This document shows, piece by piece, positions 1-64,000 of a stretch of DNA of 64,000 nucleotides. The stretch is from Scrofimicrobium sp. R131 (GTDB lineage: Bacteria; Actinomycetota; Actinomycetes; Actinomycetales; Actinomycetaceae). The stretch spans positions 806,001-870,000 of the forward strand of contig NZ_CP138335.1 of NCBI RefSeq assembly GCF_040256745.1. The letters are read 5' to 3'. The stretch's first letter is position 1, and the number at the start of each line of letters is the position of its first letter. Position numbers and translations under genes: made by a program. The notes beneath the pieces are model-generated. The model had not been told where the DNA came from. It worked only from the letters and a program-made list of their open reading frames with translations, and ran no database searches.

Positions 1-280
1 CCAGGTTCAACTGCACGGAACCATCAATGATGACAGCGACGTGGACGAGGGGTGGGACACGATGATCAAGATCCCGTGGTCTTCCCTCGAACTACTAGCG
101 AACGGTCGGTCCTTGCCCCCAGCGCCCGGTGACCGGTGGGCATTCCAGTTCGCCAGGTACGAACGGCTGGAAGAGTTGGGGATCAATGTTGGGTGGGCCT
201 GGACCCCGGTGGGGGACAAGGACAACCACGTCCCTGAACGCTTCACCCCGATTGAGTTTTCCGCTCAAGAGTTGAGCTAG
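1..280 (+). CDS. C-terminal fragment of a protein with a CBM9-like carbohydrate-binding domain
   Basis: The reading frame is open from base 2 and ends at TAG 278-280, so the gene starts outside the window. The visible 92 residues match the last half of a CBM9-like domain (DOMON-related family): a stretch like GTINDDSDVDEGW, then IPW, a PPAPGDRW segment, the WAWTP motif, and the closing HVPERF..IEFS. In this family the domain binds sugar ends or sits in secreted or metabolic sugar proteins. I cannot see the catalytic or partner part, so the whole protein's role is unknown. GTG 41 is inside the domain and is not a likely start. Confidence 0.6.
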   Translation, partial: QVQLHGTINDDSDVDEGWDTMIKIPWSSLELLANGRSLPPAPGDRWAFQFARYERLEELGINVGWAWTPVGDKDNHVPERFTPIEFSAQELS

Positions 281-404
281 CGGCGGACGGAGAGGCCCGC
301 GGGTGAGCGGTGCCGCTTCCGGACGACCGAGAGAGCAAAGCAGTTTGCGGTTCACTGCGGGAGTTGGTCGCGGGACGAAGAGTCCTGTGCCCAACTCCCG
401 TTTT

Positions 405-505
405 TGCTGGCAAACATGTGCAAACGCTGGCAAACCTGGGTCGTTTGGGGCTGACTGGACCTTTTGGGTCGATGTTTGCCACTGTTCGGGCACGTTTGCC
501 AGCAG
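405..505. repeat. Four copies of a GCTGGCAAAC-like motif, two on each strand
   Basis: The motif TGCTGGCAAACATG lies at 405-418 and CGCTGGCAAACCTG at 425-438. The reverse complement appears at 471-480 (GGCAAACATC on the minus strand) and at 491-505 (CTGCTGGCAAACGTG on the minus strand). The array sits in the 361-base gene-free gap 281-641 between the CBM9-like gene and the convergent ndgR gene. It could be a transcription-factor site cluster or a long imperfect inverted repeat acting as a terminator. No convincing gene was found in this gap. Confidence 0.5.
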
Positions 506-571
506 TCCGGCGCGCTAAACGCACATCAACCAGCTAGATTCACCTCGGAAACGAGCGCAACCATCCTGGCA

Positions 572-630
572 GGCCCCGCAGCCACCCCGGCCGGGCCCAC
601 AACGGCCCCACAAGCGGCCCCGCAGCCACC
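572..630. repeat. 15-bp direct repeat GGCCCCGCAGCCACC, two copies
   Basis: Exact copies lie at 572-586 and 616-630, 44 bases apart, just beyond the stop codon of ndgR. The stretch between is also rich in GGCC. It is probably a local duplication; no function is visible. Confidence 0.5.
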
Positions 631-641
631 AAACCGGCCAG

Positions 642-1379
642 CTACAGCCCCATCTTCTCGGCGGTGCTGAGGAACTCGCTGAGGCGATTGGCGGCCGCCA
701 CGACCGCCGGGCCGTGGACCCGCCCAGGCTGGCGCCCCATCCGCTCCAGGGGCCCGGAAATCGACAGGGCCGCAATCACGCGTCCGTCGCCGCCGCGAAC
801 CGGTGCCGAGACTGAGGCCACCCCCGCCTCGCGCTCACTGACCGACTGAGCCCAGCCGCGGCGCCGAACCTGCGACAGCATGGTGGCCGTAAACGAGGCT
901 CCCTGCAGGCCCCGGTGGAGTCGTTCCGGCTCTTCCCAGGCCAGCAAAACCTGCGCGGCGGAGCCGGCCTTCATCGTGAGTGCAGCACCGACCGGGATCG
1001 AGTCGCGCAGACCCACCTGCCGTTCGGCAGAGGCGACGCAAACCCGATTTTCTCCCTGGCGTCGGAACAGTTGAGCCGACTCCTTGGTGTGGTCCCGAAG
1101 GGCAATTAAGATAGGCATGGATGATGAAATTAGCTTGTCCTCACCGGCTGCGGAGGCCAGTTCTTGGAGCCGGGGCCCCAGCACAAAGCGTCCCTGCATG
1201 TCCCGGGTGACCAGGCGGTGATGCTCCAGAGCCACAGCCAATCGGTGCGCTGTCGGCCTGGCAAGATGAGTCGCGGCTACGAGCTGTGCCAAGGTGGCGG
1301 GCCCGGCTTCAAGCGCGCCCAGAACCAGGGCCGCCTTGTCGAGTACACCAACTCCACTGGAATCTGTAACACCGTCCAT
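642..1379 (-). CDS. ndgR: IclR-family regulator of leucine biosynthesis (NdgR/LtbR type)
   Basis: A 245-residue IclR-family protein. The N-terminal winged helix-turn-helix (about residues 8-65, with LARPTAHRLAVALEHH) is followed by the IclR effector domain (ESAQLFRRQGENRVCVAS, VGAALTMKAGSAAQVLLAWEEPE). The whole sequence closely resembles actinobacterial NdgR (Streptomyces) and LtbR (Corynebacterium), which repress leuCD and related amino acid genes. It is divergent from leuC, the conserved gene order of these regulators. I chose ATG 1379 because it gives the family N terminus (MDGVTDSSGVGVLDKAALVL); the frame runs open to 1415 but that would place the palindrome at 1395-1409 inside the gene. 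The effector is not visible from sequence. Confidence 0.9.
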   Translation of the reverse strand: MDGVTDSSGVGVLDKAALVLGALEAGPATLAQLVAATHLARPTAHRLAVALEHHRLVTRDMQGRFVLGPRLQELASAAGEDKLISSSMPILIALRDHTKESAQLFRRQGENRVCVASAERQVGLRDSIPVGAALTMKAGSAAQVLLAWEEPERLHRGLQGASFTATMLSQVRRRGWAQSVSEREAGVASVSAPVRGGDGRVIAALSISGPLERMGRQPGRVHGPAVVAAANRLSEFLSTAEKMGL

Positions 1380-1394
1380 AACCGGATATTGCCA

Positions 1395-1409
1395 TCTCAG
1401 AGCATGAGA
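1395..1409. promoter_or_regulatory. Candidate NdgR/LtbR operator
   Basis: Inverted repeat TCTCA-GAGCA-TGAGA lies 16 bases upstream of the ndgR start and 77 bases upstream of leuC, in the divergent promoter region. Position and symmetry fit an autoregulatory site controlling both genes. Assignment is inference. Confidence 0.45.
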
Positions 1410-1485
1410 CTCCAAATCGGGCGCGCGGCGATTGGCGGAATGTTTATCCTACATGAGGCTTCGAGATGGAATGAGGTGAGCCACG

Positions 1486-2904
1486 GTGGGTAAGACGATG
1501 GCCGAGAAGGTCTGGGAAGAACACGTCGTCAAGCACGGTGAAGATGGGGTTCCAGACCTGCTGTACATCGACTTGCACTTCGTGCACGAAGTGACCAGTC
1601 CGCAGGCGTTTGAGGGTCTGCGCTTGGCGGGGCGGCCGGTGCGCTGCCCGGACCAGACGATTGCGACAGAGGATCACAACACGCCGACCAAGGACATCGA
1701 TCTCCCGATCGCGGATCTGACTTCGCGACTGCAGATCGAGACCCTGCGCCAAAACTGCGCCGAGTTCGGCGTCCGGATCCACTCTCTTGGGGACATCGAC
1801 CAGGGGATCGTCCACGTGGTTGGACCGCAGCTGGGCCTGACCCAGCCGGGCGCCACCATCGTCTGCGGCGACTCCCACACTTCCACCCACGGCGCCTTCG
1901 GGGCCCTGGCCTTCGGGATCGGCACCTCCGAAGTTGAGCACGTGCTGGCAACCCAAACCCTGCCGCTGCAGCCGTTCAAGACGATGGCGATCACGGTCAA
2001 CGGCAAACTGAAGCCGGGGACCACATCGAAGGACATCATCCTGGCGGTCATCGCCAAGATCGGCACCGGTGGGGGTCAGGGTTACGTCCTGGAGTACCGC
2101 GGGGAGGCCATTCGCGACCTGTCGATGGAAGCGCGGATGACCATCTGCAACATGTCGATTGAGGCGGGTGCCCGCGCCGGCATGATCGCTCCCGACGACA
2201 CCACTTTTGACTACATCAAGGGCCGTCCGCACGCGCCCGAAGGCGCCGAGTGGGACGAGGCGGTCGCCCACTGGCGCAGCCTGGTCACCGACGACGACGC
2301 GGTCTTTGATGCCGAAGTGATCCTGGAAGCCGAAGACATTGAACCCTTCGTCACCTGGGGCACCAACCCCGGTCAGGGCGTGAAGCTGTCCGAGTCGGTC
2401 CCCGATCCCGAAGACATGAAGGACCCGATCGACCGCGCCACCGCCCACCGAGCGCTGGCCTACATGGACCTGGAGCCGGGCACCCCGATGCGCGACATTG
2501 CGGTGGATGTCGTGTTCCTGGGTTCGTGCACCAACGGCCGGATTGAGGACCTGCGGATGGCGGCCGACGTCCTCCGGGGGCGCAAGATTGCCGACGGCGT
2601 CCAGATGCTGGTGGTGCCCGGCTCAGCCCGCGTGCGCGAACAGGCAATGGCCGAAGGCCTCGACCAGGTGTTCCTGGACTTTGGTGCCGAGTGGCGAAAC
2701 GCCGGCTGCTCCATGTGCCTGGGGATGAACCCGGACCAGCTGACCCCCGGCCAACGAGCCGCCTCCACCTCGAACCGTAACTTTGAGGGCCGGCAGGGCA
2801 AGGGTGGGCGTACCCACCTGGTGTCCCCGCTGGTAGCCGCCGCCACGGCTGTGCGCGGCACCCTGTCCAGCCCGGCCGACCTGGACCCGGTCCCCGCGAA
2901 CTAG
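1486..2904 (+). CDS. leuC: 3-isopropylmalate dehydratase large subunit
   Basis: 472 residues, normal LeuC length. With LeuD it isomerises 2-isopropylmalate to 3-isopropylmalate in leucine synthesis. The three [4Fe-4S] ligands are visible: Cys348 in GSCTNGR and Cys408/Cys411 in CSMCLGMN. Other family motifs are [30 protein letters not shown] (read in parts) and [19 protein letters not shown]. The GTG start at 1486 gives the family N terminus [15 protein letters not shown] and has GAGGTGAG upstream; ATG 1498 would cut it. leuD follows 14 bases after the stop, so the two form an operon, probably under the divergent NdgR-type regulator. Confidence 0.97.
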
Positions 2905-2918
2905 AAGGAGCTAAGCAG

Positions 2919-3524
2919 ATGGAAAAGTTCACCGAGCACACCGGGGTGGGCGTGCCGCTGCGCCGGTCAAATGTCGACACCGACCAGATCATTCCCGCCG
3001 TCTACCTGAAGCGGATCACGCGGACCGGCTTTGAGGACGCGCTCTTTGCCGCCTGGCGGAAAGACCCCAACTTCGTCCTGAATGACCCCCACTACCAGAA
3101 CGGCTCCGTCCTGGTGGCGGGCCCCGATTTCGGCACCGGATCCTCGCGCGAACACGCGGTGTGGGCGCTGAAAGACTACGGCTTCAAGGTGGTGTTGGCT
3201 CCGAAGTTTGCCGACATCTTCCGCGGCAACTCGGGGAAGCAGGGCCTGGTGGCCGGAGTGGTGTCCAACGAGGACTGCGAGACCCTGTGGAAGATCCTGG
3301 AGTCGAACCCGGGCACCGAGGTGACCGTCTCGCTGGAGGACCGGACCGTCCGCGCCGGCGGCGCCACCTTTCCCTTCCAAATTGACGAGTACACCCGCTG
3401 GCGGCTGATGGAGGGGCTGGACGACATCGGTTTGACCCTGCGCGAGGCCGACGCGATTGACGCGTTCGAGGCGAAGCGCCCCGCTTGGAAGCCGAAGACG
3501 CTGCCGGTCAAGACTGCTTCCTAG
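2919..3524 (+). CDS. leuD: 3-isopropylmalate dehydratase small subunit
   Basis: 201 residues, the usual length of bacterial LeuD. It is the swivelling small subunit that completes the isopropylmalate isomerase active site with LeuC. Visible family signatures are the N-terminal [18 protein letters not shown], the substrate loop [17 protein letters not shown], and [15 protein letters not shown] strong AAGGAG ribosome-binding site lies 7-8 bases before ATG 2919. It is co-transcribed with leuC; a stem-loop follows 9 bases after the stop. Confidence 0.97.
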
Positions 3525-3533
3525 GCTGACGGG

Positions 3534-3558
3534 GCCGCTGGCTTCCAGGGCCGGCGGC
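3534..3558 (+). terminator. Stem-loop after leuD, probable terminator without a U-tract
   Basis: GCCGCTGGC (3534-3542), loop TTCCAGG, GCCGGCGGC (3550-3558): nine pairs with one G-U wobble, 10 bases after the leuD stop. No run of T follows, as is common in high-GC actinobacteria. A second small hairpin (TCACTCC-TAGC-GGAGTGA) lies at 3643-3660 in the murA leader. Confidence 0.45.
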
Positions 3559-3741
3559 TGACCACCGCTCTCCGATTTGGCGAGGTGGCCGGGCCTTGGC
3601 TCACCGCCTCGTCAACCGGGAGCCGGGTTTTGGCCCGGGGTTTCACTCCTAGCGGAGTGACCTGCGTCTGACCCATTACCTAAACCTGCTGAGCTGATTT
3701 AGAGTTGGCAGGAGGTAGGGCAACAGTTGGAGGCCAAGTTA

Positions 3742-5058
3742 ATGAACAAGATTTTGCGAGTTGAGGGCGGCGCCCCCCTGGAAGGGGCCATTGAGGTCCG
3801 CGGGGCGAAGAACTTCGTCCCCAAGGCCATGGTCGCTTCCCTGCTGGGGGAGACTCAGTCCCAGCTGCGCAACGTCCCCCAGATTCGGGACGTGGACGTC
3901 GTGAGCGACCTGCTGAGTGCCCACGGCGTGAAAGTTCAGTACGACGCCGAGCGGGGAGTGCTAGACCTGGATCCGACCAACGTCGAGTTGGCGGCTCGCT
4001 CCGACATTGACGCACTGTCCGGCTCCTCCCGGATTCCAATTCTGTTTTGCGGCCCGCTGCTGCACCGCTTGGGCGAGGCGTTCATTCCCGAGTTGGGCGG
4101 CTGCAACATCGGGGGCCGGCCCATCGACTTCCACCTGGAGACCCTGCGCCGGTTCGGGGCGCAGATCGACAAGCGCCCTGAAGGCGTTTACATCACCGCT
4201 CCCCGGGGCTTGCGCGGCACCGTGGTGGAGCTGCCCTACCCGTCGGTCGGGGCCACCGAGCAGACCCTGCTGACCGCGGTCCAAGCCGAGGGAATCACCA
4301 CCCTGAAGGGGGCGGCGGTTGAACCCGAGATCACCGACCTGATCAACGTCCTGCAGAAAATGGGGGCGATCATCTCGGTCGACACGGACCGCACCGTCCG
4401 GATCGAAGGGGTGGATCGGCTGCGGGGCTTCGAGCACACCGCGCTGCCCGACCGGATCGAGGCGGCCTCCTGGGGGGCGGCGGCGCTGGCCACCCACGGC
4501 GACGTGTTCGTCCGCGGAGCCCACCAGCCCGACATGACCACCTTCCTGAACACTTTCCGTAAAGTCGGGGGAGAGTTCGAGATCCGGGAAAACGGCATCC
4601 GCTTCTACCATCCGGGTGGGTCGCTAAAGCCGATCGTGCTGGAAACTAACGTGCACCCCGGGTTCATGACCGACTGGCAGCAGCCCCTGGTGGTGGCGCT
4701 CACACAGGCGGACGGGCTTTCCCTCGTCCACGAAACGGTTTACGAAAACCGCTTCGGGTTTACTTCGGCCCTGCGGAAAATGGGCGCTAACATTCAGCTG
4801 TACAAAGAGTGCGTCGGGGGTGTGCCCTGCCGGTTCGGCCAGCGCAACTTCTACCATTCCGCCGTTATCTCCGGCCCAACCCCCCTGCACGGGGCCGACA
4901 TCTGGGTGCCGGACCTGCGCGGCGGATTCTCGCACCTGATTGCGGCGCTGGCCGCCCAAGGCGTGTCCAACGTGTCGGGCATTGAGGTGATCTCGCGTGG
5001 GTACGAGCACTTCATGCAAAAGCTTCGTCAACTGCACGCCCACGTCGAGTACGTCTAG
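3742..5058 (+). CDS. murA: UDP-N-acetylglucosamine 1-carboxyvinyltransferase
   Basis: 438 residues. MurA transfers enolpyruvate from PEP to UDP-GlcNAc, the first committed step of peptidoglycan synthesis, in the cytoplasm. The fosfomycin-target cysteine is present as Cys121 in ELGGCNIGGRPIDFH, and RGAKNFVPKAMVASLL matches the conserved N-terminal RGAKN loop. ATG 3742 is chosen because it gives MNKILRVEGG and has TTGGAGG 9 bases upstream; the in-frame TTG 3727 overlaps that site. plsC starts 8 bases after the stop and a run of envelope genes follows (plsC, gpsA, ddl), so this looks like a cell-envelope operon. Confidence 0.95.
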   Translation: MNKILRVEGGAPLEGAIEVRGAKNFVPKAMVASLLGETQSQLRNVPQIRDVDVVSDLLSAHGVKVQYDAERGVLDLDPTNVELAARSDIDALSGSSRIPILFCGPLLHRLGEAFIPELGGCNIGGRPIDFHLETLRRFGAQIDKRPEGVYITAPRGLRGTVVELPYPSVGATEQTLLTAVQAEGITTLKGAAVEPEITDLINVLQKMGAIISVDTDRTVRIEGVDRLRGFEHTALPDRIEAASWGAAALATHGDVFVRGAHQPDMTTFLNTFRKVGGEFEIRENGIRFYHPGGSLKPIVLETNVHPGFMTDWQQPLVVALTQADGLSLVHETVYENRFGFTSALRKMGANIQLYKECVGGVPCRFGQRNFYHSAVISGPTPLHGADIWVPDLRGGFSHLIAALAAQGVSNVSGIEVISRGYEHFMQKLRQLHAHVEYV

Positions 5059-5066
5059 GAGCAGCC

Positions 5067-5864
5067 GTGTCCCAACTCGCCCAGATCCGCAAGCTCGGTC
5101 CCCTCTACCAGCTGGCCTACGCCCTGCTGACCCCGATTTTAGGTCCGTTGACCCGGCCGCACTGGTCCGGCCAGGCTCCCCAGGGCGGCGCCATCCTGGT
5201 GTCCAACCACCTGTCGAACCTGGACCCGCTGGTGCTGGCCTACGCGTTTGGGGTTCGCGGTCACGAGGTGCGCTACCTGGCGAAGGCGGAACTGTTCAAG
5301 GTTCCCGTGCTCGGCTCGATCCTGACCCGCTGGGGGATGGTCCCGGTTCAGCGCGGTTCCGGCCACGCCGCCGACGCCCTGGACCAGGCGGCCATCGCGG
5401 TGCAGTCAGGCCAGTTGATCTCCATCTTCCCGGAGGGGACCATCACCCAGGACCCCGCTTTCTGGCCGATGAAAATGAAGACCGGTGCGGCCCGCCTGGC
5501 TCTGGCCACCGGCCAGCCGCTGGTGCCGGTGCTGCTCTGGGGCACGCAGGACGTGATGGATCGGAAGAGCCCCTGGCTGCGGCTGCGCCGAACCGACGTT
5601 TACATTCACGTGCTGGACCCGATCGATATTTCGGACCTGCCGGCCGACCCGGCCAATCACGAGGTGGTGACCGAGGTGACCGGCCGGATCCAGTCGGCCC
5701 TGCGCACCGCCGTCAGTCAGCTCCGCGGCCAGGACGCGCCCGAGCGGATCTGGGATCCGAAGTCGGACGAACACTCCGAGGCTTCGGTGAAGAAGTTCAG
5801 CTCTTGGCGGCGCGAGCTGGCGCGCAAAAACGGTCGACAGGACATCCTGCCCGGCCGGAGGTGA
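5067..5864 (+). CDS. plsC: 1-acyl-sn-glycerol-3-phosphate acyltransferase family protein
   Basis: 265 residues. PlsC-type enzymes acylate lysophosphatidic acid at the membrane to make phosphatidic acid. The HX4D catalytic motif is NHLSNLD (His48, Asp53) and the glycerol-phosphate-binding motif is FPEGTI. The GTG start follows the murA stop by 8 bases with AGGAGC upstream. The neighbour gpsA makes the glycerol 3-phosphate from which its substrate derives, which supports a phospholipid role. The C-terminal 40 residues are charged (KKFSSWRRELARKNGR) and not part of the catalytic domain. The exact acyl acceptor cannot be told from sequence. Confidence 0.88.
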   Translation: MSQLAQIRKLGPLYQLAYALLTPILGPLTRPHWSGQAPQGGAILVSNHLSNLDPLVLAYAFGVRGHEVRYLAKAELFKVPVLGSILTRWGMVPVQRGSGHAADALDQAAIAVQSGQLISIFPEGTITQDPAFWPMKMKTGAARLALATGQPLVPVLLWGTQDVMDRKSPWLRLRRTDVYIHVLDPIDISDLPADPANHEVVTEVTGRIQSALRTAVSQLRGQDAPERIWDPKSDEHSEASVKKFSSWRRELARKNGRQDILPGRR

Positions 5865-5930
5865 CCTGGGGCCTCAGGTGCGCTCGGGGTAAACTGGGAG
5901 TATCAGTTTCACACGATGAGGGCGAGGTTC

Positions 5931-6962
5931 ATGAGTAAGCAGCGGGCAGTCGTCTTGGGAACCGGCGCATGGGGAACCACCTTCGCCCAGGTGTTGGCCC
6001 ACGCCGGAATGAACGTGACCATGTGGGGTCGAAGCGAGGACACGGTCAGTTTCATCAACGACGGTGAGAACTCGCGCTACCTTCCGGGGATCGAGTTGGA
6101 CCCGGCTATCAGCGCGACCACCGAACTGGACGAGGCGCTGCGCCCCGACGGGGAAAACCCCGCCCTGGTGGCGCTGGCCGTCCCCACCTCGGCCATCGTG
6201 TCGGTGACCCAGGAGGCGGAGCTGACCGAGGCGGACACGCTGGTGCTGTCGCTGGCCAAGGGGCTGGAGCCGCACACCTACCGGACCGTCCAGCAGATGA
6301 TTGCCGAGGAAGGACAGATTGCCCCGGAGCGGATCGCCGTCCTGTCCGGGCCGAACCTGTCGCGCGAAATAGCTGACCAGCAGCCTGCCGCCGCGGTGGT
6401 CGCCTCCGACTCGGTCGAAACCGCCAAGCAGATCGCCATTTGGTGTCACAATCCGTACTTCCGCCCCTACGTTTCCACCGACGTGATCGGGGTCGAGCTG
6501 GCCGGGGCTTCCAAGAACGTGATCGCCCTGGCGATCGGCGCCTCCGAGGGGATGGGCCTCGGCTCCAACACCCGGGCCACCCTGATCACCCGCGGGCTGG
6601 CCGAAATGACCCGGCTCGGGGTGGCGCTCGGGGCTAACCCGCAAACCTACGCGGGCCTCGCCGGGGTCGGGGACCTGATTGCCACCTGCTCCTCGAAACT
6701 GTCCCGTAACTATTCGCTGGGGTTCCGACTCGGCCAGGGAATGAGCCTGCGGGAGGCCCTGGACCTGTCCCCGGGCGTGGTCGAGGGGGTGGCCACCTCG
6801 GCCCCCGTGTTGGAGCTGGCTCAAAGCTGCGGAGTTGATATGCCGATTACCGCCGGCGTGGTGGCCGTCCTCAGCGGGAAAGCGACCGTCCAACAGATGG
6901 GGGAGTCGCTGCTGGCTCGACCGCAGAAGATGGATGGCTGGGAAGTGGAGCTGCTCGACTAG
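5931..6962 (+). CDS. gpsA: Glycerol-3-phosphate dehydrogenase [NAD(P)+]
   Basis: 343 residues. GpsA reduces dihydroxyacetone phosphate to sn-glycerol 3-phosphate for phospholipid synthesis. The Rossmann motif GTGAWGTTFAQVLA is at the N terminus; LSGPNLSREIA, the catalytic-lysine segment ELAGASKNVIALAIG and the GVGDLIATC segment are typical. ATG 5931 gives MSKQRAVVLGTG with GGGCGAGG upstream; the frame has an earlier ATG at 5916 that overlaps this site. The next gene, ddl, starts one base after the TAG, the tight spacing expected for one transcript. Confidence 0.95.
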   Translation: MSKQRAVVLGTGAWGTTFAQVLAHAGMNVTMWGRSEDTVSFINDGENSRYLPGIELDPAISATTELDEALRPDGENPALVALAVPTSAIVSVTQEAELTEADTLVLSLAKGLEPHTYRTVQQMIAEEGQIAPERIAVLSGPNLSREIADQQPAAAVVASDSVETAKQIAIWCHNPYFRPYVSTDVIGVELAGASKNVIALAIGASEGMGLGSNTRATLITRGLAEMTRLGVALGANPQTYAGLAGVGDLIATCSSKLSRNYSLGFRLGQGMSLREALDLSPGVVEGVATSAPVLELAQSCGVDMPITAGVVAVLSGKATVQQMGESLLARPQKMDGWEVELLD

Positions 6963-6963
6963 C

Positions 6964-8109
6964 ATGAGTCCCATGTCTTTTTCTGACCGACCTGTCGTCC
7001 TGGTCCTCTTCGGGGGCCAATCCAGCGAGCACGAGATTTCCTGCGCCACCGCCGCGGGCGTGCTGGAAGCCATCGACCAGACCCGGTGGGAAGTGATTCC
7101 GGTGGGGATCACCCGCGATGGGCACTGGGTGCCGCAACCGAACGACCCCGCCCGGTACCGGCTCGGCGAAACCGGGGGGTACGAGGTGCTGAGCCAGGGG
7201 GAACAGGTCAGTTTCCTCTCCGGCACCACTTCGGATGGGCATCCGCGCCTGGTTTACTTCCAGGTGGACGAGGAGGGGCGCCCGCTGGCGGAGTCGCTTC
7301 ACCCCGGCCCGGTGGTTGACGTGGTGTTCCCGCTGCTTCACGGCCCGTTTGGGGAGGACGGCACCCTGCAGGGGCTGCTGGAACTGTCCGGGGTTCGCTA
7401 CGTTGGCTGCGGCGTGAGCGCTTCGGCCGTGGCGATGGACAAGCGGCTAACCAAGACTGTGCTGGAGGACGCCGGCATCCCGGTGGGCCGGTGGGAGGGC
7501 GTCTCAGCCCGCCAGTGGCAAGCCGACCGCGAGGGGGTGCTCGCGCGGCTCGACCGCCTCGGGCTGCCCGTCTTCGTGAAACCCTGCCGCGCCGGCTCGT
7601 CTCTGGGAATCACCCGGGTCACCGATGCGGGCGAGTTGGCCGCGGCGATTGAGGCGGCCCACGAACACGACCCGCAGGTGATCGTGGAGGCGGCTCACGC
7701 CGGGCGCGAAATCGAATGCGGGATCCTGCAGCTTCCAGGTGGCGAGCTGGTGGCCTCCCCCCTCGGTGAGATCACCGTGACCGACGCCCAGTTCTACGAC
7801 TACGAGTCGAAATACTTCGGCCAGGGTGGGGTGCAGCTCAGCTGCCCCGCCCAGGTGAACCACGCGGCAGCCATTCAGGAGGCGGCCCGGGTCTCGTTTG
7901 AGGCGCTGGGCGCTGAGGGGCTGGCTCGGGTGGACTTCTTCTACCAGGAGGAGACGGGCAGCTACATTGTCAACGAGGTGAACACCCTCCCGGGATTCAC
8001 CCCCTACTCGATGTACCCGACCATGCTGGCACAGGCCGGCTACCCGTACCCGAAACTGGTGGCCACCCTGCTGGAAGAGGCCATGTCCCGCCCGGTCGGC
8101 CTGCGATAA
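6964..8109 (+). CDS. ddl: D-alanine--D-alanine ligase
   Basis: 381 residues, ATP-grasp enzyme joining two D-Ala for peptidoglycan. Motifs: FGGQSSEHEISCATAAGVL at the N terminus, VSASAVAMDKRLTK, KPCRAGSSLGI (ATP-binding lysine loop), and the C-terminal VNEVNTLPGFTPYSMYP with the metal-binding Glu/Asn. The start ATG 6964 lies 1 base after gpsA; ATG 6973 is an alternative. The two-residue choice between MSPMSFSDRP and MSFSDRP does not change the domain. It completes a cell-envelope block with murA and plsC. Confidence 0.95.
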   Translation: MSPMSFSDRPVVLVLFGGQSSEHEISCATAAGVLEAIDQTRWEVIPVGITRDGHWVPQPNDPARYRLGETGGYEVLSQGEQVSFLSGTTSDGHPRLVYFQVDEEGRPLAESLHPGPVVDVVFPLLHGPFGEDGTLQGLLELSGVRYVGCGVSASAVAMDKRLTKTVLEDAGIPVGRWEGVSARQWQADREGVLARLDRLGLPVFVKPCRAGSSLGITRVTDAGELAAAIEAAHEHDPQVIVEAAHAGREIECGILQLPGGELVASPLGEITVTDAQFYDYESKYFGQGGVQLSCPAQVNHAAAIQEAARVSFEALGAEGLARVDFFYQEETGSYIVNEVNTLPGFTPYSMYPTMLAQAGYPYPKLVATLLEEAMSRPVGLR

Positions 8110-8148
8110 GTTCACCCGGTCCGGGTCGGAGGCGGTAACGTAGGGGAC

Positions 8149-9063
8149 ATGAGTAAACCCCGTGTGACCCTGGCGACCGCTGCGCAAAAACCCAACCTGT
8201 ACCCCGGTGAGACCGGACTGCTCGACGCCCTGGCGTCGCGCGGAGTCGAACCGCGGATTGCGGTCTGGAACGACCCGTCGGTCAACTGGGACGAGGCCGG
8301 GCTGGTCGTGGTGCGCTCGGTAGTTGACTACGCCACCGACCGCGAAGGGTTCCTGAAGTGGGCTGACTCTTTGCCCCGGGTGCTGAACCACGCTGATATC
8401 CTGCGGTGGAACTCGGACAAGCACTACCTGATGGAGCTGGAAAAGCGGGGCCTGCCCACCATCAAAACCACCTGGCTGTCAGCGGAGAAGGGCTACACCA
8501 AGCATCAGGTGCACTCCCGGTTCCCGGCGGCGGGAGACTTCGTCGTCAAACCTGCGGTCTCCTCCGGCGTGCGGGACGTGGGGCGCTACTCGGCGATCAA
8601 TATTCCCCAGCGCCAAGCCGCGATGGAACAGGTGATGCGGCTGCTGCGGACCGGACGCGACGTGATGATCCAGCGCTACCAGGAAGAAGTTGAGCTGCTG
8701 GGGGAGCGGTCCCTGGTCTTCCTCAACGGTCTGCTCTCACACACGGTCGACAAGACTGCGCTGCTGAGCCGCGACCAGGTGACCGGCCAGAACGTTCAGA
8801 CGGTTGACGTCAGTGCCCGCGCCGCCACCGACGAGGAACTGCGGTGGGGGGAGGACATTCGGGTGGTGCTGCACGCCTACGTGCGCGAACGGATGGGCCG
8901 CGACGAACAGTTCCTGTTCAACCGGGTCGACATTGTCCCCGACGGCAAGGGGTCCTTCTTCGTGATGGAGGTGGCCCTGGTGGACGCCGACCTGTACCTG
9001 GGATCCACCAACCGAGCACTGGACAACTTCGCCGACGCCATCACCATGCGGGCGTTCTGGTAG
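8149..9063 (+). CDS. ATP-grasp ligase resembling O-ureido-D-serine cyclo-ligase (DcsG-like)
   Basis: 304 residues. Matches the small ATP-grasp family that includes DcsG, which closes the cycloserine ring, and many uncharacterised actinobacterial relatives. Signatures: paired VVRSVVDYATDREGFLKWAD, the LNHADILRWNSDKHYLMELEKRGLPT segment (read in parts), FVVKPAVSSGVRDVGRY (ATP loop), and MEVALVDADLYLGS at the end, where relatives usually have LELIEPSLFL. The ELIEPS to ALVDAD change alters a position near the metal site. ATG 8149 is preceded by weak GGAGGC. No other cycloserine genes are in the window, so the substrate is unknown; the position directly after ddl suggests amino acid or D-amino acid chemistry, which is inference. 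Confidence 0.65.
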   Translation: MSKPRVTLATAAQKPNLYPGETGLLDALASRGVEPRIAVWNDPSVNWDEAGLVVVRSVVDYATDREGFLKWADSLPRVLNHADILRWNSDKHYLMELEKRGLPTIKTTWLSAEKGYTKHQVHSRFPAAGDFVVKPAVSSGVRDVGRYSAINIPQRQAAMEQVMRLLRTGRDVMIQRYQEEVELLGERSLVFLNGLLSHTVDKTALLSRDQVTGQNVQTVDVSARAATDEELRWGEDIRVVLHAYVRERMGRDEQFLFNRVDIVPDGKGSFFVMEVALVDADLYLGSTNRALDNFADAITMRAFW

Positions 9064-9078
9064 ACCGCAACCGGGCAG

Positions 9079-9429
9079 ATGCACGCTGAGGAGATAGGCG
9101 ACGAGGAGTTCGAAGCCCTGGTGCAGGACGCGCTGGACCGGGTGCCGGACGAGTTCCGCGACCAGATGGAGAACGTGGCCGTCGTTGTGGATGACGAGCC
9201 GCCCGCGGGTCAGCACCTGCTGGGCCTGTACGAGGGCGTGCCCCAGACTGAAGAGGGCGACTACCCCTGGCAACTGCCGGACGTCATCACCATCTACCAG
9301 GGGCCGCTGGTGCGCATGTGCGCTGACCGGGATGAACTGGCCCACGAGGTTTACGTCACCGTGGTGCACGAGCTGGGACATTATTTCGGGTTGGACGACG
9401 AGCGGCTGCACGAGCTGGACTGGGGCTGA
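9079..9429 (+). CDS. Small zinc metallopeptidase-family protein (zincin-like)
   Basis: 116 residues, the usual length of this actinobacterial family (minimal metallopeptidase fold). The zinc signature is HELGHYFGLDDERLHEL, with HExxH and a downstream acidic residue. The conserved central part LLGLYEGVPQTEEGDYPW and ITIYQGPLVRMC is also present. No signal peptide or membrane segment, so it is cytoplasmic. Start ATG 9079 is 15 bases after the ATP-grasp gene, so the two may be co-transcribed. Physiological substrate is not known for the family. Confidence 0.85.
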   Translation: MHAEEIGDEEFEALVQDALDRVPDEFRDQMENVAVVVDDEPPAGQHLLGLYEGVPQTEEGDYPWQLPDVITIYQGPLVRMCADRDELAHEVYVTVVHELGHYFGLDDERLHELDWG

Positions 9430-9602
9430 CCGGTCGGTGGCGTGGGCTCGGGTGGGGCTTGTGGGCGGCTCAGGTCGCGGTTGAGGTGGGTCCAGGGTGA
9501 CTCCCGGGTGGGCCCGGGGTGGGCTTGGGAGTCGTTTCCAGAGGGGCCGGTAGGGGCTAGTTTCCGGGGAAAATTGGCTTACGTCACGTTTTCCAATCCG
9601 GT

Positions 9603-9631
9603 TTGGCAGCGTCGGGGACCTGGGGTAACAT
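9603..9631 (+). promoter_or_regulatory. Promoter of tRNA-His
   Basis: TTGGCA at 9603-9608, 17-base spacer, TAACAT at 9626-9631. Transcription should start near 9638, about 34 bases before the tRNA. Confidence 0.55.
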
Positions 9632-9672
9632 TTAGGAGTTGCCCGGTGGTGAAAGCCGCAGGTGGGCACATG

Positions 9673-9748
9673 GTGGCTGTAGTTCAGCTGGTAGAGCACC
9701 TGGTTGTGGTCCAGGACGTCGCGGGTTCGAGTCCCGTCAGCCACCCCA
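9673..9748 (+). tRNA. tRNA-His (GTG)
   Basis: Acceptor arms GTGGCTG (9673-9679) and CAGCCAC (9738-9744); anticodon stem CCTGG/CCAGG with loop TTGTGGT, anticodon GTG at 9706-9708; T-arm GCGGGTTCGAGTCCCGT. CCA is encoded at 9746-9748. G at 9672 can serve as the extra G-1 opposite C73 (9745), the identity element of tRNA-His. Confidence 0.95.
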
Positions 9749-10189
9749 TATGGGTCAGGTATGAAATTGCGACCAAGGGTTCACCCGCGGTTGAGGTTTC
9801 CGCCTGGCCCTACTTCTTTATCTGGGGGCCTAGTTCAAGGTGCCGGTCTGCAAGTCAGGGACGCTGAGTCTGAGGTACTGGTTCCGATCTCCGACACACA
9901 AGTCGTTGGCCTCATTAACATAGATCGGGTTTAACAGTGCCTGATTGAGTAGCTGAGGTCTATCGTTGTCGGCGAGCTTTGCCTGCGCCTCAAATTAGGA
10001 GCTGAGGTGCGCAACCCTCCGGTCTTGCTCGTGTTAGCGCCGATCGAGTCAGTCGCCCCGGCACAGTGGGCTGTAAGAGCCTTCTACTGCACGCTTTCAG
10101 ATAGACTTCTGATTCGCGAGGCCGGCTTGTTTGGTCGCACTCCTGAACATCTGCTCATAGGTCCAGGCAGGAAGCGTCGACTGCGACCT
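9749..10189. other. Gene-free stretch after tRNA-His
   Basis: About 440 bases with no ORF that I can assign. Base composition and codon use are less GC-biased than the neighbouring genes. It may hold the eroded N-terminal part of the hydrolase pseudogene that follows, but I could not align it. I saw no integrase or repeated tRNA end that would mark an island. Confidence 0.4.
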
Positions 10190-10797
10190 CTACAGGAGGG
10201 CGATTCAGATCCATGGCCGTGCGGTACCCTTACCGGCATTTTCCAAAGCGTCTGAGTCACAATTGGACTTGGCTTTACCTTCCTAGTTGTCAGTCACAGC
10301 AACAACGGGCGAGGGCCACGAGTGAGTAGCGGGCGATAGACTTTCGGCCACGCTGAGAAGGCCGATATTGAAGAGGCCACCGCTCCCTCCGTCCGGAATA
10401 GGGCGCGGCGAATCGTGATCTTTGGTTGGTCAATGGGTGCCGCGATCGCTCCCCGATTTGCCGACTATCCCCACGCTAATACTTGGTCGCAGTGCTGGTA
10501 TCTGATTCTTCAGTCCTCAACTGGGTCAAAGTCGTCAAGACAAGCTGTGCCCGCGGCGGGTGGTCGAAGCGGCCAGGTGCCGCGAGACTCCGCAGCTCAC
10601 CTTTGCCCCACTGGCTCGCGCCGACAGGTTGCGGGAGGGAATCCCGCTTTGATCCGGCAACTAGAGCGCACGGGCCGGCAACACTGCCGCGTCGCCCCTG
10701 ACCCTCGCCGGCATCCGAGACGAAACCGTGTGAATTTGCGCGAGCTGGAGAAACGGGAGGCCCGAGCGGTTACGGCCGCCAACACATTGGGCGAGTG
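10190..10797 (+). pseudogene. Decayed alpha/beta hydrolase gene
   Basis: Pieces of one alpha/beta hydrolase can be read in order across frames. First IQIHGRAV (oxyanion HGR motif), then GLGFTFLVVS, then SSGR with a TAG where Tyr is expected, TFGHAEKADIEEA, and RRIVIFGWSMGAAIA with the nucleophile elbow GWSMG, near 10415-10450. A frameshift near 10470-10490 leads to VLVSDSSVLNWVKVV (usual LVLDSPVLDW), and a third frame gives LTLAGIRDETV. This order matches the family RYxLGxTEWxDVEAAI...GWSMGGAI...VLDSPVLDW...HGxxDxxVP. At least two stops and two or more frameshifts show that it is inactive. Ends are approximate. Confidence 0.7.
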
Positions 10798-10894
10798 AGG
10801 GGGTCTTGCGGTCAGGGGCCAGGTTGGGCCGAGACATCCAATACGCAGTTCGGCGCCTGCTCAGCTGGTCTGCCGGCCGCCGCGCGCGAGCGCT

Positions 10895-11998
10895 TTACCG
10901 GGTGCGGACCAATCCCAATTCCCGGCATCCCTGCACGAGCTCATCGAAGCCAAACGCCTCGATGGGACTGATCACGCCGGAGTTTGCGAATTCTCCGCGT
11001 GCTAGCTTTTCTGCCGCCCAGGCCATCAGTTCCCCGGTCAGGTCATAGACATTGGGGCCGGTCACCTGCACCTCGGCCAGCGTTTGACCCGCTGAGTCCT
11101 TCGCGATTGCCACCGTTCGGGCCCCGGTCAACGATCGCTCGTCAGCGTCGGGACCACCAGCGGGCCCAACTGTGCGCGACAGGATAGATTTGACCGCTCG
11201 GGTGCCGATCTCGGTTCGCCTCAAGGCGCTGAGGGCCAGCGCCAGGGCGGGCATGATCCGACTGGTAGAGGGGAACCAGCCGTTGTACACGGCGACTGAT
11301 TGGACCTGGGGGAAATCGTTGGTCAGGTAGAGTACCTCGGTGCCGCTGGCTAGCACGGCCGCTTTCCGCTTGCCTCCTGCGTGAAAGGTTTGGGTCCGAC
11401 TGCCGGCGCGCCGGCGGACCAGCCGTCCATGTGAGCGTTCAAGGACCGGTTCCAGCAAGCCCTCGGCAGCGGTCTTTCGCGTTCCTTGGCTCAGGCCTTT
11501 CCCGCCGTTGAGTGAGCCGTCAATGAAGTATCCAATCTCGAGAGCTTGTACCTCAGGCCCACCTTCTTGGATGGCGTGGCCAGCAGCCAGGAACCCCGGG
11601 ACATAGTCGTTGCCAAACGCGGACAGCATGACCGCACCTGCCGCTTGGGCCTGCTGGTGGTGGCGACTGGTGATTAGGCGGGAAAAATCGACTTCTCCGG
11701 TGGAGTCAATATAGTGGGCCCCCTGCTCGGCCGCGGCCCGGGCCACGGTGACACCGAGCTGCTGGAAGGGGCCGACCGTGGTGATGAGGACATCACCGGG
11801 TCCGACCAGCGACCGCACACTGGCCAGGTCGGTGGCGGCGGCCACCTGGAAGGGAAGGTCGCCGTGAGCTGCGGCTAGTGCGGCCAGCTTCTGCGGGTTC
11901 GATCCGGCCAGAACCGGGCGGAGTCCTCGGCCAAGAAGGGCAGACAGGACCAGGCCTCCGGCATAGCCGGTGGCACCTAGGAGCACAATCTGTTTCAC
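10895..11998 (-). CDS. Saccharopine dehydrogenase-like NAD(P)-binding oxidoreductase
   Basis: 367 residues. N-terminal Rossmann fold IVLLGATGYAGGLVLSALLGRG, then VGPFQQLGVTVARAAAEQGAHYIDSTGE, the segment typical of the saccharopine-dehydrogenase-like / trans-acting enoyl reductase family. GTG 11998 (VKQIVLLGATG) is chosen because GAAAGG lies 7 bases upstream; the frame extends to 12040 but without a site. It is divergent from a TetR regulator, with two palindromes in the 127-base gap, so it is probably a target of that regulator. Members act on varied substrates (lipid enoyl reduction, amino acid metabolism); the actual one cannot be told here. The 97 bases between the pseudogene and this gene's stop hold nothing evident. 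Confidence 0.75.
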   Translation of the reverse strand: MKQIVLLGATGYAGGLVLSALLGRGLRPVLAGSNPQKLAALAAAHGDLPFQVAAATDLASVRSLVGPGDVLITTVGPFQQLGVTVARAAAEQGAHYIDSTGEVDFSRLITSRHHQQAQAAGAVMLSAFGNDYVPGFLAAGHAIQEGGPEVQALEIGYFIDGSLNGGKGLSQGTRKTAAEGLLEPVLERSHGRLVRRRAGSRTQTFHAGGKRKAAVLASGTEVLYLTNDFPQVQSVAVYNGWFPSTSRIMPALALALSALRRTEIGTRAVKSILSRTVGPAGGPDADERSLTGARTVAIAKDSAGQTLAEVQVTGPNVYDLTGELMAWAAEKLARGEFANSGVISPIEAFGFDELVQGCRELGLVRTR

Positions 11999-12043
11999 GC
12001 GGGTGCCTTTCGTTGGGTGGCGGCAGGGAAACCCGCTCACGCT

Positions 12044-12069
12044 GACTGGTCAGACTTGTGCGACCAGTC
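12044..12069. promoter_or_regulatory. Candidate TetR operator 1
   Basis: GACTGGTC (12044-12051), 10-base spacer, GACCAGTC (12062-12069): perfect 8-bp arms, between the divergent oxidoreductase and TetR genes. Confidence 0.5.
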
Positions 12070-12081
12070 GGCCCGATGGGG

Positions 12082-12102
12082 TATGTTATCAGTGCACACA
12101 TA
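12082..12102. promoter_or_regulatory. Candidate TetR operator 2 or promoter element
   Basis: TATGT (12082-12086), 11-base spacer, ACATA (12098-12102). AT-rich inverted repeat, 24 bases before the TetR start. Could overlap the promoter of either divergent gene. Confidence 0.35.
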
Positions 12103-12125
12103 AATCGTATGAGCGGAAGTGTTCA

Positions 12126-12722
12126 GTGTCAACTTCGGAAAAGACCTACCACCATGGAGACCTGCGCGCTGCGCTTCTGACGGCTGCAGTTGAACTACTG
12201 GAACTGGGGGAACCGTTCTCAATGAGGGCGGTTGCCCGTCGGGCCGGCGTCTCCCAGACCGCGCCCTACCGTCATTTTGCCGACCGGGCCGCCCTGGACA
12301 ACGCGGTGGCAGCCGCAGGGTTTGATGACCTGACCTCGGAACTGTCGGCCGCCCTGGCGACCATGCCCGAAGGGGCGGACCTTGAGGAGGTGCTCAGCCA
12401 GCTCGGCGTCGCCTACGTTATGTTTGCGCTCAACCGGCCGGCCGAGTTCCGCATCATGTTTGGCAACGAGTGCGACGAAGCTGATGCCGAACGCGTCCTG
12501 GCGGCCCAAAAGCTGCATGCACTGCTCGAAAATGTCCTGGCGGGAGAGGTGCCGCCGGATCAGGTCCCCGATGCGTCGCTGGCCCTGTGGGGGATGGCGC
12601 ACGGATTGGCGTTCTTGCATTTGGACGGCAAGTTGCGCCCCAGCCCAGTGGATGAGGTCCAAGCTCGGGTGCGCGCCGCCGTCTCGGGAGTTTTGCACTT
12701 GCAGGCGAGTGCCCAAGCGTAG
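12126..12722 (+). CDS. TetR/AcrR-family transcriptional regulator
   Basis: 198 residues. The N terminus STSEKTYHHGDLRAALLTAAVELL is the typical TetR opening, and the helix-turn-helix is at about residues 28-50 (FSMRAVARRAGVSQTAPYRHFADRAAL). The C-terminal part resembles the WHG-type ligand domain (VAYVMFALNRPAEFRIMFG). GTG 12126 is chosen for this N terminus, with GCGGAAG upstream; the frame is open further upstream but runs through the palindromes. It is divergent from the saccharopine-dehydrogenase-like gene and 91 bases upstream of an aldehyde dehydrogenase. Probably represses both neighbours; inducer unknown. Confidence 0.88.
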   Translation: MSTSEKTYHHGDLRAALLTAAVELLELGEPFSMRAVARRAGVSQTAPYRHFADRAALDNAVAAAGFDDLTSELSAALATMPEGADLEEVLSQLGVAYVMFALNRPAEFRIMFGNECDEADAERVLAAQKLHALLENVLAGEVPPDQVPDASLALWGMAHGLAFLHLDGKLRPSPVDEVQARVRAAVSGVLHLQASAQA

Positions 12723-12735
12723 AGACCATCCGAGG

Positions 12736-12755
12736 GCGCAATTGTGCGCGCGCAC
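12736..12755. repeat. Overlapping palindromes between tetR and the aldehyde dehydrogenase gene
   Basis: GCGCA-ATTG-TGCGC at 12736-12749 overlaps the perfect 12-bp palindrome GTGCGCGCGCAC at 12744-12755. They lie in the 91-base gap, 59 bases before the dehydrogenase start. Possible operator or short stem-loop. Confidence 0.3.
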
Positions 12756-12813
12756 GAAGCTACCTCCGCCGATCAAGGAAACAACTACCACAGCAGGAAA
12801 TGAGGGAGCACCC

Positions 12814-14415
12814 TTGACTCTCAACAAAGCTCAAGACTCCGGGCGAGCAAACGGCTTTGCCGCCCTGCCGGAGCGGCTCTCCGACTCGTTCATCGTGTCC
12901 CTAACCGACGCTGCCTGTGCGGGCGTGGGAGGCGAAACCCAGCCGACCGCGGCCGTCTACTCGGGGCTTCCCCTGGCCCGGATCCCGCTGGCGGACCCGC
13001 CGGCTGTGCGGGAAGCTTTTGTTCGCGCTCACACGGCCCAGCGCAGTTGGGCGAGCGTTCCGGTCCGGGAACGGGCCCAGGTTTTCTTACGCTTTCACGA
13101 CTTGGTCCTGGCCCGGCAAGAGGAAGCGCTGGACCTAATCCAGGCCGAGAACGGCAAGACCAGGCGGGACGCCTTCCTGGAAGTGATGGATGTGGCTATC
13201 ACCGCTCGCTACTATGCCCGGACCGCGGGGAAGCTGTTGCGCCCACAGCGACGCCGGGGGGCATTCCCGCTCCTGACACGCACGAGCGAACTCCGGCACC
13301 CGAAAGGGGTGATCTCCGTGATCTCCCCGTGGAACTATCCCCTCAGCATGGCGGCCGGGGACGCGATCCCCGCGCTGATTGCCGGCAACGCTGTCGTGCA
13401 AAAGCCTGACACCCAGACGGCTCTGACTGCGCTCTGGTCGCTGCAACTGCTCCGGGAGGCCGGTCTGCCCGCGGATGTGTGGCAGATGGTTTTTGGTCCC
13501 AGTCGTTCCCTGGGGGAACCGCTGCTGCAAAACGCGGACTATGTCATGTTCACCGGGTCCACAGCTTCCGGACGGAGGATCGCAGCCCAGGCAGGGGAGC
13601 GGTTGATCGGAGCCTCCCTGGAACTTGGTGGGAAGAACCCAATGATTGTGCTTCCGGACGCGGACTTGGACCGAACTGTCCGTGGGGCGATTACCGCTGC
13701 CTTTCCCTCAGCCGGGCAGCTGTGCGTCTCGATCGAGCGCATCTACCTGCCCGCAGCTCTCTACGATGATTTCGCCCACCGATTTGTGAGCGCCACCAAG
13801 CAGCTCAAAGTTGGGGGAACCTACGACTGGACGATGGATGTTGGCAGCCTGACCACTTCTGCCCAACTCGACACCGTCTCGGCACAGGTAGCGGATGCGG
13901 TTGAGAAGGGGGCCACTCTCCTGGCGGGTGGGAAAGCCCGTCCGGACCTGGGACCCCTGTTCTTCGAGCCGACGATTTTGGCCGGGGTGACGCCGGACAT
14001 GGCGCTGCACCGGGAGGAAACCTTCGGACCGGTGGTAGCGCTCTACCGGTATTCGAACGTAAATGAGGCCATCAGGCTAGCCAACGACTCCCCCTACGGT
14101 TTGAACGCGAGCGTGTGGGGGAGGGACGGTGCCCGGGCGCGGTCGGTGGCCGCCCAGATTCGAACCGGAACCGTCAATGTGAACGAGGCGTTTGCCGCCG
14201 CCTGGGGCAGCCTTGACGCGCCGATGGGCGGAATGGGGGATTCGGGCCTTGGCCGGCGCCATGGAGCCGACGGACTGCTCAAATACACCGAACCGCAAAC
14301 GATTGCCCAGCAGCGGCTTCTAGGTTTCGGTGCCCCGCGCGGTGTTTCCCCCAAATACTGGGCCAAGCTGCTGACGGGCGCCCTCCGCCTCCTAAAAGCC
14401 ACCGGAACCCAGTAG
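12814..14415 (+). CDS. gabD2: Aldehyde dehydrogenase, succinate-semialdehyde dehydrogenase type
   Basis: 533 residues, NAD(P)-dependent ALDH resembling mycobacterial GabD2-like succinate-semialdehyde dehydrogenases. Visible: VISPWNYPLSMAAGDAIPAL, KPDTQTALTALW, FTGSTASGRRIA (cofactor Gly loop), catalytic Glu270 in LELGGKNP, catalytic Cys304 in SAGQLCVSIER, and EETFGPVVALY. TTG 12814 is the likely start, with TGAGGGAG upstream; the frame is open across tetR but that part is only a shadow. It is downstream of and co-directional with tetR and may share its control. The aldehyde oxidised is not certain; substrate naming follows family resemblance only. Confidence 0.82.
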   Translation: MTLNKAQDSGRANGFAALPERLSDSFIVSLTDAACAGVGGETQPTAAVYSGLPLARIPLADPPAVREAFVRAHTAQRSWASVPVRERAQVFLRFHDLVLARQEEALDLIQAENGKTRRDAFLEVMDVAITARYYARTAGKLLRPQRRRGAFPLLTRTSELRHPKGVISVISPWNYPLSMAAGDAIPALIAGNAVVQKPDTQTALTALWSLQLLREAGLPADVWQMVFGPSRSLGEPLLQNADYVMFTGSTASGRRIAAQAGERLIGASLELGGKNPMIVLPDADLDRTVRGAITAAFPSAGQLCVSIERIYLPAALYDDFAHRFVSATKQLKVGGTYDWTMDVGSLTTSAQLDTVSAQVADAVEKGATLLAGGKARPDLGPLFFEPTILAGVTPDMALHREETFGPVVALYRYSNVNEAIRLANDSPYGLNASVWGRDGARARSVAAQIRTGTVNVNEAFAAAWGSLDAPMGGMGDSGLGRRHGADGLLKYTEPQTIAQQRLLGFGAPRGVSPKYWAKLLTGALRLLKATGTQ

Positions 14416-14488
14416 CCACCGATCCAAGTAGTCACCGGAACCATGGTCCAGGTCCCACCGGCCACGTACACTGGTGCCGGGAGGGAAG

Positions 14489-14980
14489 ATGCGAAAACTT
14501 GGCGCCATCATGGTCGGTGCGGTTTTCCTTCTGTCTGCCTGTAGCTCCAGTCCGGAGCCGTTGCCCGCGCCGACCGCGCTTCCCGCAGTGTCTGTGCCCG
14601 AGGAGTTGAAGGACGACGCGCAGCAGGTAGAACTGGCCCAGATGGAGTTGGAACGCTTCCTCACCGCCAATCGGCAGGCCGCAGAGACCGACTACGCTCA
14701 GGATGAGCGGGCCCGGGCTTACCTCTCTGACAGTATTCCGGCGCAAAACGACTACTTGGAGCTGGTCCAGGGGGACACGTGGTTTTCCCGTGCAGAGGAA
14801 GTGGATAAGCCCGTGATCTCTGCCCAGGTGGCATCATTTTCCCCGCAGCCGCACCGCCCGGGAAACCTAGCGGGGCTGACTTTCGAAGTCTGCTATCAGG
14901 GGCCCAACTGTGTGGCGGTGACGCTGAGCAAGAAGTCCGCGGACAACTGGAAGGTCTCCGCCATCAAGTTGCAGTCTTAG
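14489..14980 (+). CDS. Putative lipoprotein of unknown function
   Basis: 163 residues. N-terminal signal MRKLGAIMVGAVFLLSAC with lipobox LSAC, so it should be lipidated and anchored outside the membrane. A Pro-rich linker follows (about residues 20-40), then a soluble domain of about 120 residues with two Cys (FEVCYQGPNCVAVTL) that may form a disulfide. I recognise no family with certainty; shape and length resemble small NTF2-like actinobacterial lipoproteins. ATG 14489 has GGGAGGG upstream. Its stop lies 43 bases from the convergent crcB2 stop. Confidence 0.7.
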   Translation: MRKLGAIMVGAVFLLSACSSSPEPLPAPTALPAVSVPEELKDDAQQVELAQMELERFLTANRQAAETDYAQDERARAYLSDSIPAQNDYLELVQGDTWFSRAEEVDKPVISAQVASFSPQPHRPGNLAGLTFEVCYQGPNCVAVTLSKKSADNWKVSAIKLQS

Positions 14981-15023
14981 CGGCCGTGGGAAAGGACCAG
15001 CCGAAGGCCCACCTCGCCAAACC

Positions 15024-15371
15024 TCACCCGGCCGTAACCCAAAGGCCCAGTAGTGCCGCCCCAATGCCCAGCACCAGGGTCCCCAGCGCGGCCGCCAGGC
15101 CGGACCCCCAGTCACGCGCCCGCAAAAGGGACGCGGCCTCGACGCTGGCGGTAGAGAACGTGGTGTACCCGCCCATCAGGCCGGTCCCGAGCACGGTGAG
15201 CCACGGTCCCGACAGCGACCCCGCGAACACCCCGAGCACAAAAGATCCGGTGATGTTAATGAACATGGTTACCCACGGGCTCGGGCGGGAAAACAGCTGT
15301 CCCAAATAGAAGTCGATGGCAAAACGCAGTGCTGCTCCGATGGCTCCGCCCAGTCCCACCAGCCAAATCAC
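15024..15371 (-). CDS. crcB: Fluoride channel CrcB/Fluc, second copy
   Basis: 115 residues, four predicted membrane helices, normal for one Fluc subunit. Conserved features: GGAIGAALRFAI at the N terminus, the pore Asn in FINITGSFVLGV, and GLMGGYTTFSTASVE, the Gly-rich Na+-site/phenylalanine-track region. Start GTG 15371 overlaps the stop of the other crcB by four bases (GTGA), so the pair is translationally coupled. Two adjacent homologous crcB genes are known in Gram-positive bacteria, where the proteins can form heterodimers; here each keeps the conserved motifs. Confidence 0.92.
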   Translation of the reverse strand: MIWLVGLGGAIGAALRFAIDFYLGQLFSRPSPWVTMFINITGSFVLGVFAGSLSGPWLTVLGTGLMGGYTTFSTASVEAASLLRARDWGSGLAAALGTLVLGIGAALLGLWVTAG

Positions 15372-15754
15372 CGGCCACCTCGTTTCAAGGCGCGGGCAAG
15401 CTGATCCCCAACCAGTGCCGCCCCCAGGCCGAGCGCGACCGCCGCCAGACTCACCCAGAGAGAGGACAGGTTCTGGGCAAAAGTCAAAGAGAAAGCCGAA
15501 TAGGTGGTGAACCCGCCCAGGAAACCGGTGCCGAGGAGCAGTCGGTAGGCCCGGGTGCGCGGACCCGGCCGGCTGAGCGAGCCGAGCAGCAGACCCAGCA
15601 GGAAGGCTCCGACTGTGTTCACCGTTAGGAGGGTAGCGACCGGTTGGCTGGCTCCGAGCTCGGTCAGGCCGTAGCGGCTGAGGGTCCCGGCAAAGCCGCC
15701 CACCATCACGGCAGCGTACTCCCACCAGGCCGGGTGGGTTGGAGAAAACTTCAC
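15368..15754 (-). CDS. crcB: Fluoride channel CrcB/Fluc, first copy
   Basis: 128 residues with four predicted membrane segments. Motifs: GGFAGTLSRYGLTELG, VNTVGAFLLGLLLG (pore Asn) and GFLGGFTTYSAFSLTF. It exports fluoride passively. GTG 15754 begins MKFSPTHPAWW; it is the upstream member of the pair and overlaps crcB2 by GTGA. I looked for a fluoride riboswitch in the 72 bases between this gene and the divergent hydrolase gene and saw none. The divergent gap probably holds the promoters of both. Confidence 0.92.
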   Translation of the reverse strand: MKFSPTHPAWWEYAAVMVGGFAGTLSRYGLTELGASQPVATLLTVNTVGAFLLGLLLGSLSRPGPRTRAYRLLLGTGFLGGFTTYSAFSLTFAQNLSSLWVSLAAVALGLGAALVGDQLARALKRGGR

Positions 15755-15826
15755 CAGGCCATGTTAGCCCCCGGTCCTAGTTGGGCTTCGATCAGGTTCA
15801 TTGTAACGTTATGGCGAGGAGGCAAG

Positions 15827-16852
15827 GTGGGGCGGAAACGGTGGCAAATTGGGGCAGCTTTGGCGCTGCTGATCCCGGTCAGTTGCGCGTTGGTAACGGC
15901 CGGCGCCTCGCTGACCACACCTGCGAAGGCCCCTGCGCCTGTTCCCTCCGTCTCGGCTGCCCCGACCCCGTTTCCACTGCTGTCCCCAGCTCCGCAGCCC
16001 ACCCCCGAAGTGAAGGAAAAGCTGGAGATCTCGCCTGAGCTGTTGTTCCTCCGAAAGCAGATCCGAGAGGTATTTGGATCCGACCTGCCCCCGGAGCTAG
16101 CCGAACTGCTGGCTGAGGTTGTACCCGGCGCAGATCCGGAGTTGGCAGCTGAGTTGCGCCGCGCCGCGACTGACGCGCACCTCAAAGAACTATTTTCCGA
16201 GGGGGAAGCAGCCGTGGTGTTGGCCGAGGCCAATACCGGGGAGTGGCTCTACTCGTTGAACCCGGACCGGCCAATGGTGGCCGCCAGCACCTACAAGCTG
16301 TTCGTGATGACCGATATCCTCTGGCACGTTCAGGACGGCTCACTGCCGTGGGCCAGCTACATCGGGAACCAGTCGGTCTCCGACTGCCTCAGTTCCATGG
16401 TGGTTGAATCCGACAATGAGTGTTCGGAGGAGTGGCTCTACCTGATGGGCTACGATCACTTGGACCAGGTGGCCCAGCAGATGAGTGCAACCGAGACCAG
16501 CTTCCAACCGGGGAACCTGATCACTACCGCTGCAGATTTGTCCCAACTCCTGACCCAGCTGTGGCAGGGGAGGCTGCTGGACGAAAAACACACTCAGTAC
16601 GCGCTGGACCTGATGGCTGAGCAGATTTTTCGCGAGGGGATTCCGGCCGGACTGGGGCCGGATGTTTGGGTGGCTGACAAGGTGGGCTGGCTGGACGGAG
16701 TCTACAATGATGCCGCCATTTTCCGGCTGCCGGAAGGCGACGAGGGGGTAATGGTGATCCTGACGGAGGGACTTTCACCCACTGTCACGGCCCGCGCCGC
16801 GGCAATTATGTACCAGTGGACTTACACTGGGAGAGACGACAATCACAACTAA
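15827..16852 (+). CDS. Secreted serine hydrolase with class A beta-lactamase fold
   Basis: 341 residues. N-terminal Arg-rich signal/anchor (residues 1-30) and a Pro/Ala-rich linker (35-65), then the beta-lactamase2-type domain. Active-site motifs are STYK (Ser154-Lys157) and SDN (195-197), but the third motif is KVG (285-287) rather than KTG/KSG, and I see no ExxLN omega-loop glutamate between them. It therefore looks like a penicillin-binding or peptidase-like relative rather than a true beta-lactamase. GTG 15827 is chosen for the GAGGAGG site 4 bases before; other in-frame starts lie inside the divergent crcB. Acts outside the membrane, probably tethered by the N-terminal helix. Confidence 0.78.
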   Translation: MGRKRWQIGAALALLIPVSCALVTAGASLTTPAKAPAPVPSVSAAPTPFPLLSPAPQPTPEVKEKLEISPELLFLRKQIREVFGSDLPPELAELLAEVVPGADPELAAELRRAATDAHLKELFSEGEAAVVLAEANTGEWLYSLNPDRPMVAASTYKLFVMTDILWHVQDGSLPWASYIGNQSVSDCLSSMVVESDNECSEEWLYLMGYDHLDQVAQQMSATETSFQPGNLITTAADLSQLLTQLWQGRLLDEKHTQYALDLMAEQIFREGIPAGLGPDVWVADKVGWLDGVYNDAAIFRLPEGDEGVMVILTEGLSPTVTARAAAIMYQWTYTGRDDNHN

Positions 16853-16862
16853 GGGGATAATT

Positions 16863-17156
16863 ATGGGCCTGCGGCACGTGGTGATGTGGGAGCTCAATGC
16901 AGATGACCGGGCAGAGACGGCCAAGGAACTGGCTGCTGAGCTGCGGGGCTTGGCCGGGCGGGTGCCCGGGGTGGAGTCGCTTAGCGCAACGGTCAACACC
17001 GAGGCGATCGAGGGGAACTGGGACTTGGTTCTGGACGTGACCTTCACGGATCGGGCGGCGCTGGACGCGTATCAGGTCCACCCGGACCACCAGGCGGTGG
17101 CGGCGAAGATTCGCGCGGCAGCTAGCCGTCGAGCGGCCATCGACGGCCTGGTTTAG
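16863..17156 (+). CDS. Dabb-family (stress-responsive A/B barrel) protein
   Basis: 97 residues, single dimeric alpha-beta barrel domain. Typical opening LRHVVMWEL with the conserved His, and the closing DLVLDVTFTDRAALDAYQVHPDHQAV. ATG 16863 follows the hydrolase stop by 10 bases with AAGGGG upstream, so the two are probably co-transcribed. Family members are small cytoplasmic proteins, a few acting as cyclases; function here unknown. Confidence 0.85.
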   Translation: MGLRHVVMWELNADDRAETAKELAAELRGLAGRVPGVESLSATVNTEAIEGNWDLVLDVTFTDRAALDAYQVHPDHQAVAAKIRAAASRRAAIDGLV

Positions 17157-17180
17157 CCGACTCCGTCTAGCCTGGTCAAA

Positions 17181-17210
17181 TTGGGAATCCCGGCTGTTGC
17201 CCCCTATCAT
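17181..17210 (+). promoter_or_regulatory. Promoter of tRNA-Pro
   Basis: TTGGGA (17181-17186), 18-base spacer, TATCAT (17205-17210), 13 bases before the tRNA. Confidence 0.5.
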
Positions 17211-17223
17211 TGGGGGTGCAGTA

Positions 17224-17297
17224 CGGGGCGTAGCGCAGCTTGGTAGCGCATCCGCTTTGGGAGCGGAAGGTCGCAGGTTCAAATCCTGTCGCCCCGA
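17224..17297 (+). tRNA. tRNA-Pro (TGG)
   Basis: Acceptor CGGGGCG (17224-17230) pairs with CGCCCCG (17290-17296); anticodon stem TCCGC/GCGGA with loop TTTGGGA, anticodon TGG at 17258-17260; T-arm TCGCAGGTTCAAATCCTGT. Discriminator A at 17297; the CCA end is not encoded. Confidence 0.95.
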
Positions 17298-17356
17298 CTA
17301 TTTATGCCTATTTGGCGCTCTGCCTCAGATTCCATCGAGGGCCGGGACGCGGGCCG

Positions 17357-18094
17357 CTACTTTCCACCTGATCGGGCCAGAAACTCGCGCGTCTCCGGGC
17401 GCTGCGGATCGTCAAACACCTGGTCGGGTGGGCCGATCTCAACCAGCTCACCGCGGTGCAGGAATGCCACCAGGTCCGACACTTGCCGGGCAAACTCCAT
17501 CTCGTGGGTGGCCATCAAAATCGTGGAGCCCGACTGCTTCAGCTCCTGGACCAAGTCCAGGACTTCGCCCACCAACTGGGGATCCAACGCAGAGGTGATT
17601 TCGTCCAGCAGCAGCAGTTCCGGGTCGGTGGCAATGGCCCGTGCGATGGCCACCCGCTGTTGCTGGCCGCCGGAAAGTCGGTCGGGGTAGGCGTCAGCTT
17701 TGTCGGCCAACCCAATCCGGGCCAGCAGCTCCCGTCCCCGCTGGTTCGCCTCGGCTCGGCCTACCTTCTTCACTTTGCGCAATGCCAGGGTGACGTTGTC
17801 GAGCACCGAAATGTGGGGGAACAAGTTGTAGTGCTGGAACACCACGCCGATCCGGGCCCGGATCAGGTCCGCATCCACGGTCGGGTCGGTGATGTCTTCC
17901 TCTGCCAGGAAGATCTGTCCGTCGTCCACCCGTTCCAACAGGTTGATGGTTTTCAGCAGCGTGGACTTGCCGGAACCAGAAGCGCCAATCAGAGCCACCG
18001 CCTGGTGTTGGAACACCTCCAGGTCGATGCCTTTCAGGATGTGGTTCTCGCCGAACCACTTGTGGACGTTGTCCACCCGCAGGACTGCGCTCAT
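17357..18094 (-). CDS. Polar amino acid ABC transporter ATP-binding protein
   Basis: 245 residues, GlnQ-like. Walker A GASGSGKSTLL, signature LSGGQQQRVAIARAI, Walker B LLLDEITSALDP and switch His in MATHEM are complete. The start ATG 18094 overlaps the permease stop (ATGA). It powers import by the permease at 18091-18951 using the binding protein at 19098-20015; the gene order on the minus strand is binding protein, permease, ATPase. The Ile in DEITSALDP instead of Pro is common in this group. Ligand is probably a polar amino acid or cystine-like compound. Confidence 0.92.
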   Translation of the reverse strand: MSAVLRVDNVHKWFGENHILKGIDLEVFQHQAVALIGASGSGKSTLLKTINLLERVDDGQIFLAEEDITDPTVDADLIRARIGVVFQHYNLFPHISVLDNVTLALRKVKKVGRAEANQRGRELLARIGLADKADAYPDRLSGGQQQRVAIARAIATDPELLLLDEITSALDPQLVGEVLDLVQELKQSGSTILMATHEMEFARQVSDLVAFLHRGELVEIGPPDQVFDDPQRPETREFLARSGGK

Positions 18095-18951
18095 ACCTGT
18101 CCTCCGATCTGCTCGCGGGACTGGGCCCGAGCCGAATACCAGTCAGTCAACCGGATGAAGGGCCATGACAGCAGGATGAACAGGATTCCGGCGACCACGT
18201 AGGGGGTGGAATTGTAGGTGGTGGCCGAGGCAATTTGGGCTGCCCGAATCGCATCCACCGCGCCCAGGATCGAAATCAGGCCGACGTCTTTTTGCATGGA
18301 GACGAAGTCGTTCATCAGGGCGGGGGTCACCTTCCGAATGGCCTGAGGCAGGACCACAATCCGAAGGGTCTGGTAGTAGCTGAGCCCCAGGGAGCGGGCC
18401 GCCATTCGCTGCGAGGGGTGAATCGCCTCGATCCCCGCTCGCAGCACTTCGCTCACGTAGGCGGAGTAGCACAGAATTAGCGCGATCGTGCCCCAGACAG
18501 CGGAGGGGAGGCGGGGAAAAATGTCCAGGGCGGGGATCCCGTTGCCAACCAGGTAAAGGACCAGCAGCACGGGTAGGCCCCGGAAAATGTCGGTGTAGCC
18601 CGCGGCCAGCAGGCGAATGGGGGTGAAGACCGCCCCCTTCAGCGTCCGGGCGATTGCCAGCAGCGAGCCGAAAATTGCCACCCCGATGGTGGCGAAGAAT
18701 AGGGCCCGGATGTTCAGCCACAGGCCGGTCAAAATCTTGGGGAAGAACTGGGCGCCAATCTCCCAGTTAAAGAAGGACTGCTGGACCGAGGACCAGCCGG
18801 GTGAGCCCACCACGAAAAACCCGATTACCACGGTGAACACAACGGTGGAACCAACCGAGATCAGGATGGAGCGGCGACTCTGTCGGCGCCTGTAGGCGCG
18901 GCGCTCCTCTTCGACCGGGCTGGCGGCGGGCCGTCCCTGGGTCTGTTGCAT
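18091..18951 (-). CDS. Polar amino acid ABC transporter permease
   Basis: About 286 residues with an N-terminal cytoplasmic charged stretch and five to six membrane segments. The HisM/GlnP features are GLWLNIRALFFATIGVAIFGSLLA near the first TM block, YTDIFRGLPVLLVLYLV and the EAA loop EAIHPSQRMAARSLGLSYYQTLRIVVLPQA (read in parts). ATG 18951 has GAAGAGG at a good distance; ATG 18957 and GTG 18969 are further in-frame options. It overlaps the ATPase gene by four bases. A stem-loop in the 146-base gap separates it from the upstream binding-protein gene. Confidence 0.9.
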   Translation of the reverse strand: MQQTQGRPAASPVEEERRAYRRRQSRRSILISVGSTVVFTVVIGFFVVGSPGWSSVQQSFFNWEIGAQFFPKILTGLWLNIRALFFATIGVAIFGSLLAIARTLKGAVFTPIRLLAAGYTDIFRGLPVLLVLYLVGNGIPALDIFPRLPSAVWGTIALILCYSAYVSEVLRAGIEAIHPSQRMAARSLGLSYYQTLRIVVLPQAIRKVTPALMNDFVSMQKDVGLISILGAVDAIRAAQIASATTYNSTPYVVAGILFILLSWPFIRLTDWYSARAQSREQIGGQV

Positions 18952-19010
18952 CCTCATGGGCCTCTTCACATCTGCTCGTGGTCAACCGGTGGGGCAGTGC
19001 CTAACTGGCA

Positions 19011-19048
19011 CGGAGCGGACACTGGGAACTAGCCCAATGCCCGCTCCG
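19011..19048 (-). promoter_or_regulatory. Intergenic stem-loop between binding-protein and permease genes
   Basis: CGGAGCGG (19011-19018) pairs perfectly with CCGCTCCG (19041-19048), and the inner part (ACTGGG with CCCAAT) continues the stem imperfectly around loop AACTAG. No U-tract follows on the minus strand. Likely an mRNA-stabilising or partial-termination hairpin that keeps binding protein above permease level. Confidence 0.5.
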
Positions 19049-19097
19049 ATCCTACCGGTCGATGCTATCTCAGGTAGGTGCTACTTCAGGATCGGCC

Positions 19098-20015
19098 CTA
19101 CTTCAGCACCGGCGCACTGGCGCCTTCCGCGATCCAGGTGTTCTCCAGCTCGGCCAGGGTGCCGTTTGCTGCCAGTGCGTCGACCGCCGCCGAGACGGCC
19201 GGGGTCAGCTCAGAATCCTTGGGCAGCAGGAAGGCGAACTGGTCACCGTCCCCGGCTACCGGGGCGAACTGGCCCACGACCACGCCGTTATCGAGCACGG
19301 CTGCCTGCAGGTACAGCACCGTGGGCAGGTCGGTGACCAGGGCGTCGATCTGCCCGGCCTTCAGAGAGGCCACCGCATCGTCGTTGCTGTTGAAGACGGC
19401 GATTTCCTTGGTGGGAGCCACCTGCTCTTCCAAAATCGCTGCTGCGTTAGAGCCGGCCGCCACCCCGAACTTGACGTCCTTCAGGTCGGCGAGCGACTTC
19501 GCGTCTGCCCCGGTGTTGCCCTCCACGGAGACAATGGCCTGGGTGGTGGTGTAGTACGGGGAGCTAAAATCAACGGCCTTTTCGCGTTCCGGGGTGACCG
19601 TGAACTGCTGAATGTTGACGTCGAAATCCTTCGGGCCGGGGGCAATCACCGTGTCGAACGGGGTGCGAATCCAAACCACGTTTTCGCGGGCAAAGCCCAG
19701 CTCCTCGGCCACCGCGTAGGCGACCGCCGCTTCAAAACCTTCGCCCGACTCGGGATCGTCGTTTTCGACCCAGGGGGAGAACGCGGGCTCACCGGTGGCA
19801 ACGGTCAGTTTGCCCGGGGTGACCGTGGGCAGCGCGTCGGCTTCGGGGGTGTTGACCGGGGCGGCCGATTCGGATTGGGAAGAGGACTGGGTTTCGGATT
19901 CCCCGGTGGAGCCACCCGCCCCGCACGCCGCCATGCTGAGACCGGCCATTGCGGCCAGGGTCCCCAGGCCAAGACGTTTGACTAGTGGCAGCGATGAAGT
20001 GAGAGAACTGGACAT
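19098..20015 (-). CDS. Amino acid ABC transporter substrate-binding lipoprotein
   Basis: 305 residues. Lipobox at MAAC (Cys31), after a signal MSSSLTSSLPLVKRLGLGTL. A Ser/Glu-rich linker follows, then a family 3 binding-protein domain: PGKLTVATGEPAFSPWVE, GFEAAVAYAVAEELGF, VDFSSPYYTTTQAIV and a hinge-return DALAANGTLAELENTWI. ATG 20015 has AAGGAG 6 bases upstream; the frame continues upstream but is shadow sequence. It is the first gene of the importer. The specificity pocket cannot be read reliably; family 3 members bind polar amino acids. Confidence 0.92.
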   Translation of the reverse strand: MSSSLTSSLPLVKRLGLGTLAAMAGLSMAACGAGGSTGESETQSSSQSESAAPVNTPEADALPTVTPGKLTVATGEPAFSPWVENDDPESGEGFEAAVAYAVAEELGFARENVVWIRTPFDTVIAPGPKDFDVNIQQFTVTPEREKAVDFSSPYYTTTQAIVSVEGNTGADAKSLADLKDVKFGVAAGSNAAAILEEQVAPTKEIAVFNSNDDAVASLKAGQIDALVTDLPTVLYLQAAVLDNGVVVGQFAPVAGDGDQFAFLLPKDSELTPAVSAAVDALAANGTLAELENTWIAEGASAPVLK

Positions 20016-20033
20016 TGCGACTCCTTTTTGACA

Positions 20034-20050
20034 GTTCGAAATATGCGAAC
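20034..20050. promoter_or_regulatory. Candidate operator upstream of amino acid importer
   Basis: GTTCG (20034-20038), seven bases, CGAAC (20046-20050), 19 bases before the binding-protein start in the 170-base divergent gap to the SAM-hydrolase gene. Confidence 0.35.
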
Positions 20051-20185
20051 GGGGCAAAACTACCAAAGGCCAGGGGGACGGCCAGAACTCTTCCATCCGT
20101 TGGACCCGCCGCAGGTGGACGCGCTGTGCGCTAACTGCTTGCGTGCCATATGCTATGCCAAAAGTTAACCGGAAAGAGGGAACAG

Positions 20186-21043
20186 ATGAGCGAAACCGCG
20201 GACGTGGTCGGAATTGTTGTTTTTCAGTCCGACTTTGGCCTGCGCGACGGGGCAGTGGCGGCCATGAAGGGGGTCGCTTCGGGGGTGGATCTGAATCTGC
20301 GGCTCTACGATCTGACCCATCAGATTCCGCCCTACACCATCTGGGATGGGGCCTACCGGCTCTATCAGACCCTGGAGTACTGGCCGGCCGGTACCGTATT
20401 CGTGTCCGTGGTCGATCCGGGCGTAGGGTCTGCCCGGAAGTCCGTGGTGGCCCGAACCAAGACCGGACACTTCGTAGTGACACCTGACAACGGCACCCTC
20501 ACCCTGATTGCCGATGTCTATGGGATTGCCGAAATGCGAGAGATCAACGAGGCGGTTAACCGCCGCACCGACTCGCACAACCCGTACACCTTTCACGGGC
20601 GGGACGTCTACGCCTACACCGGCGCTCGATTGGCCGCGGGGATCATCACCTTTGAGCAGGTGGGGGACCTGGTGACCGAGCCGCCGCTGGCTTTGGACTA
20701 TCAGCGGGCCTCGATCCAGGCGGGGCAATTGCACGGCAACGTGCCGGCGCTGGACATTAGGTTCGGCAACGTCTGGACGAATATCAGCCACCAGTTGGCT
20801 GAGGAGTTTGGCCTGACCTTGGGCCAGCAGTACCGGGTCGAGGTGTTCTCTGGGGAAGAGCGAGTCTTTGCCGGGGACCTGCCGTACGTGAACGTCTTTG
20901 CCGACGTCGAAGACCAGGGGCCTCTGATCTACTTCAACTCATTGGATCAGCTTTCCCTGGCCACCAACCTGGGCAACTTTGCCCGGGAGAACGGCATTTC
21001 CCATGGGAACGAATGGTCGGTGACGGTCTCCAAGCTGGGCTGA
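20186..21043 (+). CDS. SAM hydroxide adenosyltransferase (DUF62 family)
   Basis: 285 residues. This family, related to fluorinase and chlorinase, hydrolyses S-adenosylmethionine to adenosine and methionine. The catalytic triad of hydroxide-type members is visible: Asp77 and Arg84 in VVDPGVGSARK and His137 in TFHGRD, with spacing like the characterised archaeal enzyme. QSDFGLRDGAV and TPDNGTL are further family motifs. I see nothing of the loop insert that marks halogenating members. ATG 20186 has GGAAAGAGGG upstream. It is followed, 94 bases on, by an ion-channel-like gene in the same direction; the biological reason for SAM hydrolysis remains open. Confidence 0.87.
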   Translation: MSETADVVGIVVFQSDFGLRDGAVAAMKGVASGVDLNLRLYDLTHQIPPYTIWDGAYRLYQTLEYWPAGTVFVSVVDPGVGSARKSVVARTKTGHFVVTPDNGTLTLIADVYGIAEMREINEAVNRRTDSHNPYTFHGRDVYAYTGARLAAGIITFEQVGDLVTEPPLALDYQRASIQAGQLHGNVPALDIRFGNVWTNISHQLAEEFGLTLGQQYRVEVFSGEERVFAGDLPYVNVFADVEDQGPLIYFNSLDQLSLATNLGNFARENGISHGNEWSVTVSKLG

Positions 21044-21137
21044 GTCACCACGCCCCGCTCCCTGCGATCGGCTGCGCTATCTGTGGACAACTCCGCCCGG
21101 GTGCAGCAGGATCGAGACCAGGAAAAAGGAGTGGCTG

Positions 21138-22316
21138 ATGGAGATTATCTGGATCTGGGCCGGCATCTTGCTGGTGGTGGTGACCCTGGTGGACACCTTC
21201 TTTACCGTCCTCAACTACAACGAACCCGGCCTGATCACCAATCGCGTGGTGGTGCAGGAGTGGCGCTTTATCCGTTTCGTCACCTCGCGGCTGAACGGTC
21301 ACGTCCGACGGTTCGTCTATCGCCAGATGACCGGGGTGATGCTGACCAGCGTGATCCTGGTGTGGCTGGCCGGCCTCATTCTGGGCTTCTCCTTTATCTA
21401 TATGGGGGCCCTGCAGTCCGGTGCCCTCACCCACGACCAGGGTGCCCCTCCGGGTTACTGGGGCGCGCTCTACTACTCGATGGGGCAGTTCTCGACGGTT
21501 GGCTCCACCCACTTCAGCCCTGAGACCACCTGGGTCAACATGCTCTCGGTGATCGAAACTCTGCTCTCGATTGTGCTGCTGTCGATGGTGATCACTTTCC
21601 TGAGCAACGTTTACAGTTCGATTCAGGCCCTCCGGACCCTGTGTGCCTCCTTCCCGGCGCCGGGCTCGAAGGTGGGCTCGCCGGTGGACACGCTGGCCCC
21701 CTATTTTCCCAGTCAGGACACCTGGTCCCTCGAAATCCATCTGGTGGCTGTCCGCGGCAACTTCAACACCTACTTCGACTCGTTGGCGCAGGATCACTCT
21801 TCCCTTGTCTTCCAAAGTGGCAAGGACCAGTTCTCGATGCCCTTTGGGGTCTACATGACGGCCGGCACCCTGGAGGTGCTTCGCTTCGGCCTGCCCGAGC
21901 AGCACGTTGCCCGGTCGCTGGCGGAGTTGGAGCGGCTGCACTACTCGTTTGCCGGGTGCCAGGAAGAACTTTACGGACTCTTGCGGTGGGATTTGCCCGA
22001 GGCGGCCACCCCGATGGAGGAGGCGGAGTTCTGGCGCGAGTGGAAGAGCGCCAGTGCGGGGGAGTGCGGGGGAGACTTCAGCGTGGTTCGGTTCCACCGT
22101 TTGCGCCAAGTTACTGCTGATTTGGCTCAGATCTCCCCGGATTACGGCGAGGAAGACCTCTACCGCACCTATTGCCGGTGGCTCGAGGCGATAACCCAGT
22201 ATGACGACTTCATCTCTCGGTCCAGTCGCTATCTTGGCTACCGCCCTGCGACTTCGGGTGGACGCTTCCCGCTAATTGATCCAATTGACAAATATGGTTG
22301 GCTAATTACGAAATAA
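21138..22316 (+). CDS. Potassium-channel-like membrane protein with atypical selectivity filter
   Basis: 392 residues. TM helices at about 5-26, 66-90 and 134-157, then a cytoplasmic domain of about 230 residues. The pore region reads YYSMGQFSTVGSTHF (residues 112-126), aligned with the two-TM K+ channel pore in which TVGYGD is usual; here it is TVGSTH, so the second Gly is missing and ion selectivity may differ. The large C-terminal domain (two parts, with LEIHLVAVRGNFNTYF) is unfamiliar to me and does not look like RCK. ATG 21138 has AAAGGAG upstream. May be co-transcribed with the SAM adenosyltransferase gene. Confidence 0.7.
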   Translation: MEIIWIWAGILLVVVTLVDTFFTVLNYNEPGLITNRVVVQEWRFIRFVTSRLNGHVRRFVYRQMTGVMLTSVILVWLAGLILGFSFIYMGALQSGALTHDQGAPPGYWGALYYSMGQFSTVGSTHFSPETTWVNMLSVIETLLSIVLLSMVITFLSNVYSSIQALRTLCASFPAPGSKVGSPVDTLAPYFPSQDTWSLEIHLVAVRGNFNTYFDSLAQDHSSLVFQSGKDQFSMPFGVYMTAGTLEVLRFGLPEQHVARSLAELERLHYSFAGCQEELYGLLRWDLPEAATPMEEAEFWREWKSASAGECGGDFSVVRFHRLRQVTADLAQISPDYGEEDLYRTYCRWLEAITQYDDFISRSSRYLGYRPATSGGRFPLIDPIDKYGWLITK

Positions 22317-22357
22317 CTAATGGCGAAGTTTACAAAATATGAGCGTGTTTCAAATAG

Positions 22358-22370
22358 CCTAGGGCCTAGG
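22358..22370. promoter_or_regulatory. CCTAGG-G-CCTAGG inverted repeat upstream of nrf operon
   Basis: Two CCTAGG palindromes separated by one G, in the 230-base gap between the channel gene and nrfH. The gap is otherwise AT-richer than average. Candidate operator for the nitrite-reduction operon. Confidence 0.35.
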
Positions 22371-22443
22371 TCCTAATTGCCAGCCCTTGTTTGGGCCCAT
22401 GGTCCCACGCCAGCCGAATTATCCCTGAAAAAAACGTGAATAT

Positions 22444-22485
22444 AGGCCTCGGAGCTGCCCTTTTGAACCTGGGGCTCCGGGGCCT
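22444..22485 (+). promoter_or_regulatory. Stem-loop upstream of nrfH
   Basis: AGGCCTCGGAGC (22444-22455) pairs with GCTCCGGGGCCT (22474-22485), 11 of 12 positions, loop 18 bases. A -10-like TATGAT follows at 22491-22496, so this may terminate the channel transcript ahead of the nrf promoter or be part of its control region. Confidence 0.45.
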
Positions 22486-22546
22486 CCCCCTATGATTGGA
22501 ACCAGGCAGAACCGCTGTCGACGTACAACCGAAGGGGATTGGCGCC

Positions 22547-23032
22547 ATGGCTGAAAAAACAGGGCGAAGCTCTTGGTCGCCTCGTTTTATTCTGGCAGCG
22601 GCCGCTGTTTTCATCGTAGGAATCATGGGTGGATTGGCGGTCTACACCTTTATCTATGCGAAAGGCGCGTCGTATTTGTCCAGCGACCCGCAAGCTTGCA
22701 TTAACTGCCACATCATGAACGACCAATACGACGGATGGATTGCCGGGCCGCACGCCAACGTGGCTACCTGCGCCGACTGCCATCTGCCTCACGACAACGT
22801 AGTCCACAAGTACGCGGTTAAGGCCGAAAACGGCTTTATGCACGCACTGAAGTTCACCACCGGCTGGCACCCGGAGAACATCGAGGCCCGACCGGTCAGT
22901 CTGCGGGTCACGAATAACGCCTGCCTCACCTGTCACGACGATTTCACTTACAGCGCTCGTCACCCCGGGGTCACCGGCGACGACGAAGTTTTTGACTGTA
23001 TCCGCTGCCATTCCGGCGTGGGACACGAGTAG
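22547..23032 (+). CDS. nrfH: Cytochrome c nitrite reductase small subunit (membrane quinol dehydrogenase)
   Basis: 161 residues, NapC/NirT-type tetraheme protein. One N-terminal membrane anchor (about 14-36) and four heme c motifs: CINCH (51-55), CADCH (75-79), CLTCH (126-130), CIRCH (151-155). NrfH takes electrons from menaquinol and passes them to NrfA outside the membrane. ATG 22547 has GAAGGGG upstream; the frame is open from 22496 but without a site. nrfA starts 8 bases after the stop. It heads a seven-gene run ending at 29001. Confidence 0.95.
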   Translation: MAEKTGRSSWSPRFILAAAAVFIVGIMGGLAVYTFIYAKGASYLSSDPQACINCHIMNDQYDGWIAGPHANVATCADCHLPHDNVVHKYAVKAENGFMHALKFTTGWHPENIEARPVSLRVTNNACLTCHDDFTYSARHPGVTGDDEVFDCIRCHSGVGHE

Positions 23033-23040
23033 GAGTAGAA

Positions 23041-24504
23041 ATGAGCGAGCAAACGCCGTCCCAGGGAAAGTCGAAGAACCGGCTGGTTCTCTTGGTGCTC
23101 ATCCTCGTCGGAGCTTTCGCTGCCACCGTGGTGATCACCGCCCTGCTGATGAACATCTTTGAGAAGAAGCAGGAGGGGGCCAAGACCTTCACCGAGGTGG
23201 TGGCCCTGGACGAAACCACGGTCGATCCCGCGATTTGGGGCAAGAACTTCCCCATTCAGTACGAGGCCTACAAGCGCACTGCCGAATACACTCCGTCCCA
23301 ACACTCGGGCGAAATGGTGCCCCACGACGTGGCCGGGGACCCGCGCACCGAGGTGAAGTCCTCCAAGATTGAAGAGGATCCCCGCCTGGTAACCATGTGG
23401 ACCGGTTACGCCTTCGCGACCGACTACCGCCACGCGCGCGGCCATGAGTACATGACCCTGGATCAGGAATTCACCCGACGCAACACCGAGTTCAAGCAAC
23501 CCGGTACCTGTGCCAACTGCCACGCTTCGATGCCGGCCGTTTACAAGGAGTTGGGCAATGGCGACGTGGATGCCGGCTTTGAAAAGATGGGCACGATGCC
23601 CCTGGGTGACCTGCTGGACATGACCGAGCACCCGGTGGCCTGCATCGACTGTCACGACCCGGCCACGATGGAACTGCGGATTACCCGGCCCGCCTTTGAA
23701 CGCGGCATTGCCGACCTGAAGGCCAGCGAGGGAATCGAGAACTACGACGTCAACCGCGACGCCACCCGTCAGGAGATGCGCTCCTACGTCTGTGCCCAGT
23801 GCCACGTCGAATACTACTTCGCCGGGGAGGACAAGGTCTTGACCTTCCCGTGGGCCAATGGGCTGGACCTGGATGACATCTGGGACTACTACCAGGAAGT
23901 CGGTCACGTTGACTGGGAGCACGGCACCACCGGCGCGAAGGTGCTGAAGGCGCAGCACCCCGAGTTCGACGTTTGGGCCCAGGGCGTCCATGCCGCCAAC
24001 GGTGTGAGCTGCGCTGACTGCCACATGAGCTACGAGCGAGTGGGGGCCGCCAAGGTCACCAACCACCACATCACCTCGCCGATGGCGGATCTGAATGCTT
24101 CCTGCGGTACCTGCCACACCGACACGGACGTCCTCGAAGAGCGGGTCACCACGATTCAGGACCGCTTCATCGAGTCCCGCGACCGGGCGATGGATGCGCT
24201 GGTCTCGCTGATTCACGACATTGAGGCCGCCCAGAAGAACGGCACTCCGGAAGCCAACATCAAGCTGGCTCAGGAATACCAGAATAAGGCGAGCTTCTAC
24301 GTGGACTACGTCTACTCGGAGAACTCCTACGGCTTCCACGCTCCTGACTACGAGCAGCGGATCCTCAGCCAGTCGCTGGACGCGGCCCGCAAGGGTCAGC
24401 TGGCACTGCGCGGGGCCACCGCCGAAGAGCTGTCGGCATCTGACATCACTACCAACAACCTGACCGCTTCCCTGCGGTCCGGCGGGGGGCAAAGTGGGCA
24501 CTGA
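23041..24504 (+). CDS. nrfA: Cytochrome c nitrite reductase catalytic subunit (ammonia-forming)
   Basis: 487 residues. NrfA reduces nitrite to ammonium with six electrons. It has an N-terminal membrane helix (about 14-37) instead of a cleaved signal, and five CXXCH heme sites: 157-161, 201-205, 251-255, 324-328, 355-359. The first, active-site heme motif is CANCH, not the CXXCK of E. coli; this CXXCH type is known in some NrfA clades. Active-site and calcium residues match: Glu257-Tyr258 in QCHVEYYF and Lys303, Gln305, His306 in KAQHPE. It overlaps the next gene by 11 bases. No CcmFH-type special lyase for CXXCK would be needed. Confidence 0.95.
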   Translation: MSEQTPSQGKSKNRLVLLVLILVGAFAATVVITALLMNIFEKKQEGAKTFTEVVALDETTVDPAIWGKNFPIQYEAYKRTAEYTPSQHSGEMVPHDVAGDPRTEVKSSKIEEDPRLVTMWTGYAFATDYRHARGHEYMTLDQEFTRRNTEFKQPGTCANCHASMPAVYKELGNGDVDAGFEKMGTMPLGDLLDMTEHPVACIDCHDPATMELRITRPAFERGIADLKASEGIENYDVNRDATRQEMRSYVCAQCHVEYYFAGEDKVLTFPWANGLDLDDIWDYYQEVGHVDWEHGTTGAKVLKAQHPEFDVWAQGVHAANGVSCADCHMSYERVGAAKVTNHHITSPMADLNASCGTCHTDTDVLEERVTTIQDRFIESRDRAMDALVSLIHDIEAAQKNGTPEANIKLAQEYQNKASFYVDYVYSENSYGFHAPDYEQRILSQSLDAARKGQLALRGATAEELSASDITTNNLTASLRSGGGQSGH

Positions 24505-25309
24505 TCCCACCGAAAATAAAGCAGCAATCCTGGAGTTCCTGGCCTACGCGCCCCCGGAGGTAAAGGCCTGGGCCCAGCGACAAGTAGAAATATTGGAAGG
24601 AACCGGTCCAGACGCTGTCCCGCCGACGGCTGACGAGGTAGTTGAGGCGGAGCTGGCCCCGGTCGGCTCGCCCGACCTCGAGTTGTCCGCCCCTGACTCG
24701 ACCAACCCGGATTCGGCCCACTCCGAACCGGATGTTGAAGACGGCATTGAGGACGAACCCGAGGACTTCTACAACGATATGGAGGGGGAGGACGACCTGC
24801 TGCACCGTCGTCCGAAGGCGGCCGTGCCCGCGGCCGTCCGCCCCGCCTCGTCCCACCGCTTCCCGGCGGCAGCCAAGTTTGCCCTGGGATTGGTGCTGGT
24901 CGTCGGCGTCGGGTTCGGCGTCTGGTTTGGTGGGCGCCCCTCCGGCACCGAGGAGCAGCTTCCCACGATGGGGGCCTCCCAGGGGGTCACCGAGGAGGAG
25001 GCGGCCGCCCGCGCTACCGAGTTGGAGGCTCTGATTGCCGCCAGCCCCGACGATGTCGATGCGCGCCTGGAACTGGGCGTCATCTACTTCAACCAGGCCA
25101 AGGTCAACGAGGCCAGTGAGCAGTGGCTGGCGGTAACCGAGTTGGATCCGGAGAACATCACCGCTTGGTACAACCTGGGGTTTGCCTACCTGTCCGACCC
25201 GGACCAGGCCGATCGGGCCCAGGAAGCCTGGCAGAAGGTGATCGACATCGATCCTGATTCCGACCTGGCCCAGACCATCTCGATGCATATGGACAGCGTT
25301 ATCGACTGA
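24494..25309 (+). CDS. TPR membrane protein of cytochrome c maturation (NrfG/CcmH-like)
   Basis: 271 residues. A short N-terminal segment (AILEFLAYAPPEVKAWAQRQVEIL), an acidic low-complexity stretch (residues 45-100), one membrane helix (about 126-143) and two or three TPR-like repeats (ELEALIAASPDDVDARLELGVIYF... WYNLGFAYL). TPR proteins of this type, such as NrfG and the CcmI part of CcmH, present apocytochrome c to the heme lyase. GTG 24494 lies inside the end of nrfA, and the TGA overlaps the ATG of ccdA, so it is translationally coupled on both sides. Assignment to cytochrome maturation is from context and architecture. Confidence 0.72.
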   Translation: MGTDPTENKAAILEFLAYAPPEVKAWAQRQVEILEGTGPDAVPPTADEVVEAELAPVGSPDLELSAPDSTNPDSAHSEPDVEDGIEDEPEDFYNDMEGEDDLLHRRPKAAVPAAVRPASSHRFPAAAKFALGLVLVVGVGFGVWFGGRPSGTEEQLPTMGASQGVTEEEAAARATELEALIAASPDDVDARLELGVIYFNQAKVNEASEQWLAVTELDPENITAWYNLGFAYLSDPDQADRAQEAWQKVIDIDPDSDLAQTISMHMDSVID

Positions 25310-26058
25310 TGGACGCAGTGTCTTTCCCCCTCGTCTTCCTGGCCGGGATCGTTTCGTTCGCCGCTCCCTGCTTCCTGCCGATCGTGCCCGTGTTCGTGGC
25401 CTATCTGGCGGGTCAGCCGGCGACGGTCCCGGTCGCTACCGGTTTCATCCGACCGGAGGATCGCCAGGTCCAGGCCCCGGTGGGCGGGGGCAAAGGGATG
25501 GCGCTGCGCAACTCGCTCGCTTTCGTCGCCGCTTTCTCCGCCGTCTTTATCGGCCTGTGGGGGCTGATCTCCCTGATCGGCTGGGTGGTTGGCGATTTCC
25601 GGCCGGCACTGCGGGTGGGAGGCGGAATCCTGCTGATCCTCCTGGGCCTCTACACCGGGGGGATCCTGAAACTCAGCTGGCTGGATCGCTCGATTGGCGG
25701 ACCCAAGCTGAAGGCGGGACAACCCACCATGGCTCGCTCCGCCCTGATGGGACTGGCCTTTGGCGCGGGCTGGTCGCCCTGCATTGGTCCGGTGCTGGGG
25801 GTGGTGCTGGGAATGGCGGTGACCACCGGCTCGGCCGGCCACGGCCTGGCCCTGCTGGTTGTCTACTGCCTGGGACTGGGACTTCCGTTCGTGCTGGTGG
25901 CCCTGGGGGTCGACCGGCTGACCGCGAAGCTGTCCTGGTTTAGCCGCCATTTCCGCGCGATTCAACTGATCAGTGCGGCCTTGTTGATGCTGATGGGGTT
26001 CTTGATGATCACCGACCTGTTGGCACCCTTGAGCGGGTTCTCTTGGGTAAATCTGTAG
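25309..26058 (+). CDS. ccdA: Cytochrome c biogenesis thiol transporter CcdA
   Basis: 249 residues, six predicted membrane helices. CcdA moves reducing equivalents from cytoplasmic thioredoxin across the membrane. The two conserved cysteines are visible in SFAAPCFLPIVPVF and GAGWSPCIGPVLG. Start ATG 25309 shares a base with the previous TGA (TGATG). Its partner is the extracytoplasmic thioredoxin at 28384-29001, which reduces apocytochrome cysteines before heme attachment. Confidence 0.93.
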   Translation: MDAVSFPLVFLAGIVSFAAPCFLPIVPVFVAYLAGQPATVPVATGFIRPEDRQVQAPVGGGKGMALRNSLAFVAAFSAVFIGLWGLISLIGWVVGDFRPALRVGGGILLILLGLYTGGILKLSWLDRSIGGPKLKAGQPTMARSALMGLAFGAGWSPCIGPVLGVVLGMAVTTGSAGHGLALLVVYCLGLGLPFVLVALGVDRLTAKLSWFSRHFRAIQLISAALLMLMGFLMITDLLAPLSGFSWVNL

Positions 26059-26071
26059 GAAGAGAGAGAAG

Positions 26072-27511
26072 ATGACTGAACCAGCCGGCCCCACGGTCCA
26101 AGTGGGAGAGGAGCAGCCCCGGGAGCACGAAGTTGCCGTCACCGAGGTGTTCCACTGGGTCTACCGTCTTTTCTACTCAAAGACGGTCGGCCTAATTCTG
26201 ATCCTGCTGATGGCGTTCTACGCCGTCTTTGGGTCCCTGATCATGCAGGCGCAGCCGGGGACTTTTGACGATCCGGCCGCCAAAGCCCAATTCCTGGCTC
26301 AGGCGCAGGAAGTTTACGGCGGGTGGACTTCGATCCTGAACGCCGTCGGGTTCTTCCACATCTTTACTTCGGTGGGGTTCTACGTCATCGTCTCGCTGTT
26401 GGCGCTGAGCATCATTGCCTGCACCGTGCACCGGATCCCCGAGTTGTGGAAGCGCTACCGGGAGCCGCGCGTGCACGTGGCTGCCCGCTTCTTTGCCAAG
26501 GCGCGTTACCGCGGCACCGTGCCAACCACCGCCTCGTCCACCGAGACGCTCGAAGCGGCCCGGCGCGTGCTGAGACGCAACCGCTTCCGCTACCTGGAGG
26601 ACCCGCGCGAGCCGGGCGTGGCCGCCTACGCGGACCGCTACGCCTGGAGCGGGATCGGGACCGTCATCGCTCACCTCAGCTTCATCCTGATTCTGGCCGC
26701 CTTCGTCATCAGCTCGACCTGGGGGATTGAAGAGGACATGGCCGTGCCCGTGGGCGGCTCCGTTCCGGTGGGACACGGGACCGACCTGAGCGTGCAGGCG
26801 CTCTCGTTCAAAGACAGCTACACCGAGACGGGCCGGCCCGCCGACTACGTCTCTGTGATTCAGATTCTCGACGGGGATGAAGTGCTGGCCGAGCAGGAAG
26901 TTCGGGTCAACTCGCCCCTGGACTACGGCGGTTTCCGCTTCCACCAGTCTTCGTTCGGCATCGCTGCTGACGTGAGCATTGCCGATGCAAGCGGAGAGAC
27001 CCTCTTCTCCGGCTCGGTCCCGCTGAAGTGGACCTCCAACGACGGGCAGAAGGCTGTCGGGCGAGTCGACTTGGAGGGACTGGAAGTCGTGGTTGTCACC
27101 CCGGCCTCCGGGGCGGTCGACTCCGGGATTCCGGTCGGCACGGCCGTGTTTGAGGTGTACCAGGCCGAGGCGGAGGAGCCGCTGGGAGTGGTGGGCGTGA
27201 CCCAGGGCGAGAGCGAGACGGTTGAGGGATACACCGTTTCCTTCGAGCGGGAACGCCAGTACACCGGGATCCGGATGCGGCAGGACCCCGGCGCCCCCTG
27301 GATGTGGGTTGGGTCCATCCTGCTGGTGGTCGGCATGAGCATCACCTTCATGTTCCCCTACCGGCGCCTGTGGTTGCGCCACGAAGAGGGCGAGCTTCTG
27401 TTCGGCGCGGTTTCCCGCCTCGACTACTCCTACCAGCGAATGTTCGAAAAACTAGTGGCCGAAGTGGACCAGGAACTTGGTTCGGCCAGCAGAGAGGAAA
27501 ACCATGGATAG
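26072..27511 (+). CDS. resB: Cytochrome c biogenesis protein ResB/Ccs1
   Basis: 479 residues. System II heme-lyase subunit with the ResB domain: TM helices near residues 34-56, 95-120 and 190-215, and a final one near 410-430 (PWMWVGSILLVVGMSITFMFPYRRLW). A large extracytoplasmic domain lies before the last TM (LDYGGFRFHQSSFGIAADVSI is the conserved YGGFRFHQSSFG segment). ATG 26072 has GGAAGAGAGAG upstream. The gene overlaps ccsA by 8 bases. With CcsA it forms the complex that exports heme and attaches it to CXXCH. Confidence 0.94.
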   Translation: MTEPAGPTVQVGEEQPREHEVAVTEVFHWVYRLFYSKTVGLILILLMAFYAVFGSLIMQAQPGTFDDPAAKAQFLAQAQEVYGGWTSILNAVGFFHIFTSVGFYVIVSLLALSIIACTVHRIPELWKRYREPRVHVAARFFAKARYRGTVPTTASSTETLEAARRVLRRNRFRYLEDPREPGVAAYADRYAWSGIGTVIAHLSFILILAAFVISSTWGIEEDMAVPVGGSVPVGHGTDLSVQALSFKDSYTETGRPADYVSVIQILDGDEVLAEQEVRVNSPLDYGGFRFHQSSFGIAADVSIADASGETLFSGSVPLKWTSNDGQKAVGRVDLEGLEVVVVTPASGAVDSGIPVGTAVFEVYQAEAEEPLGVVGVTQGESETVEGYTVSFERERQYTGIRMRQDPGAPWMWVGSILLVVGMSITFMFPYRRLWLRHEEGELLFGAVSRLDYSYQRMFEKLVAEVDQELGSASREENHG

Positions 27512-28391
27512 CATTTTGGTCGTGGCCGAGTACATCCTGACCGCGGCACTCGTGTTCGTGGTGCTGGCGCTGGTGTGTGACCTGGTAGTGGTGACCACCA
27601 AGCGTGCCAAGCAGCCTGAGAAGGTAGCGGTCGGTGCGACCGTCACCTCGCAGGTCGGCACCTACGAACGGCAGAAACTGCCGACCGGATTGGCGCTGTA
27701 CGCCACCGGCTTCACCTTCATTTCCTTCATCCTGACCCTGGCCTACCTGGTGATCCGGATGACCCAGACCGGCTACGGCCCGTTCTCAAATCAGCACGAG
27801 TTCGCCGTCTCCTTCGTGCTGGGGATCCTGGGTGCCTACCTGGTGGCCGAGTACCTGTGGCGGGTTCGGATCCTGTCGCTGATGGTGCTCCCGGTGGCCG
27901 CCGCGCTGCTGCTCTACTCGATGACGCTGGACACCACCGTGCAGCCGCTCATCCCCGCCCTGCAGAACAACCTGCTGCTCACCCTGCACGTTGGCTTCGC
28001 GATTGCGGCCTACGGCGCGGCTGCAGTTTCGTTCGGCGCTGCCGTCCTGTACCTGATCTACCCGAACCTGAAGATCCGTCGCCTCCCCCCGCGGGACCTG
28101 TTCGACGACATTGGCTACAAGGCCGCGACGGTGACCTTCCCGATGCTGACCATCATGATTGTGCTGGGTGCCGTCTGGGCCAACACCGCCTGGGGCCGGT
28201 ACTGGGGTTGGGATCCGAAGGAGACCGCCGCGCTGGTAACCTGGCTGATCTACGGGGCCTACCTGCATGCCCGCGTCACCCGCGGCTGGCAGGGCAAGCG
28301 CAGTGCCTGGCTGCTGATCATCGGTTTCGCGGCCGTGCTGTTTGCCTACTTTGGGAACCACTTCTTTGGCGGTCTGCACTCGTATGCCTGA
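27504..28391 (+). CDS. ccsA: Cytochrome c biogenesis protein CcsA (heme handling)
   Basis: 295 residues, about eight membrane helices. The heme-binding WWD motif is WGRYWGWDPKETAALVTWL, and the conserved His residues lie nearby (LHVGFAIAAYG, YLHARVTRGW, GNHFFGGLHSY). It forms the system II cytochrome c synthetase with ResB. ATG 27504 overlaps the resB end by 8 bases (ATGGATAG) and has AGAGAGG upstream. The 3' end overlaps the thioredoxin gene by 8 bases, again showing translational coupling. Confidence 0.95.
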   Translation: MDSILVVAEYILTAALVFVVLALVCDLVVVTTKRAKQPEKVAVGATVTSQVGTYERQKLPTGLALYATGFTFISFILTLAYLVIRMTQTGYGPFSNQHEFAVSFVLGILGAYLVAEYLWRVRILSLMVLPVAAALLLYSMTLDTTVQPLIPALQNNLLLTLHVGFAIAAYGAAAVSFGAAVLYLIYPNLKIRRLPPRDLFDDIGYKAATVTFPMLTIMIVLGAVWANTAWGRYWGWDPKETAALVTWLIYGAYLHARVTRGWQGKRSAWLLIIGFAAVLFAYFGNHFFGGLHSYA

Positions 28392-29001
28392 GAAACGTGC
28401 CTTTAGAGAGACCCCGCTCGGCAACATTGTCATTCTGGCGGTCGTCACCCTGATAGTTTTGGCCGGCATCTGGCTGGTGGGTAGCTGGCGGGACGGGGGT
28501 GCGTCAGCTGCGGCCGAGTCGGGGGACACCACCGGCGTGTCCGAGGTGGACGTGCCCGACAGTGGCCAGCCCGCCCCGGAAGTGGGGCAGCCGGCCCCGG
28601 CCTTCACCGCGCGGACCACCGGCGGCGACACCTTCGAGGTGGGCGAACCGGGCCAGCCCACCTGGTTGATCTTCAACGCCACCTGGTGCTCCAACTGTCG
28701 GGCGGAAGTTCCCGACATTCAGGAGGTTTATCAGCAGGTGGGGGACCGGGCTCAGATCATCTCGGTCTACGTCTCTGACACCCCAAGCGCCGTGTTGGAT
28801 TACAGCGCCAAGCTGAACCTGACCTACCCGCAGGTGATCGACAGCGGCAACAAGATCGCCTCCCTGTACCGAGTGATGGGCTTGCCCACCCACTACTTCC
28901 TCGATGCGGATGGAAACATCCACAGCGTGGAGGTGGGGACGCTGGGACAGGCCCAGGTCTTGGCGAAGCTAGCCGAGCTGGGCGTGCAGGTCGGCGGGTA
29001 G
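28384..29001 (+). CDS. Membrane-anchored thioredoxin-like protein (TlpA/ResA type)
   Basis: 205 residues. One N-terminal TM helix (about 13-33), a linker, and a thioredoxin fold with active site WCSNC (Cys102, Cys105), cis-Pro in MGLPTHYFLD. Such proteins reduce the CXXCH cysteines of apocytochrome c outside the membrane, using electrons from CcdA. ATG 28384 overlaps the ccsA end (ATGCCTGA). It is the last gene of the nrf run. The stop codon lies within the first unit of a 12-bp tandem repeat. Confidence 0.9.
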   Translation: MPEKRAFRETPLGNIVILAVVTLIVLAGIWLVGSWRDGGASAAAESGDTTGVSEVDVPDSGQPAPEVGQPAPAFTARTTGGDTFEVGEPGQPTWLIFNATWCSNCRAEVPDIQEVYQQVGDRAQIISVYVSDTPSAVLDYSAKLNLTYPQVIDSGNKIASLYRVMGLPTHYFLDADGNIHSVEVGTLGQAQVLAKLAELGVQVGG

Positions 29002-29025
29002 TTCGGCGGGTAGTTCGGCAGGTGG
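28990..29025. repeat. 12-bp tandem repeat, three copies, at the end of the thioredoxin gene
   Basis: Units like TTCGGCGGGTAG run at 28990-29001 (first base G), 29002-29013 and 29014-29025 (two changes), with a partial fourth. The first unit carries the TAG stop. Copy number change would not alter the frame. Confidence 0.6.
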
Positions 29026-29035
29026 TTCGGCCAAT

Positions 29036-29063
29036 TTGGTCGACGCCGAAATTTCTGTATCAT
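29036..29063 (+). promoter_or_regulatory. Promoter of tRNA-Gly
   Basis: TTGGTC (29036-29041), 16-base spacer, TATCAT (29058-29063). A small stem TCTTGC-CCCG-GCAAGA (29074-29089) lies in the 5' leader just before the tRNA. Confidence 0.5.
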
Positions 29064-29093
29064 TAGGAGGTGTTCTTGCCCCGGCAAGACGCC

Positions 29094-29167
29094 GCGAGTG
29101 TAGCTCAATGGTAGAGCCTCTGCCTTCCAAGCAGATGGTGCGGGTTCGATTCCCGTCACTCGCTCCA
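29094..29167 (+). tRNA. tRNA-Gly (TCC)
   Basis: Acceptor GCGAGTG (29094-29100) pairs with CACTCGC (29157-29163); anticodon stem CTGCC.. with loop CTTCCAA gives TCC; T-arm GCGGGTTCGATTCCCGT. CCA is encoded at 29165-29167. Confidence 0.95.
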
Positions 29168-29282
29168 CTGGCCGTTTGAAGCAAAAGTCGGCTTTCCATT
29201 CAACCAATCGTGATCGGCGGAGTCGTCCATTTGCGCCTTGGTTTAGCTTTTCAGGTAAAACGCGGCCTCTACTGGGAGCCGG

Positions 29283-30662
29283 TCATTTTCCCGAGCCGGC
29301 TTTCACTTGTTTGCGTGCCGTTCGGCGGGCCCGGCGCAGGTCAGTTCGCTGGTCTGCCCACTCGGTCACCGAGGGGGAGGTCAGGGCCATCAGCAGCGGC
29401 ACCGCCATCATCACCGACAGCAGGTACTGGTCGAACTCGGGGCTGCTGCCAAGTCGCCACCAGGTGACGAAGGCCGGGACAATGGTGAGGGTGGCGGCGG
29501 CCATCAGGAAGAGCCGGGCCGGCCGAAACCCATCCCACATCAGGGCAGCCAACCCGGCAAACACCGCGGCGCCCAGCAGGTAGCTGACCACGTAGGTGCG
29601 GACGATCTGATCCGGGGTAGCAGCAGCCAGTAGCCCCTGGTCGGGGAGCAACTTGGTGACGGCCCCCGCGTATGAGCCCGAGTCGCGCAGGGCCAGGACG
29701 GACCAGGCCACCATTCCCCCGATCTGCAACAAAATCAGCAGCATGGCGACGTAAATCGGGATTGGCCGCTCTGCCCGCAAGAACTCTTTGGCGTCATCCA
29801 GGTGGGAGGGGAGGTGGGTGGGCTCCGCCGGCTTGGAGGCCGGGACTGGGCGCAGATCCACGATCGGCAGGGCCCCGTCGGTCTTGATCGAGTCGCCGCC
29901 GCCGTTGCGGGAGTGATAGGCGGTGGAAAAGTCGGCCAGAACCCGGACTTTCACCTCCGGATTTGCATCCTGCAGAGTCTGGACCACGTGGTCGCGTTCC
30001 TGATCCGTGTTCTCGGCAATCTTGTGCGTCACCTGCAGGGTGAAGAGTGACAGCCCGACCGACTTGTCATAGGTGGCCGCCCCGAGCCAACCGACCCGGG
30101 TCCCGCCGGGTAGCGGCCATGCTGGGGGACACTGCCAGAACCGGATGTGGTGGCGCTGAGCCGGGTTCCCCTCGACCTCCTGTTGAAAGGCTAGGTCCTG
30201 CTGCCGGTTGAACAGCAGGAGTGGGCTGACCGGGGCCTGCGGGTAGGACTTCCGCGTCAGCGTGGACAGAGCGATGCCCAGGGAGGTTCGCAGGGTGATC
30301 GGGTCGGCCTTCACCCACCCGGCCCGGTGCATTGCGGCCTCCACCTGCGCTTCAGTGCCGTGAAAGGCCAGATTGACGGGGTCGCCCAGCAGTCCCTCGG
30401 TGGTGCGGGCGCGGCCGATGAAGTAGTCCGGGACATACAGGGTGGTGAGGACCCGGTGAATCCGGGGGAGCAGCAGGTAGGCCAGCGTGGCCCACAGGAG
30501 GATCAACCAGGCGAACACGGTCCAGTGAAACGAGTGAATGTTGGACAGCGAGACGACGAACAGCCAGCAGGAGGCGGCGGTGGCCAGCAGGAAGAATGCG
30601 CCGTCGGCGGCGGCGTTGAGCCGTTCCCAGCGGTGGGAAGTTCGGTGGATCGGTCGTGCCAT
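29283..30662 (-). CDS. Membrane protein with LssY C-terminal domain
   Basis: 459 residues. N-terminal two TM helices (about 20-75), an LssY-C-type extracytoplasmic or cytoplasmic domain (HRAGWVKADPITLRTSLGIA, NRQQDLAFQQEVEGNPAQRHHIRFW, then YDKSVGLSLFTLQVTHKI), and four further TM helices in the C-terminal half. ATG 30662 is chosen for GGGGAGG five bases upstream; the frame is open further to 30797. LssY relates to a Legionella secretion-locus protein; biochemical function unknown. The gene stands alone on the minus strand between tRNA-Gly and tig. Bases 29168-29282 hold no gene that I can see. Confidence 0.8.
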   Translation of the reverse strand: MARPIHRTSHRWERLNAAADGAFFLLATAASCWLFVVSLSNIHSFHWTVFAWLILLWATLAYLLLPRIHRVLTTLYVPDYFIGRARTTEGLLGDPVNLAFHGTEAQVEAAMHRAGWVKADPITLRTSLGIALSTLTRKSYPQAPVSPLLLFNRQQDLAFQQEVEGNPAQRHHIRFWQCPPAWPLPGGTRVGWLGAATYDKSVGLSLFTLQVTHKIAENTDQERDHVVQTLQDANPEVKVRVLADFSTAYHSRNGGGDSIKTDGALPIVDLRPVPASKPAEPTHLPSHLDDAKEFLRAERPIPIYVAMLLILLQIGGMVAWSVLALRDSGSYAGAVTKLLPDQGLLAAATPDQIVRTYVVSYLLGAAVFAGLAALMWDGFRPARLFLMAAATLTIVPAFVTWWRLGSSPEFDQYLLSVMMAVPLLMALTSPSVTEWADQRTDLRRARRTARKQVKAGSGK

Positions 30663-30817
30663 GGTGCCTCCCCGCGGTCCAATTGAGGCCAGTATGGCAT
30701 GCGGGAGCAGCCCCGGCTCGCGCTGGGCCGGCTCGCCACCCAAGCAAGGGGTTCCGGGCCACGCCACCTCCCGGCCCCGGCTCGGGAGCAATCTCACGAA
30801 GACGGCTCACATCACTA

Positions 30818-30847
30818 TTAACCAACTGGGCGGGCGTCCCGTAAACT
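30818..30847 (+). promoter_or_regulatory. Probable tig promoter
   Basis: TTAACC (30818-30823), 18-base spacer, TAAACT (30842-30847). Leader of about 56 bases to the tig start. Confidence 0.35.
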
Positions 30848-30909
30848 AGAGGACAGTGTCTGCATCCGCGGACTGCCCTAATTATCGAACTAGCTGGGAG
30901 ACTAACCCC

Positions 30910-32250
30910 GTGAAGAGCACTGTTGAAAGCCTTGAGCCGACCCGCGTAAAGGTGACTGTCGAAGCTGACTATGACGAGCTGAAGCCGGATATGGATAAGG
31001 CCTACCGCGAGATCGCGCAGCAGGTTTCCATCCCGGGGTTCCGGAAGGGGCACGTCCCGCCGCGGATCATTGACCAGCGCTTTGGCCGCGGGGTCGTGAT
31101 CGAGCAGGTCGTGAACGAGGTGCTGCCCGGGCTGTACTCGCGCGCGGTGATGGACAACGAACTGCGCCCGGTGTCCCAGCCGGACGTCGACGTGGTTGAG
31201 GTCCCGGCGGCCGAGGGTGAGCCCGGCGGACTGCTGAAGTTCACCGCCGAGGTCGACGTGGTTCCAGCGTTTGACGTGCCCGAGTTTGAAGGCCTGGAAG
31301 TGGAAGTCTCCCCGGTTGAGGTCGACGACGAGGCCGTCCAGGCTGAGCTCGACGAGCTGCGGGGCCGGTTCGCCACCCTGAAGAACCTGGAGCGGGCGGC
31401 TGAAGACGGCGACTACCTGACCCTGGACCTGGAAGCCAAGGTGGGCGACGAAGTGATCGACACCCTGTCCGAGGTGTCCTACGAGCTGGGCTCGGGCAAC
31501 ATGCTGGAAGGTCAGGATGAGGCACTGCGCGGCCAGGAGGCCGGGGCGGAAGTCACCTTCACCTCGACCGTTCGCGGCGGCGAGTACGCCGGCCAGGATG
31601 CCACCATCGAGGTCAAGGTCATCTCGGTCAAGGAGCGGGAACTGCCCGAGGCTGACGACGACTTTGCCCAGATGGTTTCCGAGTTTGATACGGCCGAGGA
31701 ACTGCTGGCCGACCTGCGCGAGCAGGTGGCCCGCCGCGGTGTCTCGCAGCAGGCGCTGGAGGCCCGCGACAAGCTGCTGGCCCAGCTGCTGGAGCAGACC
31801 GAGATCCTGCTGCCCGAGTCCGCAATTGAGCACGAGCTGTCGCACCGGGTGGACGAGAACACCTCGGACGAGGACAAGCAGTCGATCCGTGAGGCTGTGG
31901 AGAACGACCTGCGTCAATCCATCTTCCTGGAGACCCTGGCGGAGAAGAGCGACGTTCAGGTTGGTCAGCAGGAACTCTTCGAGTTCATGATGCAGACCGC
32001 CCAGACCTTCGGCATGGATCCGGGACAGCTGTTCCAGGATCAGCGTCAGATCCAGAACATGATGGTGGAGCTGGCCCGGACCAAGGCACTGGTGGCGGTG
32101 CTGCGCGGCGCCACCGTCAAGGACACCAACGGCGAACTGGTTGACATCAGCGAGTTCACCGCGGATCCGGCCGAGGCGGAAGCCCCGAGCTTCGAAGAGC
32201 AGATTGAAGAAGTCACCGAAGAGGTGGCGGAAGAAGCCAAGGAAGACTAA
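30910..32250 (+). CDS. tig: Trigger factor, ribosome-bound chaperone and peptidyl-prolyl isomerase
   Basis: 446 residues, full length. Ribosome-binding N domain with the signature IPGFRKGHVPPRIIDQRFG, FKBP-type PPIase domain in the middle (about 150-240, GDYLTLDLEAKVGD, YELGSGNMLEGQDEALRGQ) and the helical C domain. The C-terminal tail is acidic (EEVTEEVAEEAKED). GTG 30910 gives VKSTVESLEPTRVKV, the family start, with GGGAG upstream; an upstream GTG at 30856 adds 18 unmatched residues. A clear terminator follows. Confidence 0.95.
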   Translation: MKSTVESLEPTRVKVTVEADYDELKPDMDKAYREIAQQVSIPGFRKGHVPPRIIDQRFGRGVVIEQVVNEVLPGLYSRAVMDNELRPVSQPDVDVVEVPAAEGEPGGLLKFTAEVDVVPAFDVPEFEGLEVEVSPVEVDDEAVQAELDELRGRFATLKNLERAAEDGDYLTLDLEAKVGDEVIDTLSEVSYELGSGNMLEGQDEALRGQEAGAEVTFTSTVRGGEYAGQDATIEVKVISVKERELPEADDDFAQMVSEFDTAEELLADLREQVARRGVSQQALEARDKLLAQLLEQTEILLPESAIEHELSHRVDENTSDEDKQSIREAVENDLRQSIFLETLAEKSDVQVGQQELFEFMMQTAQTFGMDPGQLFQDQRQIQNMMVELARTKALVAVLRGATVKDTNGELVDISEFTADPAEAEAPSFEEQIEEVTEEVAEEAKED

Positions 32251-32264
32251 CCACGTACTTCCTG

Positions 32265-32295
32265 AGCGGGGCGGCCTTCGGGTCGCCCCGCTTTT
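32265..32295 (+). terminator. Rho-independent terminator of tig
   Basis: AGCGGGGCG-GCC, loop TTCG, GGT-CGCCCCGCT, followed by TTTT; twelve pairs. It also faces the convergent SorC-type gene that ends at 32328. Confidence 0.88.
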
Positions 32296-32327
32296 GCGTT
32301 AGTGCCCAATTTGGATCGCGCCGGGCC

Positions 32328-33350
32328 TCACCGGGGGCTAGCTGCCCGGAGCCGGTGGTGGGGGCGGGTCCAGGTTGGGCGGGAAACCGAGGTCATGGCC
32401 AGGAGCTGCTCGGCCACGTTGCTGGTGGTGACCAGACAGGTGAGCAGCCCGGTCAGGGCCATCGAGTGCAGGGCGTTGGTCTTGTCCAGCCCGCCGGCCA
32501 CCGCGATCACCTGAGTGGTGCGGGCGATCTGGTCGGGCTCAATTGAGATCCGGCGGTGATCCAGATCGGTGAGAACCTGGTGTCCCTCCGCGTCGAAGAA
32601 CAGACCGCAAAAGTCGGCGGCCACGCCTTTTTCGTCCAGTTCCTGGGAGATTTCCGGGGCAAACTCTGACTCAAGCTGGGTCACCCGCGGTTGCCAGGAA
32701 CCAATTGAGGACAGGGCGATGTCGAGCCGATCGTAGTAGGCAAACACGTTTTGGACGCTGGGTTCGCGGCGGAGGGCCCGCGCGGTGTTAACCGAGGCGG
32801 CGTACAGGGGCGCCAGCAGTGCCTTGGTTTCCGAGTGGGAGTTTTCCCTGATCCGGGCCGCCACCTCGATCGGTGAACGGGTGATGTCGTTGCCCACCAC
32901 GCCGGTGAGCTGGACCAAAGTCACCCTTGGCAGCGGGTCCAGGTGATTGGCCACCGGGAGCAGAGTGCGGCCCCAGGCCAGCCCGATGATGTCATCTTTT
33001 TGGACTATTCGGCCGACATACTCGGCGGCGGCTTCGCCCAGGTGGTCCCGCTCAGTTTCGGCGATTGGGTCGGCATCCACCACAATTACCCGTTCCAACT
33101 GCAGGTGATTAGCCAGGGCTATTTCCAGGTCGTAGTAGGTGGACCTGGTCCGCCTGATGGTGATCTGGACAATGCCGCTGTCTCGCGCCTCTTCCAGCAG
33201 TCGTGCCACTTTGAAGCGCGACAAATTCAGGTCCTTACCGATTTCAGTCTTACTTTGATCTTCAACATAGAAGCGCTCGGCCACTTCGGCGAGTAGTTCA
33301 ACTGAGTCTGCGGGCTGGATGCTCAATGGATTTCCTAACCGCCAGTTCAT
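32328..33350 (-). CDS. SorC/DeoR-type sugar-responsive transcriptional regulator
   Basis: 340 residues. N-terminal helix-turn-helix (VAERFYVEDQSKTEIGKDLNLSRFKVARLLEEARDSGI, read in parts) and the SorC sugar-phosphate-binding domain (GLAWGRTLLPVANHL, VVGNDITRSPIEVAARI, VAGGLDKTNALHSMALTGLL). Start is uncertain: ATG 33350 gives MNWRLGNPLSIQPADS; TTG 33398 and ATG 33389 extend it. It is divergent from a sugar ABC operon whose leader has four TGCTC-N4-GAGCA-like sites, so it very likely controls that operon and itself, with a phosphorylated sugar as effector, as is usual in the SorC family. Confidence 0.88.
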   Translation of the reverse strand: MNWRLGNPLSIQPADSVELLAEVAERFYVEDQSKTEIGKDLNLSRFKVARLLEEARDSGIVQITIRRTRSTYYDLEIALANHLQLERVIVVDADPIAETERDHLGEAAAEYVGRIVQKDDIIGLAWGRTLLPVANHLDPLPRVTLVQLTGVVGNDITRSPIEVAARIRENSHSETKALLAPLYAASVNTARALRREPSVQNVFAYYDRLDIALSSIGSWQPRVTQLESEFAPEISQELDEKGVAADFCGLFFDAEGHQVLTDLDHRRISIEPDQIARTTQVIAVAGGLDKTNALHSMALTGLLTCLVTTSNVAEQLLAMTSVSRPTWTRPHHRLRAASPR

Positions 33351-33404
33351 CTTGTGTTGGCCCAATAGTACCGTCGTTGGTCCCTCCATCGGGGCCAATT
33401 TGAT

Positions 33405-33498
33405 TGCTCACATGAGCATACTACGTGACTTGATGCTCGAGTGAGAATGGTGTTACTGTGGTCTCAACTCAAACGAGCACTTCCAGCTCAATCGAGCA
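33405..33498. promoter_or_regulatory. Four-copy operator array of the SorC-type regulator
   Basis: TGCTC-ACAT-GAGCA at 33405-33418, TGCTC-GAGT-GAGAA at 33434-33447, AACTC-AAAC-GAGCA at 33466-33479, and AGCTC-AATC-GAGCA at 33485-33498. Consensus TGCTC-N4-GAGCA; the first copy is a perfect palindrome. Centre-to-centre spacings are 29, 32 and 19 bases. All lie between the regulator and the permease gene. Confidence 0.75.
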
Positions 33499-33509
33499 AA
33501 GGAGCCGAT

Positions 33510-34532
33510 ATGAAAACTCGCCGGGCTGTTCCACAGGAGCTTGGTGTCCTTGGGGTCGTCGTCCTAGTTGGAATCATCATGGGCAGCATTTCGCCCGAGT
33601 TCCGCACCGCCAGCAACATGAGCGTCCTGCTGCTGAACGGGGCGGTCGTCATGTTCTTGGCCCTCGGGCAAACCACCGTGCTGCTGACCGGCGGGATCGA
33701 CCTGTCCGTCGGTTCCAACATTGCCCTCACCGGCATGATCGCGGCCATGTCAATGCAGGCGGGGGCACCCTGGTGGTTAGCCGCCATCTTCGCCATCCTG
33801 GGCGGGGTAGCCGTCGGTCTGTTCAACGGGGCCATGGTCTACTACGGGAAAATGCCCCCGTTCATCGTCACCTTCGCCACCTTCGGCATCGCTGCTTCGA
33901 TTCCGAAGATTCTGACCAATGCTCGCTCGGTCACGGTAACCGACCCGATGTTCGCTTTCTTTGGTCGCGGGTCAGTCTTCGGGATCCCGATTCCGGTCAT
34001 TATGGTGGTGGTGGCCGCCCTCATCATCGGCTTCATGCTGACCAAGACTCCGACCGGCGTGCACATCTACGCGGTTGGCGGCAACAAGGAGACCGCCCGG
34101 CTGGCGGGGATCAACATTGCTCGCACCACGATCCTGGTCTACGTCATCTCGGGGATCACCGCCGCCTTCGGAGGCATCATCACCGCCTCCCGTCTGATGG
34201 TGGGGTACCCAACCGCCGGGTCCGGAAACGAACAGTTCTACTCAATTGCTTCCTCCGTGGTGGGCGGCGTCAGCCTCTTCGGCGGAGTCGGCACTATCCT
34301 CGGCGCCTTTATCGGGTCCCTTCTGATCGCGGAAGTCTCCAACGGGATGAACGTGATCGGGGTGGAGTCCTACTGGCAGCCCCTCGTCATCGGCGCGATC
34401 ATCCTGGTCGGCGTCCTCATCGACACCAATCGGCGGAACATTTCTCTCCGAAAGCTGTTCCGCCTGGGCGGAGCCAATGAACCAACCTCCCCCGGAAAGG
34501 AGGCGCTAGTTCACACTCTTGACCCCGACTAG
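33510..34532 (+). CDS. Sugar ABC transporter permease, ribose type
   Basis: 340 residues, about eight to ten membrane helices, RbsC-like. Conserved TVLLTGGIDLSVGSNIALTGMI and the loop AVGGNKETARLAGINI, which contacts the ATPase. ATG 33510 has AAAGGAG upstream and the operators lie before it; the frame is open from 33441. It precedes the binding protein and double ATPase of the same importer. RbsC-type permeases work as homodimers, so one gene suffices. Confidence 0.93.
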   Translation: MKTRRAVPQELGVLGVVVLVGIIMGSISPEFRTASNMSVLLLNGAVVMFLALGQTTVLLTGGIDLSVGSNIALTGMIAAMSMQAGAPWWLAAIFAILGGVAVGLFNGAMVYYGKMPPFIVTFATFGIAASIPKILTNARSVTVTDPMFAFFGRGSVFGIPIPVIMVVVAALIIGFMLTKTPTGVHIYAVGGNKETARLAGINIARTTILVYVISGITAAFGGIITASRLMVGYPTAGSGNEQFYSIASSVVGGVSLFGGVGTILGAFIGSLLIAEVSNGMNVIGVESYWQPLVIGAIILVGVLIDTNRRNISLRKLFRLGGANEPTSPGKEALVHTLDPD

Positions 34533-34577
34533 TCACACTCACCTTCTACTTCACACACATTTCCTAAAGGAGGAAAA

Positions 34578-35600
34578 ATGAAACGAGTTGGTTCGCTCTT
34601 CGGGCTGGCCCTGTCAGTTGGCGCCATCGCCCTGGCTGGCTGCTCCGCCGTGGATACCGGCGTCAGTAAGAGCACGGAGGAGTCAGGCCAATCTGGCAGC
34701 GACAGCGCCGCCAGTGCCCAGATTCCCGAATCCTGCAAGGAAGATGGCGCCCTCCTGGGGGTCCTGCTTCCCAACCAAACCAATCCCTACTACGTGGCGA
34801 TGAAGCAGGGCTTCGAAGAAGCTGCTGCCGAAAACGGCATGAAGGCCGAAGTAGCCATTGCCGACGACGATGACGCTCAGCAGTTGGCCCAGGCCGAGGC
34901 CATGTTGCAGAAGAACCTGTGTGCGCTGGCGTTGAACCCGGTCAAGTCCGAGCCGGCGGCGGCCATCATCAAGGCGGCCAACGACGCGAACGTCCCGGTC
35001 TTCACCGTGAACGTGATCGCCGATCCCGATGCCCTCGCGGCTCAGGGAGCGCATATCATCCAGTACCTGGGTGCGGACAACAAGGCCGGTGGAGCCCAGG
35101 TGGCCGAGCAGGTGCTGGCTGACTTCGGCGCCGACGCGGAGATCAACGTGGGCTACGTGACCGAGCCCGACGAAGTTCCGGTGGTAATCCGGGACGAAGG
35201 GTTTGAGGAGGTGCTCTCGACCAACCCGAACGCCAAGGTGATCGCCAAGGTGGACGGCAACGTCAAGGCAGAGGACTCCCTCAACGTCACCACGGAAATG
35301 CTGCAGGGTAACCCGAGCATGAACGCGATCTTCGCCTCGACCGGTCCTGCCGCTCAGGGCGCCCTGGAAGCCGTCAAGGCCTCCGGCCGCGACGTGAAGG
35401 TGTACGGCTTCTGTGCACCCGAGCTCCCGCTGACCGATGCCTACCCGGGCTGTGCGGCGCAGGAGCCGGAAGACTACGGCCGCCGCGTCGTTGAGCAGAT
35501 CCGCACCTACGTCGATGGCGGTTCGGTGGAGGCAGAGATTCTGCGTCCGCTGAAGATTTACGTCAACGGGGAAACCCCGGCCCCAGGAGAGGTTGGCTAA
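34578..35600 (+). CDS. Sugar ABC transporter substrate-binding lipoprotein
   Basis: 340 residues. Lipobox LAGC (Cys22) after signal MKRVGSLFGLALSVGAIAL; a Ser-rich linker; then a type I periplasmic-binding domain (ribose/galactose family): VLLPNQTNPYYVAMKQGFEEAA, LALNPVKSEPAAAIIKAAND, NPSMNAIFASTGPAAQGALEA. ATG 34578 has a strong AAAGGAGG. The gene lies 45 bases after the permease. Ligand not deducible; kinase and SIS partners suggest a pentose, pentulose or hexulose. Confidence 0.92.
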   Translation: MKRVGSLFGLALSVGAIALAGCSAVDTGVSKSTEESGQSGSDSAASAQIPESCKEDGALLGVLLPNQTNPYYVAMKQGFEEAAAENGMKAEVAIADDDDAQQLAQAEAMLQKNLCALALNPVKSEPAAAIIKAANDANVPVFTVNVIADPDALAAQGAHIIQYLGADNKAGGAQVAEQVLADFGADAEINVGYVTEPDEVPVVIRDEGFEEVLSTNPNAKVIAKVDGNVKAEDSLNVTTEMLQGNPSMNAIFASTGPAAQGALEAVKASGRDVKVYGFCAPELPLTDAYPGCAAQEPEDYGRRVVEQIRTYVDGGSVEAEILRPLKIYVNGETPAPGEVG

Positions 35601-35601
35601 C

Positions 35602-37122
35602 ATGAACACCCTGAAGGATACCGACCCGAAGCCGGCGCTCCTGAGCGCCAGTGACATTCGCAAATCGTACGGCCCCAACCCGGTGTTGAAAGGCGTCTCT
35701 TTCAACCTGCATGCCGGGGAGATCGTTGGGTTCGTCGGCCACAACGGGGCGGGAAAATCCACTCTGTTGAAGGTCTTTGCCGGAGCTCACAAAGCTGACA
35801 GCGGTACGCTGAAGCTGGCCGGTCGGTCGGTATCCTTCAGCTCTCCTCAAGACGCCATTGCCGCCGGCGTCTCCACCGTCTACCAGGAGCTCTCGCTGCT
35901 ACCCAACCTGACGGTGACCCAAAACGTCTGGCTGGGACGGGAACTGGCCGGACCGACCGGGCTGCGGACCGCCCAGATGCGGGCCGGGGCCCAGGAAATT
36001 GTCGAGCGCTTCGGCCTCGACGTTGACGTGGACAAGCTGGTGGGCGCCTACCCGGTGGCGACGCGCCAGCTGCTGGAAATCGCAATTGCGGTCTCCAAAG
36101 ACACCAAGTGTCTGCTGCTGGACGAGCCAACCACCGCCCTTGAAGGCGAGCAGATCACCCACCTCCTGTCCTACCTGCGGAACCTGGCCGACACGGAGGG
36201 AATTGGGATTCTACTGGTCAACCACAAGCTGGACGAGCTCTACCAGGTGTGCGACCGGATTGTGGCCCTGATGGACGGGCGCCTTGTGATCGACGCCCCG
36301 ACCGCCACCGCCAACCGCCGCGACGTGGTGGCAGCTATTGCCGGCCAGGACGCGGTCGACGTGACCGGCGAGAAAAAGCAGGTGGTGCTCGGGGAGCGGG
36401 TGCCCTGGTTTGGGGTTGAAGACCTGGTTAACGACACCCTGGGCGGAGTCTCGTTCGATGCCGCTCGCGGACGGGTCCTGGGAGTTTACGGCCTGGGCGG
36501 GTCCGGGCGCTCCGAGACGCTGCGGGCCATCGTGGGGGCCGACCGGGTCCGCCGGGGCCGGGTCCGGGTGGGCGACGAGAAGTTTGCGCCGACCACGCCG
36601 AGGGCCGCCATTCGTCGCGGCATCGCCTTCCTGACCGAGGAAAGAAAAACCGATGGGATCGTCCCGCAGCAAAACTCCGTCACCAACACGGCCCTGCCGG
36701 TGCTGGAACGCTTCACCAGTTGGGGAGTGCTCCGCAGCGGTGGCCTGGACAAGTACGTGAACCGGCTGCTGGAGTTCCTGGAACTGCGCGGCGATCCCCA
36801 GGCGCCAATCTCCTCCCTGTCCGGGGGGAACCAGCAGAAAGTTCTGCTGGCCAAGGTGCTGGCGCAAGAACCCAAAGTGCTGCTGCTGGACGAACCCACC
36901 AAAGGGGTCGACATCGGGGTCAAAACCGAGATTCACCAGATCCTGCGGGACCTGGCCCACACCGAGGACATGGTGGTGGTGATGGTGTCCTCGGAGGAGG
37001 AAGAGATCCTGGACGTTTCGGACGAGGTGATCGTCTTCGCCGGGGGCCGGGTGGTCTCTGACCCACTCCCGGTGGACGAACTGTCCGTCTCTAAACTGCG
37101 CCACCTCGCCTGGAGCGAGTAA
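35602..37122 (+). CDS. Sugar ABC transporter double ATP-binding protein, RbsA type
   Basis: 506 residues with two ATPase domains. Domain 1: Walker A GHNGAGKST, altered signature VATRQLLEIAIAV, Walker B LLLDEPTTAL. Domain 2: degenerate Walker A GLGGSGRSE, intact LSGGNQQKV, LLLDEPTKGVDIG. The unequal halves are normal in the ribose-type family. ATG 35602 lies one base after the binding-protein stop, with AGGAGAGG upstream. Confidence 0.93.
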   Translation: MNTLKDTDPKPALLSASDIRKSYGPNPVLKGVSFNLHAGEIVGFVGHNGAGKSTLLKVFAGAHKADSGTLKLAGRSVSFSSPQDAIAAGVSTVYQELSLLPNLTVTQNVWLGRELAGPTGLRTAQMRAGAQEIVERFGLDVDVDKLVGAYPVATRQLLEIAIAVSKDTKCLLLDEPTTALEGEQITHLLSYLRNLADTEGIGILLVNHKLDELYQVCDRIVALMDGRLVIDAPTATANRRDVVAAIAGQDAVDVTGEKKQVVLGERVPWFGVEDLVNDTLGGVSFDAARGRVLGVYGLGGSGRSETLRAIVGADRVRRGRVRVGDEKFAPTTPRAAIRRGIAFLTEERKTDGIVPQQNSVTNTALPVLERFTSWGVLRSGGLDKYVNRLLEFLELRGDPQAPISSLSGGNQQKVLLAKVLAQEPKVLLLDEPTKGVDIGVKTEIHQILRDLAHTEDMVVVMVSSEEEEILDVSDEVIVFAGGRVVSDPLPVDELSVSKLRHLAWSE

Positions 37123-37165
37123 CCCAACAACCTGCTGCCTTCAAGGCAAACGAATAGGAACAACC

Positions 37166-37813
37166 ATGCACTCCCCACAGTCGTTTGACAGTGCCGAATC
37201 GGCCGCGATCATTGAGGCCGGTCGCCAGGTGGTCAAAGCCGAAGCCGCCTCCGTGGCCGCCGTGGCCGCCGCCCTCGACCAGTCGTTCGTGGACGCGGTT
37301 CACCTGGTGCAATCGCGCCGAGGCAAAGTCATCACGGTCGGTTCGGGCACCTCGGCGACCGTGGCTCGGCGAACGGCCCACCTGCTCTCCGTTTCGGGGA
37401 CGCCCGCCCTCTTCCTGCACGCGATGGATGCGCTTCACGGCAGCGTCGGGGCGATTGAGCCGGACGACCTGGTGATCGCGTTCTCAAAAGGAGGCGAGTC
37501 GGACGAGCTCAACCAGCTGTGCGCCCTGGTCCGCGAGCAGAACACCCAGATCATTGCGGTGACCGAGGCCCCCACCTCCACGTTCGCGTCGCTGGCCACC
37601 CTGGTTTGCGAACTGCACACCGGCGAGGGGGCCGACCCCGGCAACGTGTTGGCGATGGGCTCCACCCTGGTGTCCGGGGTCTGGGCCGACGCTCTGGCCC
37701 AGGTGCTGATGCGCCTGGCCCGCGAACCGTGGGAGCAGACCCTCAAACGTCACCCGGCCGGGGCGGTTGGCCACCGAAGCGAGGTGCCCGCCGAACTCGA
37801 CCCGATCGAGTAG
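37166..37813 (+). CDS. SIS-domain sugar-phosphate isomerase-like protein 1
   Basis: 215 residues. SIS domain with VITVGSGTSATVARRTAHLLSVSGTPALFLH and FSKGGESDELNQL, the pattern of arabinose-5-phosphate isomerases (KdsD/GutQ). The Lys of their GMGKSG motif is replaced by Thr in GSGTSA, but the C-terminal His motif is kept (RHPAGAVG). It has no CBS domains, unlike KdsD. It precedes a paralogue and an FGGY kinase, so it probably isomerises a phosphorylated sugar made by the kinase, or the two SIS proteins form a heteromer. Start ATG 37166 follows a 43-base gap. Confidence 0.82.
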   Translation: MHSPQSFDSAESAAIIEAGRQVVKAEAASVAAVAAALDQSFVDAVHLVQSRRGKVITVGSGTSATVARRTAHLLSVSGTPALFLHAMDALHGSVGAIEPDDLVIAFSKGGESDELNQLCALVREQNTQIIAVTEAPTSTFASLATLVCELHTGEGADPGNVLAMGSTLVSGVWADALAQVLMRLAREPWEQTLKRHPAGAVGHRSEVPAELDPIE

Positions 37814-37823
37814 GGGCGGGTCG

Positions 37824-38447
37824 ATGAAAACTCTGACCAGCGAACAGATGGGCGAGGTTGCCCGGGCGGCAATCGTCGCGGAGGCCGCGGCCGTGTCCCG
37901 GGTGGCCGACGTGGTCACCGACACCCTGCCCGAGGTGGTGGACCGGGTCCTGGCCACCGCCGGCAAAGTTCTCACCACGGGAAGCGGCACCTCCTCGCAA
38001 ATCGCCCGCCGCCTCGCCCACCTGCTGTCCGTGTCGGGCACCCCGGCCCTGTTCATCCACTCCATGGACGCCCTGCACGGAACGGTTGGGGCGGTCCAGC
38101 CCGGTGACCTGCTGGTGGCCATCTCCAAGACCGGGGAGTCTGACGAGGTGCTGGGCCTGTGCCGGATGGTGCAGCAACTGGGCGTGGCCGTGATCGGATT
38201 GGGGGAGGACGCCTCGTCCACCCTGGCGCAGATCAGTGAGGTGTTCGTGTGTCTGGAGCCGGTGGAGGGGGCCGATCCCGGTCACACCCTGGCGATGGGC
38301 TCCACCCTGGCGGCCGGCGTTTGGGGCGACGCCCTCACCCGGGTGCTGATGGAAGTGAAAGAATGGGAGCTCGGGGACTCGCTCGCCCGGCACCCGGCCG
38401 GAGGGGTTGGGAAAGCGGCGCGCACCCAGCCAGAAAGTGGGTTCTGA
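37824..38447 (+). CDS. SIS-domain sugar-phosphate isomerase-like protein 2
   Basis: 207 residues. Clear paralogue of the previous protein: VLTTGSGTSSQIARRLAHLLSVSGTPALFIHSMDALHG (read in parts), ISKTGESDEVLGL, and the end RHPAGGVGKA. It shares the GSGTS loop without Lys. The last part is short and lacks CBS domains. It starts 10 bases after the first SIS gene with GGGGCGGG upstream and shares a base with the kinase start (TGATG). Tandem duplication is likely; retention of both suggests different roles. Confidence 0.82.
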   Translation: MKTLTSEQMGEVARAAIVAEAAAVSRVADVVTDTLPEVVDRVLATAGKVLTTGSGTSSQIARRLAHLLSVSGTPALFIHSMDALHGTVGAVQPGDLLVAISKTGESDEVLGLCRMVQQLGVAVIGLGEDASSTLAQISEVFVCLEPVEGADPGHTLAMGSTLAAGVWGDALTRVLMEVKEWELGDSLARHPAGGVGKAARTQPESGF

Positions 38448-39928
38448 TGGCACTGGTTGCCGGCATCGATCTGTCCACCCAGTCCTGCACGGTTGAGCTG
38501 CGGGACGCCGACACGTTCGAGGTGGCCGGCCGGGCCCGAGTGGCGCTGCCGCCCACGTTTCCCCCGGTTTCCGAGCAGAACACCGAGGACTGGTGGGATG
38601 CCCTCAAAGCGGCGTTTCAGGACTTGGCCACCCACGTGGACCTGAGTCGGGTGGAGGCGGTGGCCGCCTCCGGCCAGTGTCACGGGTTGGTGGCCCTCGA
38701 CCGGGATGGGCAGACAATTCGCCCGGTGAAACTGTGGAATGACACCACGGCCGGCCCCGAAATGCGCGAGCTGGTGGCCCAGTTCGGCCCGAACTTCTGG
38801 GTGGATCGGATCGGTTCGGTTCCCACCGCTGCCTTCACGGTGGCGAAGCTGGCCTGGCTGGTCGCGCACGAGCCGGAAACCATCGCCCGGATCGACAAGA
38901 TTCTGCTGCCGCACGACTATTTGAACTGGCGCCTGACGGGGGAGTTCACCACCGATCGCTCGGAGGCTTCGGGAACCGGCTACTACGACTCGGTTCGAAA
39001 CAAGTACGACTACGACCTGCTGAACTGCTGCTTCGGTCCGATCCTGAACTGGGCTGAGACCTTTCCGGTGGTGCGCGGACCCGAAGCGGGAGCCGGGCAC
39101 GTGACCGAGGCGGCCGCTGCCGAGCTGGGCCTGCGTCCCGGCCTCCCGGTGGCCATCGGTGGGGGCGACCAGCACCTGGCCGCCCTGGGCCTTGGGCTGG
39201 CCGAAGGGGACGTGGTGTTCAGCCTGGGCACCTCCGGGGTGGTGTTCACCTCCACCTCGTCTCCCCTGACCGGGGGATCGCGGCGGGCCCAGGTGGACGG
39301 CGTGGCCAACACGACCGGAGGGTGGCTGCCCCTGGTCTGCACCCTCAACTGCACCAAGGTGACAAACTGGGCGGGCCAGATGCTGGGGGCCGACTTCGAC
39401 ACCATGAGCGAGCTGGCCCTGTCCGCCGACCTGCAGAGCCCCTCCCTGCCCATCTTTGCGGCATTCCTGGACGGGGAGCGGAGCCCCGCCCTGCCCGAAG
39501 CCACCGGGGTGCTGAGCCAACTCGACGGACGCACGACCCGGTCCGAGTTGGTGTCCGGCTTCTACCTGGGGGTCCTGTTCGGGTTACTCTCCGGCCTGGA
39601 CGCGATCGCCGAGTCGGGGGTGCCCACCGGTGGGACCCTGGTGGCGGTCGGGGGTGGGGCCCGCTCGAAAGCCTACCTGCAGCTCCTGGCGGACCTGACC
39701 GGCCGGCCGGTGCAAACAATTTCCGAGCCGGAAGCAACCGCGCGGGGGGCCTCACTCCAGGCCCTGGCCCTGCTGCGCCGCCACCCGCTGGCGGAACTGG
39801 CCGCGCAACTGCGCCCGCAGGTGAGCTCACAAACCGAGCCCCGCCGGGGTGAGGCGGCCTGGCCCGGTTTCCGCGAACGCTACCGGCAGGTGGTGGGATT
39901 TGCCGCCCGCACCAGAAAGCTAAGCTAA
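38447..39928 (+). CDS. FGGY-family carbohydrate kinase (xylulokinase-like)
   Basis: 493 residues. The N-terminal LVAGIDLSTQSCTVEL and SEQNTEDWWDAL are xylulokinase-like; the Asp-containing ATP loop SLGTSGVVFTS and GGGARSKAYLQLLADLTGRP are typical of the FGGY fold. It phosphorylates a sugar, probably a ketose, entering by the ABC importer. ATG 38447 shares a base with the SIS2 stop; the frame is open across SIS2 but that is shadow. Sugar identity is unclear: an isomerase or aldolase outside this locus is needed for entry to the pentose phosphate pathway if the SIS proteins do not suffice. Confidence 0.9.
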   Translation: MALVAGIDLSTQSCTVELRDADTFEVAGRARVALPPTFPPVSEQNTEDWWDALKAAFQDLATHVDLSRVEAVAASGQCHGLVALDRDGQTIRPVKLWNDTTAGPEMRELVAQFGPNFWVDRIGSVPTAAFTVAKLAWLVAHEPETIARIDKILLPHDYLNWRLTGEFTTDRSEASGTGYYDSVRNKYDYDLLNCCFGPILNWAETFPVVRGPEAGAGHVTEAAAAELGLRPGLPVAIGGGDQHLAALGLGLAEGDVVFSLGTSGVVFTSTSSPLTGGSRRAQVDGVANTTGGWLPLVCTLNCTKVTNWAGQMLGADFDTMSELALSADLQSPSLPIFAAFLDGERSPALPEATGVLSQLDGRTTRSELVSGFYLGVLFGLLSGLDAIAESGVPTGGTLVAVGGGARSKAYLQLLADLTGRPVQTISEPEATARGASLQALALLRRHPLAELAAQLRPQVSSQTEPRRGEAAWPGFRERYRQVVGFAARTRKLS

Positions 39929-39989
39929 CCCGCAACCGAAGCGAACCGACCGACGCGCCCCCGCCTCGTCCACCCGAAAATGGGTCTGT

Positions 39990-40009
39990 GACCGGCGGGG
40001 GTTCCGGTC
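39990..40009 (+). terminator. Stem-loop after the sugar operon
   Basis: GACCGG (39990-39995), 8-base loop, CCGGTC (40004-40009). 62 bases after the kinase stop, without a U-tract, and just before the ClgR-like box; weak. Confidence 0.3.
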
Positions 40010-40025
40010 TGCGCCAACAGCGAAA
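40008..40025 (+). promoter_or_regulatory. ClgR-like box upstream of clpP1P2
   Basis: The core CGCCAACAGCG at 40012-40022 matches CGC-Y-N-A-N-R-GCG, the core of the ClgR box known for actinobacterial clpP1P2 promoters, followed by AA. It lies 131 bases before clpP1. The flanks fit partly (TCTG on the left). Confidence 0.55.
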
Positions 40026-40155
40026 ACACGCCATTTTGGCCCCGCTGAGAACCCCGGAGCGTCTACCTTAATAGGTGGGAGCAAATGGGCGGCCGCAGAG
40101 TCGCCCAAAGCCGAACCACGAACCGATAAATCGGACCGGGAAGGAACTGGCAACT

Positions 40156-40779
40156 ATGAGTCACCCTGAGGTCACCAGTCAAGACGTTCAGAATCCGTCC
40201 GGCCTGGGCGACAGCGTCTACCAGCGCCTCCTCAAGGAGCGGATCATTTGGCTGGGCGGTGAAGTCACCGACGACAGCGCCAATGCGGTCTGCGCGCAGC
40301 TGCTGCTACTGGCTGCTGAGAATCCAGATGAGGACATCTACCTGTACATCAACTCTCCGGGCGGCTCCGTCACCGCCGGGATGGCCATCTACGACACGAT
40401 GCAGTATGTGAAGCCCGACGTGGCCACGGTCGGGATGGGCCTTGCGGCTTCGATGGGCCAGTTCCTGCTGACCGCAGGCTCGCCCGGAAAGCGTTTCATC
40501 ACCCCCCACACCCGGGTGCTGATGCACCAGCCGTCCGGTGGGGCCGGCGGGTCGGCCACCGACATCCGAATCAACGCCGAGCTGATCCTGCACATGAAAC
40601 GGGAGCTGGCCGAGATCATCGCCGAAGCCACCGGCAAGTCCGTTGAGCAAATCGACCGGGACTTTGACCGGGACAAGTGGTTCACCGCGCAGGAAGCGCT
40701 GGAGTACGGCTTCGTCGACCACCTGGTTTCCGGGCAGGCTGAAGTCTCCGAAAAGTCCAAGCAGGAAGAGGGCAACTAA
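40156..40779 (+). CDS. clpP1: ATP-dependent Clp protease proteolytic subunit 1
   Basis: 207 residues. Catalytic Ser99 in [11 protein letters not shown], His124 in VLMHQP, Asp in [30 protein letters not shown] is the oxyanion region. In actinobacteria ClpP1 and ClpP2 form the active mixed tetradecamer, loaded by ClpX or ClpC. ATG 40156 has GGGAAGGAAC upstream; in-frame codons before it (to 40075) do not fit the family. clpP2 starts 2 bases after the stop. Confidence 0.96.
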
Positions 40780-40781
40780 CC

Positions 40782-41429
40782 ATGAACTCAACCAACGCCT
40801 ACTTTGAGGCCATGGCGCGACAGCTGCCCGAAGCCCGCTATGTGTTCCCCTCGTTTGAAGAGCGGACCGCCTACGGCTACAAGCGGCAGGATCCCTACGC
40901 CAAGCTGTTCGAAGACCGGATTGTCTTCCTCGGGGTGCAGGTGGACGACGCCTCCGCGGACGACGTGATGGCGCAGCTGCTGGTGCTGGAAAGCATGGAC
41001 CCGGACTCGCTGATCACCATGTACATCAACAGTCCTGGGGGTTCATTCACCGCCATGACCGCGATTTACGACACGATGCAGTACATTCGTCCGCAGATTC
41101 AGACCGTCTGCCTGGGGCAGGCCGCCTCCGCGGCGGCGGTGCTGCTGGCCGGTGGCTCACCGGGCAAGCGGTTGGCCCTGCCCAACGCGCGGGTGCTGAT
41201 TCACCAGCCGGCCATGGACGGGGTGCGGGGCCAGGCCTCTGACATTCAGATTGTGGCCGACGAAATTGATCGGATGCGCGAATGGCTAGAGGACACTTTG
41301 GCCCGCCACTCCGGGATGGATGTGGAGCAGGTTCGCCGCGACATCGAGCGGGATAAGATCTTCACCGCAGACCAGGCCAAGGAGTACGGCCTGATCGACC
41401 AGGTGTTGGCTTCCCGGAAGATGGCCTAG
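40782..41429 (+). CDS. clpP2: ATP-dependent Clp protease proteolytic subunit 2
   Basis: 215 residues. Catalytic Ser116 in [11 protein letters not shown], His141 in [30 protein letters not shown] precedes. The AASAAAV and HQP types differ from ClpP1, as expected of the second subunit. It is translated directly after clpP1 and is separated from clpX by a strong stem-loop. Confidence 0.96.
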
Positions 41430-41443
41430 GCAGCAGTTGCGGT

Positions 41444-41486
41444 CGGACCGGCAGGTGCGGAGCGTCTGCTCCCACTTGTCGGTCCG
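41444..41486 (+). terminator. Long stem-loop between clpP2 and clpX
   Basis: A 20-base arm at 41444-41463 pairs with 41468-41486 around the tetraloop GTCT: 19 pairs with two G-U wobbles and one bulged C. Only TTCC follows, so it may be a terminator or an attenuator that lowers clpX below clpP. Confidence 0.65.
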
Positions 41487-41542
41487 TTCCGATATCCTGA
41501 CCCATGAGTGCAGCAATGGCGTAACACTAAAGGGGGATCTTC

Positions 41543-42796
41543 GTGAGCCGACTAGCTGAGGGCACCGATCTGCTCAAGTGCGCGTTTTGTGGCAAGTCAC
41601 AGAAGCAGGTTCGCAAGCTCATCGGTGGGTCCGGGGTCTACATTTGCAACGAATGCGTTGACCTTTGCCGCGAGATCCTGGAAGAAGAGCTGGAAGAGCA
41701 GGTCATTCCCCGCCAAATCAGCCTGCCCAAGCCCAAAGAAATCAATGCGTTCCTGGATTCATGGGTGATCGGGCAGGATCAGGCCAAGAAGGCTCTTTCG
41801 GTCGCGGTTTACAACCACTACAAGCGGGTGCGCCACCGCGAAGCGGGCAACTCCGAAGAGATGGATGGGACCAAGTCCAACATCTTGCTGCTGGGTCCGA
41901 CCGGCACCGGGAAGACCCACCTGGCTCGGTCCTTGGCCCGCCTGTTGGAGGTCCCGTTCTGCATTGTCGACGCCACCGCGTTGACGGAGGCCGGCTACGT
42001 CGGGGAAGACGTCGAGAACATCCTGTTGAAGCTGATCCAGGAGGCCGACGGCGACATCAAGAAGGCCGAGCGCGGCATCATTTACATCGACGAGATCGAC
42101 AAGATTAGCCGCAAGGGTGAGAATGCTTCGATCACCCGGGACGTGTCCGGGGAAGGCGTTCAGCAGGCGCTGCTGAAAATCATCGAGGGGACGCGCGCCT
42201 CGGTTCCCCCGCAGGGCGGCCGGAAGCACCCGCACCAGCAGTTCCTGGAAATCGACACCTCCGGGATCCTGTTCATTGCGGCGGGGGCGTTCTCTGGGAT
42301 TGAGGAGATCGTGCGCCAGCGGTTGGGTCGGCGCATCACCGGGTTTGGGACCGACCTGCAGGCGGCGGCTGAGGTGGAAGACTTTTACGCGGAGATCAAC
42401 GCTGACGATCTGCACAAGTACGGGATGATTCCCGAGTTTATTGGGCGCCTCCCGGTGCTGACCTCCACCAGTGAACTGAGCGAAGAGGACCTGTCCCGGA
42501 TCCTGACCGAGCCGAAGAACTCGCTGGTGGCCCAATATCAGCACCTGTTTGATTTGGACGAGGTGGAGCTGGAGTTCACCTCGGAGGCGCTGTCGGCGAT
42601 GGCTCGGCTGGCGATGGCCCGCAAATCCGGGGCGCGTGGGCTGGCCTCAATCATTGAGCACACGCTGTCAGATTTGATGTTCGAGATCCCGTCGCGCCCC
42701 GAAGTGGAGCGGGTGGTGATCACCGGGGAAGCGGTGGAGGGGACGGCTGCTCCGCTTCTGTATGTGAACACGGCGAAGGAGAGCCGCTCCGCCTGA
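41543..42796 (+). CDS. clpX: ATP-dependent Clp protease ATP-binding subunit ClpX
   Basis: 417 residues. The N-terminal zinc domain has Cys13, Cys16, Cys35 and Cys38 (CAFC...CNEC). AAA+ motifs: Walker [14 protein letters not shown], Walker [12 protein letters not shown], and the pore loop in [13 protein letters not shown]. It unfolds substrates for ClpP1P2. The GTG start has AAAGGGGG upstream. It lies 113 bases after clpP2 and a stem-loop divides them. Confidence 0.97.
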
Positions 42797-42850
42797 AGTA
42801 CCCTGGAGTGAAACGGCTCACTGCGAGCCCACACACGGGGGAGGGAACTG

Positions 42851-43153
42851 GTGACAAGCACCGAAGAAACCATGGAAGCGCTGCTGCGTGAGCGCAGTGC
42901 CATCGACAACTTTGATGCGGCCCTGATCCATATCCTGGCTGAGCGGTTCCGCTGCACTGAGCAGGTGGGACACATTAAGGCCCGCGGGGGACTGCCCCCG
43001 GCCGACCGGGAACGGGAAGCGCAGCAGGTCCAACGCTTGCGGGCCCTGGCAGAAGAGTCCGGCCTGAACCCGGACTTTGCCGAGAAGTTTCTGCAGTTCA
43101 TGGTGACGGAAGTGATCCGCCACCACGAGGTGATCAAGAGAGAGTATGACTGA
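42851..43153 (+). CDS. Chorismate mutase (AroQ type)
   Basis: 100 residues. AroQ fold: three helices, with LLRERSAIDNFDAALIHILAERFRCTEQVGHIKA, in which Arg, Asp and Lys of the active site are placed as expected. It converts chorismate to prephenate for Phe/Tyr. No signal peptide, so it is the cytoplasmic form. GTG 42851 has GGGGGAGGG upstream. The stop overlaps the next gene (ATGACTGA). Confidence 0.9.
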   Translation: MTSTEETMEALLRERSAIDNFDAALIHILAERFRCTEQVGHIKARGGLPPADREREAQQVQRLRALAEESGLNPDFAEKFLQFMVTEVIRHHEVIKREYD

Positions 43154-44009
43154 CCCCCGCTTTCCCTACAGAAACGGCCCGGATTCGTCCCAGCCGGTCG
43201 GGGGCAACTCGGTGGATGGTGGCTCTCCCTATCCGAACTATCCGGTGCCGCTGCAGCCGGTGGTGGGTCAGGCAGGGGCCGGTCCGACAGGGGCTGCTTC
43301 GACGGGAGCTGCTTCGGCCGGTCCCGGGGGTGGTCCAGCCGTTCCCGACCCGCGCGTGGGCGCCGGGACCCACTACGTTCCCCGCTCGCTCGGGGTGGAC
43401 CCGAAAGCTAATCGCCGTGGCCTGATCGGGGTGGCCGTCGTGGTCGGGGTGGGGCTGATCGCCCTGCTGCTGGGGGCCGCGCTCTTTGCTCGCTACCTGG
43501 TGGCCGGCTCGGACCCCTTCTCGGTGGGGGCACCATCGCCCAATCAGGAGGAGTTCCCCGGGCTCGATCCGGGCTGGTCGGACGAAGACTGGCCCTTTCC
43601 TGAGGAGGGGCTCGGCTCGGAGACTGGGAGCTGGGAAATTTCGGTGGTAACCACCGATTTGGATGCGGAGGAGCGATTCTCATCCGGGTATGAGTACGCC
43701 GAGCTGCCAGCTGGATACAAGCTGGTTGGGGTGGAAGTAGAGCTGACGAACGTTGGTTCCTCTTCGGCGGACCCCTACATTGACCTGATTTTCAGTCTGA
43801 CGGATGCAGCCACCGGCCAGACCTACATTGATGACCTGCTGCTGATGGGCCCGGGAGCCCTGTTTGACGTGACCAACGTGGACCCGGGTCAGGACGCGCG
43901 GGCGTGGGTGATCTTCCCGGTTCCAGAGAGTTTTACCGAGGGGGAACTAGAGGTGGCCTGGTGGAGTGAATCGGGGGATATCGCCTCCGACCGGGTTCCG
44001 ATACCCTAG
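43146..44009 (+). CDS. Membrane protein with DUF4352-like extracytoplasmic domain
   Basis: 287 residues. Pro/Gly/Ala-rich cytoplasmic N terminus (1-90), one TM helix (about 97-118, GLIGVAVVVGVGLIALLLGAALF) and an extracytoplasmic immunoglobulin-like domain with KLVGVEVELTNVGSSSADPYID, typical of DUF4352. ATG 43146 overlaps the chorismate mutase stop by 8 bases. Role unknown. Confidence 0.75.
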   Translation: MTDPRFPYRNGPDSSQPVGGNSVDGGSPYPNYPVPLQPVVGQAGAGPTGAASTGAASAGPGGGPAVPDPRVGAGTHYVPRSLGVDPKANRRGLIGVAVVVGVGLIALLLGAALFARYLVAGSDPFSVGAPSPNQEEFPGLDPGWSDEDWPFPEEGLGSETGSWEISVVTTDLDAEERFSSGYEYAELPAGYKLVGVEVELTNVGSSSADPYIDLIFSLTDAATGQTYIDDLLLMGPGALFDVTNVDPGQDARAWVIFPVPESFTEGELEVAWWSESGDIASDRVPIP

Positions 44010-44031
44010 AGTCCGCACGGAAGGAGAGCTC

Positions 44032-44337
44032 ATGGCAGAAGTCTTGCAGGTGCCGGAGCAGAGCCGGTTTGTCGTAAAGGTGGACGGGCAGGAAGCCGGG
44101 TTTCTCAGCTATGAAGCGGCCGGTGAGCAGACCTGGACCCTGGTTTCGACCGAGGTGGACCCGACCTATCGCGGCCAGGGCCTAGCCGGGCAACTGGTGG
44201 CCGACGCGGTCCGGGTGGCCCGGACAGAAGGAATCAGGCTGCGTCCGCTGTGCCCGTACACGGTTTCGTGGTTTGAGCGGCACCCGCAGGACCAGGACGT
44301 CCTGGATCCCAGCTGGGCGCCGCCCACCGACGACTAG
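44032..44337 (+). CDS. Small GNAT-family N-acetyltransferase (YjdJ-like)
   Basis: 101 residues. VDPTYRGQGLAGQLVADAV is the acetyl-CoA-binding loop of the short GNAT (Gcn5-related) family, and LCPYTVSWFERHP the typical end. ATG 44032 with GGAAGGAGAG upstream; the frame is open from 43966. Its stop shares the CTAG at 44334-44337 with the stop of the convergent acyl-CoA ligase. Confidence 0.88.
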   Translation: MAEVLQVPEQSRFVVKVDGQEAGFLSYEAAGEQTWTLVSTEVDPTYRGQGLAGQLVADAVRVARTEGIRLRPLCPYTVSWFERHPQDQDVLDPSWAPPTDD

Positions 44338-46205
44338 TATTCGACGGGACCGCCGTAAATCCGGTCAATCACGTCTGCAAACTCGCGCAGCACCACCGAA
44401 CGCTTCACCTTCAGGGAGGGCGTCAGCATCCCGTTGGCTTCGGTCAGATCGGTTGGGAGAATCTCAAACTTCCGGATGGATTCGGCGCGGGACACCTTCT
44501 CATTGGTCCGGGCAATGGCCCGATCCAGGGAAGCTCGGACCTCGATGTTCTCAATTGCCTCGGCGGCAGAGAGCGCGGGCAAGCCCTTGTTCTTCAACCA
44601 CAGTGGCAACATCTCCGTGTCCAGGGTAATCAGCGCCGAGATGAACGGACGCTTGTCCCCAACCACCACGATCTGGCTGATCAGCGGGTGGCCGCGCAGC
44701 TCGTCTTCCAGCGCGGAGGGAATGACGTTCTTGCCCCCGGCGGTCACGATCACCTCTTTGGCCCGACCGGTGATCCGCAGGTAGCCATCCCGATCAAGCG
44801 AACCCAGGTCACCGGTGGCAAACCAGCCGTCTTTCAGGACCTGGTCCGTCAGCTCCTGGTTGTGCAGGTAACCCTGGAACACCGAAGACCCCTTGACCAG
44901 CACTTCGCCGTCGTCCGAGATCCGCACCGACATGGGCGGCAGCGGCGGACCGACGGTGCCGATCTTGTTCAGACGGGGAGTGTTCACCGAGATTGGTCCG
45001 GTGGTTTCGGTCAGGCCGTACCCTTCCAGCACCGGGAGCCCAGCCCCGCGGTAGAAGTGGGATAGGTGCTCGGACAGGGGAGCGCCGCCGGAGATGACGA
45101 ACTCGGCATTGCCGCCCACCAGGTTGATGATCTTGGACAGCACCAGGGCGGAGGCCAGCTTGTGCTGGGTGGCGAGCGCCCGGGAGGGGCCCTCCTCCGT
45201 GTCCAGGGCCTTGGAGTACTCCACGGCCGTGTTGGCGGCCCAGCGGAACATCCGGTTCTTCACCCCGGAGCCGGTTGAGGCGTCAGCCGAGTTGTAGATT
45301 TTCTCCAGCACCCGGGGGACCACCAGCAGGTAGCTGGGCCGGAACGATGCCAGATCGGGCAGCAGGTTCTTGATGTCGGGAGAGTGGCCCAGCACGCCCT
45401 GGCTGCACACCTGGTAGACCTGCAGGAACCGCGCCAAAATGTGGGCGAGCGGCAAAAACAGGAGCAGGCGGGACTTGGGGTGGCTGGCCACCTCCGGCAT
45501 CCACAGGTAGGAATTCACCGTCAGCTCGGTGAAGTTGCCGTGGTTAATTACCACGCCCTTCGGTGTCCCCGTCGTTCCCGAGGTGTACACCAAGGTGGCG
45601 AGGGAGTCGGTGGTGAGCCGGTTGGCCCGGGCCGTTACCTCGGTGACCGGAATGGTCCGGCCCGCCTCAGTAATGGTGGCGATCGCCTGCGAGTCCAGGG
45701 ACAGGACCTGGACCGAGACTCCGGCCTGCTCGGCCGCGGCGCGGACCAGGTTGGCATTAGAAATGGACTCGGCCACCACCAGCTTCACTTCCGCATCCTG
45801 CAGAATGTAAGCAATCTGCGAAGCAGAGGACGTTTCATAGATCGGAACTGGAGCAAGCCCCGCGGTCCAGCCGGCAAAGTCGAGCAGCGTCCACTCGTAC
45901 CGGGTGTGCGACATGATCGCGAACCGGTCGCCGAACTCCAACCCCATTCCGATCAGGCCGGCCGCCACCGCCTGCACCTCGCGCCAGAAGTCGCCGGCGT
46001 AGATGGGACGCCAGGTGGCTCCCATCTCGCTCTTCAACTCGATGATTGGCGAGCGAGGGTTAGCCGACACGCGCCGTTCCAGCAGGGCTGGAATCGACAG
46101 GTGTTCGTCGACTCGCTCCAGGACCGGGCCGGTCCATTCGAGGGCTTCGGTGACCGGACTGTCCTCACTCACGTCGTCCGCCGAAGGGTTATTTTCGTTG
46201 CTCAC
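44334..46205 (-). CDS. Long-chain fatty-acid--CoA ligase family (AMP-forming)
   Basis: 623 residues. AMP-binding family motif LVYTSGTTGTPKGVVINHGNF, YGLTETTGPISVNTP, GWFATGDLGSLDRDGYL and the C-terminal hinge and Lys region ITGRAKEVIVTAGGKNV. Resembles actinobacterial FadD15-like ligases, which activate fatty acids. GTG 46205 with AAAGGA upstream. 27 bases downstream of valS, same strand, so possibly one transcript with it. Confidence 0.9.
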   Translation of the reverse strand: MSNENNPSADDVSEDSPVTEALEWTGPVLERVDEHLSIPALLERRVSANPRSPIIELKSEMGATWRPIYAGDFWREVQAVAAGLIGMGLEFGDRFAIMSHTRYEWTLLDFAGWTAGLAPVPIYETSSASQIAYILQDAEVKLVVAESISNANLVRAAAEQAGVSVQVLSLDSQAIATITEAGRTIPVTEVTARANRLTTDSLATLVYTSGTTGTPKGVVINHGNFTELTVNSYLWMPEVASHPKSRLLLFLPLAHILARFLQVYQVCSQGVLGHSPDIKNLLPDLASFRPSYLLVVPRVLEKIYNSADASTGSGVKNRMFRWAANTAVEYSKALDTEEGPSRALATQHKLASALVLSKIINLVGGNAEFVISGGAPLSEHLSHFYRGAGLPVLEGYGLTETTGPISVNTPRLNKIGTVGPPLPPMSVRISDDGEVLVKGSSVFQGYLHNQELTDQVLKDGWFATGDLGSLDRDGYLRITGRAKEVIVTAGGKNVIPSALEDELRGHPLISQIVVVGDKRPFISALITLDTEMLPLWLKNKGLPALSAAEAIENIEVRASLDRAIARTNEKVSRAESIRKFEILPTDLTEANGMLTPSLKVKRSVVLREFADVIDRIYGGPVEY

Positions 46206-46232
46206 GATGCGTCCTTTGCACTGTGTTGACTG

Positions 46233-48893
46233 CTACTTCTGTCGTTTTGGTGCTTCACCCAACTCCACCTGGGTGACGGTCAACTCCTCGCCGCCCTCGA
46301 CCCAGTTGATCGGAGTTTGGGCGTGCGAGGTGGCTTCCAGGTCAGAACTGACCGTCTGGGCCAGTCCCAACAGCTCCGCTGGGCCGCTCACGGTGACTGA
46401 GAGGAGGGGGGTGCGCGGGGAGACCTTCGCATCGGATTTGACCCGGCGCAGGACGATCAGCGCGGCTGAGGCGGCGTCCATCAGTTCGGGCTGGGCCCCC
46501 TCGACCAGGTACTCGTCCGGATTGGGCCAGGGGGCCACGTGGACGGAACCATCGCGGTACCAGGACCAGACTTCCTCGGTGGAGTAGGGCAGGAACGGAG
46601 CCAGGAGCCGAACCACGGCGTCCACCACCAGGGCGAGTGTGGCCCGGGCCGAGTTCGCCTCAGCCTCGCTCCACTGCCCCTCACGGTTGTAGGCGCGCTC
46701 CTTGACCAGCTCCAGGTAGTCATCGCAGAAGGTCCAGAAGAAAGTCTCGGTCACCTCCAGGGCGCGGGTGTGGTCGTAGCCGGTGAACGCTTCGGTGGCG
46801 ACCTCAATCACCCGGCGCAAATTGGCCAGTTCGGAGGCATCCAGCGGGTTGACCACCAGGGCCGGATCCAGCAGCAGGTCGGCGCCCTCATCGCCCATGG
46901 TCAGGGCAAACTTGGATGCGTTCAGCACCTTGATGGCCAGGCGGCGCCCGATCTTCATCTGGCCCTCGTCGAAGGCAGCGTCGGTGCCGAGGCGAGCGGA
47001 GGCCGCCCAGTAGCGGACCGCGTCCGAACCGTGCTTTTCCAGCAGGCCCATCGGGGTCACCACGTTGCCCTTAGACTTGGACATCTTCTTCCGGTCCGGA
47101 TCCAGGATCCACCCGGAGATGGCCGCGTTGGTCCAGGGCAGCTCGCCAAACTCGGACACGGCCCGCAGCACGGTGGAAAACAGCCAGGTGCGGATGATGT
47201 CTTGGCCCTGTGCTCGCAGGTCCATCGGGTAGACCCGGCTGAACAGGTCCGGATCGCTCAGCCAACCGGTGGGGATTCGCGGGGTCAGCGAGGAGGTGGC
47301 CCAGGTGTCCATAATGTCCACCTCAGCGGCAAAGCCGCCGGGCTGGTTCCGCTGGTCCTCCGTGAAGGTGGGGGGCACATCGATGGTCGGGTCGACCGGC
47401 AGTTGCTCCGCGGTGGGGGTGAGAACCTGGTCGTAGCGGACGGTGCCGTGCTCGTCGATTCGGTACCACAGCGGCAGCGGCACCCCGAAGAAGCGCTGGC
47501 GGGAGACCAGCCAGTCGGTGGTGAGCCCCTGCACCCAGTTTTCGTACCGGACCCGCATGAAGTCGGGGTGGAAGTTCAGCTGCCGGCCGGCGGCCAGCAG
47601 TTCTTCCCGCAGGTTTTGCGCCTGCCCAGCCCGGGTGAAGTCGCGGCCACCGTTGCGGATGTACCACTGCCGGGACGCCACAATCTCCAGCGGCTTGTCG
47701 CCCTTTTCAAAGAAGTTGGTCATGCGTTTGGTCGGGACCGGGTCGCCGATCATTTCCCCGGAGGCGGCCAGCGCCTCCACCACCGCTTTGCGGGCGCCGA
47801 ATGTGGTCTTACCCGCCATCTGCTCGAACAGGGCCACGCCCTGCGGATCGGTGATCCAATCCGGGGTGGACCGGGTGATCCGCCCGTCCTTTTCCAGGAT
47901 GGCCCGCATGGGAAGTTGCAGATCCCGCCACCATTCCACGTCCGTCAGGTCACCGAAGGTACAGCACATGGCGATGCCGGCGCCCTTGTCCATTTCGGCG
48001 GCCGGGTGGGCCAGGACCGGAACCTCAACGTTGAAACCGGGCGAGGTGACCGTGGTGCCGAACAGGGGCTGGTAGCGCTCGTCGTCGGGGTGGGCGATCA
48101 GGGCCACACAGGCGGCCAGCAACTCGGGACGGGTGGTCTCAATCACGACGTCGCCGCCGGAGCCGTGGAAAGCCAGCGAGTGATAATCCCCCGGGTACTC
48201 CCGGGCTTCCAGCTCGGCCTGCGCCACCGCGGTTTGGAAGGTGACGTCCCACAGGCCCGGAGCTTCAGCTTGGTAGGCTTCCCCTCGTTCCAACGAGGAG
48301 AGGAATGCTGCCTGGGCCACCTGGCGGGCTTCGTCCCCAATCGTCTGGTAGGTCAGCGACCAGTCCACGGACAGTCCCAGATAGCGCCAAAGCTTTTCGA
48401 ACTGCTGCTCATCTTCTTCGGACAGGCGCACGCACAGTTCAATGAAATTGCGCCGCGAGATTGGCTGCTGGTCGGCCGCCTTGATCGACTTGCCTTCACC
48501 GCCCTCGTGCGGGGGGACGAAGCCAGGTTCGTAGGGCAAAGTGGGGTCGCAGCGGACGCCGAAGTAGTTCTGCACCCGACGCTCGGTCGGCAACCCGTTG
48601 TCGTCCCATCCCATCGGATAGAAGACGCGCTTGCCCCGCATCCGCTGGAAGCGGGCCACCGTGTCGGTGTGGGTGTAAGAGAAGACGTGACCGATGTGCA
48701 GGGAGCCGGAGACCGTCGGGGGAGGGGTGTCGATCGAATAAACCTGCGAGCGCTCGGCCGTGCGATCGAAGCGGTAAGTCTGCTGCTCATTCCAGGCCTC
48801 ACCCCATTTCTCTTCCAGTCCGTCGGTGGACACCCGGTCGGGCACGCGGGCAGCGGGAAGGGTTCGGGGGCTATGCGAGTCGGGCATATTCAT
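46233..48893 (-). CDS. valS: Valyl-tRNA synthetase
   Basis: 886 residues. HIGH motif SGSLHIGHVFSYTHTD and KMSKS loop KKMSKSKGNVVTP; the editing domain (CP1) and the anticodon-binding helices are present. Sequence type resembles the archaeal-like form seen in many actinobacteria, lacking a long C-terminal coiled coil. ATG 48893 is taken with GGGAG upstream; ATG 48887 is an alternative. I saw no T-box in the 110 bases between proC and this gene. Confidence 0.95.
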   Translation of the reverse strand: MNMPDSHSPRTLPAARVPDRVSTDGLEEKWGEAWNEQQTYRFDRTAERSQVYSIDTPPPTVSGSLHIGHVFSYTHTDTVARFQRMRGKRVFYPMGWDDNGLPTERRVQNYFGVRCDPTLPYEPGFVPPHEGGEGKSIKAADQQPISRRNFIELCVRLSEEDEQQFEKLWRYLGLSVDWSLTYQTIGDEARQVAQAAFLSSLERGEAYQAEAPGLWDVTFQTAVAQAELEAREYPGDYHSLAFHGSGGDVVIETTRPELLAACVALIAHPDDERYQPLFGTTVTSPGFNVEVPVLAHPAAEMDKGAGIAMCCTFGDLTDVEWWRDLQLPMRAILEKDGRITRSTPDWITDPQGVALFEQMAGKTTFGARKAVVEALAASGEMIGDPVPTKRMTNFFEKGDKPLEIVASRQWYIRNGGRDFTRAGQAQNLREELLAAGRQLNFHPDFMRVRYENWVQGLTTDWLVSRQRFFGVPLPLWYRIDEHGTVRYDQVLTPTAEQLPVDPTIDVPPTFTEDQRNQPGGFAAEVDIMDTWATSSLTPRIPTGWLSDPDLFSRVYPMDLRAQGQDIIRTWLFSTVLRAVSEFGELPWTNAAISGWILDPDRKKMSKSKGNVVTPMGLLEKHGSDAVRYWAASARLGTDAAFDEGQMKIGRRLAIKVLNASKFALTMGDEGADLLLDPALVVNPLDASELANLRRVIEVATEAFTGYDHTRALEVTETFFWTFCDDYLELVKERAYNREGQWSEAEANSARATLALVVDAVVRLLAPFLPYSTEEVWSWYRDGSVHVAPWPNPDEYLVEGAQPELMDAASAALIVLRRVKSDAKVSPRTPLLSVTVSGPAELLGLAQTVSSDLEATSHAQTPINWVEGGEELTVTQVELGEAPKRQK

Positions 48894-49001
48894 CAGGTTT
48901 TCTCCCAAAGAGGCAGCATTTTTGTCAGGCCGGTATCAACGCTACTGAGGGCGCACTGATTACACAAAATATCGGCGCCAACTGTGGACAAACTATCAGC
49001 T

Positions 49002-49820
49002 TTAGCCCAGCTCCAGGTCCCGAGCCACCGCCGCATCGACCGCTTTGACCAGGGCGGGAGACAGACCCGCTTCCTGGGCGGCGAGCAGGCCGGCCACGGT
49101 GGTGCCGCCGGGGGAACAGACGCGGTCAATTAGTGCGGAGGGGTTCACCCCTTCCTCGGCGGAAAGCTGCAGGAGGCGAGCTGACCCGACCATCGACTGG
49201 GTGACCGCGGTTAGCGCCTGAGCCTTAGACAAACCGTACTTAACACCCGCCTGGGCGAGGGAGTCGACAATCTGGAAAAACCAGGCCGGCGAGCAGCCGG
49301 CTAGCGCCGAGTAGGCGGAGAACAGCTGCTCGGGCAGATCCATCACCAAGCCCACCGCCTCCAGCAGGGTTCGAGCCTGTTCCTGCACCTCGGCCGGGGT
49401 GCCGTCCGAGTAGGCCACCGCGGACATGGACAGGCCGATCTGGGCATTCACATTCGGCATCACCCGGATCAGGTGCGGCTGGGGCTGAGCCTCCGCCAAA
49501 TCGGACCGGATTGCGGCCAGGGTTCGCCCGGCCGCAATCGAAAGCAGGGCTGGACAGGCATCAGCTGTCACGTGGGGAGCCAACTGGCGCAGCACCGAGC
49601 TCTGCACGTGGGGTTTGACCCCCAGCACGATCAGGTCGCACTTGGCCAGCAGGTCGGTCGGCTCATCCACGGTAGCCGAATCGGTCACGGCGGCCAGTTG
49701 CTCCGCGGCGTGAGTGTTGACGTCGTAAAGGAAGATCCCCGTGTCGGATGGGCCCGCCTCGCGCAGTCCCTTCACGATGGCGCTGGTCATGGCTCCGGTG
49801 CCAATGAATCCAAGTCTCAT
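49002..49820 (-). CDS. proC: Pyrroline-5-carboxylate reductase
   Basis: 272 residues. N-terminal Rossmann fold MRLGFIGTGAMTSAIVKGL, VMPNVNAQIGLSMSAV, and the C-terminal signature CSPGGTTVAGLLAAQEAGL. Last step of proline synthesis from P5C. ATG 49820 with GGAGTGGGAC upstream. valS follows 108 bases downstream on the same strand. The 172 bases to the divergent comEA gene hold its promoter; nothing distinctive noted. Confidence 0.95.
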   Translation of the reverse strand: MRLGFIGTGAMTSAIVKGLREAGPSDTGIFLYDVNTHAAEQLAAVTDSATVDEPTDLLAKCDLIVLGVKPHVQSSVLRQLAPHVTADACPALLSIAAGRTLAAIRSDLAEAQPQPHLIRVMPNVNAQIGLSMSAVAYSDGTPAEVQEQARTLLEAVGLVMDLPEQLFSAYSALAGCSPAWFFQIVDSLAQAGVKYGLSKAQALTAVTQSMVGSARLLQLSAEEGVNPSALIDRVCSPGGTTVAGLLAAQEAGLSPALVKAVDAAVARDLELG

Positions 49821-49992
49821 GTCCCACTCCTAGCTCGTTGGTCCCAAGGTCACTCCATTGTGCCACTGTCCTCCGACAGGGGGGTTGGGGTTCCGAGCCG
49901 GCAGTTATCCAGAGGTGCTGTCGACGGTAGTTATCCACCGTTCGAGCGTCATCTAGTAGGGGGGTGGAGGCGGGTGAACCTAGCTTGGGGTG

Positions 49993-50721
49993 ATGCAAAG
50001 TGAGTTTGGGGAGCCGGCGGGAGACCTGGGTCAGCGACATCGGAGCGGTGGCCTCAACGGTCCCCGGTGGAAGCTGAGCGCGCGGTCGGCGCTGATCGCG
50101 GCCGTCGTCCTGCTGGTACTGGTGGGGGCAGGGTGGGCTTGGCGTGAATGGCAGCGGGGGTGGGGACCCGGTGCAGGTGGAGGCGAATTGGTGGCGGAAT
50201 CGGAACTGTTGGACCGAATTGGAGTTAGCGCGGAGGACCTGACCGGGCAGTCGGGGCCGGTGGAGCCGGAGGACCTGCCCGAGGTGGTGGTCTACGTATC
50301 GGGGGCCGTTCAGCAGCCCGGGGTGTTCGCCCTGCCGGTACAGGGACGGGTGATCGACGCGGTCGAAGCGGCCGGGGGAGCGCTTCCGACAGCCAGCCTG
50401 ACCCAACTGAACCTGGCCCGGCCCCTGACCGATGGGGAACAGATCTACGTGCCAACCGAGGCGGAGGCCCGGGCCGGCCCCGCAATCCCGGGACCGCCCG
50501 GAATGGGCGAGGGGACAGGGACCGAGCCGGCCTGCGTGGACGTCAATCAGGCAGATGGCCCGATGCTGGAGCAGCTACCGGGGATCGGGCCGGCGCTGGC
50601 GGAGCGGATCTTGACCTATCGAAATGAGAACGGTCCGTTCGCCACCCCGGGTGACCTCCGCCAGGTCTCCGGAATCGGTCCGAAGGTGTACGCGCGCCTG
50701 GAGCCGAGCCTCTGTGGGTGA
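49993..50721 (+). CDS. comEA: Competence protein ComEA (DNA receptor)
   Basis: About 242 residues. One N-terminal TM helix (about 32-50), a SLBB-like domain (VVVYVSGAVQQPGVFALP...RVIDAVEAAGGAL) and a C-terminal helix-hairpin-helix pair (VDVNQADGPMLEQLPGIGPALAERI, then VSGIGPKVYARL). It binds incoming DNA outside the membrane. Start is ATG 49993 or GTG 49990. The gene overlaps comEC by 8 bases. Presence of ComEA and ComEC indicates potential DNA uptake; type IV pilus genes are not in this window. Confidence 0.9.
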   Translation: MQSEFGEPAGDLGQRHRSGGLNGPRWKLSARSALIAAVVLLVLVGAGWAWREWQRGWGPGAGGGELVAESELLDRIGVSAEDLTGQSGPVEPEDLPEVVVYVSGAVQQPGVFALPVQGRVIDAVEAAGGALPTASLTQLNLARPLTDGEQIYVPTEAEARAGPAIPGPPGMGEGTGTEPACVDVNQADGPMLEQLPGIGPALAERILTYRNENGPFATPGDLRQVSGIGPKVYARLEPSLCG

Positions 50722-52240
50722 GGAAGCACGTCCGCGCGACTATCGGCTGGTTCCGTTGGCCGGGGCCGCGTGGTTGGGGGTGGTCAGCGCGCTGCAGGGG
50801 TGGGGGATCGCCGGAGTGCTGGGAGGGGAATTGGCTTTGGCCTGCGGTTGGGGGTGGGTTTGGTTTCGGACCGACTGGGGAAAGAAGCTCCGCTGGCTGG
50901 GATTAGCCACCGGGGTGGCGTTGGCGCTCGGGGGAGTTGCCGGGCAGCTGGCCGCCCGCGACTATCGCGCGGACCCCGCGGTGCAGCTGTCGGACGGCGC
51001 TCAACTGCGGGCCCTGGTCCGGCTGGACTCCGGGGCGGTGCTCCGGGCGACCCCCTGGGGCCAACCGGAGGCGGTGGCCACCGGTTCCATCACAGCTGTG
51101 GCCGAAGGCGACCGGTGGATTCGCTCCGGGGCCCAGGTCCGACTGAGTGGAAGTCCGGACGTGCTGCTAAACGTCGGGCCGGGCACGACACTGCGGGTGA
51201 GCGGCCGCCTCGAGCGAGGCTTCTGGGAGCAGCCTCCCCGGGTGGGGCAGGTGCGGGTACGAACCGCCACCGTGGCGGCCGAACCGAGCGCCTGGTTGCG
51301 GTGGGTTGGGTTGGTTCGAAACCGGATGCTGGACCTGTGCGCCGGGCTGCCCGCCCCGGCCGGGGCGCTGGTCCTGGGCATGTCCGTGGGGGACCGGCAA
51401 CTGCTGGACCAGGACCTGTCCGAGGCAATGCGGGTGGCGTCACTGACCCACCTGACCGCGATTTCTGGCACGCACATCGCGGTGGCCATGGCCGTCATCT
51501 CGCTGGTTATTCCGGGGTGGAAATGGGTTCGTCCCCTGTTCCTCCTGGCGTTTCTGGCGGTCCTGATTGGCGTCGTCGGGCCTACCGCTTCCGTGGTTCG
51601 AGCAGCGGCCATGGCGGCCCTGGTGATTGTCGGGTGGTGGGGCTACCGGTCCTCCCAATCCCAGGTGGCGTTGGCGGCGGTGGTGCTGGGAATAGTGCTG
51701 CTGCGCCCCTGGATGGCGCTCCAGTACGGTTTTACCCTGTCGGTGTTGGCGACGGCCGGGATCATTTTTTCGGGCACCCGCTGGGCCGACCGCCTCGGCC
51801 GCTGGTCGGTGTCCCGGTGGGGCAAGGTGATGGGGGAGCGGCCGCTCAAGTGGGGGTCCAGCGCGGTGGCTGTCAGTGCGGCGGCCTCCCTGTGGGTCCT
51901 GCCGGTGCTGGTTACCCTGAACCCGTGGATTTCCCTTTGGGCCATTCCAGCCAACGTGCTGGCCACCCCGGCGGTCGCCCCGACCACAATCTTGGGGCTG
52001 CTGGCAGCAACCACCGTGACCTGGGCTCCGACTCTGGCAGATTGGTGCGCGAAACTGGCGGCATTGCCGGCCGGTTGGATCAGTTGGGTGGCCCAGCTGT
52101 TCGCCTCCCTGCCCGCCGCCAAGCTCCCGTGGCCAGCGGGCCCGACCGGCCCGATCCTGGCTGCGATCCTGGTAGGTTTGGTGCTGGGAACAATCGAGTT
52201 CAACTGGGGTCGGACAGGGAGGCACAGGCATGGCCGGTAG
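50714..52240 (+). CDS. comEC: ComEC/Rec2 family DNA-uptake channel, without beta-lactamase domain
   Basis: 508 residues. The N-terminal OB-like DUF part (about 70-190) and the Competence domain with its membrane helices (SLTHLTAISGTHIAVAMAVI is the HLTAISGxHI motif). The C-terminal metallo-beta-lactamase domain of long ComEC forms is missing; the protein stops after the last helices. GTG 50714 overlaps the end of comEA (GTGGGTGA); frame is open earlier without a site. holA begins 11 bases before its stop. Confidence 0.88.
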   Translation: MGEEARPRDYRLVPLAGAAWLGVVSALQGWGIAGVLGGELALACGWGWVWFRTDWGKKLRWLGLATGVALALGGVAGQLAARDYRADPAVQLSDGAQLRALVRLDSGAVLRATPWGQPEAVATGSITAVAEGDRWIRSGAQVRLSGSPDVLLNVGPGTTLRVSGRLERGFWEQPPRVGQVRVRTATVAAEPSAWLRWVGLVRNRMLDLCAGLPAPAGALVLGMSVGDRQLLDQDLSEAMRVASLTHLTAISGTHIAVAMAVISLVIPGWKWVRPLFLLAFLAVLIGVVGPTASVVRAAAMAALVIVGWWGYRSSQSQVALAAVVLGIVLLRPWMALQYGFTLSVLATAGIIFSGTRWADRLGRWSVSRWGKVMGERPLKWGSSAVAVSAAASLWVLPVLVTLNPWISLWAIPANVLATPAVAPTTILGLLAATTVTWAPTLADWCAKLAALPAGWISWVAQLFASLPAAKLPWPAGPTGPILAAILVGLVLGTIEFNWGRTGRHRHGR

Positions 52241-53237
52241 GGCAGGTGGCGGACGGGGCGCGCAGGACAATTCACCCGCGCTCGTACTATCTGACCTGGC
52301 CCCGGCTCCCGTCCTACTGTTTCGCGGCAGCGAGCGGGCCCTGGCCGATCGGGCGCTGGCCTACCTCCGCACGCAGATTCGTCAGCGCGACCCGGAGGTG
52401 GAGGTCGTCGAAGCCGATGCTTCTTCCTGCCCGCCGGGACAGCTGTCCGTCTGGACCTCCCCCTCGCTCTTTGGGGATCGGCGCCTGATCATCCTGCTGG
52501 GGGTGGAAGAAGCGGGGGTTGAACTGACCGACGAACTGCTGCAGACCATTGCCAACCCTCCGGACGACGCCATCCTGGCGCTCTATCACCGGGGTGGGGT
52601 GAAAGGTAAGAAGATCGTTGACGCCGTCAAGCGGGCGGGTTTCCCCATCTGGGCCACCGAACCGTTGAAGTTCCCGCGCGAACGACTGGCATTGGTGGCG
52701 GACGAGGTGGCGAACCTGAACGCCAAGGCCCCGCGGGAGTGCCTGCAGATGCTGGTTGACGCCGTCGGTGACGACCTGCACGAGCTGCTGGGAACCACCC
52801 GCCGCCTGGTCCACGACGGGGGCGGGGTGATTACCCGAGAGGCGGTCGATGCCCACTTCGCCGGCCGAGTCGACACGGGTGGGTTTGATGTGGCGGACGC
52901 AATGGCAGCTGGGGATGGGCCGCGCGCAGTGGTGTTGGCTCGGCGGGCCTTTGAGTCCGGAGTTGCCCCGGTGCTGGTGGTGGCGGCCCTGGCCTACCAG
53001 TTGCGATCCCTGGCCAAAGTAAGCGTGCCGGGACTGTCCGGGCCCAGCCTCGGGATGCGGCCCGCAGCCGAAAAGCAGGCCCGTCGTAACCTTCGGCACT
53101 GGAGCGCGGAGTCACTGGGTGCGGCCATCTGTGCGGTGGCCCGAGCCGATGCTGACGTGAAGGGCGCCTCCAAAGACCCGGAGGGGGCCGTGGAGCGGTG
53201 CCTGATCGAGATCTCCCGGCGAAACGCGGCCCGATAG
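52230..53237 (+). CDS. holA: DNA polymerase III subunit delta
   Basis: 335 residues. Matches HolA: N-terminal domain (APVLLFRGSERALADRALAYLR), LTDELLQTIANPPDDAILALYHRGG and the C-terminal clamp-loader collar. HolA opens the beta clamp. ATG 52230 overlaps comEC. The comEA-comEC-holA order is conserved in many Gram-positives. Ends near a strong bidirectional stem-loop facing rpsT. Confidence 0.92.
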   Translation: MAGRAGGGRGAQDNSPALVLSDLAPAPVLLFRGSERALADRALAYLRTQIRQRDPEVEVVEADASSCPPGQLSVWTSPSLFGDRRLIILLGVEEAGVELTDELLQTIANPPDDAILALYHRGGVKGKKIVDAVKRAGFPIWATEPLKFPRERLALVADEVANLNAKAPRECLQMLVDAVGDDLHELLGTTRRLVHDGGGVITREAVDAHFAGRVDTGGFDVADAMAAGDGPRAVVLARRAFESGVAPVLVVAALAYQLRSLAKVSVPGLSGPSLGMRPAAEKQARRNLRHWSAESLGAAICAVARADADVKGASKDPEGAVERCLIEISRRNAAR

Positions 53238-53266
53238 CGGGATTGTCAGTCAGGCAGGCAAAGCAA

Positions 53267-53294
53267 AGCGGAGGCCGCCGGGGCGACCTCCGCT
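53267..53294 (-). terminator. Rho-independent-type terminator of rpsT, probably bidirectional
   Basis: AGCGGAGG-CCGCC pairs with GGCGA-CCTCCGCT: 13 pairs with one wobble across 53267-53294. On the minus strand TTGCTTTGCC follows, a weak T-rich tract. It separates convergent holA and rpsT. Confidence 0.7.
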
Positions 53295-53312
53295 CAACTG
53301 AGACTTAGCTGC

Positions 53313-53579
53313 TTAGCCTTCCATGGCGTTTACCCGCAGAGCCAGCTTCGACTTGCGGTTACGCGCCTGATTCTTGTGGATGACTCCCTTGGACACCGCC
53401 ACGTCGAGCTTCCGGCAAGCAATGCGCAGATTCTCTTCAGCCAGCGCCTTGTCGCCCGCTTCCACGGCTTCACGGGTCTTTCGCACCAGAGTCTTCAGCT
53501 CAGACTTTACGGCCTGGTTGCGGATGCGGCGCTTCTCGTTGGTGCGATTGCGCTTGATCTGCGACTTGATGTTAGCCAC
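53313..53579 (-). CDS. rpsT: 30S ribosomal protein S20
   Basis: 88 residues, Lys/Arg-rich. [31 protein letters not shown] is the family N terminus, and [25 protein letters not shown] the C-terminal part. GTG 53579 with GAGGAGAG upstream. It is the only gene on this strand here. Confidence 0.97.
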
Positions 53580-53770
53580 GTTTGGACTCTCCTCATGGTT
53601 CTGAAACTAAAACGGTCGGTGAGGGCTGAGCCAGTGTCGGGACTGGGGCGTGGGGCACCCCGCAAACGACCTGATCAAGATTTCAAGCCCGACCCGGCTT
53701 GGAATCCAAACAAGAACTTTACCAGCTTGGCCTCGTCAGTCCCACCAAAACGTGGGATCTGGGCGGTGAG

Positions 53771-53785
53771 GGTGATCACGTCACC
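53771..53785. promoter_or_regulatory. Inverted repeat GGTGA-TCACG-TCACC in the rpsT/TPR gap
   Basis: Five-base arms GGTGA and TCACC with a five-base spacer, in the 329-base divergent gap 53580-53908. Candidate operator; no other feature seen in the gap besides the expected promoters of rpsT and the TPR gene. Confidence 0.25.
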
Positions 53786-53908
53786 TCTCCACAGCCCTGC
53801 GACTGCCGCTTTTCCACAGTTGCCAACAGCAATCCTTGGGCGAGGCGAACCGGCCGTCAATAGTTGAGGGAGGCGGCCCGGGTGGGCCCCGGAAACGGAA
53901 GGCACAAC

Positions 53909-54865
53909 GTGAATGACGAATCTATCTTGACTCGGGTGGCTCGCCAACTCGACGGGGTCTCAGCGCCGCGTGAGGCCCAGCTACTGATGAAGCTGGGCCT
54001 ACCCGATCAGGCAGCCGAGCGGCTGGAGACCTGGTTGAAGTCGAACCCAGATCCTGAACTTCGCCCTTTTCTCTTGCGCGAACTGGTGCCGATCAGGATG
54101 GAACTGGGCCAGATTGACGAGGGACTGGTCCTGGCCGGTGAGGCGGCCCGGCTGGGTGTCGAGCGCTGGGGCGCCACTGACCCGCGCTCGCTGATCCTTC
54201 GGAATACCCAGATGTACTGGTTGGCCACGGTCGGGCAGGTGGAGGCTGCCCTGGCGCTGTGTCAGCCCCTGTTTGCGGACGCGGACCAGCACCTGGGTGC
54301 CCGGGAACCACTGCGGTCGGCCATCCGCAACAACTCCGCCCGGGTGTTTGAACAGGCGGATCGGGGCAGTGACGCCCGGCGGCTGTACCGGCAACTGCTG
54401 GCGGACTATTCCCGTTGGGGGCTGGCCTCCAGTGAGCCGGCCTGTTCCACCAGACACAACTTCGCCCGGCACCTGCAGGACACCGGGGAGTTGGCGGAGG
54501 CCCTCCAGGTCCTGCAGCAGCAGTTGGCCATCGTGACGGAGCTGCGGGGAACGGCATCTGAGGAGAGCCTGCTGGCTCGCCACGACGTGGCCGAAGCCCA
54601 TCTGTATTTGGACCAGCGCCGAACCGCGATCGAACAGTGGGAGTTGTTGCTGCGCGACTGCCGGGACCACCTGGAGGCGGATCACCCGCTGATTGCCGAG
54701 ATTTTGGGGATCCTCCTGACCGACGCGGTGGACCTGGATGATCCCGAGCGGGCCGTGTTCTTTTGTGATCAGCTGATTGACCTGGCGGAAGAGGGGCCTG
54801 AGCCTTCCCTGACCGAGGCCCTCGTGCGCATGCGCAGCCGATTGGCCCAGACAAATGCGGAATAG
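53909..54865 (+). CDS. Tetratricopeptide-repeat protein of unknown function
   Basis: 318 residues, nearly all helical, with repeated TPR-like units (for example AAERLETWLKSNPDPELRPFLLREL, SARVFEQADRGSDARRLYRQLL, NFARHLQDTGELAEALQVLQQQL). No signal peptide or TM helix. Resembles TPR proteins such as those in Kinesin-light-chain-like arrays. GTG 53909 with GGAAGG upstream. Precedes lepA by 88 bases with a hairpin between. Confidence 0.7.
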   Translation: MNDESILTRVARQLDGVSAPREAQLLMKLGLPDQAAERLETWLKSNPDPELRPFLLRELVPIRMELGQIDEGLVLAGEAARLGVERWGATDPRSLILRNTQMYWLATVGQVEAALALCQPLFADADQHLGAREPLRSAIRNNSARVFEQADRGSDARRLYRQLLADYSRWGLASSEPACSTRHNFARHLQDTGELAEALQVLQQQLAIVTELRGTASEESLLARHDVAEAHLYLDQRRTAIEQWELLLRDCRDHLEADHPLIAEILGILLTDAVDLDDPERAVFFCDQLIDLAEEGPEPSLTEALVRMRSRLAQTNAE

Positions 54866-54892
54866 GTCACGACGCGGACCTGAACTTTCCCG

Positions 54893-54924
54893 TTCCCCGC
54901 CGGACGTGGGACGATAGCGGGGAA
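54893..54924 (+). terminator. Stem-loop between TPR gene and lepA
   Basis: TTCCCCGC (54893-54900), 16-base loop, GCGGGGAA (54917-54924): perfect 8-bp stem. Could be a terminator of the TPR gene or an operator of lepA. Confidence 0.4.
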
Positions 54925-54953
54925 TATGTTCACATGAGCGGAGGTCCACCTAC

Positions 54954-56810
54954 GTGTCCGTGCCAAGCCCGGAGCAGCTGCAGCTGATTAAGCCGGCCCA
55001 CACCCCCCAGGCCAATGTCCGCAACTTTTCCATCATCGCGCACATTGACCACGGGAAGTCGACATTGGCCGACCGGATGCTCCAACTCACCGAGGTGGTC
55101 AACCCGCGGGAGATGCGCGAACAGTTCCTGGACCGGATGGACATTGAGCGCGAACGCGGGATCACGATCAAGAGCCAGGCCGTGCGCATGCCCTGGGTGG
55201 TGGGGGATGAAGCCTACGCCCTGAACATGATCGACACCCCCGGCCACGTCGACTTCACCTACGAGGTGTCCCGGTCGTTGGCCGCCTGCGAAGGGGCGTT
55301 GCTACTGGTTGATGCCGCTCAGGGGATCGAAGCGCAGACGCTGGCTAACCTGTACCTGGCTTTGGAAAACGAACTGGTCATCATTCCGGTGTTGAACAAG
55401 ATCGACCTGCCCGGGGCGCAGCCGGAGAAGTACGCGGACGAGCTGGCCTCGCTGATCGGGATTTCCCCCGACGAAGTCATGCTGGCTTCGGGGAAGACCG
55501 GCGAGGGAGTGGCTGAGATTCTCGATCGGATCGTGCGGGAGGTTCCCGCACCCGCCGGGGATCCCACCGCCCCTACCCGGGCGATGATCTTTGACTCCGT
55601 TTACGACTCCTACCGCGGGGTGGTGACCTACGTGCGGGTGGTGGACGGCTCGCTCAAGCACCGCGAGCGGATCAAGATGATGTCGACCGGCTCGGTTCAC
55701 GAGCTGCTTGAGGTGGGCGTGATCAGCCCCGACCCGGTTCCGGCGGGCGGCCTGGGTGCCGGTGAGGTCGGCTACCTGATCACCGGGGTGAAAGACGTGC
55801 GCCAGTCCCGGGTTGGTGACACGGTCACCACTTCGGTTCGGGGGGCGACCGAGGCCCTGTCCGGGTACCGGGACCCGAAACCGATGGTGTTCTCCGGCAT
55901 CTACCCGGTGGACGGATCTGATTTCCCCGATTTACGCGAAGCGCTGGTCAAGTTGCAGCTGAACGATGCCGCCCTGACCTACGAACCCGAGTCGTCGGTG
56001 GCCCTCGGATTTGGTTTCCGCTGCGGCTTCCTGGGGTTGCTGCACCTGGAAATTGTGCGCGAACGGCTGGAGCGAGAGTTCAACCTGGACCTGATCGCCA
56101 CCGCGCCGAACGTGGTCTACTCGGTCACCAAGGAGGACGGGACCGAGGTGCGGGTGGAGAACCCCTCGGCTTTCCCCGACGGCAAAATTGATCAGGTGCG
56201 TGAGCCGATGGTGGCCGCCACGATCCTGGCCCCCTCGGAGTTCGTCGGCGCCATCATGGAGCTGTGTCAGGAGCGCCGGGGAGCCCTCGGTGGGATGGAC
56301 TACCTTTCGCCCGAGCGCGTGGAGCTGCGCTACCGCCTCCCGCTCGCCGAAATCGTCTTCGACTTCTTTGACCAGTTGAAGTCGCGCACCCGCGGCTACG
56401 CCTCGCTGGACTACCACGAGGACGGCAGCGAAGTGTCCGACCTGGTCAAGGTCGACATCCTGCTGAACGGGGAGCAGGTCGATGCCTTCTCCGCCATTGT
56501 GCACAAGGATGCGGCGTATTCCTACGGGGTGAAGATGACCAAGCGGCTGAAGGAACTGATTCCGCGCCAGCAGTTTGAGATCCCGGTCCAGGCGGCGGTC
56601 GGGTCCCGTGTGATTGCCCGCGAGACGATCAAGGCCCTCCGCAAAGACATGTTGGCCAAATGCTACGGCGGCGACATTTCGCGGAAGCGGAAGCTGCTGG
56701 AGAAGCAGAAGGAAGGGAAGAAGCGGATGAAGTCGATCGGGCGCGTGGACGTGCCCCAGGAAGCCTTCATCGCGGCCCTCACCTCGGACGCCCCCACCGG
56801 AAAGAAGTAA
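54954..56810 (+). CDS. lepA: Translation factor LepA (EF4)
   Basis: 618 residues. GTPase motifs [17 protein letters not shown] and NKIDLPG; the C-terminal LepA-specific domain ([23 protein letters not shown]) is complete. It acts on stalled or mistranslocated ribosomes. GTG 54954 with GCGGAGG upstream. trmB starts directly after its stop. Confidence 0.96.
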
Positions 56811-57599
56811 ATGGAACAGTTGCACACGGCCGATGAGGTCCAGTTTCGGGCGCGCACCAAATCTTTTGTGCGTCGCTCCCGCGGCTTGGCGCAAAACTTG
56901 AGTCGGGTCCTGGACCAGCACGGCGCCACCTACCTGGTTCCGGTGGCTCGGGCCGACTCGGCCACCACCATTGCCCCCGACACGAAGATCGACTGGGACC
57001 AGCAGTTTGGACGCCGCGCCCCCCTGGTGGTTGAGGTTGGCTCGGGGAACGGTGAGCAGATTGTGGCTGCCGCGGCGGCCCACCCGGAGCAAAACTACCT
57101 GTCCTTTGAGGTCTGGCACCCCGGGGTCGCCAAGATGATCTCGCGGGCGGCCAGCGCCGGCGTGACGAACCTGCGGATCGTGGAAGCCGACGCGGCCCAG
57201 GCGCTGCCGCTCCTGCTGGGCCCGGACTCGGTCAGCGAAGTGTGGACCTTCTTCCCCGACCCGTGGCGGAAGAAGCGCCACCACAAGCGGCGGCTGGTGG
57301 ACGGTGAGTTTGCCGGCGCGGTGGCCACAATCCTGGCCCCGGAAGGATGCTGGCGCCTCGCCACCGACTGGGATGACTACGCCTGGCAGATGCGCGACAC
57401 GATCGAGGCGGAGCCGAACCTGGTTAATCCCCACCGGGGCGCCCGGCCCGACCCGCTCGATCCTGAGCCCACCCGCGGTGGGTTCGCCCCCCGGTTCCCC
57501 GGCCGCCTGCTGACCCGGTTTGAGGAAAAGGGGCTGGAGGCCGGCCGGACCGTCCACGACCTGACCGCGATCAAACCCGCCCGGAAAGAGCAGGCGTAA
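56811..57599 (+). CDS. trmB: tRNA (guanine-N7-)-methyltransferase
   Basis: 262 residues. Methylates G46 of tRNA. PLVVEVGSGNGEQIVAAA (SAM site), FEVWHPGVAKMI (usual GxEVxxxG), and the FFPDPWRKKRHHKRRLV motif. ATG 56811 is immediately after the lepA stop, so translation is coupled. hemW follows two bases after. Confidence 0.94.
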   Translation: MEQLHTADEVQFRARTKSFVRRSRGLAQNLSRVLDQHGATYLVPVARADSATTIAPDTKIDWDQQFGRRAPLVVEVGSGNGEQIVAAAAAHPEQNYLSFEVWHPGVAKMISRAASAGVTNLRIVEADAAQALPLLLGPDSVSEVWTFFPDPWRKKRHHKRRLVDGEFAGAVATILAPEGCWRLATDWDDYAWQMRDTIEAEPNLVNPHRGARPDPLDPEPTRGGFAPRFPGRLLTRFEEKGLEAGRTVHDLTAIKPARKEQA

Positions 57600-57601
57600 C
57601 C

Positions 57602-58840
57602 GTGGGGAGTCTTCCGCCCGGAGATCCCTGGCCTCCGGCTCCCGACCGGTGGGACCGGGCCCAACAGCTGGGGGCCGAGCGGCCCACCAGCGCCTACATT
57701 CACGTCCCCTTCTGCACCGTTCGGTGCGGATACTGCGACTTCAACACCTACACCACCGAGTTCGGTCCGGGGGCGGACCGAGCCACCTACGCCCAATCCG
57801 TCCGAGCCGAGATTGCCCACTCCGCGCGCCGGCTGAGCCTGGCCCCGCCGGCCCCGCTGCAAACTGTCTTCTTCGGGGGCGGCACTCCCACGCTCCTCGA
57901 CCCGGCCGAACTCGGCCTGATTTTGGCCGAGCTGAACTCCTCTTTCGGGTTGGCACCGGGCGCGGAAATAACGGTGGAGGCGAACCCGGAAACGCTGACC
58001 GAAGACCGGGTCCGCCAACTCGCTGACCTCGGCATCACCCGGCTCTCGGTCGGAATGCAGTCCGCCGTGCCCGAAGTGCTCTCGGTGCTGGATCGTCAGC
58101 ATCGGCCCGAACAGCTTCCGCTGGTGGCCCAGTGGGCCCGGGCGGCCGGCCTGTCCTACTCGGTGGACTTGATCTACGGGGCTCCGACCGAGACGGTGGC
58201 CCAATGGGAGACCTCGCTGCGGGTGGCACTGGCCCTGGACCCCGACCACCTGAGCGCCTACTCCCTGATCGTCGAACCCGGGACCAAGTTGGCCGCCCAG
58301 GTAGCCCGCGGGGACCTGCCGGCGCCCGACGACGACGAGGCGGCCGAAAAGTATCAGCTGGCGGATCAGCTACTGGCCGAGGCGGGCTACCGCTGGTACG
58401 AGATTTCGAACTTTGCCCGGCCCGAGCCGGGGGAGGAGGGTCTGGTTGCCACCGAACTGACCCACGCCTCCAAACACAACCTGGCCTACTGGCGGGACTG
58501 GAACTGGTGGGGGTACGGGCCCGGAGCCCACTCGCACTGGGGTGACCTGCGCTGGTGGAATGTCAAGCACCCGCGGGCCTACGCGGGCCGACTGGACCAG
58601 GGGCTCGACCCGGCGCTGGCGGGCGAAACACTAGACGAGCCAACCCGGGCCCTCGAGGCACTGATGCTGGGGATCCGCACCGCGGAGGGGTTGGCCTTGG
58701 GGCCGGAGCTCTCCGGAGTTGATCAGCTGCTGGACCGGGGGTTGGTTGAGCTGAACGCGGCCGGGGATCGGCTGACGTTGACTTTATCCGGGCGCCTGCT
58801 GGCCGACCTGGTTACCCGGACTTTGGCCGGGTGGGAGTAG
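57602..58840 (+). CDS. hemW: Heme chaperone HemW (radical SAM family)
   Basis: 412 residues. Radical-SAM cluster CTVRCGYCDF and the family GGGTPTLLDP motif; FGLAPGAEITVEANPETLT. HemW delivers heme to membrane proteins; earlier named as oxygen-independent coproporphyrinogen oxidase-like. It lacks the longer HemN N-terminal trip-wire segment. GTG 57602 with AGCAGGCG upstream. The last 29 bases overlap the convergent PAP2 gene. Confidence 0.92.
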   Translation: MGSLPPGDPWPPAPDRWDRAQQLGAERPTSAYIHVPFCTVRCGYCDFNTYTTEFGPGADRATYAQSVRAEIAHSARRLSLAPPAPLQTVFFGGGTPTLLDPAELGLILAELNSSFGLAPGAEITVEANPETLTEDRVRQLADLGITRLSVGMQSAVPEVLSVLDRQHRPEQLPLVAQWARAAGLSYSVDLIYGAPTETVAQWETSLRVALALDPDHLSAYSLIVEPGTKLAAQVARGDLPAPDDDEAAEKYQLADQLLAEAGYRWYEISNFARPEPGEEGLVATELTHASKHNLAYWRDWNWWGYGPGAHSHWGDLRWWNVKHPRAYAGRLDQGLDPALAGETLDEPTRALEALMLGIRTAEGLALGPELSGVDQLLDRGLVELNAAGDRLTLTLSGRLLADLVTRTLAGWE

Positions 58841-59714
58841 TTTCCAACTGGCGCAGGCACGCCCAAAAACCCAGGGCGGTGAACACCGAACCCGCCAGGG
58901 CCAGCGCGTGACTGGCATAGTACGAGTTGACCGCGAACACCTCGGTTCCGGGCTGGTTTACCTGCCCGTTTAGGATCAGCAGGCCCAGTCCGATCCCCAG
59001 CGCTCCCACGCCGAGCAGGACAATGGCGGCCAGGTAGAGCCCGCGGAGCGGATAGTGGCGGCGGGGGGCCGGGCGGACCAGTCCGCGACGGGACAACCAG
59101 ATCAGAGCCACCAGCGCGACGCTGAGCGCCACCAGGTCTCCGCCCAACGTGTCGCTCAGCCGGTGCCACCTGGCCGCCACCGTGAGGGCCCCAATCCCGG
59201 TGGCCCAGGTCAACGTCAAGAACATGGCGATTCCACGCCAGCGCAGTGGGATCACCAGCAGGGTGGCCAGGAGCAGTGACATGGCGATCGTGGTGTGGCC
59301 GGAGGGAAACGAGTTGTGCAACAGGTTCGGAGGCGCATCCACCAGCTCGGGACGGGAAAGCAGGAACCGTTTCAACCCCTCGGCAATTAGCGTGCTCCCC
59401 GCCACCACCGCGGCGGCCCCCACCCCCAGGCGCCAGCCGGCTCGCCACCATCCCAGGGCTCCGAGCCCCAGGACGGCCACCCCGAGGGAAGTGCGAGAGA
59501 TTACTGCCAGCGACGAGTTGTCCACCTGGACCGAGTTCCCCGGGGCCAGGCCCGCCCCGATCAGGGCGGCGTTTTCCACGGTTTGGCCCCAGGCGGTGCG
59601 CACAAACAGCAGGTAGATAGCGGTGAAAACCAGTATCGCCCCGATTAGCGTGACCATCCAAAGTCGTTCACGCGAGGTGAGGGAACTGGTGCGGGTCTGG
59701 ATCGGCAGGCTCAT
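58812..59714 (-). CDS. PAP2-family membrane phosphatase
   Basis: 300 residues, about eight TM helices. Phosphatase motifs KRFLLSRP, NSFPSGHTT and RWHRLSDTLGG give the PAP2 three-part site, with conserved His residues, so it should act on a lipid phosphate or pyrophosphate. ATG 59714 is chosen; the frame is open to 59774. It overlaps hemW by 29 bases tail to tail. Confidence 0.87.
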   Translation of the reverse strand: MSLPIQTRTSSLTSRERLWMVTLIGAILVFTAIYLLFVRTAWGQTVENAALIGAGLAPGNSVQVDNSSLAVISRTSLGVAVLGLGALGWWRAGWRLGVGAAAVVAGSTLIAEGLKRFLLSRPELVDAPPNLLHNSFPSGHTTIAMSLLLATLLVIPLRWRGIAMFLTLTWATGIGALTVAARWHRLSDTLGGDLVALSVALVALIWLSRRGLVRPAPRRHYPLRGLYLAAIVLLGVGALGIGLGLLILNGQVNQPGTEVFAVNSYYASHALALAGSVFTALGFWACLRQLETTPTRPKSG

Positions 59715-59805
59715 AATTTCATCATCGGGGAGGTCGGCGTCGGCGGCAACCTGCGCGAGTGCAACGCTCCACAAAACTGTTGTCCTCCTCGGGAACAGAG
59801 TAGGA

Positions 59806-59832
59806 TTAGCACTGTATGTTCATGAGTGCCAA
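59806..59832. promoter_or_regulatory. CIRCE element
   Basis: TTAGCACTG-N9-GAGTGCCAA, matching CIRCE (TTAGCACTC-N9-GAGTGCTAA) at 16 of 18 arm positions, 41 bases before hrcA. HrcA binds here and represses its own operon. Confidence 0.9.
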
Positions 59833-59872
59833 CCCGGTTTGAGTTCGGATTGGCGTTGGAGAGGGGAGGCGA

Positions 59873-60892
59873 ATGGCACGGGAACGACAACTTGAGATCC
59901 TCAGAACCATTGTGTCCCACTACGTCGATACCAGGGAGCCGGTGAGCTCCAAGACCGTGGCCGCCGATGGGGGAATGGACGTCTCGTCCGCCACGATTCG
60001 AAACGAAATGAACGTGCTGGAAAGCGAGGGGCTGATCTACCAGCCCCACACTTCTGCCGGGCGGGTCCCGACCGAACTGGGCTACCGAACTTTTGTCGAC
60101 GGCCTGATCGATCTGCAACCCCTGCCCGAACCGCAGCGGCGGGCGATCGAACAGTTCCTGAATGAGGCGGTTGACTTCGAAGATGTCATTGCGCGGACCG
60201 TGCGCCTGCTGGCCCAGTTGACCCGCTCCGCCGCGGTGGCGCAGTTTCCGGTTCGCGCTGCCGCCCGCCTGCGCCGACTCGAAGTGGTGGACCTGGCTTC
60301 CCGGTGGCTGATCGTGGTGGCGATTACCAACGACGGGCAGGTGTATGAGCGCCGCCTGGACGCGGGTGAAGCCCCCGGTGAGGACGCCCTGACCGAGCTG
60401 AGGGATCGGCTGAACCTGCAGCTGGAGGACATGAGTGCCACCAGCATCCGGCTGATTGCCGAGGACGTGGTCAACGAGTTCAAGCCCGCTCACCGGCGCT
60501 TGGCCCGGCTGGTGGTCGACACCCTGCTGGAGCTGCTGTCCCAGCAAACCCAGTCCCGCCTGATCGTGGCCGGCCTGTCGAACCTCGCTCGGACCGGGGA
60601 AGATTTTGCCGACGTATCCGGGGTCCTGGATGCCTTGGAGCAGCAGGTGGCCCTGCTTCGGCTCCTGTCCGAGGTTCACACCGACCAGTTGCAGGTCTCG
60701 ATCGGGACGGAAAACCGGGATGAGGACCTGGAGCAAACTTCCATCGTCTCCGGGGCCTACCACACGGCCGACAACGGCTCCGCTCACGTGGGGATCGTGG
60801 GTCCCACCCGGATGAACTACGCCCGTTCGCTGATAGCGGTAGAGGCCGTCTCACGCTATCTGTCCCGCCTAATGTTGGGGGAGAACCACTAG
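59873..60892 (+). CDS. hrcA: Heat-inducible transcription repressor HrcA
   Basis: 339 residues. The N-terminal wHTH (RQLEILRTIVSHYVDTREPVSSKTVA, ATIRNEMNVLESEGLI) and the C-terminal HrcA domain (VGPTRMNYARSLIAVEAVSRYLSRLM). ATG 59873 with GAGGGGAGG upstream; CIRCE precedes. It represses hrcA-dnaJ, probably groES/groEL elsewhere, with GroEL as corepressor. Confidence 0.96.
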   Translation: MARERQLEILRTIVSHYVDTREPVSSKTVAADGGMDVSSATIRNEMNVLESEGLIYQPHTSAGRVPTELGYRTFVDGLIDLQPLPEPQRRAIEQFLNEAVDFEDVIARTVRLLAQLTRSAAVAQFPVRAAARLRRLEVVDLASRWLIVVAITNDGQVYERRLDAGEAPGEDALTELRDRLNLQLEDMSATSIRLIAEDVVNEFKPAHRRLARLVVDTLLELLSQQTQSRLIVAGLSNLARTGEDFADVSGVLDALEQQVALLRLLSEVHTDQLQVSIGTENRDEDLEQTSIVSGAYHTADNGSAHVGIVGPTRMNYARSLIAVEAVSRYLSRLMLGENH

Positions 60893-60930
60893 TGTTGCAC
60901 CCGCTAGGAACTATCTGAGGAAGAGGCAAA

Positions 60931-62055
60931 TTGAGGGATTACTACGAGGTCCTGGGGGTCTCCTCGAACGCCACGGCGGACGAGATCAAAAAGGCATACC
61001 GCAAGAAGGCCCGCCAGTTGCACCCCGATTATGCCGGGGCTGACTCAGAGGAAGCGTTCAAGGAGCTGTCGGTTGCCTACGACGTCCTGTCGGATCCGCA
61101 GAAGCGTCAGCAGTACGATCTGGGCGGCCCCGCTGCGTTCAGCGGGGGCGGAGCCGGACCCACCGGCGACTTCGGGTTCGCCGACCTGTTCGAGACCATG
61201 TTTGGTGGGATGGGCGGATTCGGGGGCCCGACCGGCCCCACCCAGCGCACCCGCCGCGGCCAGGACTCACTCATTGCGGTGGAGGTGACCCTGGAGGAAG
61301 TGGTCTTTGGCACCAAGAAGGAAGTCAAGGTCAACACCGCCATCGAGTGCGACGTCTGCCACGGCAGCTGCTGCGAGCCCGGAACCAGCCCGACCACCTG
61401 CCCCACCTGCGGGGGAACCGGCTCGGTCACCCGCGTGCAGCAGACGCTGCTCGGGGCGATCCGCACCTCAGCTCCCTGTCGCACCTGCCAGGGCCACGGG
61501 CAAACCATCGACCACCCGTGTCACGAGTGCGCGGGCGAGGGCCGCGTTCGCGCCAGTCGCACCGTCAGTTTTGAGGTTCCCGCCGGGGTGGAGAACGGCA
61601 CCCGCATTCGTCTGGCCGGGAAGGGCGAAGTTGGCCCGGCCGGCGGTCCCGCCGGAGACCTGTACGTGGAAATCAGGGAGAAGCCGCACCCGCTGTTCGC
61701 CCGCCAGGGCATTCACCTGCACACGCGGATCGACGTGCCGGTGGCCTTGGCCGCGCTGGGGACCGTGTTTACCCTGGACACGCTGGACGGTCAGCAGGAG
61801 CTGGTCATTGACCCGGGAACCCAGCCCGAGGCGGAACTGACCCTGAAGGGACTGGGCGTGGCCCGCCTGGGCGGGTCCGGCCGGGGCAACCTCTACGTTC
61901 ACGTTGGCGTCAAAACTCCGACCAACCTGGATGATCGCCAGCGCGAACTGCTGGAAGAACTGGCAGAACTGCGCGGAGAACAGCGGGTGGAGCCGGTGGG
62001 GGCCGGCACGCACGGCCCGCTCAAATGGTTCAAAGATAAGCTCGGTGGCCTGTGA
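60931..62055 (+). CDS. dnaJ: Chaperone protein DnaJ
   Basis: 374 residues. J domain with HPD at LHPDYAGADS, then a short Gly-rich region, then the zinc domain with four CXXCXGXG-like units: CDVCHGSC, CPTCGGTG, CRTCQGHG and CHECAGEG. TTG 60931 (LRDYYEVLGV) has GAGGAAGAGG upstream. Stimulates DnaK. Its stop overlaps the rsmE start by GTGA. Confidence 0.95.
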   Translation: MRDYYEVLGVSSNATADEIKKAYRKKARQLHPDYAGADSEEAFKELSVAYDVLSDPQKRQQYDLGGPAAFSGGGAGPTGDFGFADLFETMFGGMGGFGGPTGPTQRTRRGQDSLIAVEVTLEEVVFGTKKEVKVNTAIECDVCHGSCCEPGTSPTTCPTCGGTGSVTRVQQTLLGAIRTSAPCRTCQGHGQTIDHPCHECAGEGRVRASRTVSFEVPAGVENGTRIRLAGKGEVGPAGGPAGDLYVEIREKPHPLFARQGIHLHTRIDVPVALAALGTVFTLDTLDGQQELVIDPGTQPEAELTLKGLGVARLGGSGRGNLYVHVGVKTPTNLDDRQRELLEELAELRGEQRVEPVGAGTHGPLKWFKDKLGGL

Positions 62056-62822
62056 CCCTGCCGGTCTTTTTCGCTCCCGAACTTCTGGGGGCCGACCGCG
62101 ATGATCGCGGCGCCGCCCTCTCCTGGTCGGGCCCGGAAGCCGACCACGCCCGCAAGGTGATGCGCCTGGGGCCGGCAGACCGGCTCGACCTGGTTGACGG
62201 GGCCGGCACCCGCGCCACCTGCGTGATCGAGTCGGTGAGTTCGACCGGGGTGGAGCTGACCGTGGCGGAATCCCGGGTGGAGCCCGCCCCGGCGGTGACC
62301 GTCACCCTGGTGCAGGCCCTGGCCAAAGGGGGCCGGGACGAACAGGCGGTTGAACTCTGCACCGAGCTGGGGGTGGACCGAATCGTCCCGTGGAGTGCGC
62401 AGCGCTCCATTGCCCGCTGGCCCGCTGACCGGGCGGAGAAGTCTCGGCAGAAATGGGTGAACGTGGTGCGGGCGGCCACCAAGCAGTCGCGCCGGGCGTT
62501 CCTGCCGGTGGTGGATCAACTGGTTGACTCGGGTCGGCTCGCCCAGCAACTGGCCGAAATCTCCAGGCGCGGGGGCCTGGTGCTGATTTGTGACGAGGAG
62601 GGGACCCGCACCCTGACTGATCAGGTTCACATGTGGGAGCAGACGGCAGGCGAAATCGTGGTGGTGGTCGGCCCGGAAGGGGGACTGACCGACGCGGAGC
62701 GGGATGCGTTTCGGGACGGCGGCGGGCAGCTGGTCCTGATTGGCCCCACGGTGCTCCGTTCCTCCACTGCCGGTGGGGCAGCCCTCACCCTAGTCAATGT
62801 GCTGACGGGGCGGTGGCGCTAA
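62052..62822 (+). CDS. rsmE: 16S rRNA (uracil(1498)-N(3))-methyltransferase
   Basis: 256 residues. SPOUT-fold methyltransferase with the conserved C-terminal knot VVVGPEGGLTDAERDAFR and VLRSSTAGGAAL (usual LG.RILR.ETA), and KGGRDEQAVEL in the middle. GTG 62052 overlaps dnaJ. The hrcA-dnaJ-rsmE-phoH-ybeY order is common in actinobacteria. Confidence 0.93.
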   Translation: MTLPVFFAPELLGADRDDRGAALSWSGPEADHARKVMRLGPADRLDLVDGAGTRATCVIESVSSTGVELTVAESRVEPAPAVTVTLVQALAKGGRDEQAVELCTELGVDRIVPWSAQRSIARWPADRAEKSRQKWVNVVRAATKQSRRAFLPVVDQLVDSGRLAQQLAEISRRGGLVLICDEEGTRTLTDQVHMWEQTAGEIVVVVGPEGGLTDAERDAFRDGGGQLVLIGPTVLRSSTAGGAALTLVNVLTGRWR

Positions 62823-62933
62823 ACTGGTGAGGAAAGTTGCTTCGATCGAGACAGAAAGCGATTCACCATCGTCATCTCCAACAACCTGGTAGACCCGGGT
62901 CGCCAGAGCCAGTACTTTAACCTTCCGGCCGAC

Positions 62934-63911
62934 GTGGACCCCGCCGCTTTTCTGGGTCCGGCCGACCAGGTCGTCCGAACCATTGAGCGCGGATTCCCGC
63001 AGGTCGAAATCTACGTTGACCACCGTCAGCTGCGCGTGGTGGGGCCTCCCGCCACCGTCAACCTGGTGGTGACCCTGCTGGAAGAACTGGTTGCCCTCGT
63101 GCAGGACGGAGGCACCATTGACGCTGCCACCGTGCAGGAAGTGATCGCCCTGCTGCCCCCCGCCACCGCGGGGGTGCGCCCGCCCGCCCTCCAAACCGGT
63201 CGGGGCAAGGTCATCAAGGCGAAGACTCCCGGCCAAGCCGCCTACCTGGAGGACCTGGAAACCTACCCGATCGTGTTTGGGATCGGGCCCGCCGGAACCG
63301 GCAAAACCTATCTGGCCATGGCCGAGGCGGTCAGCGCCCTCCTGGAGGGCCAGGTGAAGAAGATTGTCCTCACGCGCCCCGCGGTGGAGGCGGGGGAGAA
63401 CCTGGGCTTTTTGCCGGGCAGTGCCACCGAGAAAATTGACCCCTACCTGCGGCCACTCTTTGACGCCCTGGACGAACTGCTGGAGGAAGGCTCGCTGCCG
63501 CGGCTGATGGCCAGCGGTGCCATTGAGATTGCTCCGCTCGCCTACATGCGCGGCCGGACGCTAAACGACGCCTACATCATTTTGGATGAGGCCCAGAACA
63601 CCACGCCCGCTCAGATGAAAATGTTCCTGACCCGGCTCGGCTTCGGCTCGCACATGGTGGTGACCGGGGACGACTCGCAAATTGACCTGGGCCGGGGGAT
63701 GACCTCGGGCCTGGTGCTGATTCAGGAGATCCTGAAAGATGTGGCCCAGGTGAAGTTCTCCTACCTGACCAGCGCGGACGTGGTCCGAAACCCGCTGGTT
63801 GCCGAAATCATCGATGCGTACTCCCGCTGGGAAGCCGGGCGCCCCCAGGAGGCTGGAACCGGACCCGGATCCCGGCCTTCCCCCTCGTCAATCGAAAGGC
63901 AAACCCCGTGA
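62934..63911 (+). CDS. phoH: PhoH-family ATPase
   Basis: 325 residues from GTG 62934, but the true start is probably upstream. In-frame codons from 62868 (VISNNLVDPGRQSQYFNLPADVD) continue the family N terminus into DPAAFLGPADQVVRTIE, with no ATG, GTG or TTG before; ATC 62868, with AGAAAG upstream, is a candidate rare start. Walker A GPAGTGKTYLAMAEAV and Walker B YIILDEAQNTTPAQMKMF are complete. The C terminus ends with a Pro/Ser-rich tail. Role in stress or RNA metabolism is inferred from the PhoH-YbeY neighbourhood. Confidence 0.9.
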   Translation: MDPAAFLGPADQVVRTIERGFPQVEIYVDHRQLRVVGPPATVNLVVTLLEELVALVQDGGTIDAATVQEVIALLPPATAGVRPPALQTGRGKVIKAKTPGQAAYLEDLETYPIVFGIGPAGTGKTYLAMAEAVSALLEGQVKKIVLTRPAVEAGENLGFLPGSATEKIDPYLRPLFDALDELLEEGSLPRLMASGAIEIAPLAYMRGRTLNDAYIILDEAQNTTPAQMKMFLTRLGFGSHMVVTGDDSQIDLGRGMTSGLVLIQEILKDVAQVKFSYLTSADVVRNPLVAEIIDAYSRWEAGRPQEAGTGPGSRPSPSSIERQTP

Positions 63912-64000
63912 GTGTTGAGGTGATCAACGAAACCACCTACCCGGTGGAACTGGCTGAATTTGGGGCCCTGGCCGAGTACGTGCTCACCCAGATGCACGTT
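63908..64000 (+). CDS. ybeY: Endoribonuclease YbeY, N-terminal part
   Basis: The first 31 residues (VSVEVINETTYPVELAEFGALAEYVL and on) match the YbeY opening. The GTG at 63908 overlaps the phoH stop (GTGA). The remainder, including the HGxLHLxGYDH zinc motif, lies beyond the window. YbeY acts in 16S rRNA maturation and ribosome quality control. Confidence 0.85.
   Translation, partial: MSVEVINETTYPVELAEFGALAEYVLTQMHV

Follow-up and report, generated by a model that had tools for sequence, protein, structure and literature searches.

An nrfHA operon of Scrofimicrobium sp. R131 with its own system II cytochrome c maturation genes and a TPR protein, a recurrent arrangement in Actinomycetaceae

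A stretch of 64,000 nucleotides from Scrofimicrobium sp. R131 (contig NZ_CP138335.1), here called the window, contains seven co-directional genes at 22547-29001, identified from open reading frames and family models (Table 1). In order, they are nrfH, nrfA, a TPR protein gene, ccdA, resB, ccsB, and the gene of a ResA-like thioredoxin. Judged from sequence, this operon is quite probably a horizontally portable respiratory module that carries its own maturation kit and is most likely read as one transcript. Its system II proteins belong to a dedicated paralogue type, and its genes share a history that is discordant with the host tree.

Table 1. Genes of the operon and the upstream palindrome (positions in the window)
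Feature	Position	Strand	Motifs and model matches
nrfH, tetraheme menaquinol oxidase (predicted)	22547..23032	+	motifs CINCH, CADCH, CLTCH, CIRCH; TIGR03153 2e-44
nrfA, pentaheme nitrite reductase (predicted)	23041..24504	+	five CXXCH motifs; PF02335 1e-120
membrane-anchored TPR protein gene	24494..25309	+	TPR_11 5e-14
ccdA, thiol-reductant transporter (predicted)	25309..26058	+	DsbD_TM 8e-6
resB (Ccs1), nrf type	26072..27511	+	PF05140 1e-65
ccsB (CcsA/ResC), nrf type	27504..28391	+	TIGR03144 7e-61; WWD motif and conserved histidines
ResA-like extracytoplasmic thioredoxin	28384..29001	+	CSNC; AhpC-TSA 1.5e-18
DosR-box-like palindrome TGGGCCCATGGTCCCA	22392..22407	.	11/12 to TGGGAC-N4-GTCCCA; starts 155 bases before nrfH

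The gene overlaps listed in the first-pass annotation proved exact in the reading frame coordinates (11 bases for nrfA/TPR, 1 for TPR/ccdA, 8 for resB/ccsB, and 8 for ccsB/thioredoxin), and the two other junctions have gaps of 8 bases (nrfH/nrfA) and 13 bases (ccdA/resB). Because the intergenic gaps are small, there is little promoter space inside the operon. A promoter scan of 22300-29300 returned two candidates, both on the minus strand, and the layout suggests a single transcript as the most likely arrangement. The DsbD_TM match of ccdA (25.8 bits) lies slightly below the cut-off of 27.1, and the position of the gene is conserved in the family. For the thioredoxin, the closest NCBIfam relatives are ResA and StoA, both scoring below their own cut-offs. 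A tRNA-Gly starts 92 bases past the thioredoxin gene, and the upstream and downstream neighbours of the operon are found elsewhere in genus relatives, where detected. Signs of a mobile element at the window locus were considered and rejected, the repeats in 21000-29600 being weak and chance-like.

Where NrfA has a heme lyase of its own, the reason usually given is the enzyme's unusual CXXCK motif. The window proteins have the features of a cytochrome c nitrite reductase, namely a PF02335 pentaheme NrfA and a NapC/NrfH-type tetraheme partner, and the active-site heme of NrfA is bound by CANCH instead of CXXCK. Five CXXCH and no CXXCK motifs were also found in NrfA at 40 of the 42 family loci described below; the other two (G079 and G080) are broken genes. 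A CXXCK client, as an NrfI-type heme lyase would need, is thus absent from the window operon and from the 40 family loci with intact nrfA, and CXXCK recognition cannot explain the maturation kit. A CXXCH subgroup of NrfA is already described in passages of PMC12285233 and PMC6349771, the latter reporting a functional example from Intrasporangium calvum C5.

The distribution of the operon was surveyed in 200 Actinomycetaceae genomes, sampled as one genome per species. nrfA was detected in 42 genomes, ccsB in 69, and PF13442 (QcrC-type cytochrome) in 34. The genomes with ccsB are the union of those with nrfA and those with PF13442, plus G099 (76% complete), and both nrfA and PF13442 are missing from all 131 genomes that lack ccsB. 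A survey of nrfA neighbourhoods had been proposed in the first-pass annotation as a check of the gene block; at 42 of 42 loci, nrfA has beside it the TPR gene along with genes, or remnants of genes, for system II, so the block is real and recurs far above chance. Ancrocorticia populi (L093) is a cultured relative with this operon. ccdA, resB, ccsB, and the thioredoxin gene follow nrfA-TPR, except that ccdA is absent at eight loci, contigs end in G128 and G014, and G080 is decayed. The kit is therefore not always complete. In G080, nrfA, resB, and ccsB are all broken, i.e., they decay together; in G079, nrfA alone is broken, and its two nrfA matches are pieces of one gene. The intergenic gaps are long in some family genomes, their sizes being rough since the start codons of relatives were set by alignment to the window proteins. 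Moreover, CXXCH NrfHA occurs without adjoining TPR-ccdA-resB-ccsB in G782 (taken as I. calvum 7KIP) and in G326, and a linked maturation set is therefore not always needed.

The TPR gene lies between nrfA and the maturation genes at all 42 nrfA loci, and an HMM search of 20 canonical loci of system II did not detect it. Its product consists of an N-terminal part of approximately 124 residues, one predicted transmembrane segment (about 125-143), and a C-terminal TPR domain (about 164-271). NrfG likewise has a single transmembrane segment followed by a TPR domain. That the protein instead acts in some other process of the envelope, as a scaffold or a regulator, and is no cytochrome chaperone, is unlikely given its constant position in the operon, its absence from the canonical loci, and this NrfG-like layout. 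In favour of this scaffold or regulator reading, the N-terminal part is long, mostly acidic, and of low model confidence, and a fold search returned generic TPR proteins without a specific match (NrfG was not among the 50 matches listed, which excludes nothing). PF23914, the CcmH/CycH TPR model, gives 23 bits for the window protein against a cut-off of 42; it matches 26 of 28 scanned members at E<=0.01 (best 7e-10), and an equal or larger number is matched by other TPR models. TPR proteins of the NrfG/CcmI kind bind the apocytochrome at its C-terminal helix. According to a passage of PMC12285233, NrfG serves the CXXCK heme. The proposal of an NrfG-like TPR protein beside system II therefore holds as to the presence of a TPR protein, which is not NrfG in the strict sense because the CXXCK heme is missing here and the PF23914 cut-off is not reached. 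A role as chaperone of a cytochrome client remains the preferred reading.

The trees of the operon genes agree with each other more closely than with the host tree. Mantel correlations were 0.84 for nrfA and ccsB and 0.85 for nrfA and resB, and approximately 0.42 for each of nrfA, ccsB, and resB against RpoB, for which 26 full frames from 30 genomes were used. Genus g4, chosen for testing after the CcsB tree had been seen, forms one clade in RpoB, and its monophyly is rejected by the operon tree (AU p 1.8e-43) and by six of the seven single-gene trees, the TPR tree being uninformative (p 0.27). The aberrant g4 operon, that of the g4A genomes, lies at the rne|rplU junction, a site that is also used in g10 and is empty in 18 of 22 genomes. 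The adjoining rplU stays genus-typical: other g4 genomes are 88-95% identical to g4A and g10 genomes 66-69%. Tree discordance and the common rne|rplU site therefore support transfer of the whole unit, which the first-pass annotation had held to be possible. An old operon duplication with differential loss could also produce the tree conflict, and it would agree with the lack of a closely matching donor (G163 NrfA is approximately 67% identical to g10 genomes) and with the TPR protein having no plasmid or phage match at 1e-5. It is nevertheless distinctly improbable, as none of the 200 genomes has two full nrfA genes and the g4A and g10 operons occupy the same site next to a genus-typical rplU.

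All parts of a system II are encoded at the window locus, namely ResB, CcdA, a ResA-type thioredoxin, and a CcsB that has the WWD motif along with the histidines that bind heme. In the CcsB tree, a single branch with 100/100 support separates 42 nrf-linked rows from 20 canonical rows, and 26 further CcsB loci are all of the canonical type by HMM. The WWD motif and histidines are retained in both types. Conservation of ccsA/resB without nrfA, which had been named in advance as evidence against the unit, was not found in the family for the operon's own type: 44 of 44 non-nrf CcsB loci are of the different, canonical type. Seven of the eight genomes with both nrfA and PF13442 carry both CcsB types; in the eighth, G014, the nrf contig ends before ccsB. 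Bowdeniella nasicola (G033) is an example of a species with the double set. Since nrf-linked CcsB forms a separate clade and the non-nrf loci are all of the other type, this system II is client-dedicated. Its self-contained character, also claimed at the outset, agrees with a single ccsB and no detected PF13442 cytochrome in the 2.22 Mb genome. Although any further c-type cytochrome of the cell would depend on this single ccsB for its maturation (PF13442 being the sole other client checked), it is highly improbable that the system II genes serve general cytochrome c maturation and merely adjoin nrfHA, and a housekeeping role was rejected, because the nrf type tracks the presence and absence of nrfA and occurs only with nrfA in the family sample.

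Control of the operon by a DosR-like response regulator is a putative reading of the upstream palindrome. The DosR/DevR box consensus is TTSGGGACTWWAGTCCCSAA in a passage of PMC2275270. Similar palindromes with the recurring core GGGAC-N4-GTCCC lie at comparable positions upstream of nrfH in relatives; they were discovered in the very sequences in which they were later counted, so the shuffle figures flatter the palindrome, and the canonical control loci are mostly coding. For these counts, eight near-duplicate loci were dropped from 40, leaving 32 regions, and none of four FNR/CRP-type patterns was found in these regions upstream of nrfH. Within the 64-kb window, the palindrome pattern is no commoner than chance (4 found, 7.9 expected).

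In the proposed working of the operon, NrfH would take electrons from menaquinol and pass them to NrfA, which would reduce nitrite to ammonium outside the membrane. CcdA would export reducing power to the ResA-like thioredoxin, which would maintain the CXXC cysteines of both apoproteins, NrfH and NrfA, in the reduced state. ResB-CcsB would carry heme across the membrane for attachment at the nine CXXCH sites, and the TPR protein would most likely hold apo-NrfA (or apo-NrfH) at the synthase. More tentatively, some Actinomycetaceae may maintain parallel, divergent lines of system II, one serving the cytochrome bc complex and the other NrfHA. The latter line might possess a system-I-style TPR client receptor that selects an all-CXXCH cytochrome, as a cassette moving between genera via conserved housekeeping flanks under a DosR-like hypoxia/NO switch. 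With motif recognition removed as the reason for a dedicated kit, client selectivity or supply may be the reason, and organisms with both CcsB sets offer direct access to how cytochromes are allotted to one synthase or the other. A portable operon could also explain the patchy occurrence of nitrite ammonification in Actinomycetaceae and, being small, would lend itself to transfer into a laboratory host.

Several known systems resemble the window operon. The canonical actinobacterial thioredoxin-CcdA-ResB-CcsB locus has the same four functions and catalytic residues, but accompanies PF13442; its proteins match those of the window at 19-51% identity (six loci), its CcsB forms a separate clade, and no TPR gene was detected. 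The I. calvum CXXCH NrfHA, functional in C5, has the same heme-1 type as the window NrfA (a passage of PMC6349771), whereas in the 13 kb inspected in G782 no TPR-ccdA-resB-ccsB adjoins nrfHA and an operon-like thioredoxin gene lies upstream. In E. coli nrfABCDEFG, the TPR protein NrfG is tied to NrfA maturation, as described in part of PMC12285233, but NrfEFG are system I lyase paralogues for CXXCK, in contrast to system II without CXXCK in the window. The nrfHAIJ operon of Wolinella succinogenes likewise encodes a dedicated synthase of system II, the CcsBA fusion NrfI (same source, in part). NrfI serves a CXXCK heme, whereas every heme motif of the window NrfA is CXXCH; the window operon also has ResB and CcsB as two proteins and adds ccdA, the thioredoxin, and the TPR protein. 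Bacteroidales have nrfH, nrfA, resB, and ccsA in the same order, both in a plasmid record of Parabacteroides distasonis and in B. thetaiotaomicron BT1414-1418 (a passage of PMC10434189). Unlike in the window, the Parabacteroides NrfA has CWTCK and the annotated neighbours include no TPR, ccdA, or thioredoxin gene; with the nrf-type models, its ResB scores 16 bits and its CcsA approximately 79 bits. The pairing of a TPR protein with system II had been called unusual in the first-pass annotation; system II beside nrfHA is already known in similar form from Wolinella nrfHAIJ and Bacteroidales nrfHA-resB-ccsA, and the window operon is a TPR-containing variant of these arrangements.

The genome of Scrofimicrobium sp. 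R131 is a single contig of 2,221,980 bases. On re-reading, the four gene overlaps described for its seven-gene nrf operon in the first-pass annotation were exact, and the junctions without overlap leave 8 and 13 bases between genes. Scanning window positions 22300-29300 for promoters gave two candidates, both on the reverse strand, which makes a single transcript for the operon likely. The membrane protein encoded upstream has an ion-channel-like look, is present in five of seven genomes tested (its own included), and gave no Pfam match at E 1e-6.

Features of the window at and around the nrf operon
Feature	Position	Strand	Remark
Membrane protein	21138-22316
Palindrome copy	22392-22407		upstream of nrfH
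Genes for NrfH, NrfA, TPR protein, CcdA, ResB, CcsB and ResA-like thioredoxin	22547-29001	+	seven genes
ResB	26072-27511	+	histidine at residue 120
12-base tandem repeats (GCGGGTAGTTCG type)	28982-29022		across and past the end of the thioredoxin gene

Named records with relatives of the operon (Bowdeniella nasicola, Ancrocorticia populi) place the host in the family Actinomycetaceae. In an even sample of 200 genomes of this family, nrfA was present in 42, and all 42 loci were fetched, that of G128 in two pieces. The neighbourhood survey proposed at first pass bore out the linkage: the TPR gene follows nrfA in every one of these loci, and resB, ccsB, and the thioredoxin gene are present downstream wherever the contig continues (that of G014 stops after resB, G128 is split, and the downstream genes of G080 are partly broken). 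The ccdA gene lies inside the operon in 34 loci. Six of the eight loci without it belong to genomes (G033, G082, G045, G014, G069, G036) whose separate canonical system II locus, of the type found away from nrf, has ccdA. The other two are in G061, a 72% complete genome, and G133 (locus L048); a second ccsB was looked for in both genomes and not found. Absence of ccdA from the operon when a canonical set is present is not a strict rule, because both sets occur in G093 and G117, which still keep the operon's ccdA.

CcsB (TIGR03144) was found in 69 of the 200 family genomes, and PF13442, a QcrC-type diheme cytochrome and the one alternative client surveyed among c-type cytochromes, in 34. The 69 comprise the 42 nrfA genomes, 26 of the 34 PF13442 genomes, and G099 (76% complete); eight genomes have both nrfA and PF13442, and neither was found among the 131 family genomes lacking ccsB. 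In a maximum-likelihood CcsB tree, one branch with support of 100/100 separated 42 nrf-linked rows (39 within the family, plus L120, L147, and L149, which belong to other families in the order) from 20 canonical rows; the program warned of incomplete bootstrap convergence and of a long branch for L158. Scoring of the other CcsB loci with both models gave the canonical type in 26 of 26 cases, one of them a fragment. System II genes of the nrf type kept in relatives without nrfA, which would have spoken against the first-pass reading, did not turn up: all 44 distinct CcsB loci away from nrf (two places fetched twice were counted once) were canonical. Both CcsB types occur in seven of the eight genomes with nrfA and PF13442; in the eighth (G014) the nrf contig stops before ccsB. 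Judged from linkage and phylogeny, the system II of the nrf operon is dedicated to NrfHA. The two types share the WWD motif as well as three histidines of CcsB and one of ResB. ResB residue 120 is a conserved histidine in the nrf type and a proline in canonical ResB, and may be a specificity residue.

The TPR protein has a variable, mostly acidic N-terminal part, and its TPRs lie in the C-terminal part. Hydropathy gave a strong transmembrane segment in the scanned relatives except that of L049; the L071 protein was too short for the scan, and the starts of both genes are probably misplaced. An AlphaFold2 model based on four sequences was confident for the TPR domain only (about 90 or higher over most of residues 171-260) and matched generic TPR domains. 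Many of these proteins carry a 'PxxHPxI/M'-like motif just past the transmembrane helix (alignment A1), a possible heme or metal contact; the window protein is without it. Every locus has the TPR gene after nrfA and before the synthase genes, and none was detected in 20 canonical system II loci; both observations point to a role in NrfHA maturation. In proteobacteria, the C-terminal helix of NrfA is the binding site for NrfG and CcmI (accessible part of PMC12285233), and by analogy the TPR protein may do the same. The comparison with NrfG made at first pass needs care because NrfA here has no CXXCK heme.

Five CXXCH motifs and no CXXCK were found in NrfA at 40 of the 42 family loci; the other two are broken genes. 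In G079 nrfA alone is split, into two pieces. In G080 nrfA, resB, and ccsB are all broken, and its locus L083 (about 2950-7400) is a decaying operon in which these three are fragmentary, the TPR, ccdA, and thioredoxin frames are still open, and nrfH was not found. Outside the family, 396 genomes of the phylum and 297 of the order were sampled, and 24 further nrfA loci were read; set aside were second copies, weak matches, fragments, and the two full matches G459 and G470. CXXCK was present at 18 and CXXCH at six. Near the 18 CXXCK loci, no TPR-resB-ccsB unit occurred in the stretch read; six gave weak ccsB-model matches (25-46 bits) that are probably CcmF/CcmC-type from size and family, and one of these, L124, has a thioredoxin match of 98 bits. 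Four of the six CXXCH loci have the unit (L120, L147, L149, and L148, where TPR and resB are seen up to the contig end), and L123 (2.3 kb read downstream) and L146 do not. In L146 (G782, taken as Intrasporangium calvum 7KIP), at 7432-12836, a ten-CXXCH frame and a thioredoxin of the operon's type precede CXXCH nrfHA, with no linked ResB or CcsB. Outside the phylum, the NrfA motif of Bacillus locus L094 is CYTCK. The accessible part of the review PMC12285233 describes no actinobacterial operon of this kind; it holds that all-CXXCH NrfA is most likely matured by system II and that NrfI is still the sole confirmed CXXCK synthase among system II organisms.

Distances of NrfA, ResB, and CcsB agree mutually across 26 genomes (Mantel 0.84-0.85; 0.81-0.82 in partial tests given RpoB), and agreement with RpoB is lower (0.41-0.42), yet above all permutations; these values were not attained in any of 2000 permutations. 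Genus g4 is a single clade in the RpoB tree (SH-aLRT 100). The concatenated operon tree splits it, placing G003 and G163 with g10, g1, and g16, and G038, G062, and G083 with g24 and g26. Forcing g4 together there carries a penalty of 555 log units (quick trees; AU p 1.8e-43), g4 being a given taxon but one picked for the test after the CcsB tree had been seen. Among genera with at least two rows, six of nine form one clade; g4, g1, and g10 do not. In tests of single genes on 12 g4 genomes (11 for TPR), a g4 clade was rejected by nrfH, nrfA, ccdA, resB, ccsB, and thioredoxin (p no higher than 0.0064); the TPR domain did not reject it (p 0.27).

The operon lies between rne and rplU in G003, G163, and G180, of the g4 subgroup that groups with g10 (g4A), and in the g10 genome G166; for G130 the rplU side of this junction appears among the frames listed, and the rplU locus of G158 likewise has the operon thioredoxin ahead of rplU. 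The rne end lies within 1.5 kb before rplU in 18 of 22 genomes, the exceptions being G003, G163, G158, and G166. The rplU of g4A is 88-95% identical to that of other g4 genomes and 66-69% to that of g10. NrfA of G163 shares 67% identity with g10 and 50-52% with other g4; CcsB BLAST identities differ less (66% versus 57-63%) and cover shorter pieces. The simplest reading would be that a g10-like operon entered g4A at rne|rplU, perhaps via homologous flanks; its exact donor is absent from the genome sample. The main interpretation offered at first pass is supported and strengthened: the nrf operon is probably a horizontally portable respiratory module, the post hoc choice of g4 lowering confidence slightly.

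In 16 of the 32 non-duplicate loci, a match to the palindrome TGGGAC-N4-GTCCCA at 10 or more of its 12 positions lies upstream of nrfH, always at -113 to -203. Shuffles of these regions gave 0.58 matching loci on average and at most 4 of 32, figures that are somewhat flattering since the palindrome was discovered in the sequences counted. The 300-base stretches before the other six operon genes reached this match in 0 to 4 loci, and two sites occur in 185 kb of canonical loci, which are mostly coding. The palindrome core agrees with the DosR motif of mycobacteria, TTSGGGACTWWAGTCCCSAA (PMC2275270, accessible part), and a DosR-like regulator may act on the operon via this putative site.

An nrf operon with TPR and complete system II was not met with in the titles or abstract openings listed, subscription papers lying mostly outside the search. 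NrfHA with linked ResB/CcsA is already known from Wolinella nrfHAIJ (PMC12285233, accessible part). The arrangement nrfHA-resB-ccsA is also known from Bacteroidales, being annotated in a Parabacteroides plasmid record, where the NrfA motif is CWTCK, and described in B. thetaiotaomicron (PMC10434189, accessible part). In B. azotoformans, nrfHA is linked to system I genes (PMC3475470, accessible part).
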